Positions 1 through 64,000 of a DNA stretch of 64,000 nucleotides are shown piece by piece (the stretch's first letter is position 1; each line of letters starts with the position of its first letter). Under the pieces are notes generated by a model. That model did not search any database. It was not told the DNA's origin and saw only the letters and a program-made list of their open reading frames with translations. Position numbers and translations under genes: made by a program. Origin of the DNA: Schistocephalus solidus (Eukaryota; Platyhelminthes; Cestoda; Diphyllobothriidea; Diphyllobothriidae); the NCBI GenBank assembly GCA_017591395.1, contig WEDG01005322.1:47501-111500 (forward strand), in the 5' to 3' direction.

Positions 1-830
1 CGAATAAGGAGTCGCGCGCAGCCTTATTTTATTCCTCCCCTCCTTCTCACCACGATTTTTCCCCGTTTCCTACCCACCTTTCCTTTCGTCTCATTTTATT
101 CCTCTTTGCATTACCTTTATTCCAATTTTCGCTTGACACCACGACCCCTCCCCACCTCCTGCTTTCACCGGCCTTGTCATTATCGACCTCGCTGTCCGTC
201 TAGCAGCGAGATATACTAATCAGTCAGTAGTCACGGCCAGAATGCTGATCCCGCCCCGTTCAGTCTCCGTGACGCACTTCGTGCTGCGATGCCGTTAACA
301 CCTTTCCCCTTCGGTGACTCATTTCCCCCCCCCCCGTTTTGTAGGCGGACGGGGGTGGGTAACCGATGCGCCCTCAGCGGCTCGGCCCCCACCTATGTCG
401 CCCTGGGCCAGTCGCAGTACGCAGTTTTAGCTCAATCTGACCCTGCCGCCGAAGCCGTCACAGCAGGTCAACTGGGCCGACTGGTAGCGTAGCTGCGCTA
501 ACAAGCTGCTGCTATAGCTGCCACCGCAGCCGTCGCCACCCCCTGCTTGCGTGTTCGAGACAGTCTTTGCTGGGGGGCGGTGGAGGGCGAGGGGGGAGGC
601 AGCCCGTGGTTAAACCAAACGCGTCAAAATTATCCACCGGCGTCTACCGAACTGGCGCGCAGCCTAGGTTGGAAAGCACCCTGCGGTCATTTCTGGCCTG
701 CCCACCAATGATTGGGCAGCAAAACACAGTCGCTACGGCCTCTGTCCCTCAAAAAGAACGTCATTAACTGTCGCTGCGACCGTAGCAACAGCAGTTGATA
801 GCCCTTTTCAGCCACTGCGGCCACTGGTGG
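1..830. other. GC-rich stretch, no gene identified
   Basis: This is clearly more GC- and CpG-rich than the following 2 kb, with C/G homopolymer runs (for example near 326-336 and 570-595). Short open frames exist, but none shows a recognisable domain or flanking splice sites. It could be an upstream exon or promoter island, or the GC-rich end of a retroelement such as the region at 49.4-50 kb. Confidence 0.3.
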
Positions 831-3117
831 AATAAAAGCGGGCACCTCACTTTCGAGAGGGACAAAATCGTCAAAATTGTGGCATCGGCAGGGGAGAAAA
901 AGAAATACGATTTGGAGCAGACCGGAGGGCTCTCAAGACTGATTCTGTTGTTGCCTCCACCATTAAGCTAGCGTTTCACACTATGGTAGATCACCCGGTG
1001 AAAAAAACTCACTGGGGTTCAGACCTTGCGCCTACGGACCTAGATCTGGGACATACAGTCAGTGGCCGATCTAACCGAAATGCGTTCCGATTAGGAAAGA
1101 GTAGTTAGGTGGGGTTGGACCATTTATCATTGTGCGGCGCAATCCCACGATAGTTCGAATTTACTGGAATTCTGCCTTTCGAATGCATGCTTTGTCGGTC
1201 ACCTGTAAAAACTGCCGTCTATTACAAATAACTATTTAAATAGTGTGCATTTTTTCAGACGAGTTCCGATGCTCTTATAAATTTAAATGTGTCTTATAGA
1301 AAATGCAAGCAATAAATATTCTTTTTTGTCCGAATTTGACAGAAAATCGCATCTTCTTAAAATCTAATACTTAAAGAAAGGGTTTCTTTCAATTTTAAAA
1401 GCTTTAAATTCCCAGATAATTTTGAGCCCGAGCTGTTTTTACATTTGCATACAACTTTTCCAGTAGAACGACTAGCATGCAAGTAAGAAGTCACCACAGA
1501 GTGCTCGTAATTTTTTTTAATGAATATGGACTATGTTATGTAGTTCACGCGGGCCGTTAATAAACGAGGCGATACGATGCGATTTGAATGCATACTGTGT
1601 GGTCCTCAACATTATCTTGATTAGAAACTTGTTTGAATCCGAAAGATAAACTACTTTCGAGCATACGATTTCTGGTTTATCTGGAATGGCATGGGATTTT
1701 GCCGCATGATGATGGATATTCCAGCTACGCATAAATAATCTTTTCTAATCATAAACACATTTTAGAATTTTTGTTAGCGTTACTTACTAGAAAAAATAAT
1801 CTTACTTAAGCAGTCCTTTTATGTGACAAATTTGGTTTTCGTAAACGGTTGGGAGTAAGCGCATTCAAAATCCGGCATCCTGACGTGAATGAAATAGGTC
1901 GGCATTATGCTGCAAGATAATCAATATTGTAACCCTATTTAACTAATCGGTTCGAATCGAAAAAACACATTCTAGAACTTGGAGTAACATGGCAAGAGAT
2001 GCGTCGCTTACCTTCAATGCCCAACGACGATCGCCCTAATTAACTGGGGTTTTCTAGGTATGTACAACTGTCAGTTAGCTAATTTGTTTCCACGGACAGT
2101 CTAATTCGTTTGTCATTCGCAAAAAATCTCGTCATTAGGTCGAGCGGAGGGCTTTCATCTCGCGTTTGCATTCGGCAATAATAGGAGTCGTCCGCATTTT
2201 TTCCTCAGTATTTTGTCCAAAAGGAGCATTTTGAATTAGCTGGGGATCCGAATATCTTATAGTTAATCGGAGGTTATTAAGAACTGTAAGTTCTTAGGTG
2301 CCATAATATACTGCGATCAGTCTGTGCGGTCAGGAAAAAAAGGCATCTGGTTGGTAAAACGCAGTGGTTGCTTGCGCCCCCAAGCGATCAGTTAAAAATT
2401 TCCTGCCACCTTGAAGATGAGTGCATTTTCGAGTTTGCTCCCTTAAATAAAGTCTAGATGGTTATTTTTACCTGCTACTTAGCTCTCAATCCACGTAGAA
2501 TAAGTGGTAACCGATAGGCTGAGACACTAGATAGCTGAATCCAATTCAACGGGCCGCCCACCTCTTGAATCCGTTTTATTGGTCATTCCGCAGTGCCTAT
2601 ATTACAGTTAACGTGGAACTTTATGCTAAAGCTAAAACAAATGGCTGAGTTGGCTCACGACTGCATAGAATTCTTGGCGTGTTTATTAATTTAGCAGCTT
2701 TCTATTCTGTTCCTCAAACCACGAACCGTTGACGTGTGCATTTTTACAGGAAAGATGATGAGATTCTTTCGAAAACGCCAGAATCATAAATAAGAATTAG
2801 TGTTCTGGTAGATTTTAATTTTTGAATAGATACGATTGTGAAAAAATCGACGGCGTCGGTGGGATTCGAGTCCCTCGAAGCAAGGCAAGGCTTGCGTAGA
2901 AACCAACGCTCCCAATTGGTTGAAATAAATTATTAAAATCTGCGAAAAATATATTAAGTTAGTGAACCTCGTAGCCGTATAGTAGATTCTAAATTGACTT
3001 CCTTGGAAATTCTGCCTGGGCAGTCACCTTACCGCATCAGAATTGGTGAATTACATATGTTGCGGTAGGCTCGGCGGGCAACTTAACAAAAACATGATTA
3101 AACCCACGGCTCCCTGT
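831..3117. other. AT-rich stretch without recognisable features
   Basis: No convincing coding frame, tandem repeat or element copy was seen. Around 2848-2910 the minus strand has a GGGACTCGAATCCC-like box B next to a tRNA-like A-box region, probably a decayed tRNA-derived repeat. Confidence 0.4.
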
Positions 3118-3118
3118 G

Positions 3119-3205
3119 GAACCTCGTAGCTCAGGGGATTAATGTTGGTTGCACTCAAGCTTTGCCCCTGCTGTCATGCGTTCGAATTCCACAGAGGTCA
3201 AGGAG
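3119..3205 (+). repeat. decayed tRNA-like sequence (second tRNA-derived family?)
   Basis: It contains TAGCTCAGGGG (A-box-like) and, about 55 nt later, GCGTTCGAATTCC (B-box-like), with partial complementarity between CCTC and GAGG at the ends. The arms do not form a clean cloverleaf, so it is more likely a tRNA pseudogene or SINE head than a functional tRNA. Similar traces occur at 2848-2910 (minus) and 8145-8280 (plus). Confidence 0.3.
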
Positions 3206-3333
3206 TTTTTAACATTTGGTTCAAATAAATAGATAAATTAGAATAACGTGGCGATCAATGTACTGCAAGCAACCCAGCTCAGTCTTGCTTAAAGCCGTGC
3301 AGACTGCACCAAATGAGGCTGCCGAGGCAAAAA

Positions 3334-3683
3334 GGGCAATTTCAGTCTCCCTTGTCTTTGCCGACAGTGTTCATCTACCTATGACACTAACCGCTGTGAT
3401 GCTGCTGACAGGGTTCGAGAGTGAGCCCCAAAACAGGACAGGACGAGTGAGTCCCGTTAGTGGTCGGTGAGCATTCATCAACGGATGCCAATATTATCGG
3501 TCTAAACCGACAAGAAAACGAACCCTTGAGGCAGTGGATTAAAGCGTTTAACTTATAATCAACAGGTGGCGGGTTCGAGCCTCGGGTGGTGCACAACCTG
3601 GGGTTGGGTATGACTGGCTGAAGACGGCTAATGATTCAGAAATGGCCATTCCAGTCTCCGATGTCTTTTTCGGCAATGTTCAT
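3334..3683 (+). mobile_element. hammerhead SINE copy, one monomer flanked by ribozyme remnants
   Basis: The copy begins inside a ribozyme remnant (CAGTCTCCC at 3343-3351), runs through the body (GTGAGCCCC, GACGAGTGAGTCC), then the tRNA-like head (anticodon-arm and B-box region about 3535-3585), and ends just past a second ribozyme copy. The distance between the two predicted cleavage points is 309 nt, the same as the spacing in the tandem arrays. This supports descent from a tandem or circular template. Confidence 0.75.
3606..3658 (+). ncRNA. hammerhead ribozyme motif in SINE
   Basis: The core is CTGAAGA (3618-3624) and GAAA (3639-3642). Helix I is a perfect 6-bp GACTGG/CCAGTC pairing. Helix III is minimal (A-T, T-A closing GGCC). 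The predicted cleavage is after T3650. Helix II is decayed (GGCT facing ATTC), so this copy is probably inactive. Confidence 0.55.
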
Positions 3684-6600
3684 AGTTATTTTTGAATGAC
3701 ACTTCCTTTGATGTGGGAGAGGTTTTGTAGAGTGAAATATATCTCCAAGGGGTGTGCGCTTGCACTAAAGTGTTACCAGCGGAGGATTTGGAGGTAGTTG
3801 GCCGATTATAAGCGACTCCCGTGACGATATGGTCGCATCCAAATCAGAATAACTCAGACTAAATGTTCCCTTTCGGTTGTCCGTTACCAGGCCGCTGTGT
3901 TGTAAACTTTTAGACTTGACTTAGTGATGACAAATAATTCACAACATCTCGTGTTACTTGTGAGTGCTCGGTAACCTTCTCACCCAGGTGGGTTTGTCTG
4001 CTCAAACAACAATTACTCCTGTACTTATCGAGCTTCCATTTCCTGACCGAAACAGCAAATTCTGTTGTATGCCGCCCCCGCATAGAACGCATTCTGGTCA
4101 GAGCACACGCTGTCTGCAGTCTCCCAGTTCTTTGTACTTTTGTCTCCCGGTAAGAATTGCGAACATTTCGAGTTAGGAATGGTCGTGCAGAACGGAATTT
4201 GTTCGTATGTAGAAGTGTGTATATCCTAAATTAAAATAAATAGAGCATTTAATTAAGGCGCAGTTGAACTACCGATCCACGTGGTTCACCTGGTAGTTCA
4301 ATCACTGCTGGAAGGGAAATGCTTTTGGAAGATTGGATGTTTACGACGGGTTGAGAGTGGAAATTCACAGACATTTACAGTCGTCTGAAGGAGTAGTCAT
4401 AGTTAGGCCAAGTCAACCATCCGAACTGGCGCAGTTGACGAATATGGAAACCTGAATAAACAACGGAAGCTAATTAACAAGTATGTAAACTTGGGATTCC
4501 CCCAGGAAGTCAGCACCGTCAGTGAGTCACTTATGCATAGACCGAAAGAGCGGGAAATGGTAACTAGTTCGGGTTATTTTTGCGCATTTCAGTGAGTCAA
4601 ATGCTGGACCAATGGTTACAATAAGCCCAACAAAAGGTACTACTTGTACCCAGAGTGCATGATCCACAAAATGGCTTCAAGCAGTGGGGTCAAAAGAAGT
4701 GCCAAGTCCGCCAGGATTTGACAAGTCGTCTGTCTTGGTTAGGCTAGGTAGAGTACTAATCCAAACTGAAATGGACGCACACAGATTATATTGATGTCTC
4801 AGCTGCGTAGTACCTGTAGGCCCGGATGATAGAGCTTGGTAACACCAATCAGACAACATCACAGGTGGATCCAAAACAAGGGGGACTAGATCAGTGACTG
4901 TCTACTGCGTATTCTTGTCCTCTTATGTCAGTCATGCTCCGAATAATAACTTTGGCGAGGGCACGAACCGAGGATCTGTCGGAGAGACCATGTGCGATTG
5001 GACCATTAGTTGGCCGCTTTAGTCGTTCATTCCGATCACCACTGTTTACTTTAAGTCAGTTTGGCTTTAAATAAAAACACCGTTCCCAGAAGAACCTACG
5101 TCTGGGATCAAGAAGGTAGGACAGATTTTCAAGGAGTTTGACAGCTTGTACCGTCATACTGTGTTGCTGTTTAAACTTAAACAATTTTTGTCCTTAGGAT
5201 GCGGATTTAACTGATTGGACTTCGTTTGCCGTCTACGCAATTCTTCTTTCACGGGTGCATTAGGCTGCCGAAATATAAACTTGTACCGATACTTCGAAAA
5301 CCACCAGAAGAATATGCTTACAATTTACCCACGTTCTTTGAATTAAATGCAAGATTCTACATTTCTAAGAGGCAAGAAAAAGTTAGAAATAATGCAACTG
5401 CCCAAGATTAAAACCATATTAGTTCTGTAATATCTCTAAACATTTTGCTGGCTGACTTAGCGCAATGGAAACATGCTAATCCAGAACTGCATCGGCACGA
5501 ACCTGTGTCAGAAGCTCATCTATTAAAATACAACCCCAGTGATTTGCCTAGTAGGTTCGGCTGAAATGCTTGTTGGCTTCTGAACTCCTTGGATAGCATG
5601 GAGGTCTTTGACCTTGAGCGCCAGTAAACGAGGCATGGAATTATGATCCTTTGACCAGATGTGACAGGTGTCACTTCCGATGGAGGAATTTAACACGCCG
5701 TCCGCGATATTGTGAATTCTTCCGTCAAACCGTGCCTGGTTTGAGTCGTCGGTTTGTAGGCGTCAATTAAAAACCTGGTCTGTTCCATGCCTTCCTCTAA
5801 AAGCCAGCTCATTTCCTCCTTTCTTCGTCGTCGGCCTCTGGTTCCCCGTTAGTGAGGGTACCTCCAAACTCCCAGTAACATCTTTTTTGCCTTTCGGACT
5901 GCCGAATATTTTAATCTACAAAGCGCATCCTTTTGTGATGTAAAGTGTTGCGACACAGAACATAACACGCTAATTCGGCAAGAGAGAGAGGGTGTGGATG
6001 GGGACTAGTTCAAAGGCGACCGTCGGGGAAAGTCTCGACTGACTGGGCGCTGACCCCAGGGACATACTTTTTCATGCTCTTTTTGTTAGAACTCGGTGTG
6101 TTGAGCCACAATTTACCGCCAGGCCGAATCATATCGCAATTCGGGAGAATATATGTCCTCACATCGACTGCCCCACCACCTGCGATGGTATCATTCCGTT
6201 TTGCGCCGTCTGTGTGGAACGGAGGGGGGGGGGGGAATTATGTCCGCACCCCAGAGACCATCGAACAGCTCTATGGTTTTTCTTCCATATGTATTAAATT
6301 CCCGGAAAAATGCTTACGAATAACTACTGTGCACAAGATGAAGGCGGTGGAAGATGCCGTGAGGGTTATTTCTAAATGGAAAGGATGCTATATCAAAATT
6401 CCAAAGAGTTCTGCTGCTAAAAAACTATTGTCATTTATTCATATTTATGTAAATAATAAAAATTGTTTTTAATTTAAGTGCCGATGAGGGCACTGGCGAG
6501 AAGGGATTTTTGTTTCACAGTTCAGTGGTCATCAGCACAATATCGAGGAGAGTGGAGTATGTGTGTGAGAAGACTTTAGTCAACAATTTCTCTCGAGAAG

Positions 6601-7680
6601 ATTTTAACGGCGAATGAGAAATCAGAAATACACATGGAACAGAGGAATGAATTACAATTTTTGAACGTATACGCCTATCTTCGCTGAGCGTTAAGTCTGA
6701 TCTAGGAATTACGCCTTTTTGAAACTCAAAATACGCAGGCACATTGACTGGCCTAGCTTATATCCTGTTAACCGAAATCCTGAAACGATTTCAAGTAGAA
6801 AGGATCATCTGGCTGAATAATCCCAAGAAATTCGGTCATGACAGGAAGCCGGCCTTTGAATAAACTTCCTTCTGGCAGCTGCGAAAGCCACGTTTATTTT
6901 TCATTGCCCTATAAATTCACATATATGTGGTAGACAAAATTAATAACAGTATTCCCCTTTGCACTCATCTGGTAGAGAATTACGTCCCGTTTAACTTCCA
7001 TAGTTGAAGAAAAGATGTTTTTTAGTTTATACTAAAGTTTATCATTAGGAGAAATTTTAAGATCGTAAAATGTTCATTCATGGAGTATTTTATCTCTTCG
7101 TTTATTAATGGTCCATATTCATTGAAATATTTTAACAGTCCTACTTAAAATATTTTTAATAGCATGTATGTTTTTCTTTGTACGGAACCCATAAACGCCT
7201 GTCTAACTGCAAGTCGCGTTCAAAAGTGTTGCAGAATTGTAAACGTTTTTGAAACCCAGAGATATTTCAGGATGAAATTTAATCGATGTAATTTTCTGCC
7301 AAATGAGTACCATAAAGAATATTTTTATTCATGTTTTCTGTAAGGAATCATTTTGACTGAGTATGATTTTTGTGGGCGGTGAAAAAAAGCTTATTCGGGA
7401 TCCGGTGGTCTGTGACATCAGAAATACCTTGGTATTTTCTGCAATATTCGTGATATTAAATCCCAATATAAGTAATTCTTTTCTAATCGAAAACATCTTA
7501 CAGCATTTTGGTTAACATTGCACGAGATAGGCCAGCTACTGGAAGTCACCTGAATTCCATTAAACTAACTTCTTCTGAAGTAAAAGCATTAAAGCGAGGA
7601 ACACAGGAACGATAAGCAACTTTCTTACTGCCTACCTGCCAAGACAAATACAAGAGCCCAATCAACTAACATTCCTCTGT

Positions 7681-7713
7681 CTACAATTTGGTCTCTCTCT
7701 CTCTCTTTCTCTC
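7681..7713. repeat. (CT)n-rich microsatellite
   Basis: This is a simple CT repeat with a few interruptions. Similar tracts lie at 9797-9823, 18256-18264, 56309-56330 and 56437-56458. Confidence 0.8.
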
Positions 7714-7796
7714 TGGTCACAAATCATAACTGTGAAGCGTTGTTCGTACCCCTTGGAATCCGGCCAAATTACCTAAAAAAGCGAATGGACACCTCG

Positions 7797-7933
7797 CCGA
7801 TCGATCATGGGACTCACTCGTCCCTTTTTGTTTTGGAGCTCACTCTTGAACCGCGCCAGCAGTCGAAAAACGGCTAGAAGTATAGGCTTTAAATGACCAT
7901 TACAGCCTCCCTTGTCTTTGTCAGCAATGTTCA
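7797..7933. mobile_element. hammerhead SINE fragments, inverted pair
   Basis: Positions 7797-7880 match the body on the minus strand (CACTCGTCC, GGAGCTCACTCTTGA, GCCAGCAG). Positions 7897-7933 match the ribozyme 3' strand and tail on the plus strand (GCCTCCCTTGTCTTTGTC). The full core is missing. Confidence 0.6.
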
Positions 7934-9283
7934 TTTGACTATTGTGTTAATGTAGGGCTTATTTCCAAGTTAAGTGCAATTAAGTCACACCGTCACAGAA
8001 GTAAAACAAGTGGGACAGTAGTTCGTGTTTTCTGCTTTTCTGATACGACAGGTTGTGTGCGTGGGGTAAGAGAAGCTTTCCCGATTTACCCTTCAACGCC
8101 TTTTGTTTAATCGAACACTAAATAGAAATAAAGCATTGCTGGGAGCTTAGTTGGTTCCTTCTCGTGAAACATTTTTGGAAGGAATCTGGAGACTTAAGGG
8201 AATCCATTTACTGGTATCTAATAGATACCCTCAAGCACGAAAGTAAGACATTCGAGTCCTGATGGGGAGTCGCCTAAGTCAAAGATATTTTCAAATTTGT
8301 CCATTTATTCTGCTAGAATCCTTCGAAGTTAAAGCAATATAAAAACGCCTCTGTGTACACAGGAACGCGTTCTTTGTTGTTCCTTTGTTAACTGCATACT
8401 AAAGACTACGTAAGCTTTGACCATGTGCTGTAGACTAACACCTAAGCTATAGGTGTAGTATGTTCCGCAAATGCGAATAAAAATCAGAACTACAGTGCGT
8501 GGCGTGTAATTTTGAATCCACTTAAAACGTGTAGGCAGCAAGGCAGCTTATGCACTTGCCATCGACCGTCTCGGCAAAAAGGAGACATGACTTGAAAATT
8601 TTTTTGGGTTATTCAGCCTTTTTTTAAAAAATGGCGAAGCTTTCTAAATTTTGTCATTAATCTTCAGTGATATGCAATTTCACTCATACTCATGGGTTTA
8701 CGAGGTTCCTTAATTAAAAAGTTAAATTCTCGCTGCAGCTTAAGCAGACTTCCTTGCAAATTAGCCATTAAGTTTGGACGCCCCTGTCTGGCGCCAGTGA
8801 CTTTGTATAAACCTAATATTCGTTTGTTATGATCACAAGAAACAACTTATCTCATTTAAACGCTGAAATTTGCAAAGAAATGTTTTACTCTGAAAAGCGA
8901 TAAGAGTATGTTGGTCAATTTCTAGTAATTGAACATTACTTCTTTGAATAAAATTAACTGACAGTCCCCATGCCACCTAAACGATCGTACTAACTTAAAA
9001 CTGATAAGATAATCCGGCTTCAAATTGAGGATATTTCTGACCGATCGCAGATAAACGGGGGTGATTTTAGAGGCGAAAGATCCAAGAAATGTCTTTATGC
9101 ACCCTGCAACAGACCGCCCACTTTTGTACAACGAGAGGCGAATGAAGCCAGTATTCTGCCATATTCCGTTGCGGTATTGTGTTATGTGTAGTGTATGGAA
9201 ATTTGCCGTTAAAACTACTCGTATGCACCCCCGCCCTGACCGGACATGGGAATAGGAAAGGTCACCACAAAATTCCATGAAGT

Positions 9284-9400
9284 CTATCCTAACCCTAACA
9301 CTAACTTCAACCTAAACATTTACAGTAACTTTTATGTTAACCAAAACTCTTATCTTCAACCCAACCTTAATTCTAACCCTAAGTTCCAGGGAATTTAACG
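9284..9400. repeat. degenerate CCCTAA (telomere-like) tract
   Basis: It shows interspersed variants of TAACCCTAA (CTAACCCTAACACTAAC and similar), strongly diverged. Similar tracts occur at 12728-12790, 13645-13680, 15260-15315, 23640-23760, 26795-26905 (G-strand), 34015-34175 (G-strand) and 63640-63760. Their interstitial, diverged nature suggests repeat-element tails rather than a telomere. Confidence 0.7.
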
Positions 9401-9860
9401 CACAGCAAGCTGTATTAAGAAGCGGTTTCTGTTCCGTGTCATACCCGGGGAAGTGGGTATATACCTTTTCCTCGACATTTTGGAATTGTGTTAAAAATTG
9501 CTAAAGCATTCGAGAAGGTAGTTTGAATTGGCATAACATATTCCTCATATAACAATTTAATTTACATTTTTCGGAGCAGTGTCGGCGTCTCTACATAACA
9601 GCTTAGGTAACTTTGCCCTATGGGCACGTTGGATTAGGCCTGTCTGCTCATTGGTACCCTGTCAATCCAGAACTCATGGCAGCCCTTTGATCGCAGTCTA
9701 CGGAAAAATCCTGGTAACTGCGGGTGCATGTAAATGCGAGGTATTGCCGAGCAAAGACGCAGACAACCGTAATAGCCAGTCCGAGTGCAATAATTTTTCT
9801 TTCTCTCTCTCTCGCTCTCTCACGATGTAATTTTGCCTTTCTATACTGCTACCGACGCAG

Positions 9861-10049
9861 CCTGTCAATGCAACAACCACACGCACAGTTGCGTGTTTGA
9901 CATCAACCTCTATCGCAAGTCAGCCGGTCGAACGGGGGGCATCTGTCTGGGCTGCGGACACAATACTGAGGGTGTGAACTGTCAAGAGTGCATCGCTGGT
10001 TACACTAGACGACCAATGCAACTCCTGCGTTCCCCAGCAGCCTGTGAAG
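9861..10049 (+). CDS. netrin: netrin exon: laminin-type EGF module LE1
   Basis: This 189-nt exon encodes one laminin-type EGF module of a netrin, a secreted axon-guidance ligand. It has the CxCxxHxxxC opening, a long loop ending in GGICLGC, then HNTEGVNC, ECIAGY and a closing C. The second half (HNTEGVNC...RP...ACE) looks like netrin LE1. The loop of about 16 residues in the middle looks instead like the one normally found in LE2. It is bounded by an acceptor (gacgcag) and a donor (g|gtttgc), and is phase 1 at both ends, so it joins the next exon to give the C-x-A-C-x-C spacing seen between LE1 and LE2 in netrins. No laminin N-terminal (LN) exon was recognised upstream. An extra LE2-type module is the alternative reading. 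Confidence 0.85.
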
Positions 10050-10299
10050 GTTTGCCTCTCAAACCGGCGGTTCATGCAAACCACCCTGTTGACTTTTTTC
10101 ATTACGTTTTCGTGTTATCGCTGTCGTTATCGTTATCGATGTCGTTTCTCGTTTTTTCCTGTGTTTTTTTGTTTTATTTACTTGGTGTTGTAACTCGTTG
10201 TATTTCCTCACCGCCCCCTGCCTCTACACCGCCATTTTCCTTCACTGTCCGTCTCCTGTTCCTAATGTCGATGCGAATACGTGGGTCAATCGAGTGCAG
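10050..10299 (+). other. intron between netrin LE1 and LE2 exons
   Basis: This 250-bp intron runs from gtttgc to gtgcag, phase 1. It is pyrimidine-rich, with a degenerate tgtcgttatcg repeat near 10110-10150. Confidence 0.75.
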
Positions 10300-10489
10300 C
10301 CTGCGAATGCTACCTGCACTCCAATTCCTGTACAGTTTTCCCAGCACCTATACCTCATGTCAAAGAAGATGAGCGGTGGAGCGTGTGAGAACTGCCGTCA
10401 CCATACGACGGGCCAACGATGTCATCTGTGTGCCGATGGCTATTACCGAAACTGGGAGAAACCCATCAGTCATCCGCAAGTCTGCCTAA
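10300..10489 (+). CDS. netrin: netrin exon: laminin-type EGF module LE2 (1-nt frame break)
   Basis: This encodes the second laminin-EGF module. It has CxCxLHxxxC, a loop ending SGGACENC, then RHHTTGQRC, a GYYR turn and KPISHPQVC, closely following the LE2 pattern of known netrins. The acceptor is gagtgcag and the donor is a|gtaaga; both ends are phase 1. The exon is 190 nt, one base longer than the 189 needed. The first 13 codons read in one frame and the rest in the next, with the break in the TTTTCCC run at 10337-10342. Reading a single C fewer restores the module. This could be a sequencing error in a homopolymer or a real lesion. The break also creates an acceptor-like TTTTCCCAG at 10336-10344, but using it would delete the first two cysteines. 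Confidence 0.85.
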
Positions 10490-11960
10490 GTAAGATGGTC
10501 TATTTTGCCTTTATAAAGGAATCCACCTGCGGATCAGGGGGACCTTGAACCACTGCATTTCTTCAGTCCACAGGTGTACCTTGAAATTATTAGAGTCGTT
10601 GTATGTGAAGCCTTCCAGGCAACCCTCCTAATCGGACTCGAGGAAACATCCGTGCATAAACTAAAAACCCAGGGATTCTGTACAGGTTTTAGATGCTTAT
10701 GTAAGCTCAGCCCTATTTCCTGAATACGCAATTGGTCTACTCCGTGTGCGAGAAATTTTGTCGTCATGCTAACTACTACTTAAAGGCATCGACGAACGTC
10801 CGCCGTATGACTCTTCCGCATGCATGAGACCCAATAGTTATATAAGCGGGGGCATAAGCAAAAAAGGCTCGCTTCCTCGGAGAGTATGCACGCAGTACAG
10901 TCTGGGGACCCTAGAATTATGATAAACTGGGTATTTTTTGTTTAAATTTTTGTGCCAAGGCAAAGACCAAGTTCCAAGGAGACTTAATATTCTACATTAG
11001 GAGTTCAGGAAAGTACAATGAAACTGGATTTCTATTACCATCAAATTAATTAGGGAAGCTACACATTAGACGGATTAAGTTTTTCCCAATTTATAATAGG
11101 AAGCTGGCTGGTAATATCATAATCAAACTTCAGTAGATCCGCGGGTCATATTCCTGGGTATTTTAGCTCCTATATGAGCCGGGCTTTTTGCCCGTAAAAA
11201 AATTCGATAATTACTGGATAATTTTCACCAAATTCAATATTCTTTCTTGGAGAGGATGCAAAATCAGAATTGTCTGATTTTTGGCATAAACCCGCAACTT
11301 GCTACATATCAGAAAAAATTTGCGGAATTCAACACCCATTGAGATGAGTAAACATTTTGGGTTTAGCAAACAAATATTCACAACAAACTGTCTAAGTAAC
11401 ATGAAGTTAAAAGTGAAATGCTTGAAAAAACTTATAAGAAGTGCGAAATTTTTCAAGATAAATTTGTGTTTTCAGCCTTAGCGGACCATTTTCTGCTTGA
11501 GCAAATTCAATTTTTTCACAAAAATCAGAGTAACTAATTGTTTTGTATAAACCCGTTACTTGAAATTTCTTACTTAAATGAACAGAAATCTTTGGTTAAA
11601 TACATTCCACCAATGGAAGTCTGAGCTCGGATTAGCGTATATGATATTCTAGTTCTAGAAGCTCGTTCTCATAAGTGCTGTTCAAACTTCCAACCTCTAT
11701 ATTAGATATATTTTGACTTTGTTTGCCTTCATGGTTTTTCTTTGAAATGGCCCTTGAAGGTAGAGCTTCGCAAAATAGGCGAACGACATATCAATACAGT
11801 TCTGTGTTGGTAAATGGAGGGAAATTTACTTGTGACCCTTTATTCTTGTTTTTGCATGACTCTCGCCTTTTTTCTGTCGTGTTCACAATTGTCTGCTTGT
11901 TGTAACGCCTCAAAACGCTGTGTATCGCGCATTCACAACCATTTTTTGTTGCCATTGCAG

Positions 11961-12116
11961 AATGTCGTTGCCACCCTATCGGCTCCATTCGAAATCGACC
12001 ATGCGATCGCAAGACGGGACAGTGTCCCTGCAAACGTGGAGTCACTGGACAGCGGTGCAATCGGTGTCTGGAGGGCTACAAACAGACCCGATCACCCATA
12101 ACACCCTGTATCAAAG
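11961..12116 (+). CDS. netrin: netrin exon: laminin-type EGF module LE3
   Basis: This 156-nt exon encodes the third module. After the split first codon it reads CRCHPIGS, then a [18 protein letters not shown] block and [14 protein letters not shown]. The CHP(V/I)G start and the GY.Q(S/T)RSPI.PCIK end are diagnostic for LE3 of netrins and not for laminins in general. The acceptor is gccattgcag and the donor is g|gtgagt. Phase 1 at both ends matches the exons on either side. Together with LE1 and LE2 it completes the V domain that binds DCC/UNC-40-type receptors in other animals (family knowledge). Confidence 0.92.
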
Positions 12117-12649
12117 GTGAGTATGAGCAAACCCAAGACTCCGGGAGGAGAGTAATCTTTCGGAAAGTGAGGTGATCGAAAAGCGTTAAGAAGCCAAGGC
12201 GTGATTTATAGTAAGAGGAAGGAGCTGTTTCTGTTTCGCATAATATGTTGTGTCTACATACGCTGAATTGGAACGGTATTTTTCAGGGCACTTTCTAGGG
12301 TCTCTCGGCGGTCACCAATCCCATACCTTGTCCACTGGGGTTTAAACCGGACTGTTCTCAATTTACTGAATTAAGCTTCTAATAAGTCACCCTCACTGCA
12401 TACGAATTGGGCCTAATTTTCAAATACAATGCGTGTAATTGGAACTCAATAACAATGTCATAGGCCTAAAACAACATTTGGAGGTTTCGTTAAGGGTCTC
12501 CAAAACTATCGACATTGATGTCGTTGCAGCTATAGTTCCTCTACTTACTTCCAGGAGTTAACATTGTTCCCGCTGCCCTCCATCATCAGCTGCAAAGAAG
12601 CCATTGCACTTGAACTAAGGCGATTCATGAGTTACGAAATAAATTATGG

Positions 12650-12790
12650 ACAAGGATATGATAAGTAGTCGAGGTCAGCAACAATTAACCCATGGAACCC
12701 ATGGGAATGGTAATTGGACCTAAGGACACAGGACTCTAACCCTAAGCGTAACTGTAAGCATAGTCTTAACTGTAAGCCAAACAGTCCTAT
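12650..12790. repeat. dispersed repeat with degenerate CCCTAA tail
   Basis: The segment starting CAAGGATATGATAAGTAGTC, followed by a GTCAGCAACA-like stretch and a CCCTAA tail, recurs at 13540-13680 and, inverted, around 14700-14800. It appears to be a small dispersed family. Confidence 0.5.
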
Positions 12791-13737
12791 GTATGCACGC
12801 ATTTGACCCTATCGTAGACTGCCTTTCCTTCTCAAGATTACGTCCCTTTAGCTCTGGACTTTGTCACAAAGAGCGACTTTCTGACAAGGAAGACGGACCC
12901 ATTTTACCTCTCCCAGGCAGTCGCGGGATTGAAGTTATGAACATTTCCTCAGCCAAATTCTTTCAAATTTCGAAATGATCACGTTAAAGTGTTTTGGGAT
13001 GATACAAGGAAAAAAGCAGGAATCCACCAGTGACAATTGAGGAAGAGGAGACTCAAGGGAAAGTAAATGTGACAACAGAGTCGTTTAATGGAATCCTGCT
13101 GACGGTCGATCGTTGTCCAACTTAATTTTTGCCAACAGTGAGCCCTAGTTAACAACAATTAATGGCCCCTGTTGGCCTTATGTGGTCCCTTGGCAAGGCT
13201 ATGAGGAACTTTGAAATGGCGCCATATACCAAAACTGTCGGTTACAATGCGAAACACATCTCGCAAAATCTACCCAATTTCTAATTCTAGAAGTTGCAAT
13301 ACAAAAAGGTGTGGCCTTTAAGCGCAGGGCCCAAAGCCGTGTGCTCTCGGAAGAATCAGGCCTCAAGTCCGACTGAGACAGATTTTTAGAGGCTGCTACC
13401 GTGTCCCATTAACAGAAAATTTAATCCACTAGAGAAATTCAAAAACTAGCATGTTCGCACAAGGAATATTTAGCATGGTTTGCGCTGCCTACGTGTTCCA
13501 TACACAATCGCCTGATATCATGTTTGCCATAAGAATGCGTGGCAAGGATATGATATGTAGTCGGGGTCACCAACGGAGAACCCGTAGAAAGTGTCACATG
13601 GGAATTGTGGTAATAGCGGTTATACGGGTGGGGCCTTAGCGCACAGGCCCGTAACCCTAATCCTGAGGAAGAGCTTAACCGAACGACACCTACGGAAATT
13701 TTATAAATTTGAAGCATTTTTTCCCGGGTATGAATTT

Positions 13738-14730
13738 AAAACAGGCGTATACAGCAGGATTTATTGGTACAAACAAATTTCGTGACGGCTTATCAACTGC
13801 AAACCCGTCTTTGCATAAGACAGATAACGAATGAAAGTGAACAGCAGTTTGAATTTACAGAAATAAATACATAACAGCAATGGTTAGAGGAAAACGTAAA
13901 GAACTTCAGGAAGGAAAATGTGGGGGAGAAGCTAAGACAACTAAAAAATCATGAATCATCTAGGGTGAAAATCGCCAGGGCAACTGTAGATTGACCACGT
14001 GGTCTAGTTGATTGCAAAGGTTGGGTTTCTCCCTACGTATATACGCCGCTTCTTAATAGCGCAAACTCCGAGTTTTTTTTGCCTGAACAAGTACTCGGAA
14101 AGCTGTTTTGAGGTCTACATAGTGACCACTGTCTAGTTGATGTTTAGTAATCGAAGAACGTGGTACTTTATTTTCTGGTTTAAACAACCAATTAGGCAAA
14201 TGTTCAGCGGCTCTGGTTGCCAATTGCCTTTGCGTTCGCCCAATGCACTTGCATCCACAAGTGCACGTGAATTCATAAACACAATTTGGGGTGGCGTGCA
14301 ACGACAAGGCATCCTTTGGATGGTTGATTGGCAGGCTTCTAGTACGGATTGATAAAGATGAGCTGAGTTGCATTGTATGTTCTTCCTATGGTGCAGCATA
14401 ATCGTCGCTTGCGCTACTTGGAAGCGGCGTATATACGTAGGGGAAAACCCAACCTTTGCGAGCAACTAGACCACGTGGTCAATCTACAATTGCTAGGTGA
14501 TTTCACCCTAGACGATTCATGGTTTTAGTTGTCTTAGCTTCTCCCCCACGTTTTCTTTCCTGAATTTCTTTACGTTGTCCTCTAACCCTTGCTGTTATGT
14601 ATTTATTTCTGTAATTTCAAACTGCTGTCGACTTTCATTCGTTATCTGTCTTATGCAAAGACGGGTTGCAGTTGATAAGCCGTCACGAAAATTTTTTGTA
14701 CCAATAAATCCTGATGTATATGTCCGTGAG
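13738..14730 (-). mobile_element. Penelope-like element remnant: GIY-YIG domain in a long inverted repeat
   Basis: Two arms of about 325 bp (roughly 13738-14065 and 14405-14730) are inverted copies of each other. They share, for example, GACCACGTGGTCTAGTTG on one side and its complement on the other. The 340-bp centre encodes a GIY-YIG nuclease end on the minus strand (see the next entry). The layout matches the larger element at 35.9-38.9 kb: inverted ends around the PLE coding part, but with the reverse transcriptase deleted. Confidence 0.7.
14053..14373 (-). pseudogene. PLE GIY-YIG endonuclease domain, partial
   Basis: The minus-strand frame reads CVYEFTC.C, then CIGRTQRQLATRAAEH (the YIG-like motif with the following arginines), and later ITKHQLDSGHYVDL and a basic C-terminus. 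This is the end of a Penelope-like polyprotein, which nicks DNA to prime reverse transcription. No reverse transcriptase precedes it. It is a different family from the 36-kb copy, with low sequence similarity apart from the motif residues. Confidence 0.65.
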
Positions 14731-14859
14731 ACACGTTACGTTGGTTATCTGTTGTTGACCCCGGCTTCCTACCATATCCTTACCAAATTATTTAGAGAGA
14801 CGGGAATACGAATGAAGAAGGAAACACGATTAATGCAATATGGGCATTATTAGCGTGAT

Positions 14860-17800
14860 GGCTCGGATTGTCACTCAAATTCACCCTCAGAGACAGAGTT
14901 GGATAAGGGAGTGGATTGCCTGGGTTTTGCAGCATTTATTTGCTAGGCAGCTCCCGAGTGTATCGGTGATAATGACACGTGGTGTGATAATTGTCTGACC
15001 GGCCAGATGTTGCAGTATGCAGTTGCCAAGCCGTTGCTGTGTGCCTGTCAAGATTATCGGCTCCCATGCAAATACTGCAGCGCCTGGACAATCTGACTGT
15101 CTCCGAGGTTGAATTTCAGGGGGAATCTGAAAAGTCAGACGAATAAAGCTCTTGTTCCTATGATCGTGTCGCCTTCCTGGAAATCGCCCCTTGGCTTCCA
15201 GGAGGGAAGAGGAATCCTCGTAATGTTGGTGACCTTGCGCTAGGACAGTCGTCCATTCCCCTGTCCTAGCACCTAACACCAATCCTAAATCTAACCTCAA
15301 TCCAACTCAACTCTTCCAGGCAGGGGTTTCTACTCCGGAATCCTACCTATATTATAATAAGTCCCCGCAGGAAGCTTTTAAGGACGGACAATTATCTTCT
15401 TCGCTGTTCAAGCAGTTTTCCGTGGGTTTTATGAGGTAGTGTGTCAGCTGGAGACCAAAGCCTTAAAATCTAAAAAAAATACATCCTTTGGAATAAAGTG
15501 TATTTTCACAGTTCGAATACTATACTGATTTGGTCAAAGTTGACGAAAGCTTTTGGTTATTAAATGAAGAGAGGTCATAAAGTTGGCCGTAGTCACTTCC
15601 CTACTGGTAGACACATTTATCAGAACAGATTCCAACTCCACCCTTCCACTTCATCCGTTTATCAGAAATCAACTTCGCACATTCTTCTTAGCGTATGTGA
15701 ATTAGTGCTGCTTGCAAGAAGAGGCAAATTCGGGACAGTAGGGAACTGTTACCAGTTGTGTTAATTTTTGCTCACCCTCTCCACGAAAAGCACGATGATT
15801 TCACTCGGAGAACTTATGCATGGAGCTGGTTTCCTGCAGTTTGCTCTTTCTCCACCAAATTTCGTGAATTTGGGAGAATTATTTAACATCGACCGCCAAG
15901 AGCTGGTCTCCTCTGAGCCCGGTATTCCACACCCTGTTAACAGGAGAGTACGGCGGTGGGGAGGGGGGGGGGGGGCGAGCGTCTGTGGTCAAGGCGCGGT
16001 AAACCTAGACATCGGACAACTGATAACAGACTCCCCACAGGGAGGGCGAAGGCATGCCGACAAGCAGAGTGCAGGTCCATAAACTCCCCCACCCCAGGCT
16101 TGCGCCGTTTGCGATGATGGACCAGGGGTAGGGGGGTTGTAGATAGCTTCGCCGGCGGCGGAAAGGTAGCTATGACACCGTTACCGCCCCCTCTCTGTCA
16201 CGCCTAGCCTGGACATTGTCGTGGTGCTCAGAGCGTCGGTCAGCTGCAGGCGACCAACTTGGTCTGATCTACTAAGGCGATAAGAACTGCCGGCCACAGC
16301 GACACAGTTTTCCCTCCCAGCCCTCCTCGGATCTGGGTTATCTCTTCTCGAAAAATAACCCGACAATCAGGGTGTGTGTGTGGAGGCAGTAAGGGCTTTT
16401 AGAAGCCGAGCAGCAATTCGTGCAACTGGGTGTTTTGAGAGCGCGCCCGATCGTTGTGCTTATCTGAGCGCACATCGTCGGAGGAGTTGGCAGAGGAGGG
16501 AACCGATATCCACAAAATTATCTGGACAGTGTTAACTTATTGGGTAAAAAATGGAACCTTACCGAGGAACGCACTGCTGAATAGTGAACCCCCACAACTG
16601 CAATGCAATATAAAGTCTGGTAATACGGTTTACAGCAAGGCACTGAGAGGTATTAATACCGGAATAATCGTTTCACGTTTGTTGCTGTTGTCAACCACTC
16701 CGGATTCGATTTACCGATCTGTATGGTTAGCTCATGACGGGAAATGAACGAGAAACAAACATACAACCTTTCACGATTATGTCGCTAATAGTTATTAACC
16801 CGTAGATTTGGTTGCGTTACTTTCTGTGACCAGGGAAGATTGGCGAGTATCTCTTCCATATGAATCGTCATTCACCTCCATGTAGGCGCGAACATCCGTA
16901 GGCTAACCCATGTGATAGTCAAACACCTTGATCCATGCCGAATATTTAATACGCTAACACATCTGATGTCCAGCAACCGATAAAAAGTACTTCTCTCGCA
17001 GTTGAAACCACCTAACAATTATATTCGTTTTGAAACTGTATATTTGCGATTGTCTATGAGGTAAACCGCCACTTTTACGCGAAACTAAACCGAAAACCAG
17101 ACGGCCACCAATAACTGCTTCCTGGTCAGCGAAAAACCCTGTCCTTAGAGTTTTCAAATAAGGCTTGTCTTAAATGACGGTCAGAATTTTTGGAAACAGA
17201 CTGTTTAGATTAAAAAGAATGAGTATATGCACAAGTAGCCGTCACTTGGAATTCCACAGTTCCTGTTAGATGTCCGTTTTGCCACCTCAGTTACCTATTT
17301 TCTCTTAAATAGCCAATTGAAATCTGTGTCCTGATTTGCAGTAGGAAGTGTGTCTCTTACGTTGACACGCATAAAGAAACAAATTTTTAAATTTTTTTTC
17401 CTTATGCGTGTAAACTCGAATCACCCTTGCATAAATTTATGAACTTTCTCTACTTCCACCACCAAAAAAGGGAATGCTCTTATATATGACTTCACTGATT
17501 CATTCTGATTGCTGTCTCAATTTTAAAGTGGAATTTTTTTTATTAAAAAAGGGAATGTTGGTTAAATGCATTGTTATATTGTGCATGTAGTTCAAAGGAC
17601 TTACAGCAGCTATTTGGTTCCCGTAATTTTTCATTTTCACCCCTAAAAACCTGCTTCTGCATGCTGTGTAGCAGTGTGGGGTTTGGAGGTTTGTCACCAA
17701 GAAAACATGTGCTGACTCTCCAAATAGAAACTTTACTTTGGAGCGCTACTTTTCATCTGCTCGATTTCCTGAAATCGATTGTTATTATGATCTTCCTAAA

Positions 17801-20800
17801 CACTATTTACAGTAACTGATTCAGACCAGAAGCCATGCTGGACCACATGTTAAATACGTTTTCTTCTTCGATAAAAACTTATTTAACTAAAAAAAATTTG
17901 GCTGTTTTTTGTTGGATGAACCAAATCTACTTTGCATATGGTATGGGGGTAGGAAAACGCTGATCGGTAGGTTTAAGTGAGTCAGGCCTAACTATTTAGT
18001 AATGAATGCTTCAATCATTTTCCCCCAAAGACCAAACCAGCAGCATCTGAGCGAAAAAAATTGCAGCCGCTGAATCGGAAACTTCGTATGGTTCGGATTT
18101 TTTTTCAACATCCAAAAACGTTTTTTTAGTTGAGACGTACGCAGAAAAACTAGATCTGGCAACTAGAACAAGGCTGTCGTCAGACGCTGTCGAACAGGTG
18201 GCCTGAAGTTTTCCCTTGGGGACGTCTAACTCTGCGCTGTGGATATTTTTTTTGTCCCTCTCTCTATTTCGCTTTCTGACTTTGAGCTCGAGCCATTTTT
18301 TATAAGAAACTGATCTGATAAAATTGCAGGGACAGTCCTCATTTGTGCACAAGGCAGGAACCCGATAATGACTGATAAAATCGCTTTCCCTAGCATATAT
18401 CGCAATCAGTCACATGCGAATACATATTTTAATCAGGTTATCAGAAACAAATTTAGTTTAAATAATTGCATAATTTTCTTAGGCACTTAAAGCTGCGGTT
18501 TTTTTAAGGCGGAATAACTGTATCCTCGTGAGCAGGGCTGTGTATATGTATGGTAACTGGCTGTGGTGTGAGACTCAATGACTCTTTAAGATTCTGGTCT
18601 TTATGGCACTCATATTATGTGCGGTCCGATCCGCACCTTTCCGTAGCATCGTGTGCGGACCATGCCGTGTGTGTAGCACACGTAGGTGGGTTGTTTAATT
18701 TTATGGCCACCTCCGGTAGCCATAATTCCGTCTGGCCATCGGATCCAGGTAGTTGAGATAGTGTGGTATATGCTTCGAAAGCCTGCTACTCATAGAATTC
18801 ACGAACAAGTCACCGTTCTGCGTCCTCGGGTCGTGGAGCATACGACAGGCATTATCATCTGCAAAGTCCACCTGTGGGCAATCGCAATTATTAAGTTTCC
18901 TTCTAGCTTTTATCGTCCTAACTCTTCTATCAGTTGGGAGTATTCTTTCGTTACACTCACTGAATATCTCTTGTTCTTGATTCATCTAGCCGTGGACGCC
19001 CTCTTCTACAAAGGCTCCTCCGCAACCCGAGGTAAGTTTGAAAGTCATAATATTTATGTTAGTCTGGAAACATCCCTTAGAGGCAAAGTTATTTCACTTA
19101 AAGCGTTCTAAGAAGGTTATGCGAATTTGAACAGCCAAAAGCCCTTGTCGGACAGCAAACCCAGGTAGTGATTGAGATTCCTAGCTTTTCAACTTGCAAG
19201 ATGAACCTATCGTAGTCTGAGCGAGTGTTCTACGGCAATTTTCACGTGTGATAAATTCGAGAAACTTCAGTTTTAGGATCCTGGTCCCATACATGAAGCA
19301 TTGGCAAATTTTCGGAATTTATCAAGCGGTCAACAATTAAACTTTTTATGAGGTTCATGTGGTCCTCTTCATTGACTTGTTGTTTTAGCATGCTCATTGT
19401 GTTCGAGAGCGTTTACAGCGACCTCAAAGCGTTAACTGGCCCACTAGGTCGAATGGGTGGTGACAAATCTGAAAATATGTGTTTTCTGAGCATAACAGAT
19501 TACAGGTGCCAAATATTTGCTTAAATTGTTTAAAGACGCACTAATAAACGTAAAATATTTTGTCAAAATTTGAGGAAGTGTGGTGACAGGTCGACTGTAA
19601 CGCAGAATTTCACACATACCGATCTCATGCACAGATTCCATAAACTGCACCATTCATCGGAATGGATTCCTCCGGGCTTCATTCATCGTTCCTGATCTTC
19701 AGCAGGAAGTATAATTTTTAACCGACCTATGAGATTTTTTCGAATGTGAAATTTTTTCGGACAAACACAAACGCCATCTTTATCCAGACTTACGTTTCAG
19801 TTACCGATTGTCCTTTGTGATCCCTCATCATATGGGAGATACTAAATTTGAACTTACTCAGTTTATTCAATCGGGAACTTCAAAAAATAAAAACCAGTCT
19901 CGAATACACTGTCCCAAAACTTTCCTCTACATAGAATACAAAGTACACGGTCATGAGCCTTGCTTTCCTTTAGTGAAAGAAACGAGCGAAGGGTGTAAAC
20001 GAAAGTCTTAAACCCTTCATCATTGGCATCCGACGATTGTGGCACTAATGTGAGTACAACAACCAGGGTGGTATACGCTCTCCAACTGAAATGGCGGTTC
20101 GTAGCTACTGAAGCGCAGCCAATGCTTGCTCCACAGTTCATTTTTGAAGCGGTGGGTACTAACTGACACCATAAATAACTTCACGGCCTTGGGTTCACCT
20201 GGACGGCAAAAGCTGCATTTTCCGTCGCACCTCCTACCCCCTCCTTCACGATGCACTATCGCCAACATTAATGTCGACCGCAGCTGGCAGTAAAGAGCGA
20301 CTGCCTTTGCGCAAAAAAGTAAAGAGCACGAGACCGAAATTTTTGGCTTCCCTACATGTTTTTGGTACTGACTATTTCGTTCGTTCAGAAGGAAAAGAAG
20401 AAGACGAAGATACGGTCGCCAGGACAATAAACATATTTCCCTAAAGTGTAAAACTCGTGCTTGAATGACCTGTCAGAGAGTTCAAAAATCAGCCACCTAA
20501 GTTCGGGTTCAGCCTTCTTTGTGGATGGCTACTCAGTGCTCCGTCTGGGGCTCTACTATTATTTGAGCTGTGATCAGAATACCAGGATTCCTTCAGATCT
20601 TGAACTGTTCTCCAGTTCTCCCATCCCATTATCCTCACATCAGTGAGTTGCAGAAAGTGCCCAGGGTTCTTTATGTGAAAAGCAGTCCATAATATCCGAT
20701 TTTTGTGTTCTGTTGTGTTCAAAAACGGTTCTGATGAAGACGCAGTTAATCGTCGTGTCGACTTAGCACTTGCGCAACAGGCGTCATCTGCAACGAACAT

Positions 20801-21210
20801 AAGCCCAAAAATAATGATAAATTCGATTGCATTCTCTGTTAAAATGGATAAATTTTTGGTAGCTTTTATTTTCTGACGATGAGCTCGGGCAAGGGATTAA
20901 AACTTCAACAAAATTTGACTTCCTAGCTATCTCCTTCATTCTCAATCGTTTCTTGGGACACGATCTTAATTCCCCGCAGATATTTCTCATCAGTAGACGA
21001 AGGCAGACCTGTGTTGGTCATTGTATTTCTGAATTTTTGAAAGAGGACCGAGTATAGGGGAATAAATTTTCGGGATTATTCTCGTCAACAGTTCAGTATT
21101 ATATGAATGACTTGTTGAATCACGACCGAAGGCACACGTTTAATGAGCCTATGCACGTCTTTATTGACAAAGAGACTTATCTGACAACCCTTGGAAGCAG
21201 ATGAGCAATG
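14860..21210. other. intron interior, mostly featureless
   Basis: No coding domain was recognised on either strand. A GC-rich block with G-runs lies at about 15940-16480 and could be a retroelement end. The rest is AT-rich. Confidence 0.35.
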
Positions 21211-21212
21211 TG

Positions 21213-21600
21213 GACAAAGACAAGGGAGACTGGAATAGTCATTTCTGATTTATTAGCCGTCATCGGCCAGCCATACTTAACCCCAGGTTGTGCCACCCCG
21301 AGATTCGCACCCACGACCTGTTGCTCAGAAGTCCAACGCTCTAACTATTGAGCAACGGGATCGTTGCCTTGCCAGTGTAGATCGGGAATATTGACTTGCA
21401 TTCGTTGATGAACGCTCACCGATCGTGAAGAGGAGCTCACTCGTCCCGTTCTGCCGTATAACTCATTCTCGAGCGCCGCCAGCAGCCACAAAGCGGCTAG
21501 TAGTAAAAGAGGCAGATTATACATGCTGACAAAGGCAAGGGAGACCGGAATGACCATTTCTGGCTTAGTAGCCATCATCAGCCAGTTATACCCAGTTTTC
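21213..21600 (-). mobile_element. hammerhead SINE, about 1.25 monomers in tandem
   Basis: On the minus strand the copy contains two ribozyme motifs whose cleavage points are 315 nt apart, with a full monomer (body plus diverged tRNA-like head, B-box region near 21305-21325) between them. Confidence 0.8.
21537..21593 (-). ncRNA. hammerhead ribozyme motif in SINE
   Basis: The minus strand reads CTGATGA, then TGGCTACTAAGCCA, then GAAA. Helix II is fully paired here, five base pairs including T-A at the position where most copies have a C-A mismatch. Helix I is CTGG against CCGG plus one A-T pair. A weaker second motif (CCGATGA) lies at 21222-21281. Confidence 0.55.
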
Positions 21601-22702
21601 GAAGCGGTACTTCAGTCAGTCGACGGATATTGCCACTAGGAAGTCTTAGTTTGGCGGTTTGCTCTTTCGTGGGGATCGGAACTGTTGTGATCAGTTCGTG
21701 CATTTGCGTGCAAATGCCTGGCCGTTGCACACCTCACCACTAGTCCCCCAATTCATCCTGAAAGTTAAGATGTCACGGTCAGGATTCTGCTAGGCTGATA
21801 TTAAAGCTTCGCCTGAAATGTGTTTAACTGCAAAACATGGCTAACACCCTGGTAGCCATAACTTGACCTCATTTTAACCTCCCAGAGGCAAACATCAACC
21901 TGACATGAACGGTCACAGAAGGAAATAAAATCATCCAGTCTCGAGGGAAGATAATTTCTTTTGCCTGAAAGACCGCCCAGTCTGCTGGCTGCGTTAAACT
22001 CTGGTGTACACTGTGACCTTTTGAATTTGATATTCCTGCATAGGATGAAATCGGCAGACACCAGCATAATGAGACAAGCGAAAATGCAACTTTCAGGAAG
22101 ACGATGAGGAGAAATAGGCGTGTTGGCTAGAACAAGAGTTTTATGCTCAGTGACTTCAGAAGATAAAAGTAAGATTAGCACGTTTTGCGGTATCTATGCG
22201 AGGCAGTTGATATACTGCTCATACTCAATGATTTCCACATTCATCGCAGACATGTTGGCTTCACTGCCCACGGCCAAGTCTTCAAATTGCTCTAATACCC
22301 TCACCCATGTTGGCGTGAATCCAAAACGTCAGGTGAATAGAGCTCATGGCTCGGCAATCGCGTCCACTTTAGTTAGCCCACGGTTACGCCAAGGTACGAG
22401 AGCACCCACTCTCTGCTTCAAAATATTGAGCACACGTAATTTTTCCACCATCTTTTTGCTATGTGATTTGTTCTTCTCTTGGGAACCAAAATTTCTGGTT
22501 TATAAGGGACACCTAATGGTTACTGTGAATCAAATCTACGACCAGCCTACTCCTGCTAAATAGCCTAATCAAAAATCCCTGTGGGATTTTTCTTCAAGTT
22601 GATTGCAGATGGTTGAACTTGGTGCGATAATGGCTTCATTGCCCGCGGACTAGTCGTCGAATGGCTGTAATCACATCACACATACCGTTTTGAATCTGAA
22701 AC

Positions 22703-23080
22703 GTGAGGCATATAAAGCTCTTTTTCAGCGATCAAGCCTCCCAACAGTTCGAACGTCGTAGTCTGACGATGTGCACTATCCACAATCAGACCACCGTCCG
22801 AGCCGGTCAGTTGTCTGATGCGGAAGTGGACGCAGCTGCTGATAGCCTCGTCTACGCGTACTACGAACATGACTGGGCCCCCAAATACAAGCACCAAGAT
22901 TTTACACAAAAGGGGGTTGAATGGCTCACATCTAACAGGTGTGAGAGAGCCGGAGTGCAAATTAAGAAGGAGCCATCACAGCCTGACTCTCAGACGACCA
23001 GTCAACCACTCCACCCAACACACATTGGGCTGACTGCGAGGTCAAGCCTCCCAGAACTCTTTGAAAATACAACAAAATAA
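22703..23080 (+). other. unidentified 125-codon open frame
   Basis: It is an uninterrupted frame from 22703, with an acidic region (SDAEVDAAAD) and a tyrosine/tryptophan-rich stretch, then a Ser/Thr/Gln-rich end running into a tandem duplication. No domain was recognised and the start is uncertain. It could be chance or a repeat-borne frame. Confidence 0.2.
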
Positions 23081-23301
23081 CAAGGCGTTATCGAAATTCC
23101 GCGAAGGATATCGACCCTCTGCAGTCCGGATTAGCCACCCACCACCACGACCAGTCAACCACTCCACCCAACACACTATGGGCTGACTGCGAGGTCAAGC
23201 CTCCCAGAACTCTTTGAAAATACAACAAAATAACAAGGCGTTATCGAAATTCCGCGAAGGATATCGACCCTCTGCAGTCCGGATTAGCCACCCACCACCA
23301 T
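22996..23301 (+). repeat. recent 153-bp tandem duplication
   Basis: Copies 22996-23148 and 23149-23301 are almost identical, differing mainly at ACACATTGGG versus ACACTATGGG. The duplication is therefore young. Confidence 0.95.
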
Positions 23302-24270
23302 GCTACGCAAAAATTGATCACTACCATTAATGAAGGTGGTAAAGGACTTAAAATTCCACAGATGAAGGGACTCAATAGGTGACCGTTAAATTGCTAGGCT
23401 CTTAAAGAAGATAATGAACGTCAATTGAAACCCCTCTTTGGATAAGGCCTCGATAAACACTCATTAACCAAAGAATAGGACTTGTGTTATCGAAGCCAAT
23501 TTTATCAGATAAAAATAAACAATTTGGAGTCGCTATATCTTCCAAAGCAGGACAAAAGAATTAGGAACACCCATATAAGTAATAAAGGTGACCCAGCATA
23601 TAATGTCAGGAGGGGTAAGTAGTTCCGTATCTTAACGTAAACTGCAGCCCTACTTTTAATCCTAACGCCACAGTTAACACTAACCATAACCCTAAACTTA
23701 ACCCTAACCCGAAACTATAACCCTAAACGTAACTGTAACCTTATCTTAGGCACAACTCTAATTTCACTGGAGTTTGGCACAATGCCAACTGAACTGCTGG
23801 TGGTTCTTATTCTCCTCCTATCTACGGGGCCATATAAGCAATCCCACCCAAGTAATTTTTACATAATGCCTCACGTGCTGCTAGATTTGAAAATCTCAAA
23901 AATCAATGCTATGTTTGCCGAAGTTGATAGTACTCACCTTGAATTACTTACAGAAACTGAACCAATTCGGTCTCTATGAATGCCTCCAAATTCGCTCAAA
24001 GAAAATGCAGACATATTTATAAAGCTACGTACCGTTCCGTCTGCCATGCGGCGTTGAATGCATGCCTCCGGTGATAGAGACTGCTTTTACCCTTTACCAC
24101 GTTTCTTCGTCACAATTGCTGACCACTATTTCGGTCCCAACGGGGCAGGTGGCATGGCTTACACGTGAATTTGTTTGCATTGAAAAAAGGCCTGCGAAAC
24201 CCCCTACCTTGCTCTTTTTCACATACTCACCACGTTCAAACGATAGGACAAAGTTAGCACATTGGCGGAT
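23302..24270. other. intron interior with a CCCTAA-like tract
   Basis: Apart from the degenerate CCCTAA tract at 23640-23760, no feature was recognised. Confidence 0.4.
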
Positions 24271-24276
24271 GGATGC

Positions 24277-24640
24277 TTCACCGATCGGCTACGGGACTCA
24301 CTCGCCCCGTCCTGGTTTGGGGCTCACTCTAAAGCCCCACAACGAGCCACACAGAGGTTGGCAAAGACAAGGGAGACTGGAATGGCCATCGATTACGGAA
24401 CTCACTCGTCCGATATGTGAAACATCCATCCGCTAACGTTGACGATCCCGATATAAACTGGCAAGACAACGAGCCCGTGGGTAGAGCGTTGGACTTCTAA
24501 TCAACAGGTTGCGAGTTCGAGTCTCAGGTGGTGCACCTCCTGGGGTTGAGTATGGCTGGCCGATGACGGCTAATAAGCCAGAAATGGTTATTCCAGTCTG
24601 CCTTGTCTTTGCCGGCAACGTTCATCTGCCAAAGTTAATA
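24277..24640. mobile_element. hammerhead SINE, inverted composite
   Basis: Positions 24277-24410 are minus-strand body and ribozyme 3' pieces. Positions 24446-24640 are a plus-strand copy with a clear tRNA-Arg(TCT)-like head: GGGTAGAGCGTTGGACTTCT from 24480, then AGGTTGCGAGTTCGAGTC. The ribozyme and tail follow. Confidence 0.8.
24549..24602 (+). ncRNA. hammerhead ribozyme motif, one core substitution
   Basis: GGCTGG pairs with CCAGTC (helix I). The core reads CCGATGA instead of CTGATGA, helix II is GGCT/AGCC with an AATA loop, and GAAA follows. The U4-to-C core change would be expected to disable cleavage. Confidence 0.5.
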
Positions 24641-27600
24641 CAACTCGAAGTGAAGGTGGACGCAGTAATTGACCAATTTAAACTGCCTAACTAAGCACAT
24701 GTCGCTCCTTATCTTCCTGTGAACCAGTTTTCCGTTGAGAGGGTGTCACAGCTACCATATAATCGATAAGTTGATAGAGGTCACATACAAAAGGCATTCG
24801 ATTTTCATGAAGACTCCGTTTTTGCCAGCTTACAGACTTCCAGACCACAGCTCGTCAGCGCATTTGTTAGTTTACGGTGTGAAATCCACTTGATGGCCTT
24901 AATATTTGGTGGTCTCATGCTCTCTTCCCGCTTCTGTCCGAGTCAGGCCGACTGGCGGTAGGATTAGAATCGGTCGATGACGTAGTCAGATGCCCACATA
25001 TGTGAGGCGTCGCACATCATTAAAAAATACTATAAAATTAATCGATCGGTCGCTACTGAGCAACAGGGAATGTCATAGTGAATGCTCTCGTGTATGAGAA
25101 TGCACCCGAAAATGTCATTTTGATGTCAAATCGTGGGCGAACGGTGTTGGTCGGGCCTATTAACATAAATTCTCCACTTATGCTGTGCTGGATTCGCAGA
25201 TGCTCAACCAGTCTTGTGGGTGGCAAGTATATATATATACTCTTTCTTCAACCATAAAATTTAAAGAAGGCGTAATCTACTACCTAATGAATTCAGGACA
25301 TATTTTTATGCATATTTTCGATTAACTATGTTTGAATTTATATGGACATAGAAAATGACAGAAAAATGCATGCTACTTAAGTTGTAATTTTTACAGCGTG
25401 TAGTTTTGCAGGAAAACAGAAAGAAGCTTGTTAAAAATTCGGCATCCTGGCGAGCCTGCTCTACGCTAATTAGTATTGAAACGTTACTAAATTAATATCG
25501 TCTAAGGGAAAACCCAAACAGAATTTCAGTTAATATTTCATGCGATAGCCCTTTAATGTTTTCAAAAGCGATAAAAAACTCTGTTTGGTAATCACTGCAG
25601 AAATATGAGGGATAACATGAAATTTTGTCTAATAAAAGATAAGAATTTCACTTAGAGACATGACAAAAAATATTATAGAACCACTCGTTATAATGCGGTG
25701 GTCGAATCCAAGGAAAAAAAACTGTCAAAAAGCATACATACGATTCATTGAACAGTTCAGGCGTCCTCCTGTCCTGTCAAGTGTTTCTTCTTTCCAGTAA
25801 TTCACTACTGGGCGTGGCCTCCGACAAACGTTTACACTGCTTGTTTGTGCAAGCGTCGGACTAACTGGGCTCACTGAACGGGCAATGCTGTTGCATCAGC
25901 TGTCAACGGGAGCTTTCCAAAAGGCCCGCCGCTACTCTCGATCTACTGATTCATTAGGAGAAGGGGCTCGATGGGCGAAGTCATTTCAATATTTGGGTTA
26001 GCGATATCTGGCACGTGTGTAGTACGTGTAGATGGATTAAAATGCCTGAGTTGAATATCCCTGTGCTCTCAGGTCCAACCACACTGAAATTTTCCCCTGC
26101 GTCAAAATGAGTGTGGAGATAGAGCTCAAGGCTGCTGTTGCACAAGTCGCATCTGCTGTCCAACAGAATAGGGGTCGTTTGCGAGCCGGTCGTATAACCG
26201 CTTTTAGGTTTACGCAACCATTCCTTTTGTCTCTTACCCGCTCTCTTCAGCGCTGCACTCCAAAAAGTGCGTAAAATAGTTCCGTGTTGCCACCATAAAA
26301 ATTGCACTGGAACTCGAGTTCCACGCCAGGCGACGCAACAGGGTTATCCTGTACTTCTGACCCTATAAATTTTTCGGCCAGGTCTTTGTCTTTTTTTGTT
26401 GACCCACACTTGCCCCCCCCCCAGACAGTATAATTTCCAACCCACCTAGTTGTAACTTAACTTATCTTCAATTGCCTACGCTAATTCCGCGTGGCTTAAC
26501 CATGTATCGCTTCTTTTTACCCTCAAAGCTTCACCTCCGATCGGACTGCCGCATAATGCCGTGGAAGGTAAGTAGATCAACACTAAAAATTTATTTTTAT
26601 AACTTTGATATTTTTTGTCGGTTCCGGGACTCTAGTTTGAGCAGCACGTTTTTGGCCTTCTAGCAGGACAGATGTACTTAGTATTCTCCAATTTCCAATT
26701 GTGCCATCTGACAAAACATCAGAAAAGGAGCAGCTCTAACCTATTTTGAGAGGCCAATTCTGATAGAGATGCAAATTTCAAGGGTGATTAAGGATTCTGC
26801 TAAGATAAGGGTTAGAATTAAGGCCATGGAGAAGTGTAAGGTAAGAGTTAAGATGGGGTAAAAGTTATGTTTAGAATTGGCGTTAGCGATAACGTTTAGG
26901 TTTCAGTTATGTGCAAGCCATCCGGGTGAGGTTCTCTACTCGTTTCTCGTCTGCCATATTCCTGCCCTCCGTAGTTATATACGAAAGGGCGATTATCGGT
27001 TATCTTAAGTTTTCCTTATTGGATGCGCAAGCAATGGAAATGTCCACAACCACTTCGCTCTTTAGGAGAAAGAGAGAATTCACAAGGTCCTCACTAATTT
27101 GCTTTCTAAATGAGAGAGACAGAAGTATGCTTTATTTTTAAAAGCAAAATGCCAAAATTTTCAGCAAAAAATGCTTCCATTCACCGTGAAAAAATGGCAT
27201 ACAAACCACAGAACACCGACAGATCGTATACGAATGGCCATAGACTGCAACTATCGACATCATGAAGAACCGTTCTTGAACGAGTCGCAAAATTTAAGCC
27301 AAATTGAACTTCAAAACGGTGCCAGCGTAGTGCGCTGAGGGCCCCATTATTGTAGTTTGAATAAACAAAGAGGTTTAAGAATCGGTATATACTGGGTGAA
27401 ATAGGTCAACTGATGTACCTATAAGTAGATTTAAATGCAAACGGAGAGGAGAAAATATGGCGGCTCAATTTAAGAAGAACGCCGGATCTATCTAAAAAAT
27501 GGCCTAATCACAGGATTTGCATTGACAGGCTAACCAAATTACTGGCTGCCGTTCTTACGGTAAACTGGGTGCGGACATATCAACGTAGCCGATTGGTTGA

Positions 27601-27780
27601 TTCTTGCGCGAGCGCAGGGCTGCACTATGCCGAGATAAATTTGATTGGGTAGGAGGCAAAAGGGCCCTTGAATGTTTTTATTTTTCGGGACATGAGGCGA
27701 CCATGCCACCTCGATTAGTGGAGTGGACGGCTCTGGCGCTTCGTTGACCGTCAGATATTCCTACAATTATAATTTGGTGG
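24641..27780. other. intron interior, little recognised
   Basis: A short (TA)n palindrome lies at 25229-25242 and a G-strand TTAGGG-like tract at 26795-26905. No coding evidence was seen. Confidence 0.35.
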
Positions 27781-27784
27781 CCGC

Positions 27785-27884
27785 CACTGTGCGGCTGCTG
27801 GCGGGACTCGAGAGTGAGCCCCGAGGCGCAACGGGACGAGTGAGTCCTGTTAACGATCTTTGACCGCCTATCTACCATTGTTAT
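27785..27884 (+). mobile_element. hammerhead SINE body fragment
   Basis: It contains GGCTGCTGGCGGGACTCGAG, GACGAGTGAGTCCTGT and the terminal CTACCATTGTTAT of the SINE body. No tRNA head or ribozyme remains. Confidence 0.7.
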
Positions 27885-27889
27885 ACGAG

Positions 27890-30800
27890 AATTTGCCAAA
27901 CATACTTCGCATAGGCGAGGAAATAAAAACATATTGATTAGTTTTCCTGTCCACATTTTGAAATGCCTAAAAATTTTCTATGGTAGTAAAATCTTTTTCT
28001 CTTACCTGCCACACCACGTAATTCGAAAATGACTGCTAAACGCGCGAATTTTCATCCCTCGGAGTAATGCCCTCTGCCAGCGATGAGCGATTTCTTCTTT
28101 TGCACTGTTTTGCGGGTCTGGGTTTGAATTACACTGATTGTTACTACTAATAATACTGTTAGTACTACTACTACGACTACTACTACTACTACTACTAATA
28201 CTACTGCGGATACTAGTTATAAATGCTCTTCCAAACTCCCCTCCGACCCTCAGCCCTAAACGAACAGCATGCACACAATCTGCGGTGACATTTAGACCAT
28301 GAACCGGGACTGTCACGAGTTGTTGTCATGCCATCGTCACATCTGGCTGGGCGTGGTTCGTGAGGGCAACGGAAATGTACTGCTTGATGCAAGCAACACA
28401 ATTTTTCGCGCGACCTGCTACCTCTCCCCTCCCCGTCACAATGTGAAATTCCAGCATCCCGCGGCGTACATGTTAGGCAACAAAGTAGCCAAATGACGAC
28501 ACCAGTGGTGCACGGCAACGAGATACCGTCATCTCAACGGGCTGGCTTCGATTGTCTCATTCGCCTGAGGGGAGGCGTGAGCCAAGATTAGTGTGGTGAG
28601 CGAGGCTGAGGGAGATTTTGGCCGCCCTGTAAAAGTATAAGATTTAGTGTAATAGTCCTTCCTTTCATTATTACTATAGTCCTCTGGACTGCAGGATGAC
28701 GCAGACGCAGAGCTCTAGGGCGACACAAAGCCCAGCAAGCTACGGGAGATAGATGATCCGATCCCATGGGATCGGACCCACCTCAATTCATTCACTTGGG
28801 GTGCTAAAAAACTGGGGGGAGAGAGAGGAAAACCTGCCTCTGGGGGAAATAGGTATTATTGGAGGAAAATAGATTTGTGGGGAACTGTCGAATGCAAGTA
28901 ACAGGTCCCTTTCTCGTCATCAGCCCTGGTAATAATTGCTGGTGAAATTTCGGCTTATCAGGCGCGCTGTGGGTACGTGAATGTCTGTGCTTCCCGGTGC
29001 CCAGCCATCAACAGGTAGGATAGCCTTCTGCTTAAAATCTATCCTGCACTACAATGCCAATCGACATCTAAAGCACGGAATACTTCGATGCTTAGGCCAG
29101 TAAATAAGTAAAATCAAATTGTGGACCTTCAGTGTGATGGAGATTAGCGTACGCTTGTACTTTGATGGATGGGAACCTAGTGGGCCTGCTTTCTACTCCA
29201 GGGAGGCTGACTATACTGGGGTATTTTTGAGTTGAAACAGTAAACTACTTACCCACCTTTGACGACCTGTTTGATCATGTTCGTCTTCATCACGCTTTTT
29301 TGAAATCGTGCGGTCATGGTTATGCTGGACGTCTTCCAACGTCAGCAGTTCATGCAGTTAGTTAGCCGATTGTCTTCAAAAAATGCTCCTAGACGTTCAA
29401 ATCATCCTGTAACAAGACCATAGGAGTTAGTATTATGGAAGAATTTAGAGGGTTGCTTGGTCTGCACAGCCAACGAAAAGCGAGACCCAGGAGATAGCAC
29501 TGTAGCCTTCAAAACGTGCCCTCGGTAACCAAACTGGATGGGACCAGAGAGTCTGATCCGCTACACCCTGAGTCCAACTGGTTGCTCCGTAAGGTCTAGT
29601 GCGCATCCTGAGTGCAACCGATGAGCGTCGACGCCCAGCACACAGTCTCACCGGACGGGTGCAGCGCCAGTCGACTTGATACCACATGACCGTTTGACCG
29701 TCGTTTCTAACGATGTCACCCGTATGCCACACTACAGGGTAGGTACCACACCGGAGACTTGCACAGCATCCAATGCACTCTCTCCTCCCTCCGATGACAA
29801 GACAATGTCAATACGCTCAGAAGAAGAAGAAGAGGCGATCCACCATTTGATGATGGGTTCGAGGGAGAATCCGAAACGTCCGGCCAATAAACACCATGTT
29901 CCAGAGATCGCCTCCTCTTCTTCTTCTGAGTTGGTTCCTGGAACTCGTCTGTTGCGCTTTTGCCAGCAATTTCAAAACGACCGGATATGAGCGCGGATGC
30001 CGTGGCGGACAAAGCCAGACCATCCATCTACGGATCTCCCCGAAACGGGACATGATCCTCCCGTAAGGTCAACTGGAATCGATTACAAGTGAGAACGCCT
30101 TAGATGCAACATGAAGAGGGTGCCATTTCAGACTCTCAGTCCGACAAGGAGCCAGTCAAAACTCTCAACGCGTCGTGATAGTTTCAAGCGTGACATATTC
30201 ATCCGAGTGTGGATTGTGCTGCTATATCGTAGAGATGGGTTCACCAGTGTCAGTTTCATGCTCTATTGGGTGTCACTGGCAAGTGTGGCGAAACTCTCTA
30301 ATAAACTCTTCTCGTCCTGGCTTAATTTGCCATTGAACCGCAATGGAACGGAGAGGAGACCGAGAGTACGCCGGTATTTCTCACGCAGATATCCCCGCCC
30401 CCGCTCCCTCCTGTCCTTCCAGGTAGCGCTGGTTCTCCTAGGGAGTTAACGGACATGAATCGTCATTTTCGGTTTACCGTCTGTCGTTAGTCTGTCCAGA
30501 CCAAAAAGAGGCGAGGCTTGACTCTGGTTCATTTGACCACTTAGCCATGGTTCCACTCACCTTGCTCCCCCTCCCCACCCTGTTGGCTACTTCCGGAAAT
30601 GATCGATATCACACGAGAATGACGTCCGTTGTTGTCCTTCCTGTGCATTGTATAATTCCGCGTAGTTTGTGGCGCCAGGACACTTCATTGTCAGCTGCAT
30701 TCAGTCTCATCTTCGCTAGAACCACTGAATGATTTGGTTGGCAGGATCTCTGTCTGTCTTCTCCGTCAGGGAGGGTGGGTACGGTCCCTGCGAAGTTCTG

Positions 30801-31440
30801 CAACCAGTCATGTGCGATGCAAAAGCCAACCCTCGTTTTAGAATGTCAGCTTCTCCGAGCCACAGCCATAATCAATCTATTCATTACTGCCTACGAGCTG
30901 TCCAGAAGAAACCCATACAGGGTCTGTTAGGGGACATGAAAGCAGTTCCTTTTTTCCCTTCTTGGTTGTCCTGTCAATCACCCATATGTCAACAGAAATG
31001 CATCGTTTGCGAGAAATGTCAGTTTCTTGTCATTGAACGACCTTCCGGTAAGACCTGGATTTGCCTGCAAGTACGGCAGTTTTGGACCATAGTTTCACGC
31101 CGATTTAAGCGTAATGTCACGCTCATTTTCCAGCTACTACCATAACATGCACAAACGAATATCTAAATAGCTTACTAAGTGGTCTAGTAGCAAGCTTTAT
31201 TCTAGAAGTGTCTGCTACTGGTCTCCCAGGTCCTCATCAGACGAGAGGTAAATAAAAATCGATATTGGACTGGCATCTGAAGATGAGCGCTCGAGGTGGG
31301 CCTTCATCTTGTTTGGATTGGCTGTCATTCCTTCTAGGACACTTGATATTTTTTATACGCCGTCAAAATCGATGACGCAATCAATGTGGGAAACATCTGC
31401 AGGTACATAAGTTCTCGAGCAACTGTTGGTAGTTGACAGC
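27890..31440. other. intron interior, includes AGT/TAC microsatellite
   Basis: A TAC-type trinucleotide repeat lies at about 28143-28206. The stretch 29440-30440 is relatively GC-rich, without a recognisable domain. Confidence 0.35.
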
Positions 31441-31449
31441 AGTCGTTGA

Positions 31450-32280
31450 GAGGCTCGTTGGGGTCTACAAGAGGCGATTATTGAGAAGATACACTTTAGT
31501 CCTATAGATGATGTTTATCCCAGGAAGCTCATCACGGTAGGCTTCCATCTGCACGGGAGAGAACACGAAACTGAAGAGAGTGGAAGTGAGTACACAGTCC
31601 TGATTCACTCCGTTGGTCACTGCAAATGCTTTGGAGACTGCCCCCGTTGTCAGTGACGCGCGCCATCCTCCTGCCACGGAGGTGACGTGCGTGAATCGCT
31701 GAGGCCAAATTTTGGCACTGTTTGCCCCAGTTCATCGCGAGTTATCGTGTCTAAGGCTTCAATCAGCTCCAAGGACGTTATGTGCAGGTGGTTTTGCGTC
31801 TCCTGGCACTTCCCTCTTAATTGGCAGGCGGCTAAGATTGTTCAACGGTGTCGTCGGAAGCAACGCGAACTTGCCAGTAGCAATCCTTTTATAGGTGGCC
31901 GTTAGAATTACTGAGAAGAATGCAAACGAAAATCATCCCGGCGATGTTAAGCAGCGAGATGCCTCTGCGGTTATTACAGAGGTACCGGTTCCCTTTCCGC
32001 GTGTAGGCATGTACGATGGTCGCCTACTTGAAATCTTAAAGAACTTGTGTTTGGCGCCACATCTCCTGACATATCGTTGTAAGTTTATCTACCAGCTGGA
32101 GGCCACCACGCTTGTAGACTTCTACCGTGATCGCATCGGATTCCCGTGCTTTCCCGCTGGAGAGTTGTTGCATGACTCGGATGGTTCCTGGTAGGAAAGG
32201 CGAGATATCCAGGTCAATGTGCGTTTGCACTTGCGGGAGTCGGTCGATGATCGGAGATCCTGGATGAGTGGTTGAGGTAA
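31450..32280 (-). pseudogene. non-LTR reverse transcriptase fragment
   Basis: Minus-strand frames contain SSGKARESDAITVEVYK, then RRGISLLNIAG and AFAVTNGVNQDCVL. These are the RT 1-2 region and the motif B region of the same LINE family as 49.9-53.8 kb. It is broken by several frameshifts and stops, lacks the catalytic FADD region, and has no endonuclease. Confidence 0.8.
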
Positions 32281-32429
32281 CATTTAAGTGCTCGACCCAG
32301 TACTTCAGAATTTGCGATTTATCCGTCAGACCTGTTGCTGCAAACAGCGATGATCTACGTAGGAATGCACTTGCTTACTTGTATAGGTTATTCTGGTTCA
32401 ATAGATGACTGTCCAGCTTTGTGAAAAAG

Positions 32430-32985
32430 AGTAAAAAATGACAACCATAGAGTTCCGACTCTAATAAGGAACCAGGGCTGCGGAAATTCTTCTCACTAAC
32501 CTACATGCAGGGTACCTCTGAAGTGATCGCATGACAATTAAACCTGTTTTGCATCAACAATGCCCACAATCTGGCGTCCTCCCTGCGGGCAACGCTATCC
32601 CGAGTAAAAAGACCATACCCAAATAGCAACAAACTAATTTCATCTACCGCATTCCGTGTGATAACTGCTCTTGCACTTGCGTTGGTCATACAGGCCGAAG
32701 ACTTGGGACTCTTATCAACGAACATAAACCAGCCATCCGCCGACGTGACTCCTTGTCACTCGTGTTAACGCATGCCCTTGAGTGTGACCACCGTTTCAAA
32801 TGAGATGAAACTGAAGTGAGGGCCATGGCTAACAGCAAACAGGCGCAAGAATTCCTCGAAACCTGGCGCTCTAGCACGGCTAGCATCAGCCATCTGTCGA
32901 AGGTCCGCGTGCTCGGCTCACGGACTTGCGCCCACAGCCTAACAGTAACCACTAATTCATGCCGAGACAAGTAGAATCTCATTCT
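32430..32985 (+). pseudogene. Penelope-like RT C-terminus and GIY-YIG fragment
   Basis: From about 32488 the plus strand reads SLTYMQG, then ASSLRATLSRVK (the end of the RT), then after a frame change IYRIPC, CVGHTGRRLGTLINEH and AIRRRD, the GIY-YIG domain. A TGA interrupts it at about 32803. It is a diverged copy of the family at 35.9-38.9 kb, in opposite orientation. Confidence 0.8.
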
Positions 32986-33104
32986 CTCGCCACCCCTTGC
33001 TCCAGATACGGTGAATCACAGCTGCAACCCCTGACACATACAATATTGGCACAATTACATTTGTCACCATCCTGCATTGACAACCACTAATTCTGCCCGA
33101 GCCC

Positions 33105-33158
33105 ATGCAGGATTTGACGAGTGAGTCCGGTAACTGATCGGCGAGCTTCCAACCATTA
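33105..33158 (+). mobile_element. hammerhead SINE body end abutting (TA)n
   Basis: It holds GACGAGTGAGTCCGGTAACT, GATCGGCGAGC and then AACCAT, followed directly by the TA tract. The junction falls at the same SINE position as at 35068. Confidence 0.65.
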
Positions 33159-33179
33159 ATATATATATATATATATATA
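33159..33179. repeat. (TA)n microsatellite
   Basis: This is a pure TA tract between a SINE end and an inverted satellite monomer. Confidence 0.9.
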
Positions 33180-33189
33180 GCAGAGGGGG

Positions 33190-33500
33190 ATGGAAGAGTT
33201 TGTGGTTAACTTGATACCGATCAGTTTTAGGCTTATTTGCCTCCATTCAGCCAAACATAAACCTGACCACCAGCTGGGACCGGAAACACAAACGTGCGCA
33301 CACACAGATGGTGCAGATGGTCCACCATTGTGGCTTATCAGATGGGTCATAAGCACTTCCTTGAACCGAAATTCATCAGTGCCTCGCCACCTGCCATTCT
33401 CTATCGCTGCAGATTGGGTATCTATTCACTCAGGAATGTACTCACACTGGTCCACTGGATTTCCAAATCTTGCTTGTGGTATACCATCTTTGCCATATTA
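33190..33500 (-). repeat. solitary inverted monomer of the 365-bp satellite
   Basis: The complement carries GGAAACACAAACGTGCGC-type landmarks and a decayed hammerhead core (CTGAATGG, AGGC...GCCT, AAAA) homologous to the array at 45.4-49.3 kb. Confidence 0.75.
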
Positions 33501-33504
33501 AATT

Positions 33505-33662
33505 AATCCTACTTGTTTGTAAAATGGGCATTACGTGGTTATTCCATAGTAGCTAATTGTCTTCTATTCAAATATTCATTGAAATTTCGGGTGTGAACCT
33601 AAAACCTCAGGTTTCAGTCACTTAACTCCATGTCCTGTACTTAATTTCTGAAATTATTACAT
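33505..33662. repeat. dispersed repeat, second copy at 38933-39085
   Basis: It starts at ACTTGTTTGTAAAATGGGCA and continues through a shared GGGCATTACGTGGTTATTCC block and CTCCATGTCCTG. Both copies lie just after a (TA)n tract or satellite monomer. Confidence 0.8.
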
Positions 33663-33687
33663 TGATACATATATGCGCAGAAAAACA

Positions 33688-33862
33688 TTACCGACAAATA
33701 CATGGAGACCAGAATAGCCATTTCTAGGCTTATTAACCGTCATCAGCCAGTCATACCCAATCTCAGGCTTGGATCGCCTGAGATTCAAACCAAGGACCTT
33801 TGATCAACCTGGTATTTTGGGGCTCAATCTCGAGCCCCGCCAGCAACCGCTCTCCGGCAAAT
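33688..33862 (-). mobile_element. hammerhead SINE copy, truncated
   Basis: This minus-strand copy holds the ribozyme region (GACTGG, CTGATGA, GGTT/AGCC with wobble, GAAA) and decayed head. It is joined to the body end GGGGCTCAATCTCGAGCCCC. Confidence 0.7.
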
Positions 33863-34014
33863 GCAGAAGTTACCCCAAACAAAAGTTGGTTTGCCTAAGA
33901 ACTACGTTTACTTAACTCGGGGGAAAGGCTGACTTATTTGACCCCTTAACAAGACATGAGAACAGGAACCGCCCACAGCGGAGGTTTCTCTGAGCAACCT
34001 CCAGGAAAAGTAAG

Positions 34015-34175
34015 GTTAGATTCATGGTTAGGGTTAGGGGTAGGTTAAAGGTTAACGTTAGCGTTAAGGTAAGTCGATGGTAACGTGTGGTTATGGTTAG
34101 GGTTAACTATAGGGCTAGGACTAAGATTAAGGCTGCGGTTTAGGTTTACCTTTGTACTACTTTCAGGGTTAGGAT
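34015..34175. repeat. degenerate TTAGGG-like tract
   Basis: Variants of GGTTAGGGTTAGGG are interspersed with other G-rich hexamers. Confidence 0.7.
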
Positions 34176-35041
34176 ACGGATAATATTCACCCATCCCGCA
34201 ACTATACCCAGGACGTTCCTCTTCCTGCGTCCTATTTAGGAAGCCCTCTAAGAAACCCTTAATAATTGCTGGCGACTAATTGTCCTTCATTCTGCCCACC
34301 GAGCTCCTCTCACTCTCACTGAAATCTTTTCAAACTGTTGAAATGAAACAACCTAGTCAACTTTGCAATTTCACTCCGGTTTTCCACATAACTGTCAGCC
34401 CTTGATGAAAGTTTACCAAGAGCGCATATTTTTCAAACTGACCTCAGCTGAATCTTCGCGAAACTTTTAAGGATTTATTGTTATCTAGCAGTGATAAATT
34501 TTGCTGTTTGTGACTAGATGCAGTCTTCCTGCGACGTGTTCATGAAGCGGGCATTCAGATAATGAACAACTAATTATCAAATGATGGTTCCTCAAGACAC
34601 CAGGACAGCGGCCTATTCTACGCAAGCAAGCATCTCATAGGCTCGCTGCATTCCAAAACACTATCTTCAAAGTTAGGTGACATGGCAATCAGAGGCATCA
34701 ATGAGTCGTAGTGTTAGCCACATAGATGCTGTTTCTTCTACTTTATCCTTCCAGAAACAAAACACCACCAGCCGGTATCTCGGGAACTAACCTACTTAAT
34801 CCGAGCATGTAGGTGCAGTAATCCCTCATCATTTCGCAACTAGCTTTTCGCACACTTCGCACACTTCGCATGTTTTCTCCTAGAATACTTTCTGTATGTT
34901 TGCGGTGCTTTATAGGATTTTTTATATATTTATTATTTTCCTACGCATATATAAGGTACAGTGGAGAAGAGCATATGAAGAATTTATAAGCCCACTTAGA
35001 ACGATCGCTAAGTTTTACATCACTGATCGGTGAGCGCTCAA

Positions 35042-35067
35042 CTATATATATATATATATATATATAT
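35042..35067. repeat. (TA)n microsatellite
   Basis: This TA tract of about 26 bp runs directly into the SINE array. Confidence 0.9.
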
Positions 35068-35200
35068 GGTAGTAGGGCGCTCACCGATCAGTTACAGGAC
35101 TCACTCGTCCCGTTGTGCCTTGGGGCTAACTCTCAAGCCCCGCCAGCAGCCGTAAGGCAGCTTAGTGTATAGGCAGAATAACATGACCGACAAAAGACAA

Positions 35201-35255
35201 GGGAGACTGGAATGGCCATTTCTGGCTTATTAGCCGTCATCAGCCAGCCATACCC
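35201..35255 (-). ncRNA. hammerhead ribozyme, array monomer 1
   Basis: The minus strand has GGCTGG (helix I), CTGATGA, GGCTAATAAGCC (helix II, flanked by a C-A mismatch), GAAA, ATGGCCAT (minimal self-complementary helix III), T (cleavage), CCAGTC (helix I), and a distal GGG/CCC pairing across a TAT/T internal loop. All core nucleotides are present. Confidence 0.7.
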
Positions 35256-35509
35256 AACCCCAGGCGCTGCGGCGCCCGAGCCTCGAACTCGCGACCTTGT
35301 TGGGCAGAAGTCCAACGCTCTACCCACTGCGCCACGAGCTCGTTGTCTTGCCGGTTTCGATCGGGAATATTAACAATGGTAGTAGGGCGCTCACCGATCA
35401 GTTACAGGACTCACTCGTCCCGTTGTGCCTTGGGGCTAACTCTCAAGCCCCGCCAGCAGCCGTAAGGCAGCGCAGTGTATAGGCAGAATAACATGACCGA
35501 CAAAGACAA

Positions 35510-35564
35510 GGGAGACTGGAATGGCCATTTCTGGCTTATTAGCCGTCATCAGCCAGCCATACCC
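35510..35564 (-). ncRNA. hammerhead ribozyme, array monomer 2
   Basis: It is identical in core and helices to monomer 1. The cleavage points of monomers 1 and 2 are 309 nt apart. Confidence 0.7.
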
Positions 35565-35814
35565 CAAACCCAGGCGCTGCGGCGCCCGAGCCTCGAACTC
35601 GCGACCTTGTTGGGCAGAAGTCCAACGCTCTACCCACTGCGCCACGAGCTCGTTGTCTTGCCGGTTTCGATCGGGAATATTAACAATGGTAGTAGGGCGC
35701 TCACCGATCGAGTTACAGGACTCCTCGTCCCGTTGTGCGCGGGGCTAACTCTCAAGCCCCGCCAGCAGCCGTAAAGGCAGCGTGCAGGCAGAATAACATG
35801 ACCGACAAAGACAA

Positions 35815-35872
35815 GGGAGACTGGAATGGCCATTTCTGGCTTATTAGCCGTCTTCAGCCAGTCATGCCCAAT
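35815..35872 (-). ncRNA. hammerhead ribozyme, array monomer 3
   Basis: The core is CTGAAGA and GAAA. Helix I is GACTGG with CCAGTC, six Watson-Crick pairs where the other two monomers have one G-T pair. This is a compatible change that supports the fold. Confidence 0.7.
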
Positions 35873-35882
35873 CCCAAGTGTG

Positions 35883-36460
35883 GAAGAAAGAAGGCTCGTC
35901 GGAAAATCGAGGTTTACTCGTGAATTTTCACGCTGGTTACACCAACCCGTCGTCAGACGAAATGAGAAGTGAGAGTTGGGATTGTCACGCTGGAGGGTTT
36001 AGGGGCACAGAGGTTACATCGACAGACTGACACCATGGGGGGTTTGGGGGGCCGTGAATCCTGTTACGATAGCTGTCGCATTTTAAGGGAGGTGCTGAGT
36101 TGTGATAGCAAGTCAAGTGGCGGGAGATGCAGAGCCAGCGAGGTTACACTTGGCTGGGCACAGATAAGCAGTTGTTGATTTTAAGGTGGGCGCAAGTCAG
36201 TGGACCGTGCACGCAGACCTTCGTAGTTCGCATCCAGATCGACGTGGCGGTTGATACTGTTTGTGCCGGAGTGCCAAGCTTCGAGGAATTCGCGTGCCTG
36301 TTTGGTGCTAGCCATGGCGACCACTTCCGTTCCCTTCCAATTAAAGCGGTGGTCGCAATCAACGGCGTGCACAAACACAAGAGACAAGGGATCGCGTCGG
36401 CGGATGGCCAGTTTGTGTTCATTTATGCGGGTCCCGAGTCGTCGGCCTGTATGGCCTACG
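35883..36460. repeat. left inverted terminal repeat of the PLE
   Basis: It starts GAAGAAAGAAGGCTCGTCGG and matches the complement of 38334-38912 up to GGCCTACG, with a small number of substitutions. Confidence 0.9.
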
Positions 36461-36507
36461 TAAGCGAAAGAGCAATTCGCACACGGAATGCGGTACATAA
36501 CATTGGT
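36181..36507 (-). pseudogene. PLE GIY-YIG endonuclease domain after in-frame stop
   Basis: This continues the RT frame after one TAA. It reads MYRIPC.NC, AYVGHTGRRLGTRINEHK (YIG-type motif and catalytic-arginine region), VDCDHRFNW, and AREFLEAWHSG before its end. The order RT then GIY-YIG is the standard EN(+) Penelope-like layout. The stop would separate the nuclease unless read through. A CAA-to-TAA change is the simplest explanation. Confidence 0.88.
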
Positions 36508-36510
36508 TTA

Positions 36511-38016
36511 ATGCTCTTTGAGTACGAGATCTTTAACACGGGATAGTGCTGCCCGCAGGGAGGACGCTGGCTTGTGAGCGATGCAGATACCAAATCGGTC
36601 TAGTTGTCGGGCGATCGTTTCCGAAATGCCCGGCATGTATGGCAATGAAACGAATTTCCTCGGTACTACTTCTCCATTAGTGCTCTGATCTTGTGGTTGC
36701 CTGTGACTTCGGAGACAGTTTTTCACGAAGCTCATCGGATATCCGTTAGATCGGAATAGTTGGTATAAATAGGCAAGTTCTTTTTTAAGTAGATACTCGC
36801 TGTTACAGTACCGGAAGGCACGGTGAAAAAAAGCTATAACGCAGCCTTGTTTGTGGGCAGCAGGATGATTGCTCCCATAGTTCAGGATTATTTCGTCATT
36901 TGAGTCTTTTCTGTGGACGCTGGTTGCGAGCTTGCCATCACTCAATCTTTGCACCGTGACGTCGAGAAACGGGAGGATGTCGCCTGTTGCTCCTTCGCGG
37001 GTGAATTGTATAGCAGGGAAGACGCCATTAAGACTTTCATGCAGCCGTTCCCCTTCGCAGGTGTTAATGACCACGAAGGTATCATCAACGTAGCGAAGCC
37101 ACATTTTCGGCCTGAGGTTTTGAATCACAGCTTCTTCTAGACGTTGGAGGAATAGCTCGGCAAGTAGCCCCGATATCGGTGAACCCATTGGAGTACCCTT
37201 GACCTGTTGGTAATGCTTACCGTCGAATTGACAATAATTCTTAAGGCAGAGCCAGAGCATTTCTAAAACGTGCTGCGTTGGAATGTCTATAGGCGTTTCT
37301 TCTAGACGTCGAGCTACGCTCTCAATTGCCAGGTTATGTGGTATTGAGGAAAAAAGGGCAACCACATCAAACGATAGAATGCATTCATCAGGACTTACAT
37401 CAAGGCCTTGAATTCTTTGAAGAAAAGCATGCGAGTTGCTGATGCTGATCTGTGAACCATTACTAAGGTGCTTTAAGCGTTTGTATAACCACTTGGCAAG
37501 GTTATAAGTAGGCAATCCAATGAGTGGCACTATGATCCTCAATGGTGCGTCCGCTTTGTGAATCTTTGGAAGGCCATAGGCACGTGCGATGCGCGGATCA
37601 TTGAGAGTTAGAAATGTAGAGTCCGCGGGGCTTATAAGTTTCATTCTAGTGAGCTCATTCACCTTCTTCTTTACAGATGCAGCCTGTTTTTTCGTTGGAT
37701 CCCCAGCAACGGGGATGTAGGCCTCCCTGTCATGAAAAGCTTGATTGGCCTTATTGACATAGTCAATCTTGTCCATGATGACGGTAGTACCACCTTTGTC
37801 AGCAGCTACAACGACGATACTGTCGTCCGACCTAAGGGAGCGTAATCCCTTATCTTCTTCCATTGACAAGGTTTTCTGAGGTTTTATTTTTCGGAGGAGG
37901 CCAGTAGCACAGCTGCGTATATCAGCACGCATGTCCTCAGGGATGGATGAGGTTAGTAGGAGGGATTCAATACCGGCTAAGAAGCTCGTAGGTGCAGCAT
38001 CGGTATGACTAAACAT
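36511..38016 (-). CDS. Penelope-like reverse transcriptase, 502 codons
   Basis: This long open frame holds the PLE reverse-transcriptase core: ADKGG (residues 72-76), YGLPKIHK (147-154), motif A FDVVALFSSIP (216-226), motif B GTPMGSP (274-280), motif C YVDD (309-312), FLDV (350-353), HRK and SNHP near 368-385. YVDD and the DKG and PKIHK blocks separate PLEs from LINE and LTR RTs. The annotated start methionine is not the real N-terminus. Upstream codons in another frame (38016-38334) carry the PLE N-terminal region ending NLSKRSLTP, so there is a 1-nt frameshift near 38020-38040. The frame ends at a TAA (36508-36510) that separates it from the nuclease. Confidence 0.92.
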
Positions 38017-38334
38017 TATGCCTTTCGACAGCAGGCTTGTTTCGCCGGGGTGAGACTCCTTTTCGAAAGGTTCACAACTCTTGTAGACATAGTACTATCG
38101 TTAATGGGACGGAGAGGAGCTTGGAGCTTGTCTTGAAGATCGGCTCGCTTCTTCATACGAGCATCCTTGGTGGTGGAATTTATGCGCTGCAGTACGTTAT
38201 CAAAAATATCTTCAGGTAAGGATAAAACGCACCGGGACCTAAGGTCAGAGATAATTGCTTCAAATCGACGAAGACAATTGTGGACGTCAGATATAATCGC
38301 ACTGAGAACACGAAATCCGTATTTGCGAGCAAGC
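38017..38334 (-). pseudogene. PLE N-terminal region, frameshifted from the RT
   Basis: The minus-strand frame reads LARKYGF, DVHNCLRRFEAIISDLRSRC, a lysine/arginine-rich helix and VVNLSKRSLTPAK. This is the conserved start of PLE polyproteins, preceding the RT. The codons LLSKGIMFSHT follow only in the next frame. The 5' end is lost where the inverted GIY-YIG copy begins. Confidence 0.75.
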
Positions 38335-38912
38335 GTAGGCCATACAGGCCGACGACTCGGGACCCGCATAAATGAACACAAACTGGCCATCCGCCGACGC
38401 GATCCCTTGTCTCTCGTGTTTGCGCACGCCGTTGATTGCGGCCACCGCTTCAATTGGAAGGGAACGGAAGTGGTCGCCATGGCTAGCACCAAACAGGCAC
38501 GCGAATTCCTCGAAGCTTGGCACTCCGGCACAAACAGTATCAACCGCCACGTCGATCTGGTGCGCATTACGAAGGTCTGCGTGCACGGTCCATTGACTTG
38601 CGCCCACCTTAAAATCAACAACTGCTTATCTGTGCCCAGCCAAGTGTAACCTCGCTGGCTCTGCATCTCCCGCCACTTGACTTGCTATCATAACTCTAGC
38701 ACCCCTCCCCTTACATGCGACAGCTATCGTAACAGGATTCACGGCCCCCCAAAACCCCATGGCGTCAGTCTGTCGATGTAACCTCTGTGCCCCTAAACCC
38801 TCCAGCGTGAAAATCCCAACTCTCACTTCTCATTTCGTCTGACGACGGGTTGGTGTAACCAGCTTGAAAATTCACGAGTAAACCTCGATTTTACGACGAG
38901 CCTTCTTTCTTC
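38334..38912. repeat. right inverted terminal repeat of the PLE
   Basis: This plus-strand segment holds a second, 5'-truncated GIY-YIG frame (VGHTGRRLGTRINEHKLAIR and onward) and the same untranslated tail. The copy is 5'-truncated at the same point where the left arm stops. Confidence 0.9.
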
Positions 38913-38934
38913 ATATATATATATATATATATAT
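38913..38934. repeat. (TA)n microsatellite at the PLE end
   Basis: This pure AT dinucleotide tract starts directly after the PLE terminal TTCTTTCTTC. Confidence 0.9.
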
Positions 38935-39085
38935 ACTTGTTTGTAGAATGGGCATTACGTGGTTATTCCACAGTGGTTGATTGTCTTCGACCCAAATGTT
39001 TATTGAAATTTCGGGTCTGACCCTAAAAGTCATGTCCGAATCACCTGACTCCATGTCCTGCACTTAATAATTTCAGAAATTATTT
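38933..39085. repeat. dispersed repeat, copy of 33505-33662
   Basis: It shares ACTTGTTTGTAGAATGGGCA, a CGTGGTTATTCCACAG-like block and TCCATGTCCTGCACTTAAT with the first copy. Confidence 0.8.
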
Positions 39086-39181
39086 ACCCGATTATTCTCT
39101 GGAGTCCATATACCAGAAACCGCATAGAGAACGCTGGGGGACCCACTGAGGAGCCGAACCCCTCTTTGCTGTGTCACACAG

Positions 39182-39366
39182 CAGGTTCACTGAGAACTGC
39201 GATATGGTAGGTTTGTTTCTCATGTTTAATGCTAAGACGGATAAAAACCGTATAGTAAACCTGTTATCGTGTGGCTAGGTGTTCTTCATCAAACTCGATC
39301 GTTTGACCTTTTTGCAGTTTTGTTGTGTCCGAGATTCAAGCGAACAGATCGCTGACTGAGGTAGCT
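39182..39366. repeat. 185-bp dispersed repeat, second copy at 43421-43606
   Basis: Both copies run from CAGGTTCACTGAGAACTGCG to GAACAGATCGCTGACTGAGG, with about ten differences. No coding content was seen. Confidence 0.9.
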
Positions 39367-39399
39367 CTGTAAGGTACTAATAAGTCAGCACAGACAGCT

Positions 39400-42300
39400 G
39401 GTTCACGGTACGCCACCTGTCTATCTTTACCTTCTGAAGCAAAGTATATAAACTCATCCAGTATGCACGTGACGCTGACATGTCGTGCTTGGGATCTTGT
39501 CCTAAATAATACCGACTTATATGCGTGTTTTTCGCGCATCTAGTATACAAATCCCTTATAACTTAGTGGGGGCTCACCGCTCTCGGCTTCCGTTTGAAAT
39601 TCTGTAAATGGACGAGCAGCTGAGCGTTTAACAGACATAGACGTTACAGACGGGGGTCACAGCTGCTAAGCCATCCTTGTGCATGAAAAGAGACCACCCA
39701 CGCACATAATTTGACTGTCCGAAATTGCGTTCCAGATGCTGAACAGAGGCGGGCTTTCAGTTATGCTTTATTTAAAGGTAAAAATTTTTTATTGATATAC
39801 TATGAGGTCTGCCAGGTCAGGCGGGAGTGCATGAATTCAAGTGACCCCTCTTTTGCTGATGATGGGTGACCGGAAACCTGGAGTTTTTTCCCCTTTTCTC
39901 CTCACTGCTACAACCATGAGATGCAGAGAGTACATTCATTTGACCTGTCAAGCGACGGAGGCCTACGTGTGCAGCAGAAGACAGACGGAGGAACACAGAC
40001 CTAGAACCAGCGGGGTCGTGAGTTTAGAGGTAGTTCCCACCTAGGAGTACGTCGTCGTTTCCACGAGAATGGTCAGAAATACTTGCTCCACCCCCGCCAT
40101 TATAGACAGCAGGCGGGTGGGGGGGGGTGGCGATGTATGCGTTCTCAACCCTGCACACACGCACATGTACAACACCCCTGTGTGGAATGCTCCGTACAGC
40201 AACACCATAACGGTTGGGCCGGCAACAGCAGTGTTCCTAGAGGCAGTCCACGTACACATGTGTGAGTGGCTGTTCTGCATCACACCGGAAGTGGGGGAGG
40301 CGGAGCCGGCAATGGGGAGGGGTGGGGAGAGGCAACTGCAGAGGCCGTTAGGGCTGACGCACTGCAACACGAGAGACCCAACGGCAGACAGTCCGGAGCC
40401 GACTGGTGCCGGACTGTCTGCCTTCACAAAGGTGTGAAGAAGACGCCTGTTGCCATTAATAATCTGATCACCACCTCGTCACCCACCAAGTTGCCCTAGA
40501 GTTTGTGCAGTCTCTGCCCCGGTGTCTACTGGTGCGTGCGTTTTACCATCACCACCATAACACATACCAACCATACCGCGGTGGCCCTAGTGGTAGGTCC
40601 GAATGCGCAACGCTGGATGATTTTTCTGGCGTTCGCGTGCGTGCTCCTGTGGGAGAGGAGAAAAGTAGCGTCACACCCACCCCTACGGAAGGAACACCCT
40701 GCCGCATTGTGTGGCCCTACATTCTTCATGCGCGGGTTTTCCGCGGCTAATTTTACAGTCTTCAGTGTCCGGAAGTAGCAGCCTATTTGGCAATGTCCGT
40801 GTGTTTAGGGGGACGCTCGATTCGTTCGTCCAATTAACACTGAGTGGATCCGCTCGGGAGTGCCTCGCGGCTTCCACGCACCTACATGTATATGTAGGGT
40901 TTGGCTTACGATGCAGAACAGAAAAGCATTTCGGGCTGCCCTCTCAAACATGTATATCAGTGCTGCTATTCTCTTTCTCTCATCTCTCGATTACCACCTC
41001 GGCAAATCCGGCATTGTGGCGGTTGAGGTAAATAAAATATTATTTTCCCAATAGGTCTCATCAGTTCAACCGTATTTTTCTCATGCTCCTCATTCCGATC
41101 ACAAAAATCTAAAAAAATACTGGTGTTAACCAGTTGACGAGCTGGGCAGTGAATATCGTCAAAATGGGAATCTTGAAAACCCCTCATTAAAGTTTCGTGT
41201 CTTCCTGGCTCTTAATAGTTGAGATAACCGCATATCTTCACACAGATAGCACTAGGATTTAGTTATATTCAACATGCACCGTTGTCTGCGCAAACTAACC
41301 TAAATCAATTCTTAAATCAAGAATCTTGCTGCATATTGCAGTCAGGATGTGTTTACCGAACGCATTTCTATAAACTGAGTGTTTACTTCTGATGCCCGTA
41401 ATTGAGCTCTTTGTAACAACTGAGAATTATCTAAAGATAATCCGATAGACCCGCGTGGTGACAGTATGATTATAGCAAAGTTTAAATACATCATGGCACA
41501 ATAGGACTCAGTTCGAGTCCTAAGTGCACCAGCACCAAGACTGCGATATAACTGGACGATAACAACGGATATGTTAGAAATGATCACTTGAGTGCCCGTT
41601 AACCTTGAAGGTAACAATGTTCCATGGGTATGTGCTGGTTGCCTTGCGAAAATCAAGACCTCCTCAGAAGAGAAATGGAAAAGTCAGTTTTCGCTCTGTA
41701 GGCAGTGAAATCGTTCTCAAGGGGACACTGCACAGTTCCGATCTGGCCGGATGACTGATCTGGTGTATGCGACAGAAGTAGTTGTTTTAATCTCTGAGGT
41801 TATTTTTGCGAACACATTTAGAGCAGGGATTGCACGTTATGTTTGCCCGACGTTGTAAACTTTATCTCGTTATGCAATGGAAAACGAAATGTCTGTTTAC
41901 CATCCTCAGGTTTTATCCACAAATTTAGCGTAAACATGCTCCAGTGATCACATCTTTCTCATCTAGGAATCAAAAGGCGTCACCTTATCGATCTTCCTCA
42001 AAATTCACTTAACCCCTTGCTAATTTACACTCATTCAGGCAACCTGGAAGACCCTACGGTCGAAGAAGTATGCAATGAACAACCTTCCAATGTCTTTGAA
42101 GCACAGACTTCTTCCACGTTAATACAGCGGGACTTCCTACTGGGTAGGATAACCTGTGATGAAAACTGTTGTAATACCGAAGCGAAACGTTTCACTTTTA
42201 AGATAGCAGACTCCATATAGTCAGCTTGTGTGCCATTATATCGAATAGATTTTACGCAACAGGATTCCAAAACGAACAGGGAATTTTTTTGAAATTACTA

Positions 42301-42555
42301 GGTTTTGGAGTAGCGAAAACCCCCTTTGAAAAATTCAAAGGACAATTTGGTGAGCATACGTTAGCTTTCGATGAATTCTCATCAGGCTAGGTTTTTAAGT
42401 AACAATTTGAACATCAATTGGGACAGCGTAGACGGCGTGTCCCAGGGGATGTGCCAAGCATTGGAGCCGTCCGTGCGAATAAATTTACCTTCAGGCGAGC
42501 TCCATAAGATAGTTCAGAGGGAGAAGATGCGAGCGCTGAAACAAGAAGTTTATTG
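39400..42555. other. intron interior, GC-rich block at 40.1-40.8 kb
   Basis: The block 40080-40760 is G-rich and GC-rich with overlapping short frames on both strands, but no domain was identified. The surrounding sequence is AT-rich and featureless. Confidence 0.35.
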
Positions 42556-42559
42556 ACCT

Positions 42560-43160
42560 GAAATTTTTGATTCTCACTTGAACCATTCTCAGAGTCTCAC
42601 AGAAAGGGGTACGCAAGGAACACAGGCAAAACTGCAGCACCGAAGATGGAGGTGAGAGAACATTGCACTTGTTAATTGAATGCAGGCCGGAGAACCATGA
42701 CTTAAACAACTTGCCGCTCACGTGGTTGTCCTCTCTTGCGATACTCGGCCATTCGCGTTGTGAGTATTTTCTTAATTTCTCCGACGTAGTTGCTTTGTCT
42801 GCAACTGCACCAGATTCGGTAAAGGACTCCAGACGGTTCCCACTGTAGTAGTGGGTCTTTCGGTCTGTTGACCTGGCACGTGATGGTTGCCTCCGATCTC
42901 TTGTGCAATTCCAACTCCGAGTCATGTGAGAAGGCGGTTGACGGCTTCCGAGGCCTTCGTCATGTACGGGAGCGCTTGCCAAAATTTGGGACCGGTTGAA
43001 GTTTGCATTTCGTTGCGTTTACACATGTACTGGCTGATAATGTTGAATGGGTAGCCATTCGCCCTAAGCACCGCATAGAAGATATTGTAGTTCGGCAACC
43101 TTGTCTACCGGTTCCCTGCAATGTATTTCGACACGCTGGTATGGCACCCGTACGCAACTG
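42560..43160 (-). pseudogene. Penelope-like RT end and GIY-YIG, second family
   Basis: Minus-strand frames give an NGYPFN-like block and then LPYMTKASEAVNR (RT C-terminal region). These are followed by WEPSGVLYRIWCSCRQSNYV with a GEIKKIL continuation (GIY-YIG core) and WFSGLHSINK. The nuclease motif is clear, but frames are broken several times. It differs strongly from the 36-kb element and represents another PLE lineage. Confidence 0.7.
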
Positions 43161-43182
43161 CGTTTATGGCTTATTGGATGGT

Positions 43183-43316
43183 TGTCGTGGAAACTGAGTA
43201 CATCCATCGTATCAATTAAGTTCCTCAACCGATTCGGACAGGGGAATGAGGTGGATATTGCAACACTCCCTGGTTAAGTCTCCTAACTACTATATAGTGA
43301 TTCGTGACCACCGATC
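43183..43316. repeat. 130-bp repeat, second copy at 43604-43736
   Basis: The two copies share GGAAACTGA, ATGAGGTGGATATT and CAACACTCC(C/T)TGGTTAAG, and bracket a SINE fragment and the copy of the 185-bp repeat. Confidence 0.8.
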
Positions 43317-43374
43317 GGTGAGCGCCTAACTACCATTGTTAATATTCCCGAATGAAACCGGCAAGACAACGAGC
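43310..43374 (+). mobile_element. hammerhead SINE body-end fragment
   Basis: It contains ACCGATCGGTGAGCGCC, CTACCATTGTTAATATTCCC and CCGGCAAGACAACGAGC of the SINE body end. Confidence 0.7.
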
Positions 43375-43420
43375 GTTTGAGAGTTTCAGTAGGGAAAATA
43401 CCGTCAGTATGTCCATATAA

Positions 43421-43606
43421 AACAGGTTCACTGAGAACTGCGATATGGTAGGTTGGTTCTCATGTTTAATGCTAAGACGGATAAAAACCGTATAGTAAAC
43501 CTGTCAGCATGTGGCTAGGTGTTCTCCATAAACCTCGATCGTTTGACCTTTTGGCAGTTTTGTTTTGTCCGAGATTCAAGCGAACAGATCGCTGACTGAG
43601 GTGGTT
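43421..43606. repeat. 185-bp dispersed repeat, copy of 39182-39366
   Basis: This is the second copy of the repeat described at 39182. Confidence 0.9.
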
Positions 43607-43739
43607 TTCGTGGAAACTGAAGTCTTCCGTCGTATCAATGACGTTCATCAACAGGGTCGGACAGGAGAATGAGGTGGATATTTCAACACTCCTTGGTTAA
43701 GTCTCCTAACTTCTGTATGGTTATTCGTGACGTGTGATG

Positions 43740-45368
43740 TTTGAAATTATCCTGCAGCGGATTTAGTCTATCTCTACTTGCAAATAGGAGCTGCTCTACG
43801 GTCAGTTCTCGGGTATACACTCGATTTGATAAACAAGTTATCTTTATTTGTATTGCCGAACTGTAAAAAGCATCAGATATGAACCAAGTCGTAAGTGTGC
43901 AGTCAATAACACCTTATTTTTAGACGAAAGTTTTTGGTGCATTTGTGATGTTAGCCAGTTGACCATATAGTTTCAATTTATCATATGAGGCCTATTTTCC
44001 GCCCTAGCCTGCTCTCGACCACCAGAATTTATTTTTGACTATCTTTCCTATCAGTGCTACGCACTTGCAGACGAGACAGTTGTCGGACGTAAGATCATCT
44101 GACACCAACACTGTCGTTTTTTTCATTTATTTGGCAGCGCTTTGTCCATGAAAAGTACACATATATACATCTAGGTCTTTCACAGGTTTCGGGTTCCTCC
44201 TTCTCCTCCTGCTTCTTGACTTTTCTTCATTCAAGGTGATTTTTGTTTCAGTATGGTTCATTTTTCGAGATTTTTATCTCCAGACTGACCTTTTGAAATT
44301 ACACATGAGCCGCCCCTCACCGACCTAATTAGAACTCTCAGTTTCTTAAACAACACCCGGGATTGGACTGGCATAAAGTCACAATTAGCCAGGGAGAACG
44401 AAGTTATATGGTCCCCGGAATCATGTCTTTATTCCTTGGAGTTTTCGAACTCTTACTGGAATCCAGTGTCCAACATGAAAGTGGCAGCAACGACACAAAC
44501 AACAGTTACAGGGGTACGGGGCCAGACCGGATGGGTTCGAGTAAAAGTTCGAAGGCTCAAGTGACTAAAGAAATTATTCCGCACCCGAAGTGTCCTCTTA
44601 TTCCCTATTTATACATACGCCTGATATGCGAAAATTCACTGCACTATAATCGCCAATTCAAACGAGCTTAGAGATCTCATATAATAAAGGTAGTTTTTTG
44701 GCCACGTTATCTTCCCCAACCGTGTTATCCCTCAGAATGCGTAGACGGTCAATATCAACTTTCCGCATATTTTGGATACGTACCGTTTAGTGTTTCTCAG
44801 CCTCAACACACCAAAGCACCTTTGGGTAGAAGTAAAAAAAGATGTGTTAGACAAACGTTGATCTGCCGCTTTGCTGATGCATGCATTATTCATCCTACCG
44901 TCTATTATTCGCCTACGCTGCCCTCAGTAGGTAAACCAAATAAGGTGTCTGTATAACTGCACGAACGAAAAGATCGGCTTCACTTCCCATCTCTTCACCG
45001 TCCCACGCATCGGTCGACTGTCAACACAGTTCTTCCGACTAGCATTGATTTTGGGTGCATTACCCGAAATACTCCGTATATTTATGACATGCGTAAATTC
45101 GACAATAGTTAAGAAATCATGCCGAATTGCCGTAGCATAACACAAGTCAGTATTTGCAGCATGTGCGGCATGTGCAGCAGTACGGCCCGAGGCGGGGGGG
45201 GGGCTAAAAGCCAGTGCAAATTACAACCCATAGTATGCGGGCCCAAAAGACCGATAACGGATAAAAAGTACTCCCTCGATTATCGTGGGACTTACACTAC
45301 GAGACACGCAAAATTCACATTTCAGCACAGAGATATGCATTGCAGCTTACAAACCTGTAAAATCATAT
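43740..45368. other. intron interior without recognised features
   Basis: An open frame of 102 codons at 44363-44671 has no recognisable domain or splice context. The remainder is AT-rich. Confidence 0.35.
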
Positions 45369-45906
45369 ATTCCTGTTTGAATAAATACCCTACTGCAGTA
45401 GCAGAGAATGAGAGGTGGCGAAGAACTGATGAACTTCGGTTCGATAATGTATATATCAAACAATCTGCTAGACCCAGTGTTTGGACTGTCTGCGCCGTGA
45501 TTGAGCGCATGTTTGTCTTTTGAATTCCAGCTGTTGTAAGAGTTATGGTTGGCTGAATGAACGCAAAATAAGCCTCAAACAGACGGCATCAATCTACCCA
45601 TATATACTGTCGTCCCTCATCTTTGCAACTAAAATTTGGCCGACTTCCGCCATGTACTTGGTTGCCTGTTCGTGACCTTTGCCACCCATACGGAGCTTGT
45701 TTGCTTCGGGAAGCCAATAGATCGGTGTGCACCTATTCCTGTTTGTATAAATACCCAATCTCCTGTAACAGAGAATGACAGGTGGCGAGGCCCTGATCAA
45801 ATTCGGTTCGATGAAGTGCTTATGACCAATCTGCTAGATCCAGTGTGTTGACTGCCTGCACCGTGCTTGAGCGCATGTTTGTGTTTCCAATTCCAGCTGA
45901 TAGTCA

Positions 45907-45966
45907 GGGTTATGGTTGGCTGAATGAAGTCAAAATTAGACCGAAACAGATTGTGTCATTCTACCA
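45907..45966 (+). ncRNA. hammerhead-like motif in satellite (GTC/GAC type)
   Basis: It holds GGTTGG, CTGAATGA (one extra nucleotide at core position 7), GTC-AAAATTA-GAC (helix II), C, GAAA, and ACAGATTGT (minimal helix III). The base at the cleavage position is G here, so this monomer is probably not cleavable. Confidence 0.4.
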
Positions 45967-48084
45967 TATTTTTTGTCGTCTCTCCTCTCTGCAATTAAAA
46001 CTTGACCAACTTCAGCCTGATAATTGGTTCCCTGTTCGTGACCTTTTCCACCCACACGGACATTGTTTGCTTCGGGAAGCCAAAAGATCGGTGTGTACCT
46101 ATTCCTGTTTTATAAATACCCGATCTCCTGTAACAGAGAATGACAGGTAGTGAGGCACTGATGAACTTAGGATTCATGAAGTGCTTATAAACCATCTGCT
46201 AGACCCAATGTGTGGGTTGTCTGCGATCTATTTGAACGTATGTTTGTGTTTCCAGTTCTAGCTGGTAGTCAGGGCTACGATAGGCTGAATGAAGGCAGAT
46301 TAATCCCGAAACAGACTATTTAAATGTACCATATTTTTTGTGGTCTCTCCTCTCTGCAATTAAAACTTGTCCGATTTTGGCCTGATAATTGAATGACTGT
46401 TCATGTCCTTTCCCACCCACACGGAGCTTGTTTGCTTCGGGAAGCCAATAGCTCGGTGTGCGCCTATTCCTGATTGATTAAATACCTGATCTGCTGTGAC
46501 AGAGAATGACCGGTAGCGAGGCACTGATCAACTTAGAATCGACGGAGTGCTTATAAACCATCTCCTAGAACAGTGTGTGTACTGACTGCACTGAACTCAA
46601 GTGCATGTTTGTGTTTCCATTCCCAGCTGGTAGTCAGGGTAATGATCGGCTCAATAAAGTCAGAATTCGACCGAAACAGAGTGTGTCATTCAACCATATA
46701 TTCTGTCATCAATCCTTTCTGTAATAATAACTTGATCAATATCGGCCGTGTACTTGGTTGCCTGTTCGTGATCTTTGCCACCCGTACGGAGCTTGTTTGC
46801 TTCGGAGAGCCAATATATCCTGTTTGAATACATACCCGATCTCCTGTAACAGAGAACTACATGTGTTGTGGCACCGATGAAACTCGGTTCGAAAGAGTGC
46901 TTATGACCCATCTGGTAGACCCAAGGTGTGGACTTCCTGCACTGTACTCAAGTGCATGTTTGTGTTTCCGGTCCCAGCTAGTAGTCAGTGTTATGATTTG
47001 CGGAAAGAAGGCAGAATAAGTCCGAAACAGACTGTTTCAATCTACCATATTTTCTGTCGTGTATCCTGTCTATAATTATACCTTAAACCACTTCGGCCTG
47101 GTAATTGGTTGCCTCTTAATGACCTCTCCCACCCATACGGAGCTTGTTTGCTTCGGGAAGTCACTAGATCGGTGTGCGCCTATTCCTGTTTGAATAAATA
47201 TCCGATCTGCTCTGACAGAATGACAGATAGCGAGGCACTTACGAACTTCGGTTCGATGGAGTGCTTATGACAGATCTACTAGAGCCAGTGTGTGGAATGT
47301 CTGCGCTCTACGTGAGCGTATGTTTGTGTTTCCAGTTCCACTGGGTAGTCAGGGTTACGATTGGCCAAATGATGTCAGAAATAGAACGAAATATATTGTT
47401 TCATTCTACCATATTTTCTGTCATCTCTCCTCACTGCCATTATAACTTGACCGACTTCGGCATGGTTATTGGTTGCCTGTTTGTAACCTTTGCCACCAAT
47501 ACGGTGCTTATTTGCTTCGGGAATCCAATAGATTGGTTTGCGCCTATTCCTGAGTGAATAAATACCCGATCTGCAGTGACAGAAAATGACATATGGCGAG
47601 GCACCGATGAACGTCGGTTCGTTTTAGTGCTTATGACCCATCTGCTAGACCCAGTGTGTGGACTTACTGCGCTATACTCAAACGCATGTTTGTGTTTCCG
47701 GTCCCAGCTGGTTGTCAGTGTTATGATTGGCTGCAAGTAGTCAGAATGAGCCCGAAAAAAACTGTATCAATCTACCGATATTTTCTGTCGTGTTACTCTC
47801 TACGATTATAACTTGACCGACTTCGGCCTGGTAATTGGTTGCCTGTTCAAGACCTTTGCCACCCATACGGAGCTTGTTTGTTTCGGGAAGCCACTAGATC
47901 GGTGTGCGCCTATTCCTGATTGAATAAATACCCGATCTGCTGTGACAGAAAATGACACATGGCGAGGCACCGATGAACGTCGGTTCGTTTTAGTGCTTAT
48001 GACCCATCTGCTAGACCCACTGTGTGGACTTACTGCGCTGTACTCGAACGCATGTTTGTGTTTCCGGTCCCAGCTAGTAGTCAG

Positions 48085-48143
48085 TGTTATGATTGGCTGC
48101 AAGAAGGCAGAATAAGCCCGAAACAGGCTGTATCAATCTTCCC
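48085..48143 (+). ncRNA. hammerhead-like motif in satellite (GGC/GCC type)
   Basis: It holds GATTGG, a decayed core CTGCAAGA, GGC-AGAATAA-GCC (helix II), C, GAAA, ACAGGCTGT (helix III), A (permitted cleavage base) and TCAATC, which pairs with GATTGG over six positions. A TT/TTAT-type internal loop follows, with a partial distal C-rich/G-rich pairing. Confidence 0.4.
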
Positions 48144-49320
48144 AGATTATCTGTCGTGTTACTCTCTACGATTATAACTTGACCGACTTCGACCGTGTAC
48201 TGGGTTGCCTGTTCGTGACCTTTGCCCCCCCCCCATACGGAACTTGTTTGCTTCGGGAAGGCAATAGATCGGTGTGCGCCTATTCCTGTTTGAAAAAATA
48301 CCTGATCTGCTGTGACAGAGAATGACCGGTAGAGACGCACTGATGAACTTTGTTTCGATGGATTGCTTATGAACCATCTCCTTGATCCACGGTGTGACCT
48401 GCCTGCGCTGTACTCAAGCGCATGTTTGTGTTTCCGTTCCCAGCTGGTAATCAATGTTACGATTAGCTGAAGAAAGTCAGAATTAGACCGAAAATTTGTT
48501 TGTCATTCTACCATATTTTCTGGCGTCTGTCCTCTCTGCAATTATATTTTGGCCGACTTCGGACTTGTACTTGGTTGTGTGTTCGGGACCTTTGCCACCC
48601 ATACGGAGCTTGTTTGCCTCGGGAAGCCAATAGATCAGTGTGCGCCTATTCCTGTTTGATTAACTATATGGTCTCCTGTGACAGAGAATTACAGGTAGCG
48701 AGGCACTGATGAACTTCGGTTCGACTGAGTGTTTATGACCCATCTGCTAGACACATTTTGTGGACTGTCTTAGATATACTCGATCGTATGATTGTGTTTC
48801 TAGTTCAAGCTGTTAGTCAGTGTTATGACTGGCTGCAAGAAGGCAGAATAAGCCTGAAAAATACTGTATCAATCTACCCATATTTTCTGTCGTGTTTCCT
48901 CTCTACAATTTTAACTTGACAGACTTCGGCCTTGTACTTGGTTGCCTGTTCGTGAACTTTGCCACCCATACGGACCTTGTTTGCTTCGGGAAGCCAATAG
49001 ATTGGTTTGCGCCTATTCCTGAGTGAATAAATACCCGATCTGCTGTGACAGAGAATGATATGTGGCAAGGCGCCGATGAACCTCGGTTAGATAGAGTGCT
49101 TATGAACCATCTGCTAGACCCAGTGTGTGGAGTAACTGTGCTGTACTCCAGCGCATGTTTGTGTTTCTGGTCCCATATAGTAGTCAGTGTTATGATTGGT
49201 TGAAAGAAGGCAGAATAAGCCCAAAACAGACTGTATAAATCTACCCATATTTTCTGTCGTGTATCCTGTCTATAAGTATACCTTCAATTATAACTTGACC
49301 GACTTCGGCCTGTTTATTCG

Positions 49321-49912
49321 TTTCCGAGGGTGTAGAGGAACTAGTTAGAGTAGCACCACACAGATAGCATTTGGTTGCTCTATTTGTCTCGTACAGGTTG
49401 TGCATGCTCCTGTGACCGCCTCTAACTGGTACCAAATCTTACCTGTGGCTCTTAGAAGTTGAGTTCTTCCCACTGGCCACACCCCGGGCAACCGTCTCAA
49501 CCAGCGGGCTAAACCAGGTGAGGGTCTCCGGTGTTGTGTGTGCCTCCACACCCGGTATGTCTGACTCCCGAACTTCCCACCTCCCCCCTCTCAAAAAGTC
49601 CTACGTTGGGGGCGACAGCAACCCCGTAGGCGGCCCAGGCTAACTCGGGTCGTTCTTCCACTAAAACAAAACCGTGACCCATAGTGGAGTTCGGCAGCCG
49701 TCTGGCATATCCAAGCGGCCCTATTTAGGAACAGCACTGTCTGCCTCCTCGTGGAGGAAGGGGCTTGAAAAGGTGCCCTAAACCAATGCTGGTTATCACG
49801 TCTTCTGCAGCCGGCCGCTGCTGGCAGATCACAAAATACGCGGTCGTAAAACTCAAACAAGCAACAATACTCCTCGCCCCCATCCCCCGCGCTGTACCCT
49901 CTGGCTGCTCGG
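49321..49912 (+). other. LINE 5' region
   Basis: This GC-rich segment lies between the insertion edge and the endonuclease start. No frame or known motif was seen. It presumably carries the internal promoter of the element (inference from family biology). Confidence 0.5.
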
Positions 49913-51124
49913 GTGAGTCCGCTCACAATAGCAGCCTGGAATGTTCGTTCCCTTTTAGACAATCAGAGGAGCAACCGGTCGGAATGGAGGATGGCGCTAG
50001 TCGCTCGGGAACTGGCGCGCTACAAGGTGGACAATGCTGCTCTTAGCGAGACCCGATTCTCTGAGCAGGTTCAGCTGGAGGAGGTGGGTGCTGGCTACAC
50101 CTTCTTCTGGAGCGGCCGGCCAAAGGCAGAGTGACGCGATGCTGGTGTTGCATTTGCCATCCGTAACGACATTGTTGGAAGTCTGCCCTGTCTGCCGCAG
50201 GGTATCAATGATCGCCTAATGAGCCTCCGCCTGCCTCTTCGGGGAGACCAGTTCGCCACCATCATCAGCGCCTACGCTCCCCCAATTACGAGCTCTGATG
50301 CGGCGAAGGACAAATTATACGAGGACCTGCACGCCTTTCTGGCGACTGTGCCGAAAGAGGACAAGTTAATTGTCCTTGGTGACTTCAATGCCTGCGTTGG
50401 GATGGACCACGCTGCCTGGCAGGGAGTTCTGGGTCCCCACGGTCTCGGTAGCTGTAGCGATAACGGCCTTCTTCTTCTTCTGCGCACGTGTGCGGAACAC
50501 CGTCTCCTGCTGACCAACACCTTCTTCCGCCTTCCGATGCGGGAGAAGGCCACGTGGATGCACCATCGGTCGCGGCGCTGGCATCTGCTGGACTATGTTC
50601 TCGTCCGGAGGCGAGATCGATAGGATGTGCTGGTAACCAAGGCGATCCGCGATGCCGATGGTTGGACGAATCACCGCCTCGTCATCTCCCAGATGGGGCT
50701 CCGACTACAACCCAGACGAAGGCCCCAAGGTAAGAGGCCGCCAGGTAAGTTAAATACTCTTTTGTTTAATTTGCCTGCTCACTGTTTTGATTTCAGCAAC
50801 CAAATAACCGGGAAACTGGAGGACCTGCATGCTCCAGATGATAACGCTACCGTGGAGACACGATGGTGTCAACTGCGAAATGTCATCCAGTCCACCGCCC
50901 TCGATGTCCTCGGACGCGCACGCCGTCGACACCAGGACTGGTTTGACGACATTGACGCCGACATAAGCAACTTACTCGCGGAGAAGAATGGACTATACAA
51001 AGCCTACATGGATCTTCGGACTGACACCACCAAAGCAGCCTTCTTCAGATGGCGGCGCCTTGTACAGCAACGGCTGCGGGAGATGCAGGATGCCTGGATG
51101 ATCCGAAAGGCTGAGGAAATCTAG
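49913..51124 (+). pseudogene. LINE AP endonuclease and linker, broken
   Basis: One reading frame holds an AP-type endonuclease: IAAWNVRSLLD at the start, [26 protein letters not shown] near 50380 and LLDYVL near 50590. It continues into a helical, arginine-rich linker. In-frame TGA (50132-50134) and TAG (50621-50623 and 51122-51124) interrupt it. The first two look like single C-to-T changes. A 1-nt frame change right after 51124 leads to the RT frame. The domain nicks target DNA to prime reverse transcription. No separate ORF1 was recognised. Confidence 0.85.
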
Positions 51125-51146
51125 GGAGTATGCGGATCGCAATGAA

Positions 51147-52400
51147 ATGAAAAACGTTTTCAAAGCCATCAAGGCCATCTGCGGCCCGTGTATCAAGGGG
51201 ACCGCACCGCTGCTTAGCTCTGACGGCACAACACTGCTGACAGGGAAATCGAAAATTCTTAATCGCTGGGCCGAGCACTTCAAAAGTGTCCTTAATTGCT
51301 CATCAGCCATCTCCGATGCTGCCATTGCCCAGCTCCCTCAAGTGGACACGAACAATGACCTGGATCTGCCGCCTTCCGTACCAGAAACCATTCGGGCCGT
51401 GCAGCAGATTTCCAGCGGTAAAGCACCGGGATCCGACGCAATCCCACCGGAAGTCTACAAGCAAAGTGGGCCCCGGCTGATGGCAGAACTCACAACACAC
51501 TTCCAGGAGATGTGGCGCCAAGGACAAGTTCCTCAGGATTTCAAAGACGCGATCATAGTCCATCTCTACAAACGAAAGGGGAACCGGCAAATCTGTGATA
51601 ATCACAGAGGCATCTCGTTGCTCAACATCGCTGGGAAGATCTTCGCCCGTATCCTTCTCAATCGTCTTAACGGTCACCTAGGGCAGGGCCTGTTCCCGGA
51701 AAGCCAATGTGGCTTCCGCCGACACCGCGGAACAACCGATATGATCTTTGTCGCCCGCCAGCTACAAGAGAAGTGTCAGGAGATGCGAACTCACCTATGC
51801 ACGACCTTCTTGGATCTGACGAAAGCCTTTGAAATAGTGAAACGCGACGGAATGTGGAAAGTCACGCAGAAATTCGGCTGTCCTGAGCGGTTCACGCACA
51901 TGGTGCGTCAGCTTCATGACGGGATGACGGCGCGCGTCACTTACAACAGGACGGTATCCGAAGCCTTCGCAGTGACCAACGGAGTGAAGCAGGGCTGCGT
52001 ATTGGCCCCCACCCTATTCAGTCTCATGTTATCTGCTATGCTGATGGACGCCTACCGTGATGAGCAGCCTGGTATCCGCATCGCCAACAGAACTGACGGG
52101 TACCTTCTCAACAGTCGGCGTATGCAGACTTCAACGCTCGTGTCTACTGGTAGAGTCCATGACTTGCTCTTCGCGGACTACTGCACTCTTAACACGGTGA
52201 CGGAGGAGCACAAGCAAAGGAGTATGGACCTCTTCGCCGAAGGCTGCGCCAATTTTGGATTAACAATCAGTACAGCCAAAACGGTTGTCATGCACCAGCC
52301 ACCACCCAGCGCGGAATACAATGCTCTCCGAATCAATGTCAACGGTGCTCAACTAAAAAACGTGGAAACCTTCGCTGTCACGCAACACGAGAATCAATGA
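51147..52400 (+). pseudogene. LINE reverse transcriptase, catalytic site damaged
   Basis: This open stretch of 417 codons carries the RT core of a non-LTR element: ISSGKAPGSDAIPPEVYK, IVHLYKRKGNR, HRGISLLNIAGKIFARILLN, motif A FLDLTKAFE, motif B NGVKQGCVLAPTLFS and motif C. Motif C reads FADY at about 52170-52181 where FADD is required, so the second catalytic aspartate is lost. The frame ends near 52400, where roughly 8-10 codons of the LGST-type region are missing and the frame shifts. The exact LINE clade is not assigned. Confidence 0.9.
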
Positions 52401-52409
52401 CGAGGTTGC

Positions 52410-53403
52410 CCAACGGATCTTTAAAGCTAGTCAGGCCTTCGGCCGACTGCAGGCCTCCGTATGGAATCGCCACTGTATTCACCTGAACACCAAACTGAAG
52501 ATGTACAAGGCCGTCGTCTTGACGACACTCCTTTACGGAGCGGAGACCTGGACCGTCTACTCGAACCAAGCCAGGAAGCTGAATCACTTCCATCTCAGCT
52601 GCCTACACAGAATACTGAAGCTGAGATGGGAAGACAGGATACCGGACATGGAAGTCCTGGAGCGGACCGGAATCCTCAGCATCAGCGCCATGCTGAGGCA
52701 AGTGCAAATGCGATGGTACGGCCACCTGGTAAGAATGGACGACGAGCGACTACCCAAACAACTTTTCTACGGAGATGTCGCTACGGGTGCTCGCCGACAG
52801 GGAGGTCAAAAACGACACTATAAGGACACTTTGAAGAAATCACTGAAGCAACTGCATATCAACCCGGTGACCTCGGAGGACTTCGCCCAGGATAGACCGG
52901 CCTGGAGAAGATCCGTGAAGACTTGTTCAGCAATCTATGAGGCCAACCGGATCGCCGCCGCCAAGGCCAAAAGAGCGACACGAAAATCACCAGTGCCCCG
53001 GACCAACATCGTCGATGCCCAGGCTCTGCCAACATGCCCGCGCTGTCAACGCATCTTCTGCGCGAGAATCGGCCTGGTTGGACATCCTCGGACGCAACGC
53101 ACTAACAATCCGACAATTCCAATTTCTGCGTCAAATTCTGCCAACCCTCCTTCAGACTCCCCCACCCTCAATTCCCGGCATCAATTCCATTACTCCCACC
53201 ATCATAGAGACCACAGCCCTCTACTCATCGCCTGTTACCCCCACCACCGCAACCACCACCGCCTTCGCCTTCACTACCTCCACCACCACCACCACCATCA
53301 GCGATGGGGAATCTCTCCTAAGCTGAACTCAATGCGACCGCACATTCACCTCACGCATCGGCCTGGTCGGTCACTTGTGAATACATCGTACAGAGACCGG
53401 TGA
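52410..53403 (+). pseudogene. LINE RT C-terminal domain with first zinc finger
   Basis: It follows the RT in another frame: [52 protein letters not shown] (the usual C-terminal domain of AP-endonuclease LINEs), a basic region, and [17 protein letters not shown], a C2H2-like finger with its last histidine position altered. A frame change near 53080-53130 leads to a Thr/Pro-rich linker and further fingers. Confidence 0.8.
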
Positions 53404-53835
53404 GCCAGTGCCTGGAACACCATCACACAGCAGAGATCGTCGCCTCCACTGTCCTTGCGCATTCACTCATCGCATGGGCCTATTCGGTCACATGCGCATC
53501 CGTGAGAGCGGAATTCACCGCAATGCCGACAACGACGATACACCATGCACACCCTACGCTCCTGCTATTCTTACAGTCATTGCCACCCCCACTACCATGA
53601 ATGAAATCCCCCCAGCCTCTACCCATTTCTCCTGCCCACACTGCGCCCGCAACTCCAACTCACCCATCGGCTTGGTCGATCACCTGTGAATCCATCGCAC
53701 GGAGGCTGGTGAACCAGTGCCTGGGGCTCCGACATACAGTCGACGCGCCCACCTTCACTGCCCTCACTGCTCCCGTACATTTACACACCGCATGGGCCTA
53801 TTAGGACACATGCGCCTCCACGACAACCTGTGGTA
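53326..53835 (+). pseudogene. degenerate C2H2 finger array at the LINE C-terminus
   Basis: In one frame there are four more finger-like units: [16 protein letters not shown] (53330), LHCPCAFTHRMGLFGHMRI (about 53440), FSCPHCARNSNSPIGLVDHL (about 53629), and LHCPHCSRTFTHRMGLLGHM with RLHDN (about 53755-53826). They alternate between an RIGLVGHL and an RMGL(F/L)GHMR type, joined by a repeated HRTE.GEPVPG linker. Two TGA codons sit at equivalent places (the R of the HLRIH-type motif, CGA to TGA). This suggests internal duplication of a two-finger module. I recall similar proteins as very common in diphyllobothriid tapeworms (memory, not searched). Confidence 0.75.
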
Positions 53836-53839
53836 AACC

Positions 53840-54667
53840 ACTAGAGGTTAAGCCACATAAGCGCACACCATTTACACTAATACATAGACAACACCCTCAC
53901 AATCATCATAATGTGACTGATAAAATCACGGTTTCCTAGAAACCGTAGCTTGGAAGGCTGCCAATCGGACGCTTACACCAGACCACGCCGTCGGCCCAGT
54001 GTATGTGCTGCGTGTGTCGAGAGGCTGACCAGTGGACTGGGATTCAGACGGCGGTGGCTCCTCCATCTCCCCTTAGTAAGTAAATCCTGGTGTGTGCGTT
54101 ATGGGGGCCAGGTCGTGCTGTGGCGCGCGAAGATGGGTACGCCGACCCGTCAGCTAATGCGCCCACTCCTACCTCAGACAACTGACTGGCTCGGATGGTG
54201 GTCTGATTGTGGCAGTGGGGGAGAGAGTGAGGTCAAAAGCTAAGCGAATTTTCCTAACTATAAACAATCTGACGCGCTTGAAACTATCACGGTGAGCTAA
54301 AAGCCGTGGCTTGGAAGGTTGCCAACTAACGGGATAACTCGGACCGCGTGGTCAGCCCAATGCATGTATTGTTTGGAGTGGCTGACTGACGAACTGAGAG
54401 TCAAGCTGCAATTGCTCCTTCTTAATGTGGCCTTTATGGCACTACTACTCCGTGGGATCCATGTCAGGTGTAATGGCACACCCAAGGGCGGTTCCGGCCG
54501 CGCCAGCCACATGTGCCCTGTCTCATTTCCGGTCTTTTTGACTCTGTATTGACACCGGTCTCAGGTGGGGAAGGAGAAAGAGTGCGGTAGCTGCAGCGCA
54601 AGGCTACCGTGCACCACCTGGTGTGGAGCATACGGTGGACCTCGGCGGAATCGACGGTCAAACTGTC
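53840..54667 (+). repeat. LINE 3' region with two diverged tandem segments
   Basis: CCGTAGCTTGGAAGGCTGCC at 53943 and CCGTGGCTTGGAAGGTTGCC at 54303 open two related segments. Each is followed by a GGTCAGCCCA- or GTCGGCCCA-like block and a GGCTGAC block. The last part (54481-54665) recurs at 61640-61925. Confidence 0.7.
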
Positions 54668-55014
54668 AATTCGTTGCCTGTTCGTGACCATTCCTACCCA
54701 CACGGTCCTTGATTGCATCGGGAAGCCAATAGATCTGTGTGCGCCTATTCCTGTTTGAATAAATACCCGATCTGCTGTGACAGAGAATGACATGTCGCGA
54801 GGCACCGATGAACCTCGGTTAGATGGAGTGCTTATGACCCATCTGCTAGACCCAGTGTGTGGACATCCTGCGCTGTACTCAAACGCATGTTTGTATTTCC
54901 GGTCCCAGCTAGTAGTCAGTGATATGATTGGCTGAATGAAGGCAGATTAAGCCCGAAACCGACTATGTAAATCGACCATATTTTCTGTCGTCTCTCCTCT
55001 CTCCAAAATAACAT
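54668..55014 (+). repeat. continuation of the 365-bp satellite after the LINE
   Basis: It resumes at TTGCCTGTTCGTGACC and contains the full landmark and a hammerhead-like motif near 54920-54980 (GATTGG, CTGAATGA, GGC-AGATTAA-GCC, CGAAA). It ends at a SINE. Confidence 0.88.
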
Positions 55015-55015
55015 G

Positions 55016-55207
55016 TCCGACAAAGACATGGGAGACTGGAATTACCACTTCTGCCTTATTAGCTGTAAGCAGCCAGTCATACTTAACCCCGGGTTTTGTG
55101 GCACCTGAGGTTTAAACTGGTGACCTGGTGGTTATAAGTCCTACGCTCTACCCCACTGTGGCACGAGGTCATTTTCTTGCCAATTTCGATCGGAAATATC
55201 AACTATG
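55016..55207 (-). mobile_element. hammerhead SINE copy, minus strand
   Basis: It runs from the tail through a decayed ribozyme (CTGCTTA core) and the tRNA-like head to the body end. A partial inverted pair with the following plus-strand array is formed. Confidence 0.75.
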
Positions 55208-55220
55208 GTACTTATTTGTG

Positions 55221-55893
55221 GTAGATAGTGAGCCCCAAAGCACAACGGGTCGAATGAATCCTGTAACCGTTCGGTGAGCGCCTACTACCATTGTCAATAT
55301 TCTTGATCAAAACCGGCAAGATAACTAGGCTGGTTAGAGTTTGGACTTCTAGCCAACAGGTTGCGAGTTTGAGGTTCTTGTGCCGCAACACCTGGGGTTG
55401 TGTATGGCTGGCTGATGACGACTAATAAGGCAGAAATAACCATTCCAGTCTCCCTTGTCTTTGTCGGTTTTATCATTCTGCCTATATAACTAGCTGCTCT
55501 GTGGCTGTTGTTGGGGCTCTAGAGTTAACCCCAAGGCACAACGGGACGAGTGAGTCCTGTAACCGATCGGTGAGTGCCAAACTACCATTGTTAATATTCC
55601 CGCTCGAAACCGGCAAGACAACGAGCTCGTGGCGCAGTGGGTAGAGCGTTGGACTTCTGTCCAACAGGTCGCGAGTTCGAGCCTCGGGCACCGCAGCGCC
55701 TGGGGTTGGGTATGGCCGGCTGATGACGGCTAATAAGCCAGAAATGGTCATTCCAATCTCCCCTGTCTGTTTGTTCAGGTTATACTGCCTACATCCTTAA
55801 CCACTGTACGCCTGCTGGCGGGGTTCGTGGATAAGCCCAAAGGCATAACGGGATGAATGAGTCCATTAACCGATCGGTAGGCACTTATTAGCA
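55221..55893 (+). mobile_element. head-to-tail hammerhead SINE array, about 2.2 monomers
   Basis: Body, head, ribozyme, body, head, ribozyme, body in order. The second head is the best tRNA-like copy: GAGCTCGTGGCGCAGTGGGT from 55623, then TTGGACTTCTGTCC and GTCGCGAGTTCGAGCC. It resembles tRNA-Arg(TCT) in the A box, anticodon arm and B box. The cleavage points are 308 nt apart. Confidence 0.88.
55708..55762 (+). ncRNA. hammerhead ribozyme motif in SINE array
   Basis: It holds CTGATGA (55720-55726), GGCTAATAAGCC, GAAA (55741-55744) and ATGGTCAT. Helix I is weakened (GGCCGG against CCAATC), so core and helices II and III are intact but helix I is decayed. A second, weaker motif lies at 55399-55453. 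Confidence 0.6.
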
Positions 55894-55899
55894 TAGCTA

Positions 55900-57620
55900 T
55901 GAATACATATCAAAGCTTACTAAACTAATTTAAATTTTGTAATCTTCCCTGCCCTCTTATAAACGCTACCTATCCTCCTATAATCTGCACTGTACAGTCT
56001 TAAATATACACAGGAAAATAATGAAAATGTGAAAACTCCCATGAAATATCTAAAGTCCGTAGAACCTGCCCTAAAAGAAAACCCGCGAAGTATCAATTTC
56101 GCAAAAAGCATGTCGCAAAGGGGCAGGGGGGACTGTAGATTGAGAGTAGGGATCATAAGGTATAGTTTTGAATGTGTAAGTGCCTTGACGATCATTTCGA
56201 GAAGAGGAAAGGGGCCATCTGTGGGGTGGGGGCATATGTTCAACCAGCAACGACTACGCAGGCCATCTAACAAAGATCTGTATAACCGCACGAAAAAGAA
56301 GATCGACCATATTCTCTCTCTCTCTCTCTTTTTATTTCTCTGTCAATCGGTCGCTGAGACGGTTTCTTACTGCCTACCTGTAAAGACAAATAGAAGAGTC
56401 CAATAAACTAATGATTCCTCTGTCTACAGTTTGGTATCTTTCTCTCTCTCTCTCTCTTCACTCTTTCCTGCACCAGTGGACTGAATGATGTTGTGTGCAT
56501 TACTTGATGTGGCATAAAAGATTCCATCCACTTGTGCCACGAGTGCATGCGATAATCGTTAACAAATCATTCAGTCTTATCGCAGCCCGACCAAAGCATA
56601 CCACAAACCGGTGTTTGCGCATTTTGGTAACGTGCAGCAAATACCACTTTATGGGAGGGGGGCTTGCTGTAAACCAGTCCAAACTACATATTCTAGTATA
56701 GGAGTCTAAAAGGCAGATTACACAAACAGCATGCGATGCATAAGTCGCCGTCTCTGAAATCTACAACACAATGACAGCAAAAACAATCTAAATAATTCCG
56801 TTGCATTGTTTATTTTTTCTTTCTTGAGATATCTGTGAGGAGAACTTTGTGAATTAATGCACGCTCGTTCAGGTGCTGGTTACTTTGTGTCATCCTTCTC
56901 TTTTACAAAATTTACCACATTTTCTTTCTCGCTTTTATCAGAGGGTCTTCTTGGTCGCGGCTTAATGGATAAGTTTTCAAGTTCTTCAATCTTCCATTTC
57001 CAGTATTAGAGTGTTGTTCTAGGTGGTGGTGCGCGATTGAAACCTCGTTGAAAATTGTGCAGGCTTCGGCCTAACTTTGGTGCACTGCCGCACAGCTAAT
57101 TATGAACACTTTATTGGAAATAGGAAATTCACTCTCGCCATCTGCCTCCCTCATGTCGTAATAAATTAACCTTACTTATCTGCAAATAAAAAGGACAATA
57201 CAGAGCATCGCCAAGAGATAAAGAGTATCAATCAGCGAATCCAATTAAGTACACCCAGCAATAAGTGAAATCAGCCTACCCATATATAGAGACGGAGACT
57301 GACAGCATAAGTATTTGCTAAAAATCCAGACACGTGTTTCGCCGATATACCGCCGCTGCATGCCGCAGCTGCGTTCCCTGCATGCTCTCTGGTAGATACT
57401 CCATTTTTGAAATTGCCGCTTCTTAATTTTCTCAGAAATTAATCACCAACTGGTGTAAATCAGTATGAACTAAGGTTACTAGGCGCAGACCAAAGTTTGA
57501 TAGGAATATTTGAGCCGAAGTCTATCTGCCACAATGAACTAATCACGTAATATTAATTAAACTGCTTACATACAGTCAGTAATATATACTGAGTTTACAC
57601 GATACATCAGTTTGACAGCA
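55900..57620. other. intron interior with CT microsatellites
   Basis: CT-rich tracts lie at 56309-56330 and 56437-56458. Nothing else was recognised. Confidence 0.35.
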
Positions 57621-57888
57621 CATGTACGTGTTTCTTCGGTATTCTGTCGCACATGGGGGGGGTACCGACGAGCATGACCCCTCGCGGCTGTATCATGCAG
57701 CGGCAGAATATCACCGAACCACGTGTCTGGGCTTCAAATATTATTTCAAACTGATTTACACAAAGTTGGGTGATAAGGTTCTGAGCAAATTAAGTAGAAG
57801 CAGGAAAATTTGTATCAGTAATAATCGCAGGGCTTTATTTGACAGCGTGAATAGCACCAATGGGAATACGGAACGCATGCGTCTAATA

Positions 57889-57962
57889 AATAATAATAGC
57901 AGTATTAATGGCAGTATTATTATTATTAGTAATAGTAAAAGTAATATTAATAGTAGTAATAA

Positions 57963-58033
<71 letters not shown>

Positions 58034-58034
58034 A
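57889..58034. repeat. (AGT)n trinucleotide microsatellite
   Basis: A degenerate beginning (AATAATAGC, ATTATT) leads into about 25 pure AGT units. A weaker relative lies at 58268-58331. Confidence 0.95.
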
Positions 58035-58703
58035 GGCCCGTTGTTGCTGTTGTCATAGTTGCAGTAATGATTTCATTATTAAGTATTGTGGCAAAGGTAA
58101 TAAAATCAGCAGTAACAATAGTATTGATCGGAGGATTTATATCCAAACCGCACTACCCCTAAGATAAGGAATTGCCGCAACGGTGGTCATTGGAGTCCTA
58201 CGATCATTAGTGCCACTGGTATAAGTAAATAAGTACTACTGGTTATACATCCACTCAAAATCCACCCGTAGTAGTAGTGGTAGTAGTAATAGCAATAGTA
58301 GTAGTCGTCAGAACAGTAGCAGCAGTAGTATATTCGTTGATCAGGAGGCCGCCAGAGGTGAAATTTAGGATAATATCCGCCTAGATGTGACTTTAAGCAA
58401 TGAGATGCATACTACAGTTGGTCACAGCCAAACCGATGCTGATGTTTGCATTAATAAAGACAATACTACTGATAATATTTCAATAGCAACATTGTTTATT
58501 TCTTGTGCCGCAGTGTTCAGTGCTAATTTTAAACGCTACAGCAACAACACCATTAACAGAGAAATCAGTAAGAATACAGTTTTGAACGTATAGGCACACC
58601 ATTAGAAATGACGCGGATGCTACTTAAAGTATACCCAACATTGATTATTAGTATCGCAGTAGGTGTCTTTTTAGCAGTACGCTTTTGAAGAGGAGATTAC
58701 CCA

Positions 58704-58795
58704 CAAAGATAACGAAGACAAGGATGCTCATTTCTGGCTTTTTTAGCCGCCGTCAGCCAGTAATACCCAATCCCAGGTTTGAAAAACCGGAGACT
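58704..58795 (-). mobile_element. hammerhead SINE fragment
   Basis: This minus-strand ribozyme region (CTGACGG core, GGCTAAAAAAGCC, GAAA) is joined to a truncated head. Confidence 0.6.
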
Positions 58796-59124
58796 GAACG
58801 ACAGATTTCTATTAGTTTACTTTACAGTGTTACCGATTATGTTAGGAGTCCATTTTTACGCACGACTGTTGCATGGCAGCGACTGCATCGTGCGTCCGTG
58901 AGTCACTGGGTTCGGCAAGCCTTAAATCTGCACTGGGCCAGTGATCAGTATCCAAGAACACCACTTCCAAAAGCAAATACATCAGCAGCGGAAGCCCATC
59001 TTACAGACCATGGTACCAGCTGCAGGTGCGAATTAAAAACGCTGCGCATGATGGCCACCAGGTTTAACCTCGAGATTTTTTAGGACAAATTTATCTTATT
59101 GGCGTTTATGTTCCTCATTTTCAG

Positions 59125-59196
59125 CCGTCAACTGCAAACCTTGTGAGGCAAGCAAAAAGAGAATCACGCTCAATAAATTCTGTCGACGGGATGCCG
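59125..59196 (+). CDS. netrin: netrin exon: start of the C-terminal NTR module
   Basis: This 72-nt exon has acceptor cattttcag and donor g|gtgagt, and is phase 1-1. After the split codon it reads NCKPCEASKKRITLN and then KFCRRDA. This follows the beginning of the netrin NTR module in other animals (C..C, K/EASK, a basic-hydrophobic stretch, KYCKKDYA), with the tyrosine before the last alanine missing. Joined to the LE3 exon it continues directly after SPITPCIK with no linker of the usual 15-30 residues. Phase and domain order support this being the same gene despite the 47-kb gap. A missed linker exon in between remains possible. Confidence 0.75.
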
Positions 59197-59306
59197 GTGA
59201 GTTTATTTGCTTATTACTTATTTACTTGCTATACATGACAGCAATAAAAAGCGTAGTTGCGGCGCTTGTGTGCTTTCTAAGGTACATAAAGGTAATAATA
59301 GTGTGG

Positions 59307-59513
59307 GGCTCAGCTATCTGTTTACGGAACATGAATGTCCCGTTGTGTCTTGGAGCTCACTTTAGAGCCCTCACAGGCAGCTGCGTAGCAACTTATGGTA
59401 TATAGGATGATAAGGTAGAATCTCGGATGATCCACACCTGGGATTGATTATGACTAGCTGATGACGGCTAATGAGCCAGAAATCGCCATTCCGGTTTCCC
59501 TTGTCTTTGTCAT
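59307..59513. mobile_element. hammerhead SINE fragments, inverted pair
   Basis: Positions 59307-59395 are minus-strand body. Positions 59432-59513 are a plus-strand ribozyme region (CTGATGA, GGCTAATGAGCC, GAAA) with tail CCCTTGTCTTTGTC. This pair sits in the short intron after the NTR exon. Confidence 0.65.
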
Positions 59514-59962
59514 TTCTAACCTATCATCATATATATGCATGTATAATGAACCATGCAAGCATAACAACTGCGCTTTTCATTGCTTTCCTGCACCTACATT
59601 CATGCATTATAGTTTGCTTGTTGCCGGAGAGAAGCCTTACCAGTAGCTCGCGAGGTGAGCCCGGCAGTTATCTCCTCGTAAATTTTTCCAATAAGGCAAA
59701 CTTGCGTTGCATCTATTTCAATATCTTTCCTCGCCAACCGTTCACCGACTACGAGAGAGAGTCTAGGTCACCACAGGTGAGCAGAACCGAACTAGCCCAT
59801 CTGTTGACCAATTTCTAGTCTACGACTGTCACGCGTCATGATTGTTGAAAAACGCGTTTGATTGTTGGCAATGGAGAACTGAGCACTTGATCTCCAATGG
59901 ATCAATCTTAATCTTTCTTCCTCCTTTTACACATAAGGACTTTGTCTATGCTAACTCCACAG

Positions 59963-60131
59963 TGAACTTGAAGATGCTCAGGGGGGCAGGGAATGCAATC
60001 CTCGCTGACAAGATCAACCGCATTCGTGCCTCGGGAGCCTCTTACTTCACACTGCTCCCCATATCAGCTAGCTCCGAAGATTGCTGCGTCAGTTTCTACG
60101 GCCAGAATCCAAGCCTTCCAAACCCTAGTGG
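59963..60131 (+). CDS. candidate next netrin NTR exon
   Basis: The acceptor ctaactccacag at 59951-59962 opens a reading frame in the correct phase after the previous exon. The junction then reads DAV followed by NLKMLRG, which matches the alternating hydrophobic pattern after the netrin CKKDYAV. The frame stays open for 55 codons to a possible donor (GG|gtgatt) or to a TGA at 60133. The later part lacks the tryptophan-phenylalanine block expected in NTR modules and contains an unusual CC pair. A competing upstream pair of phase-compatible segments (about 59611-59777 spliced to 59937) fits the family less well. This is a weak call. Confidence 0.4.
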
Positions 60132-60139
60132 GTGATTTA

Positions 60140-61600
60140 CAGCCTCTTTGCCTCGTTCTTCCCTGCTTACACTCACCCACAGTGACATCTCCGTAGAACT
60201 TTGCAGAAGGGCTTCATTCAAAGACCTCAGTCTCGAGGATGCTTTTCTCTCAATCTGTTTTCGGTATATCTCGAGAGCAACCGAATTAAAAAAGAAGCTT
60301 AGTTTTCATGCTTTGGTAGACTTCCCAGGTCTCCGCCGCGCACAAGAAGGCAGTTCAGCTGAAAGTTTAGTGTCTCTGTCGTTTCTGGTTTTGGAGAGTT
60401 CCGCGAAAACTCGACTTGCATGGAAATCCGCACGCAAGCAAATTAATTCGCTGTTGCGAGACCACTCACACTTACTAGGGGTTTCGTTGTAGTCAGCAGT
60501 TAGCGCTGATTGACACACAAGTAATATCCACTATCAGTGCTACTTTTGCGGTGCACAGCCCCTAACTGCTGCTGTTCAGCAGGATGTGATAGAGTTTATT
60601 CTTGTTTGCTCTATCGCCGGTTTTGTCAGATCAAAAAAGTGATGGTAGAGGTTTGTCTTCCTTTCTGGAAGTTTTACCCTTGCTTAACCCACCACGAAGC
60701 TCAGGTTGGTTGTTCTCTGGTGTTTACGGAAGCAGTCTTGCGTTGCTAGAGGGTAGCCCTAATTCATATGCCTGTTCGGTGGATTAACTGTTGAGTAGAG
60801 TTCGAGTAGAGTTTGAGTAGAGTTTCCTTGATGGTTCTTGCAGATTTGCCAGTTACCTTTGTGACTAATGGTTGCGTCTTTGAAATATTCCGAGACCTGT
60901 ACCTGTCACCAGATTTATGGAACATGCAGACAATCTTGTTCGTGAGTTAGGATCGTCGTGATTGGGAGTTTTGGCTAGAGATCAGTCGGCGCTCGAGGCT
61001 GTTCCTCAGGACATCTGTTACATTATTCCGACTTTTTACTACATGGGGCAATTTGTTGATAGTTTCTTCGCAGATCGTGGATAAATGGTTAAGGGCGCCC
61101 CCAAAGGGTTAAACCCATCATTCCAGAATATTAGATTACTGTGACAGTAGGGTTGTGCTTTACCAGGTGAGATGACATTTACCACAGTCGCGACTTTTTT
61201 ATACTGAGACAGACTTGTGACGCACCTACCTCGCTCTATCCTTCCACTTCCGTCGATGCTCAATAGGAGGAAAATGTCTAGAGGATCGGAAGTGAGTGCG
61301 GTCACAGTGACTTGCGAAACCAAACAGTCCATCTACGCGGATCACGCACGATAACCGTGCAGCATAAAGTTTCGAGCGGCCCTACTGACATCGACGGAGT
61401 TCACTGTACTTTGTGCACATATCGAGGGATAAGGCTAAGTAATGTCTGAATGGGAGAGATTTTTGTGGCTACGAATCGTTAATACTCCTTTTCCTGCGTA
61501 TATCTCCGAAACGGGCAGCGTGGTAGATTCGCTGGACCAACACAGGGTCATATTAGGGCATTGCAGACGTTATTCGGGTTGCGCTCCCATAACAAATGCC
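60140..61600. other. no gene recognised downstream of the candidate exon
   Basis: A 114-codon frame at 60148-60492 has no recognisable domain. The expected CxC(P)-containing end of the netrin NTR module was not found here. Confidence 0.3.
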
Positions 61601-61639
61601 GAACATGGGGGTGTGGTGGCACGCGTGCGTGCAGGCTCA

Positions 61640-61925
61640 TGCCACACCAGCCAATTTTATCATTTATGGCTCAGATTCTGGTGTGGTGGCATGGTCAGGA
61701 GCGTCTCCGTCCGCGCCAGCCACCTGCACCTTACCCCCGCCTCCGGTCTTCTTGACTCTGTTTTGACACCGAGCACTGACGAGTAAGGGACGAGAGAGTG
61801 CTGTAGATGCAGTGAAAGTCTACTATCATTTAAAAATAATTCACATGCAACTCACCGTCCCTGCACCACTCTTCTGTGGTGCATGCGGTGGACATCGTCG
61901 GGCTACAACGGTCGCACTGTCGTGT
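61640..61925 (+). mobile_element. LINE 3'-end fragment
   Basis: It matches the last part of the LINE 3' region at 54481-54665: CGCCAGCCAC, TTCTTGACTCTGTTTTGACA, and a GTGGTGCATGCGGTGGAC-like block. Confidence 0.7.
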
Positions 61926-61929
61926 GTGT

Positions 61930-63480
61930 GTGTGGGGCGCATATAGGTCCATGCGGTGGCGGAGTGTGTAAGAACTGGGTGCGCAGGCAAGATGGGCTTG
62001 ACAGGGCTTCTTGCACTTATTTCCTGATTGTGTTGCGTTCGCTTGCCATATGCTCGACAAAGCTATCGAGCCATTGAAATTTGTTGCCACAAGGGGAGAA
62101 GTTAGCACAGGACCTGCAGTACCGCGACCGTATCGATTTTTAATCTGTCTCAGCATAGCACAAATGCACAGAATGCCAGATGATCAGATGATATTGGCCT
62201 TAAAGACCCATCGTTCCTGCACCTTGAAGACTGCAAGTTTTCCCGTCTATAGTGTTCGAATTCCCTAGGACGCGATAAGCAGCAACACCCTAAGTACCAT
62301 AATCGGTATAAGTTTTAAAGTATTCCATACTATCTACTGATAATTATCAAGTAGACAGATAATAAATGCTTATTTTGGTGCTCCAAAATTGCACGTAACC
62401 CCTCATGTCACGCTTTCCCTTCGATTTTCTAACAGAAAGGCCCAAGAAAACAAAAAAGCTTACGAGTTACTGCCCACTCAAGTTTAACATATGCTTCCTC
62501 TCCTGGTGATTTATCTCCTTAAACAATATAAGATCAGCTTAGACGAGGAAGATGCAATCGCAAATCAAAAGGCCAGGGAAGATATTTGATGAGCGAGCTT
62601 TACTGAACCAAAGGAGTGTACGTGCATCTAATCAAACAGTTTCAGCCAGCGTTCACACCAGGAAATTGACAGCTGAAGTGCATGCACCCAGACCTTGTCC
62701 AGATGCGGACAATCAGTGAGGCGAGCAATATCGATGGGCATCATGGCTTCGAAAGCCGGAGGTTGAGTCACGTGCGTACGCAGTGCTTGTCCTGTACGTC
62801 AGCCGAATCAAAGGTGACACGAGTAAGCGGCGGCGCTGGAAGCCACTAGAGTTCCTTCGACACACATTCAACTCACTGATCACCATGCTGGTAAATCCGT
62901 ATGCTAGTGAGGGGAAGTAAAATGTGTCAAGAAAGTTAAAAGCGCACGCTAACCTGCCTCCGGGCTATAACTTTAAATTACTAGGTGTAATATTGAATGA
63001 TCAGGAGCACTACCTACTCCACAATGCCACCTTTCTGAATTCAATAGTAGTGAGGATAGCCGGCCTTTCGACTACCATCCAAATCCGGCGCGTCATAAGA
63101 TCCACAAAAGCTGTCAGTAGGGCTTTCAGAGCCTTTTAAAAGTCTGCCTGCCAATCATCTCACTCCGTGCAAGAAGAATGGCAGTTCTAGAAAATGGCAT
63201 GAGTGAAGGTTGCCTCCGAATACACAACTAGCACTAATTTGCCACTCCAAATAGGAATGCCCACAGGTCTGAGTCGATAGTTCACCTGCGTGACTTGTAT
63301 AGCCGCCTTACCGACTTTAGTAACCCCAAATACCTACTTATACGTATTAAGTAAGCGAGTTGGGGCTGCATATTTATAAACCTGGTGTCTTCGGTTTTGC
63401 GTACATTTCAACGGACTTTGCTAGAATTCATTATCACGATTTATACACTTGACTTGGTTCGCGCTTCCTCTCTTTGCATA
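61930..63480. other. no features recognised
   Basis: Sequence of mixed composition with short frames only. Confidence 0.35.
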
Positions 63481-63487
63481 ATTTATG

Positions 63488-63605
63488 GAATGGCTGCATC
63501 CAGGGCACTGTGGGAATATGGCATCTTCGATTTGTGATCCAGGGAGTGGCTGCATTCAGGGTACTTTGGTTCGCAATCCAAGGGGTTTGCTGCATCCTGA
63601 ACGTT
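63488..63605. repeat. short tandem repeat, about 2.5 units of 55 bp
   Basis: TGGCTGCATCCAGGGCACT, TGGCTGCATTCAGGGTACT and TTGCTGCATCCTGAACG recur at intervals of about 50-60 bp. A degenerate TTAGGG-like tract follows at 63640-63760. Confidence 0.65.
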
Positions 63606-64000
63606 CTAGTACTTGCCAACTTCGTTTGCTATACCAGGAGTAGGAGTTATGGTAATGGTGAGTGGTAATGTTAGGGCTACATTTAGGATTAGATGCAGTG
63701 CAATGGTTAAGCGTAGAGCAAGTTTAGATTTATGTTTAGACTTAAGTCTTTCGAAATACGCAATAAAAACCCACACTACTTAATAAACATAAGTATGCAT
63801 TATGGCAAATAAGGTTAGTTAGGTGGCCATAAAAGTCGTCCTAATCCGCAGCTGTCGCGATGAAAAGACCTCCCTAGCTAGTAGAAGTCAACCCTTATCT
63901 ACGGACCTTTACGCCGGTTTGGAGGAGTGAACTGTATCAGCGGAAACAGCCAAAAACTTCGATAGAAGAGGTGAAAACCTTGCTGATCGTTCGGAGGCTG

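What the first reader, a model, noticed from the sequence alone, without database searches (positions are those of the whole stretch)
35068..35879. tRNA-headed SINE carrying a hammerhead ribozyme, amplified head to tail
Seen: three near-identical monomers of about 310 bp in tandem, two with a complete tRNA-Arg(TCT)-like head. All have a motif with the CTGANGA and GAAA cores, helix I GGCTGG or GACTGG pairing with CCAGTC, helix II GGCT/AGCC, a self-complementary minimal helix III (ATGGCCAT) and a distal GGG/CCC pairing across a small internal loop. Known: Schistosoma SM-alpha elements and Penelope-like elements carry type I hammerheads with short helix III. Inference: tandem transcripts of this element could self-cleave into monomers of about 309 nt. 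I am not aware of this tapeworm-type family, with both a tRNA head and a ribozyme, being described.
Basis: partly seen in the sequence, partly recalled or inferred. Interest (0 to 1): 0.88.

Follow-up and report, generated by a model that had tools for sequence, protein, structure and literature searches.

The report
Hammerhead-like tapeworm SINE, tandemly repeated
A genome that is likely a tapeworm's carries a short tRNA-headed, likely mobile repeat copied head to tail, and each copy holds a hammerhead-like sequence that, paired with another copy, is predicted to fold into a double hammerhead and would then likely cut the RNA into single units, although one conserved base pair of the ribozyme is missing and no cutting has been tested.

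Summary
Window 35066-35880 carries about 2.7 head-to-tail units of a tRNA-Arg(TCT)-headed SINE-like element (sense strand minus), with 309 and 305 nt between candidate cleavage sites. Each unit has CTGANGA...GAAA, a 6-bp helix I, a 4-bp helix II and a palindromic helix III (ATGGCCAT). It is a repeat family: 19 segments in the window, and translated copies in Schistocephalus solidus.

The ribozyme reading is only partly supported. Rfam reports no hammerhead. The 10.1-11.1 pair is C.A in 12 of 13 copies. The 13 copies show no covariation for the hammerhead, and the array's single copies fold better as a plain hairpin. Yet two isolated array modules have a double hammerhead as predicted minimum-energy fold, and in the whole array RNA one complete site is predicted between units 1 and 3. 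A 2019 review names a palindromic stem III and tandem motifs as what such folds need; both are met.

A tRNA-derived SINE with a hammerhead is already known (Schistosoma Sm-alpha). New, as far as my limited searches show, is a tapeworm family with this core change. Best explanation: a retrotransposed multi-unit RNA that likely self-cleaves as a double hammerhead (0.45). Main rival: a structured SINE with a dead or fortuitous motif.

The parts
35066..35880 (-). head-to-tail array, about 2.7 units of the SINE-like element
35262..35341 (-). tRNA-Arg(TCT)-like head of unit m1 (A box TGGCGCAGTGG, 0 mismatches)
   Evidence: (RF00005 19.5 bits at 35284-35341)
35572..35651 (-). tRNA-Arg(TCT)-like head of unit m2
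   Evidence: (RF00005 19.5 bits at 35594-35651)
35201..35255 (-). hammerhead-like module of m1; predicted cleavage between 35211 and 35210
35510..35564 (-). hammerhead-like module of m2; predicted cleavage between 35520 and 35519
35815..35869 (-). hammerhead-like module of m3 (CTGAAGA); predicted cleavage between 35825 and 35824; its tRNA head is missing
55004..55914 (.). second multi-unit locus: 55224-55914 (+, 2.29 units, about 83% identical) next to an inverted 0.67 unit 55004-55213 (-); no border repeat over 5 bp
21197..21594 (-). dispersed copy of 1.27 units with a hammerhead-like module near both ends; the module at 21536-21596 has U-A at 10.1-11.1
3313..3680 (+). dispersed copy of 1.20 units; partial module at the 5' end, whole module near the 3' end
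24259..24630 (+). copy with a 5' inverted piece; 8-bp repeat CAAAGTTA at 24249 and 24630, 0-2 bp from the alignment ends
59294..59511 (+). copy with a 5' inverted piece; 7-bp repeat TTTCTAA at 59274 (13 bp outside) and 59513 (1 bp outside)
33670..33862 (-). about one unit in two segments with an internal deletion; module core intact

Best explanation
This is a tRNA-headed SINE-like element, likely a retroelement of a diphyllobothriidean tapeworm, whose multi-unit RNA likely cuts itself into 305-309-nt units through a hammerhead-like motif that is predicted to form only when two units pair. Shown: the repeat, its tRNA-like head, the core and palindrome, copies of 1.2 to 2.7 units, copies made of an inverted plus a direct piece, and the predicted fold. 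Inferred: RNA polymerase III starts at the internal boxes and reads through several units (one TTTT run in the 815-bp array); two modules pair through ATGGCCAT and exchange helix I strands; cleavage falls at AUU/CCAGUC; a LINE or Penelope reverse transcriptase copies the RNA back. Untested: cleavage itself, ligation into circles, the partner enzyme.
For: Core, helices and palindrome together are rare by chance. Two isolated modules cofold with helix I 6+6, helix II 4+4 and helix III 8 of 8 pairs as minimum for m1, m2 and m3 (3 of 13 copies) and for m1 with m2 and m2 with m3. For the 55-nt core the dimer minimum is -44.3, the double hammerhead -42.5, two monomers -36.2 kcal/mol. In the 812-nt array RNA one complete site is predicted between m1 and m3: m1's 5' helix I strand with m3's 3' strand at 0.85-0.89, the palindromes at 0.89-0.99, helix II of m1 at 0.81-0.89. 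A palindromic stem III plus tandem motifs are named as the needs of double hammerheads in eukaryotes (PMC6466107 passages); [quoted passage not shown] Core intact in 9 of 13 modules (8 by pattern, plus c33700). The hammerhead structure pairs 86.5% of cells against 34-58% when slid, though it was drawn from these sequences. Unit size fits animal retrozymes, 150-450 bp (PMC7229834 section 13). The unit RNA is unusually structured (z -3.96, 0 of 100 shuffles). In S. solidus, P0121 and P0122 each encode two modules in a row.
Against: Rfam: no hammerhead. 10.1-11.1 is C.A in 12 of 13 window copies, and none of 12 translated S. solidus modules allows G at 10.1 (by eye); this is the most conserved pair after 15.1-16.1, and U.U is the best tolerated mismatch (PMC3088659 section 8). 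No pair changes on both sides, and 454 of 500 shuffles pair as well or better. RNAalifold prefers a plain hairpin with 93.3% of cells paired and 2 pairs changed on both sides, also within its shuffles. The monomer hammerhead lies 7 kcal/mol above the minimum. The energy gained by dimerising is not special: 161 of 200 shuffles gain as much or more. Eight of 13 copies show neither helix I nor III in the dimer fold; c21536 shows only helix I, c3602 helices I and III. In the 812-nt array RNA neighbouring modules do not pair (probability 0.001 or less), the second helix I between m3 and m1 does not form, and m2 is a plain hairpin. The predicted dimer also pairs A14 with U17. Core columns are not clearly more conserved (permutation 0.17 within the module, 0.054 over the element). 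Of 19 segments none begins or ends at the cleavage site, bar the artificial split of the array at 35824/35825 where the query itself starts.
Confidence: 0.45

Rival explanations
1. An ordinary tRNA-derived SINE with a conserved imperfect hairpin after the head; the hammerhead likeness is fortuitous or a dead relic, and nothing is cut.
For: Rfam silent; C.A at 10.1-11.1 in 12 of 13; a hairpin is the monomer minimum of the array modules and the RNAalifold consensus, with 2 pairs changed on both sides against none for the hammerhead, though neither exceeds its shuffles.
Against: Flush geometry of three helices around an exact core plus a palindromic helix III is unlikely by chance; animal repeats of this size and layout are known to carry type I hammerheads (PMC7229834 section 13).
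Confidence: 0.4
2. The array is a SINE-derived satellite made by DNA-level events (unequal exchange, slippage); the ribozyme, active or not, plays no part in it. Not exclusive with the others.
For: Units are about 95% identical, as recent local duplication would give; SINE-derived tandem repeats are known (PMC10702118, abstract start in the listing). No copy ends at the cleavage site. No border repeat over 5 bp around this array or around 55004-55914.
Against: Multi-unit spans recur at separate loci with different borders; S. solidus has two-module copies too.
Confidence: 0.3
3. A fully fledged retrozyme: monomers are ligated to circular RNAs and reverse transcribed by rolling circle, which makes the tandem copies.
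For: Size, tandem layout, strong self-pairing (64-65% of bases paired in a predicted circle), a Penelope-type element in the same window.
Against: GC of the units is 57-58% while animal retrozymes are described as below 50%; circles not testable here; core variant.
Confidence: 0.2

Closest known systems
Sm-alpha (Schistosoma mansoni) and Sj-alpha (S. japonicum) SINE-like elements
   Same: flatworm, SINE-like, high copy, hammerhead motif; Sm-alpha is tRNA-derived (PMC2770079 passages) and its type I motif is active in vitro (PMC8490949 section 11)
   Different: Sm-alpha-like copies derive from tRNA-Gln(TTG), here tRNA-Arg(TCT)-like. The Sm-alpha motif is found by a search with Rfam's hammerhead, this one is not. 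C.A at 10.1-11.1. A tRNA head of Sj-alpha is not stated in what I read. Sequence homology was not tested.
Metazoan non-LTR retrozymes with type I hammerheads
   Same: 150-450-bp tandem repeats, weak helix III in many, self-paired RNA (PMC7229834 section 13; PMC7761336 section 8)
   Different: has a tRNA-like head with A box; GC 57% instead of below 50%; circular RNA unknown
Minimal hammerhead variants of Penelope-like elements that cleave as dimers (Lunse et al., as cited in PMC6466107 passages)
   Same: almost no helix III, palindrome, tandem modules
   Different: here in a SINE-like element; the original paper is not held
S. mansoni W-elements W25.2/W36.2
   Same: flatworm repeats whose hammerheads have an extremely short stem III; 3 of 5 candidates tested were active in vitro (PMC8490949 passages and section 11)
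   Different: W36.2 is Sm-alpha itself; the word tRNA does not occur in that paper; candidates with a changed core were inactive

Membership tests
Type I hammerhead ribozyme | CUGANGA and GAAA cores | tested here: met
   array 3 of 3; 9 of 13 window modules
Type I hammerhead ribozyme | A15.1-U16.1 and NUH cleavage triplet | tested here: met
   AUU in the array (by eye); columns 42-49 a standard pair in 13 of 13, A-U in 12
Type I hammerhead ribozyme | 10.1-11.1 pair closing helix II | tested here: not met
   C.A in 12 of 13, U-A in 1
Type I hammerhead ribozyme | match to the Rfam covariance model | tested here: not met
   a type III control is reported at 33.3 bits, itself below gathering
Type I hammerhead ribozyme | helices supported by covariation | tested here: inconclusive
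   0 of 16 pairs with changes on both sides; the 13 copies are few and alike, so the test is weak
Type I hammerhead ribozyme | self-cleavage | not testable with these tools
   needs a transcription assay
Double (dimeric) hammerhead | palindromic stem III and tandem motifs | tested here: met
   array 3 of 3; palindrome in 4 of 13 modules
Double (dimeric) hammerhead | dimer fold predicted | tested here: inconclusive
   full as minimum for 3 of 13 isolated modules; one of two sites, between m1 and m3, in the array RNA; energy gain not above shuffles
Metazoan retrozyme | 150-450-bp tandem repeat | tested here: met
   305-309 nt
Metazoan retrozyme | GC below 50% | tested here: not met
   57-58%
Metazoan retrozyme | abundant circular RNA | not testable with these tools
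   no RNA data
tRNA-derived SINE | tRNA-like head with A and B boxes | tested here: met
   A box 0 mismatches in m1 and m2; B box degenerate, 3 of 11 off by eye; Rfam tRNA 19.5 bits, below gathering; ARAGORN none
tRNA-derived SINE | dispersed copies with target-site duplications | tested here: inconclusive
   repeats of 8 and 7 bp near the borders of 2 of 12 loci; words of 7, 7 and 9 bp also turn up away from the borders of 3 others
Sm-alpha-like SINE | sequence homology to Sm-alpha | not tested
   no Schistosoma DNA at hand

The most novel reading that the evidence does not exclude
A tapeworm SINE family uses an obligate double hammerhead with a C.A closing pair, inactive in any single copy and switched on only when two units are joined in one RNA, so that cutting and multi-unit retrotransposition depend on each other.
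Probability: 0.25. Interest if true: 0.75.

Novelty: new variant of a known kind. Interest (0 to 1): 0.45.

Why it matters
If it cleaves, hammerhead-bearing tRNA SINEs would extend from flukes to tapeworms, with an active core lacking one of its two most conserved pairs and working only between copies. It would make testable how animal hammerhead repeats become tandem and retrotranspose. If it does not cleave, it is a warning that core-motif scans overcall ribozymes in structured SINEs.

Tried and rejected
Rfam at gathering over the window and at E<=10 on two stretches: no hammerhead. Most of the 27 rows are microRNA families on the (TA)n hairpin around 35018-35099 and are taken as spurious. 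Rfam on one Penelope flank, 35885-36000: nothing. Exact-pattern scans for the module: 0 in genome contigs and 0 in viral contigs. Conservation of core columns: not significant. Target-site duplication for the array: no shared word over 5 bp. One search used the flatworm mitochondrial code without need; the standard list is the one used. A custom covariance model was not built: it would match its own copies by construction.

Full report
What is there. On the minus strand at 35066-35880 lies an array of about 2.7 units. Read 5' to 3' a unit is: tRNA-Arg(TCT)-like head; a 55-nt hammerhead-like module; a run of hairpins; a leader TTGTTAATATTCCCGATCGAAACCGGCAAGACAAC; the next head. The two cleavage-to-cleavage units are 309 and 305 nt and 95.5% identical. 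The array abuts Penelope-related sequence at about 35880 (inferred) and a (TA)n tract at 35043-35067.

Family. BLAST with the unit consensus (E<=1e-4) gives 19 non-redundant segments in 64 kb; the weakest is 65% identical. Of 17 module rows that nhmmer aligned at its inclusion limit (weaker rows of its table are left out), 13 carry the whole motif and went into alignment A1; the four dropped (3316, 7866, 24391, 41546) are partial or remote. Multi-unit copies are 35066-35880 (2.48 + 0.18 units), 55224-55914 (2.29), 21197-21594 (1.27) and 3313-3680 (1.20). Four loci (24259-24630, 59294-59511, 7793-7942, 55004-55914) are an inverted piece next to a direct piece, which looks like the 5' inversions of LINE-type target-primed reverse transcription (mechanism recalled). 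Repeats CAAAGTTA and TTTCTAA lie at or near the borders of two of 12 loci; the other ten have no such word at the border, words of 7, 7 and 9 bp near three of them lie away from the alignment ends, so the 7-bp case is weak. Nine of 19 segments end 21-44 nt after the cleavage site and five at 144-153; the spacer at 38-48 is poorly conserved, so some ends may be where the alignment gives up. None falls on the cleavage site, apart from the split of the array where the query itself begins.

Host. The Penelope ORF 36508-38094 is 83% identical to proteins of Sparganum proliferum and Spirometra erinaceieuropaei (120 of 471 hits listed). Translations of the SINE find only Schistocephalus solidus proteins: 6 of 10 candidates with E<=0.1 and 5 of 16 with E<=1, nine different proteins in all. 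So a diphyllobothriidean tapeworm is likely; the species is not settled. Sparganum and Spirometra genomes hold 1.1-1.2% SINE and about 10% Penelope (PMC8166898 passages).

Is it a hammerhead? For: exact core, flush helices, NUH site AUU, palindromic ATGGCCAT, rarity by chance. Against: Rfam (the type III control is seen, though below gathering), C.A at 10.1-11.1 (PMC3088659 section 8), no covariation, hairpin preferred by single array modules. In S. solidus 12 modules can be read in 8 proteins: the residue whose codon holds 10.1 is T in 8, M in 2, K in 1, A in 1 (by eye), so G10.1 is not possible in any; M would mean U10.1. The variant is therefore a trait of the family, not a local lesion.

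Double hammerhead. Cofolding two isolated modules gives the full double hammerhead as minimum for m1, m2, m3 and for m1-m2 and m2-m3; c3602 keeps helices I and III, c21536 only 5 pairs of helix I, the other eight copies neither. As single modules, helix I forms in cis in c3602, c55027 and c21536 only (3 of 13). The dimerisation energy as such is not unusual (161 of 200 shuffles gain as much or more). In the 812-nt array RNA, cis helix I stays below 0.01 in all three units; one complete site is predicted between m1 and m3 (helix I 0.85-0.89, palindromes 0.89-0.99), the second helix I of that pair does not form, and neighbouring modules do not pair. So the fold that would cut is predicted in the long RNA too, but at one of three sites.

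Known or new. A tRNA-derived SINE with a hammerhead is known in Sm-alpha; Sj-alpha is named as SINE-like with a hammerhead (PMC2770079 passages). Platyhelminths are named among hosts of retrozyme-like repeats (PMC7229834 passages). I searched for hammerhead ribozyme with tapeworm names: the papers listed (20 of 805, 8 of 4,098, 40 of 300) all have 0 occurrences of hammerhead ribozyme, but the lists are capped and the library holds CC-licensed papers only. In one search (15 of 43 listed) hammerhead and cestode meet in PMC10886601, where the one hammerhead is in a reference title, and in papers whose titles concern hammerhead flatworms or sharks and rays. So no cestode report was seen; absence is not proven.

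Verdict. A real SINE-like family with a hammerhead-like module that works like a double hammerhead on paper. It is not filed as a true type I hammerhead, because the closing pair and the Rfam match were tested and not met.

Noticed in passing
window 36508-38094 (-): Penelope-type reverse transcriptase open frame of 528 residues, RVT_1 42.6 bits, 83% identical to Sparganum/Spirometra proteins.
   Followed up: partly
window 35926-35956 (-) and 38839-38869 (+): Both flanks of the Penelope ORF, in opposite orientation, carry CTGACGA...GAAA followed by a minimal AATT helix III and a 5-bp UUCGU/ACGAG helix I (by eye); like the SINE there is a C after CTGANGA. Helix II is poor; Rfam reports nothing for the first flank.
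   Followed up: partly
window 50135-53403 (+): LINE-type frames: endonuclease (Exo_endo_phos 26.3 bits) and reverse transcriptase (RVT_1 102.7 bits); the downstream ORF has zinc-finger-like CPRC repeats by eye, no Pfam hit.
   Followed up: partly
window 45368-49271: Satellite array, period 366, 10.7 copies, 79% matches.
   Followed up: no
window 35018-35099: Inverted SINE fragment across (TA)n makes a strong hairpin that draws likely false microRNA matches.
   Followed up: no
window 9794-10548 (+): Laminin-type EGF domains, likely exons of a laminin- or netrin-like gene.
   Followed up: no
P0121-P0129 (Schistocephalus solidus): Predicted proteins that look like translated SINE copies; some carry domain names in public records that have nothing to do with it. 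P0123 has three modules at short spacing, and P0126-P0129 show a different head peptide before the same module.
   Followed up: partly
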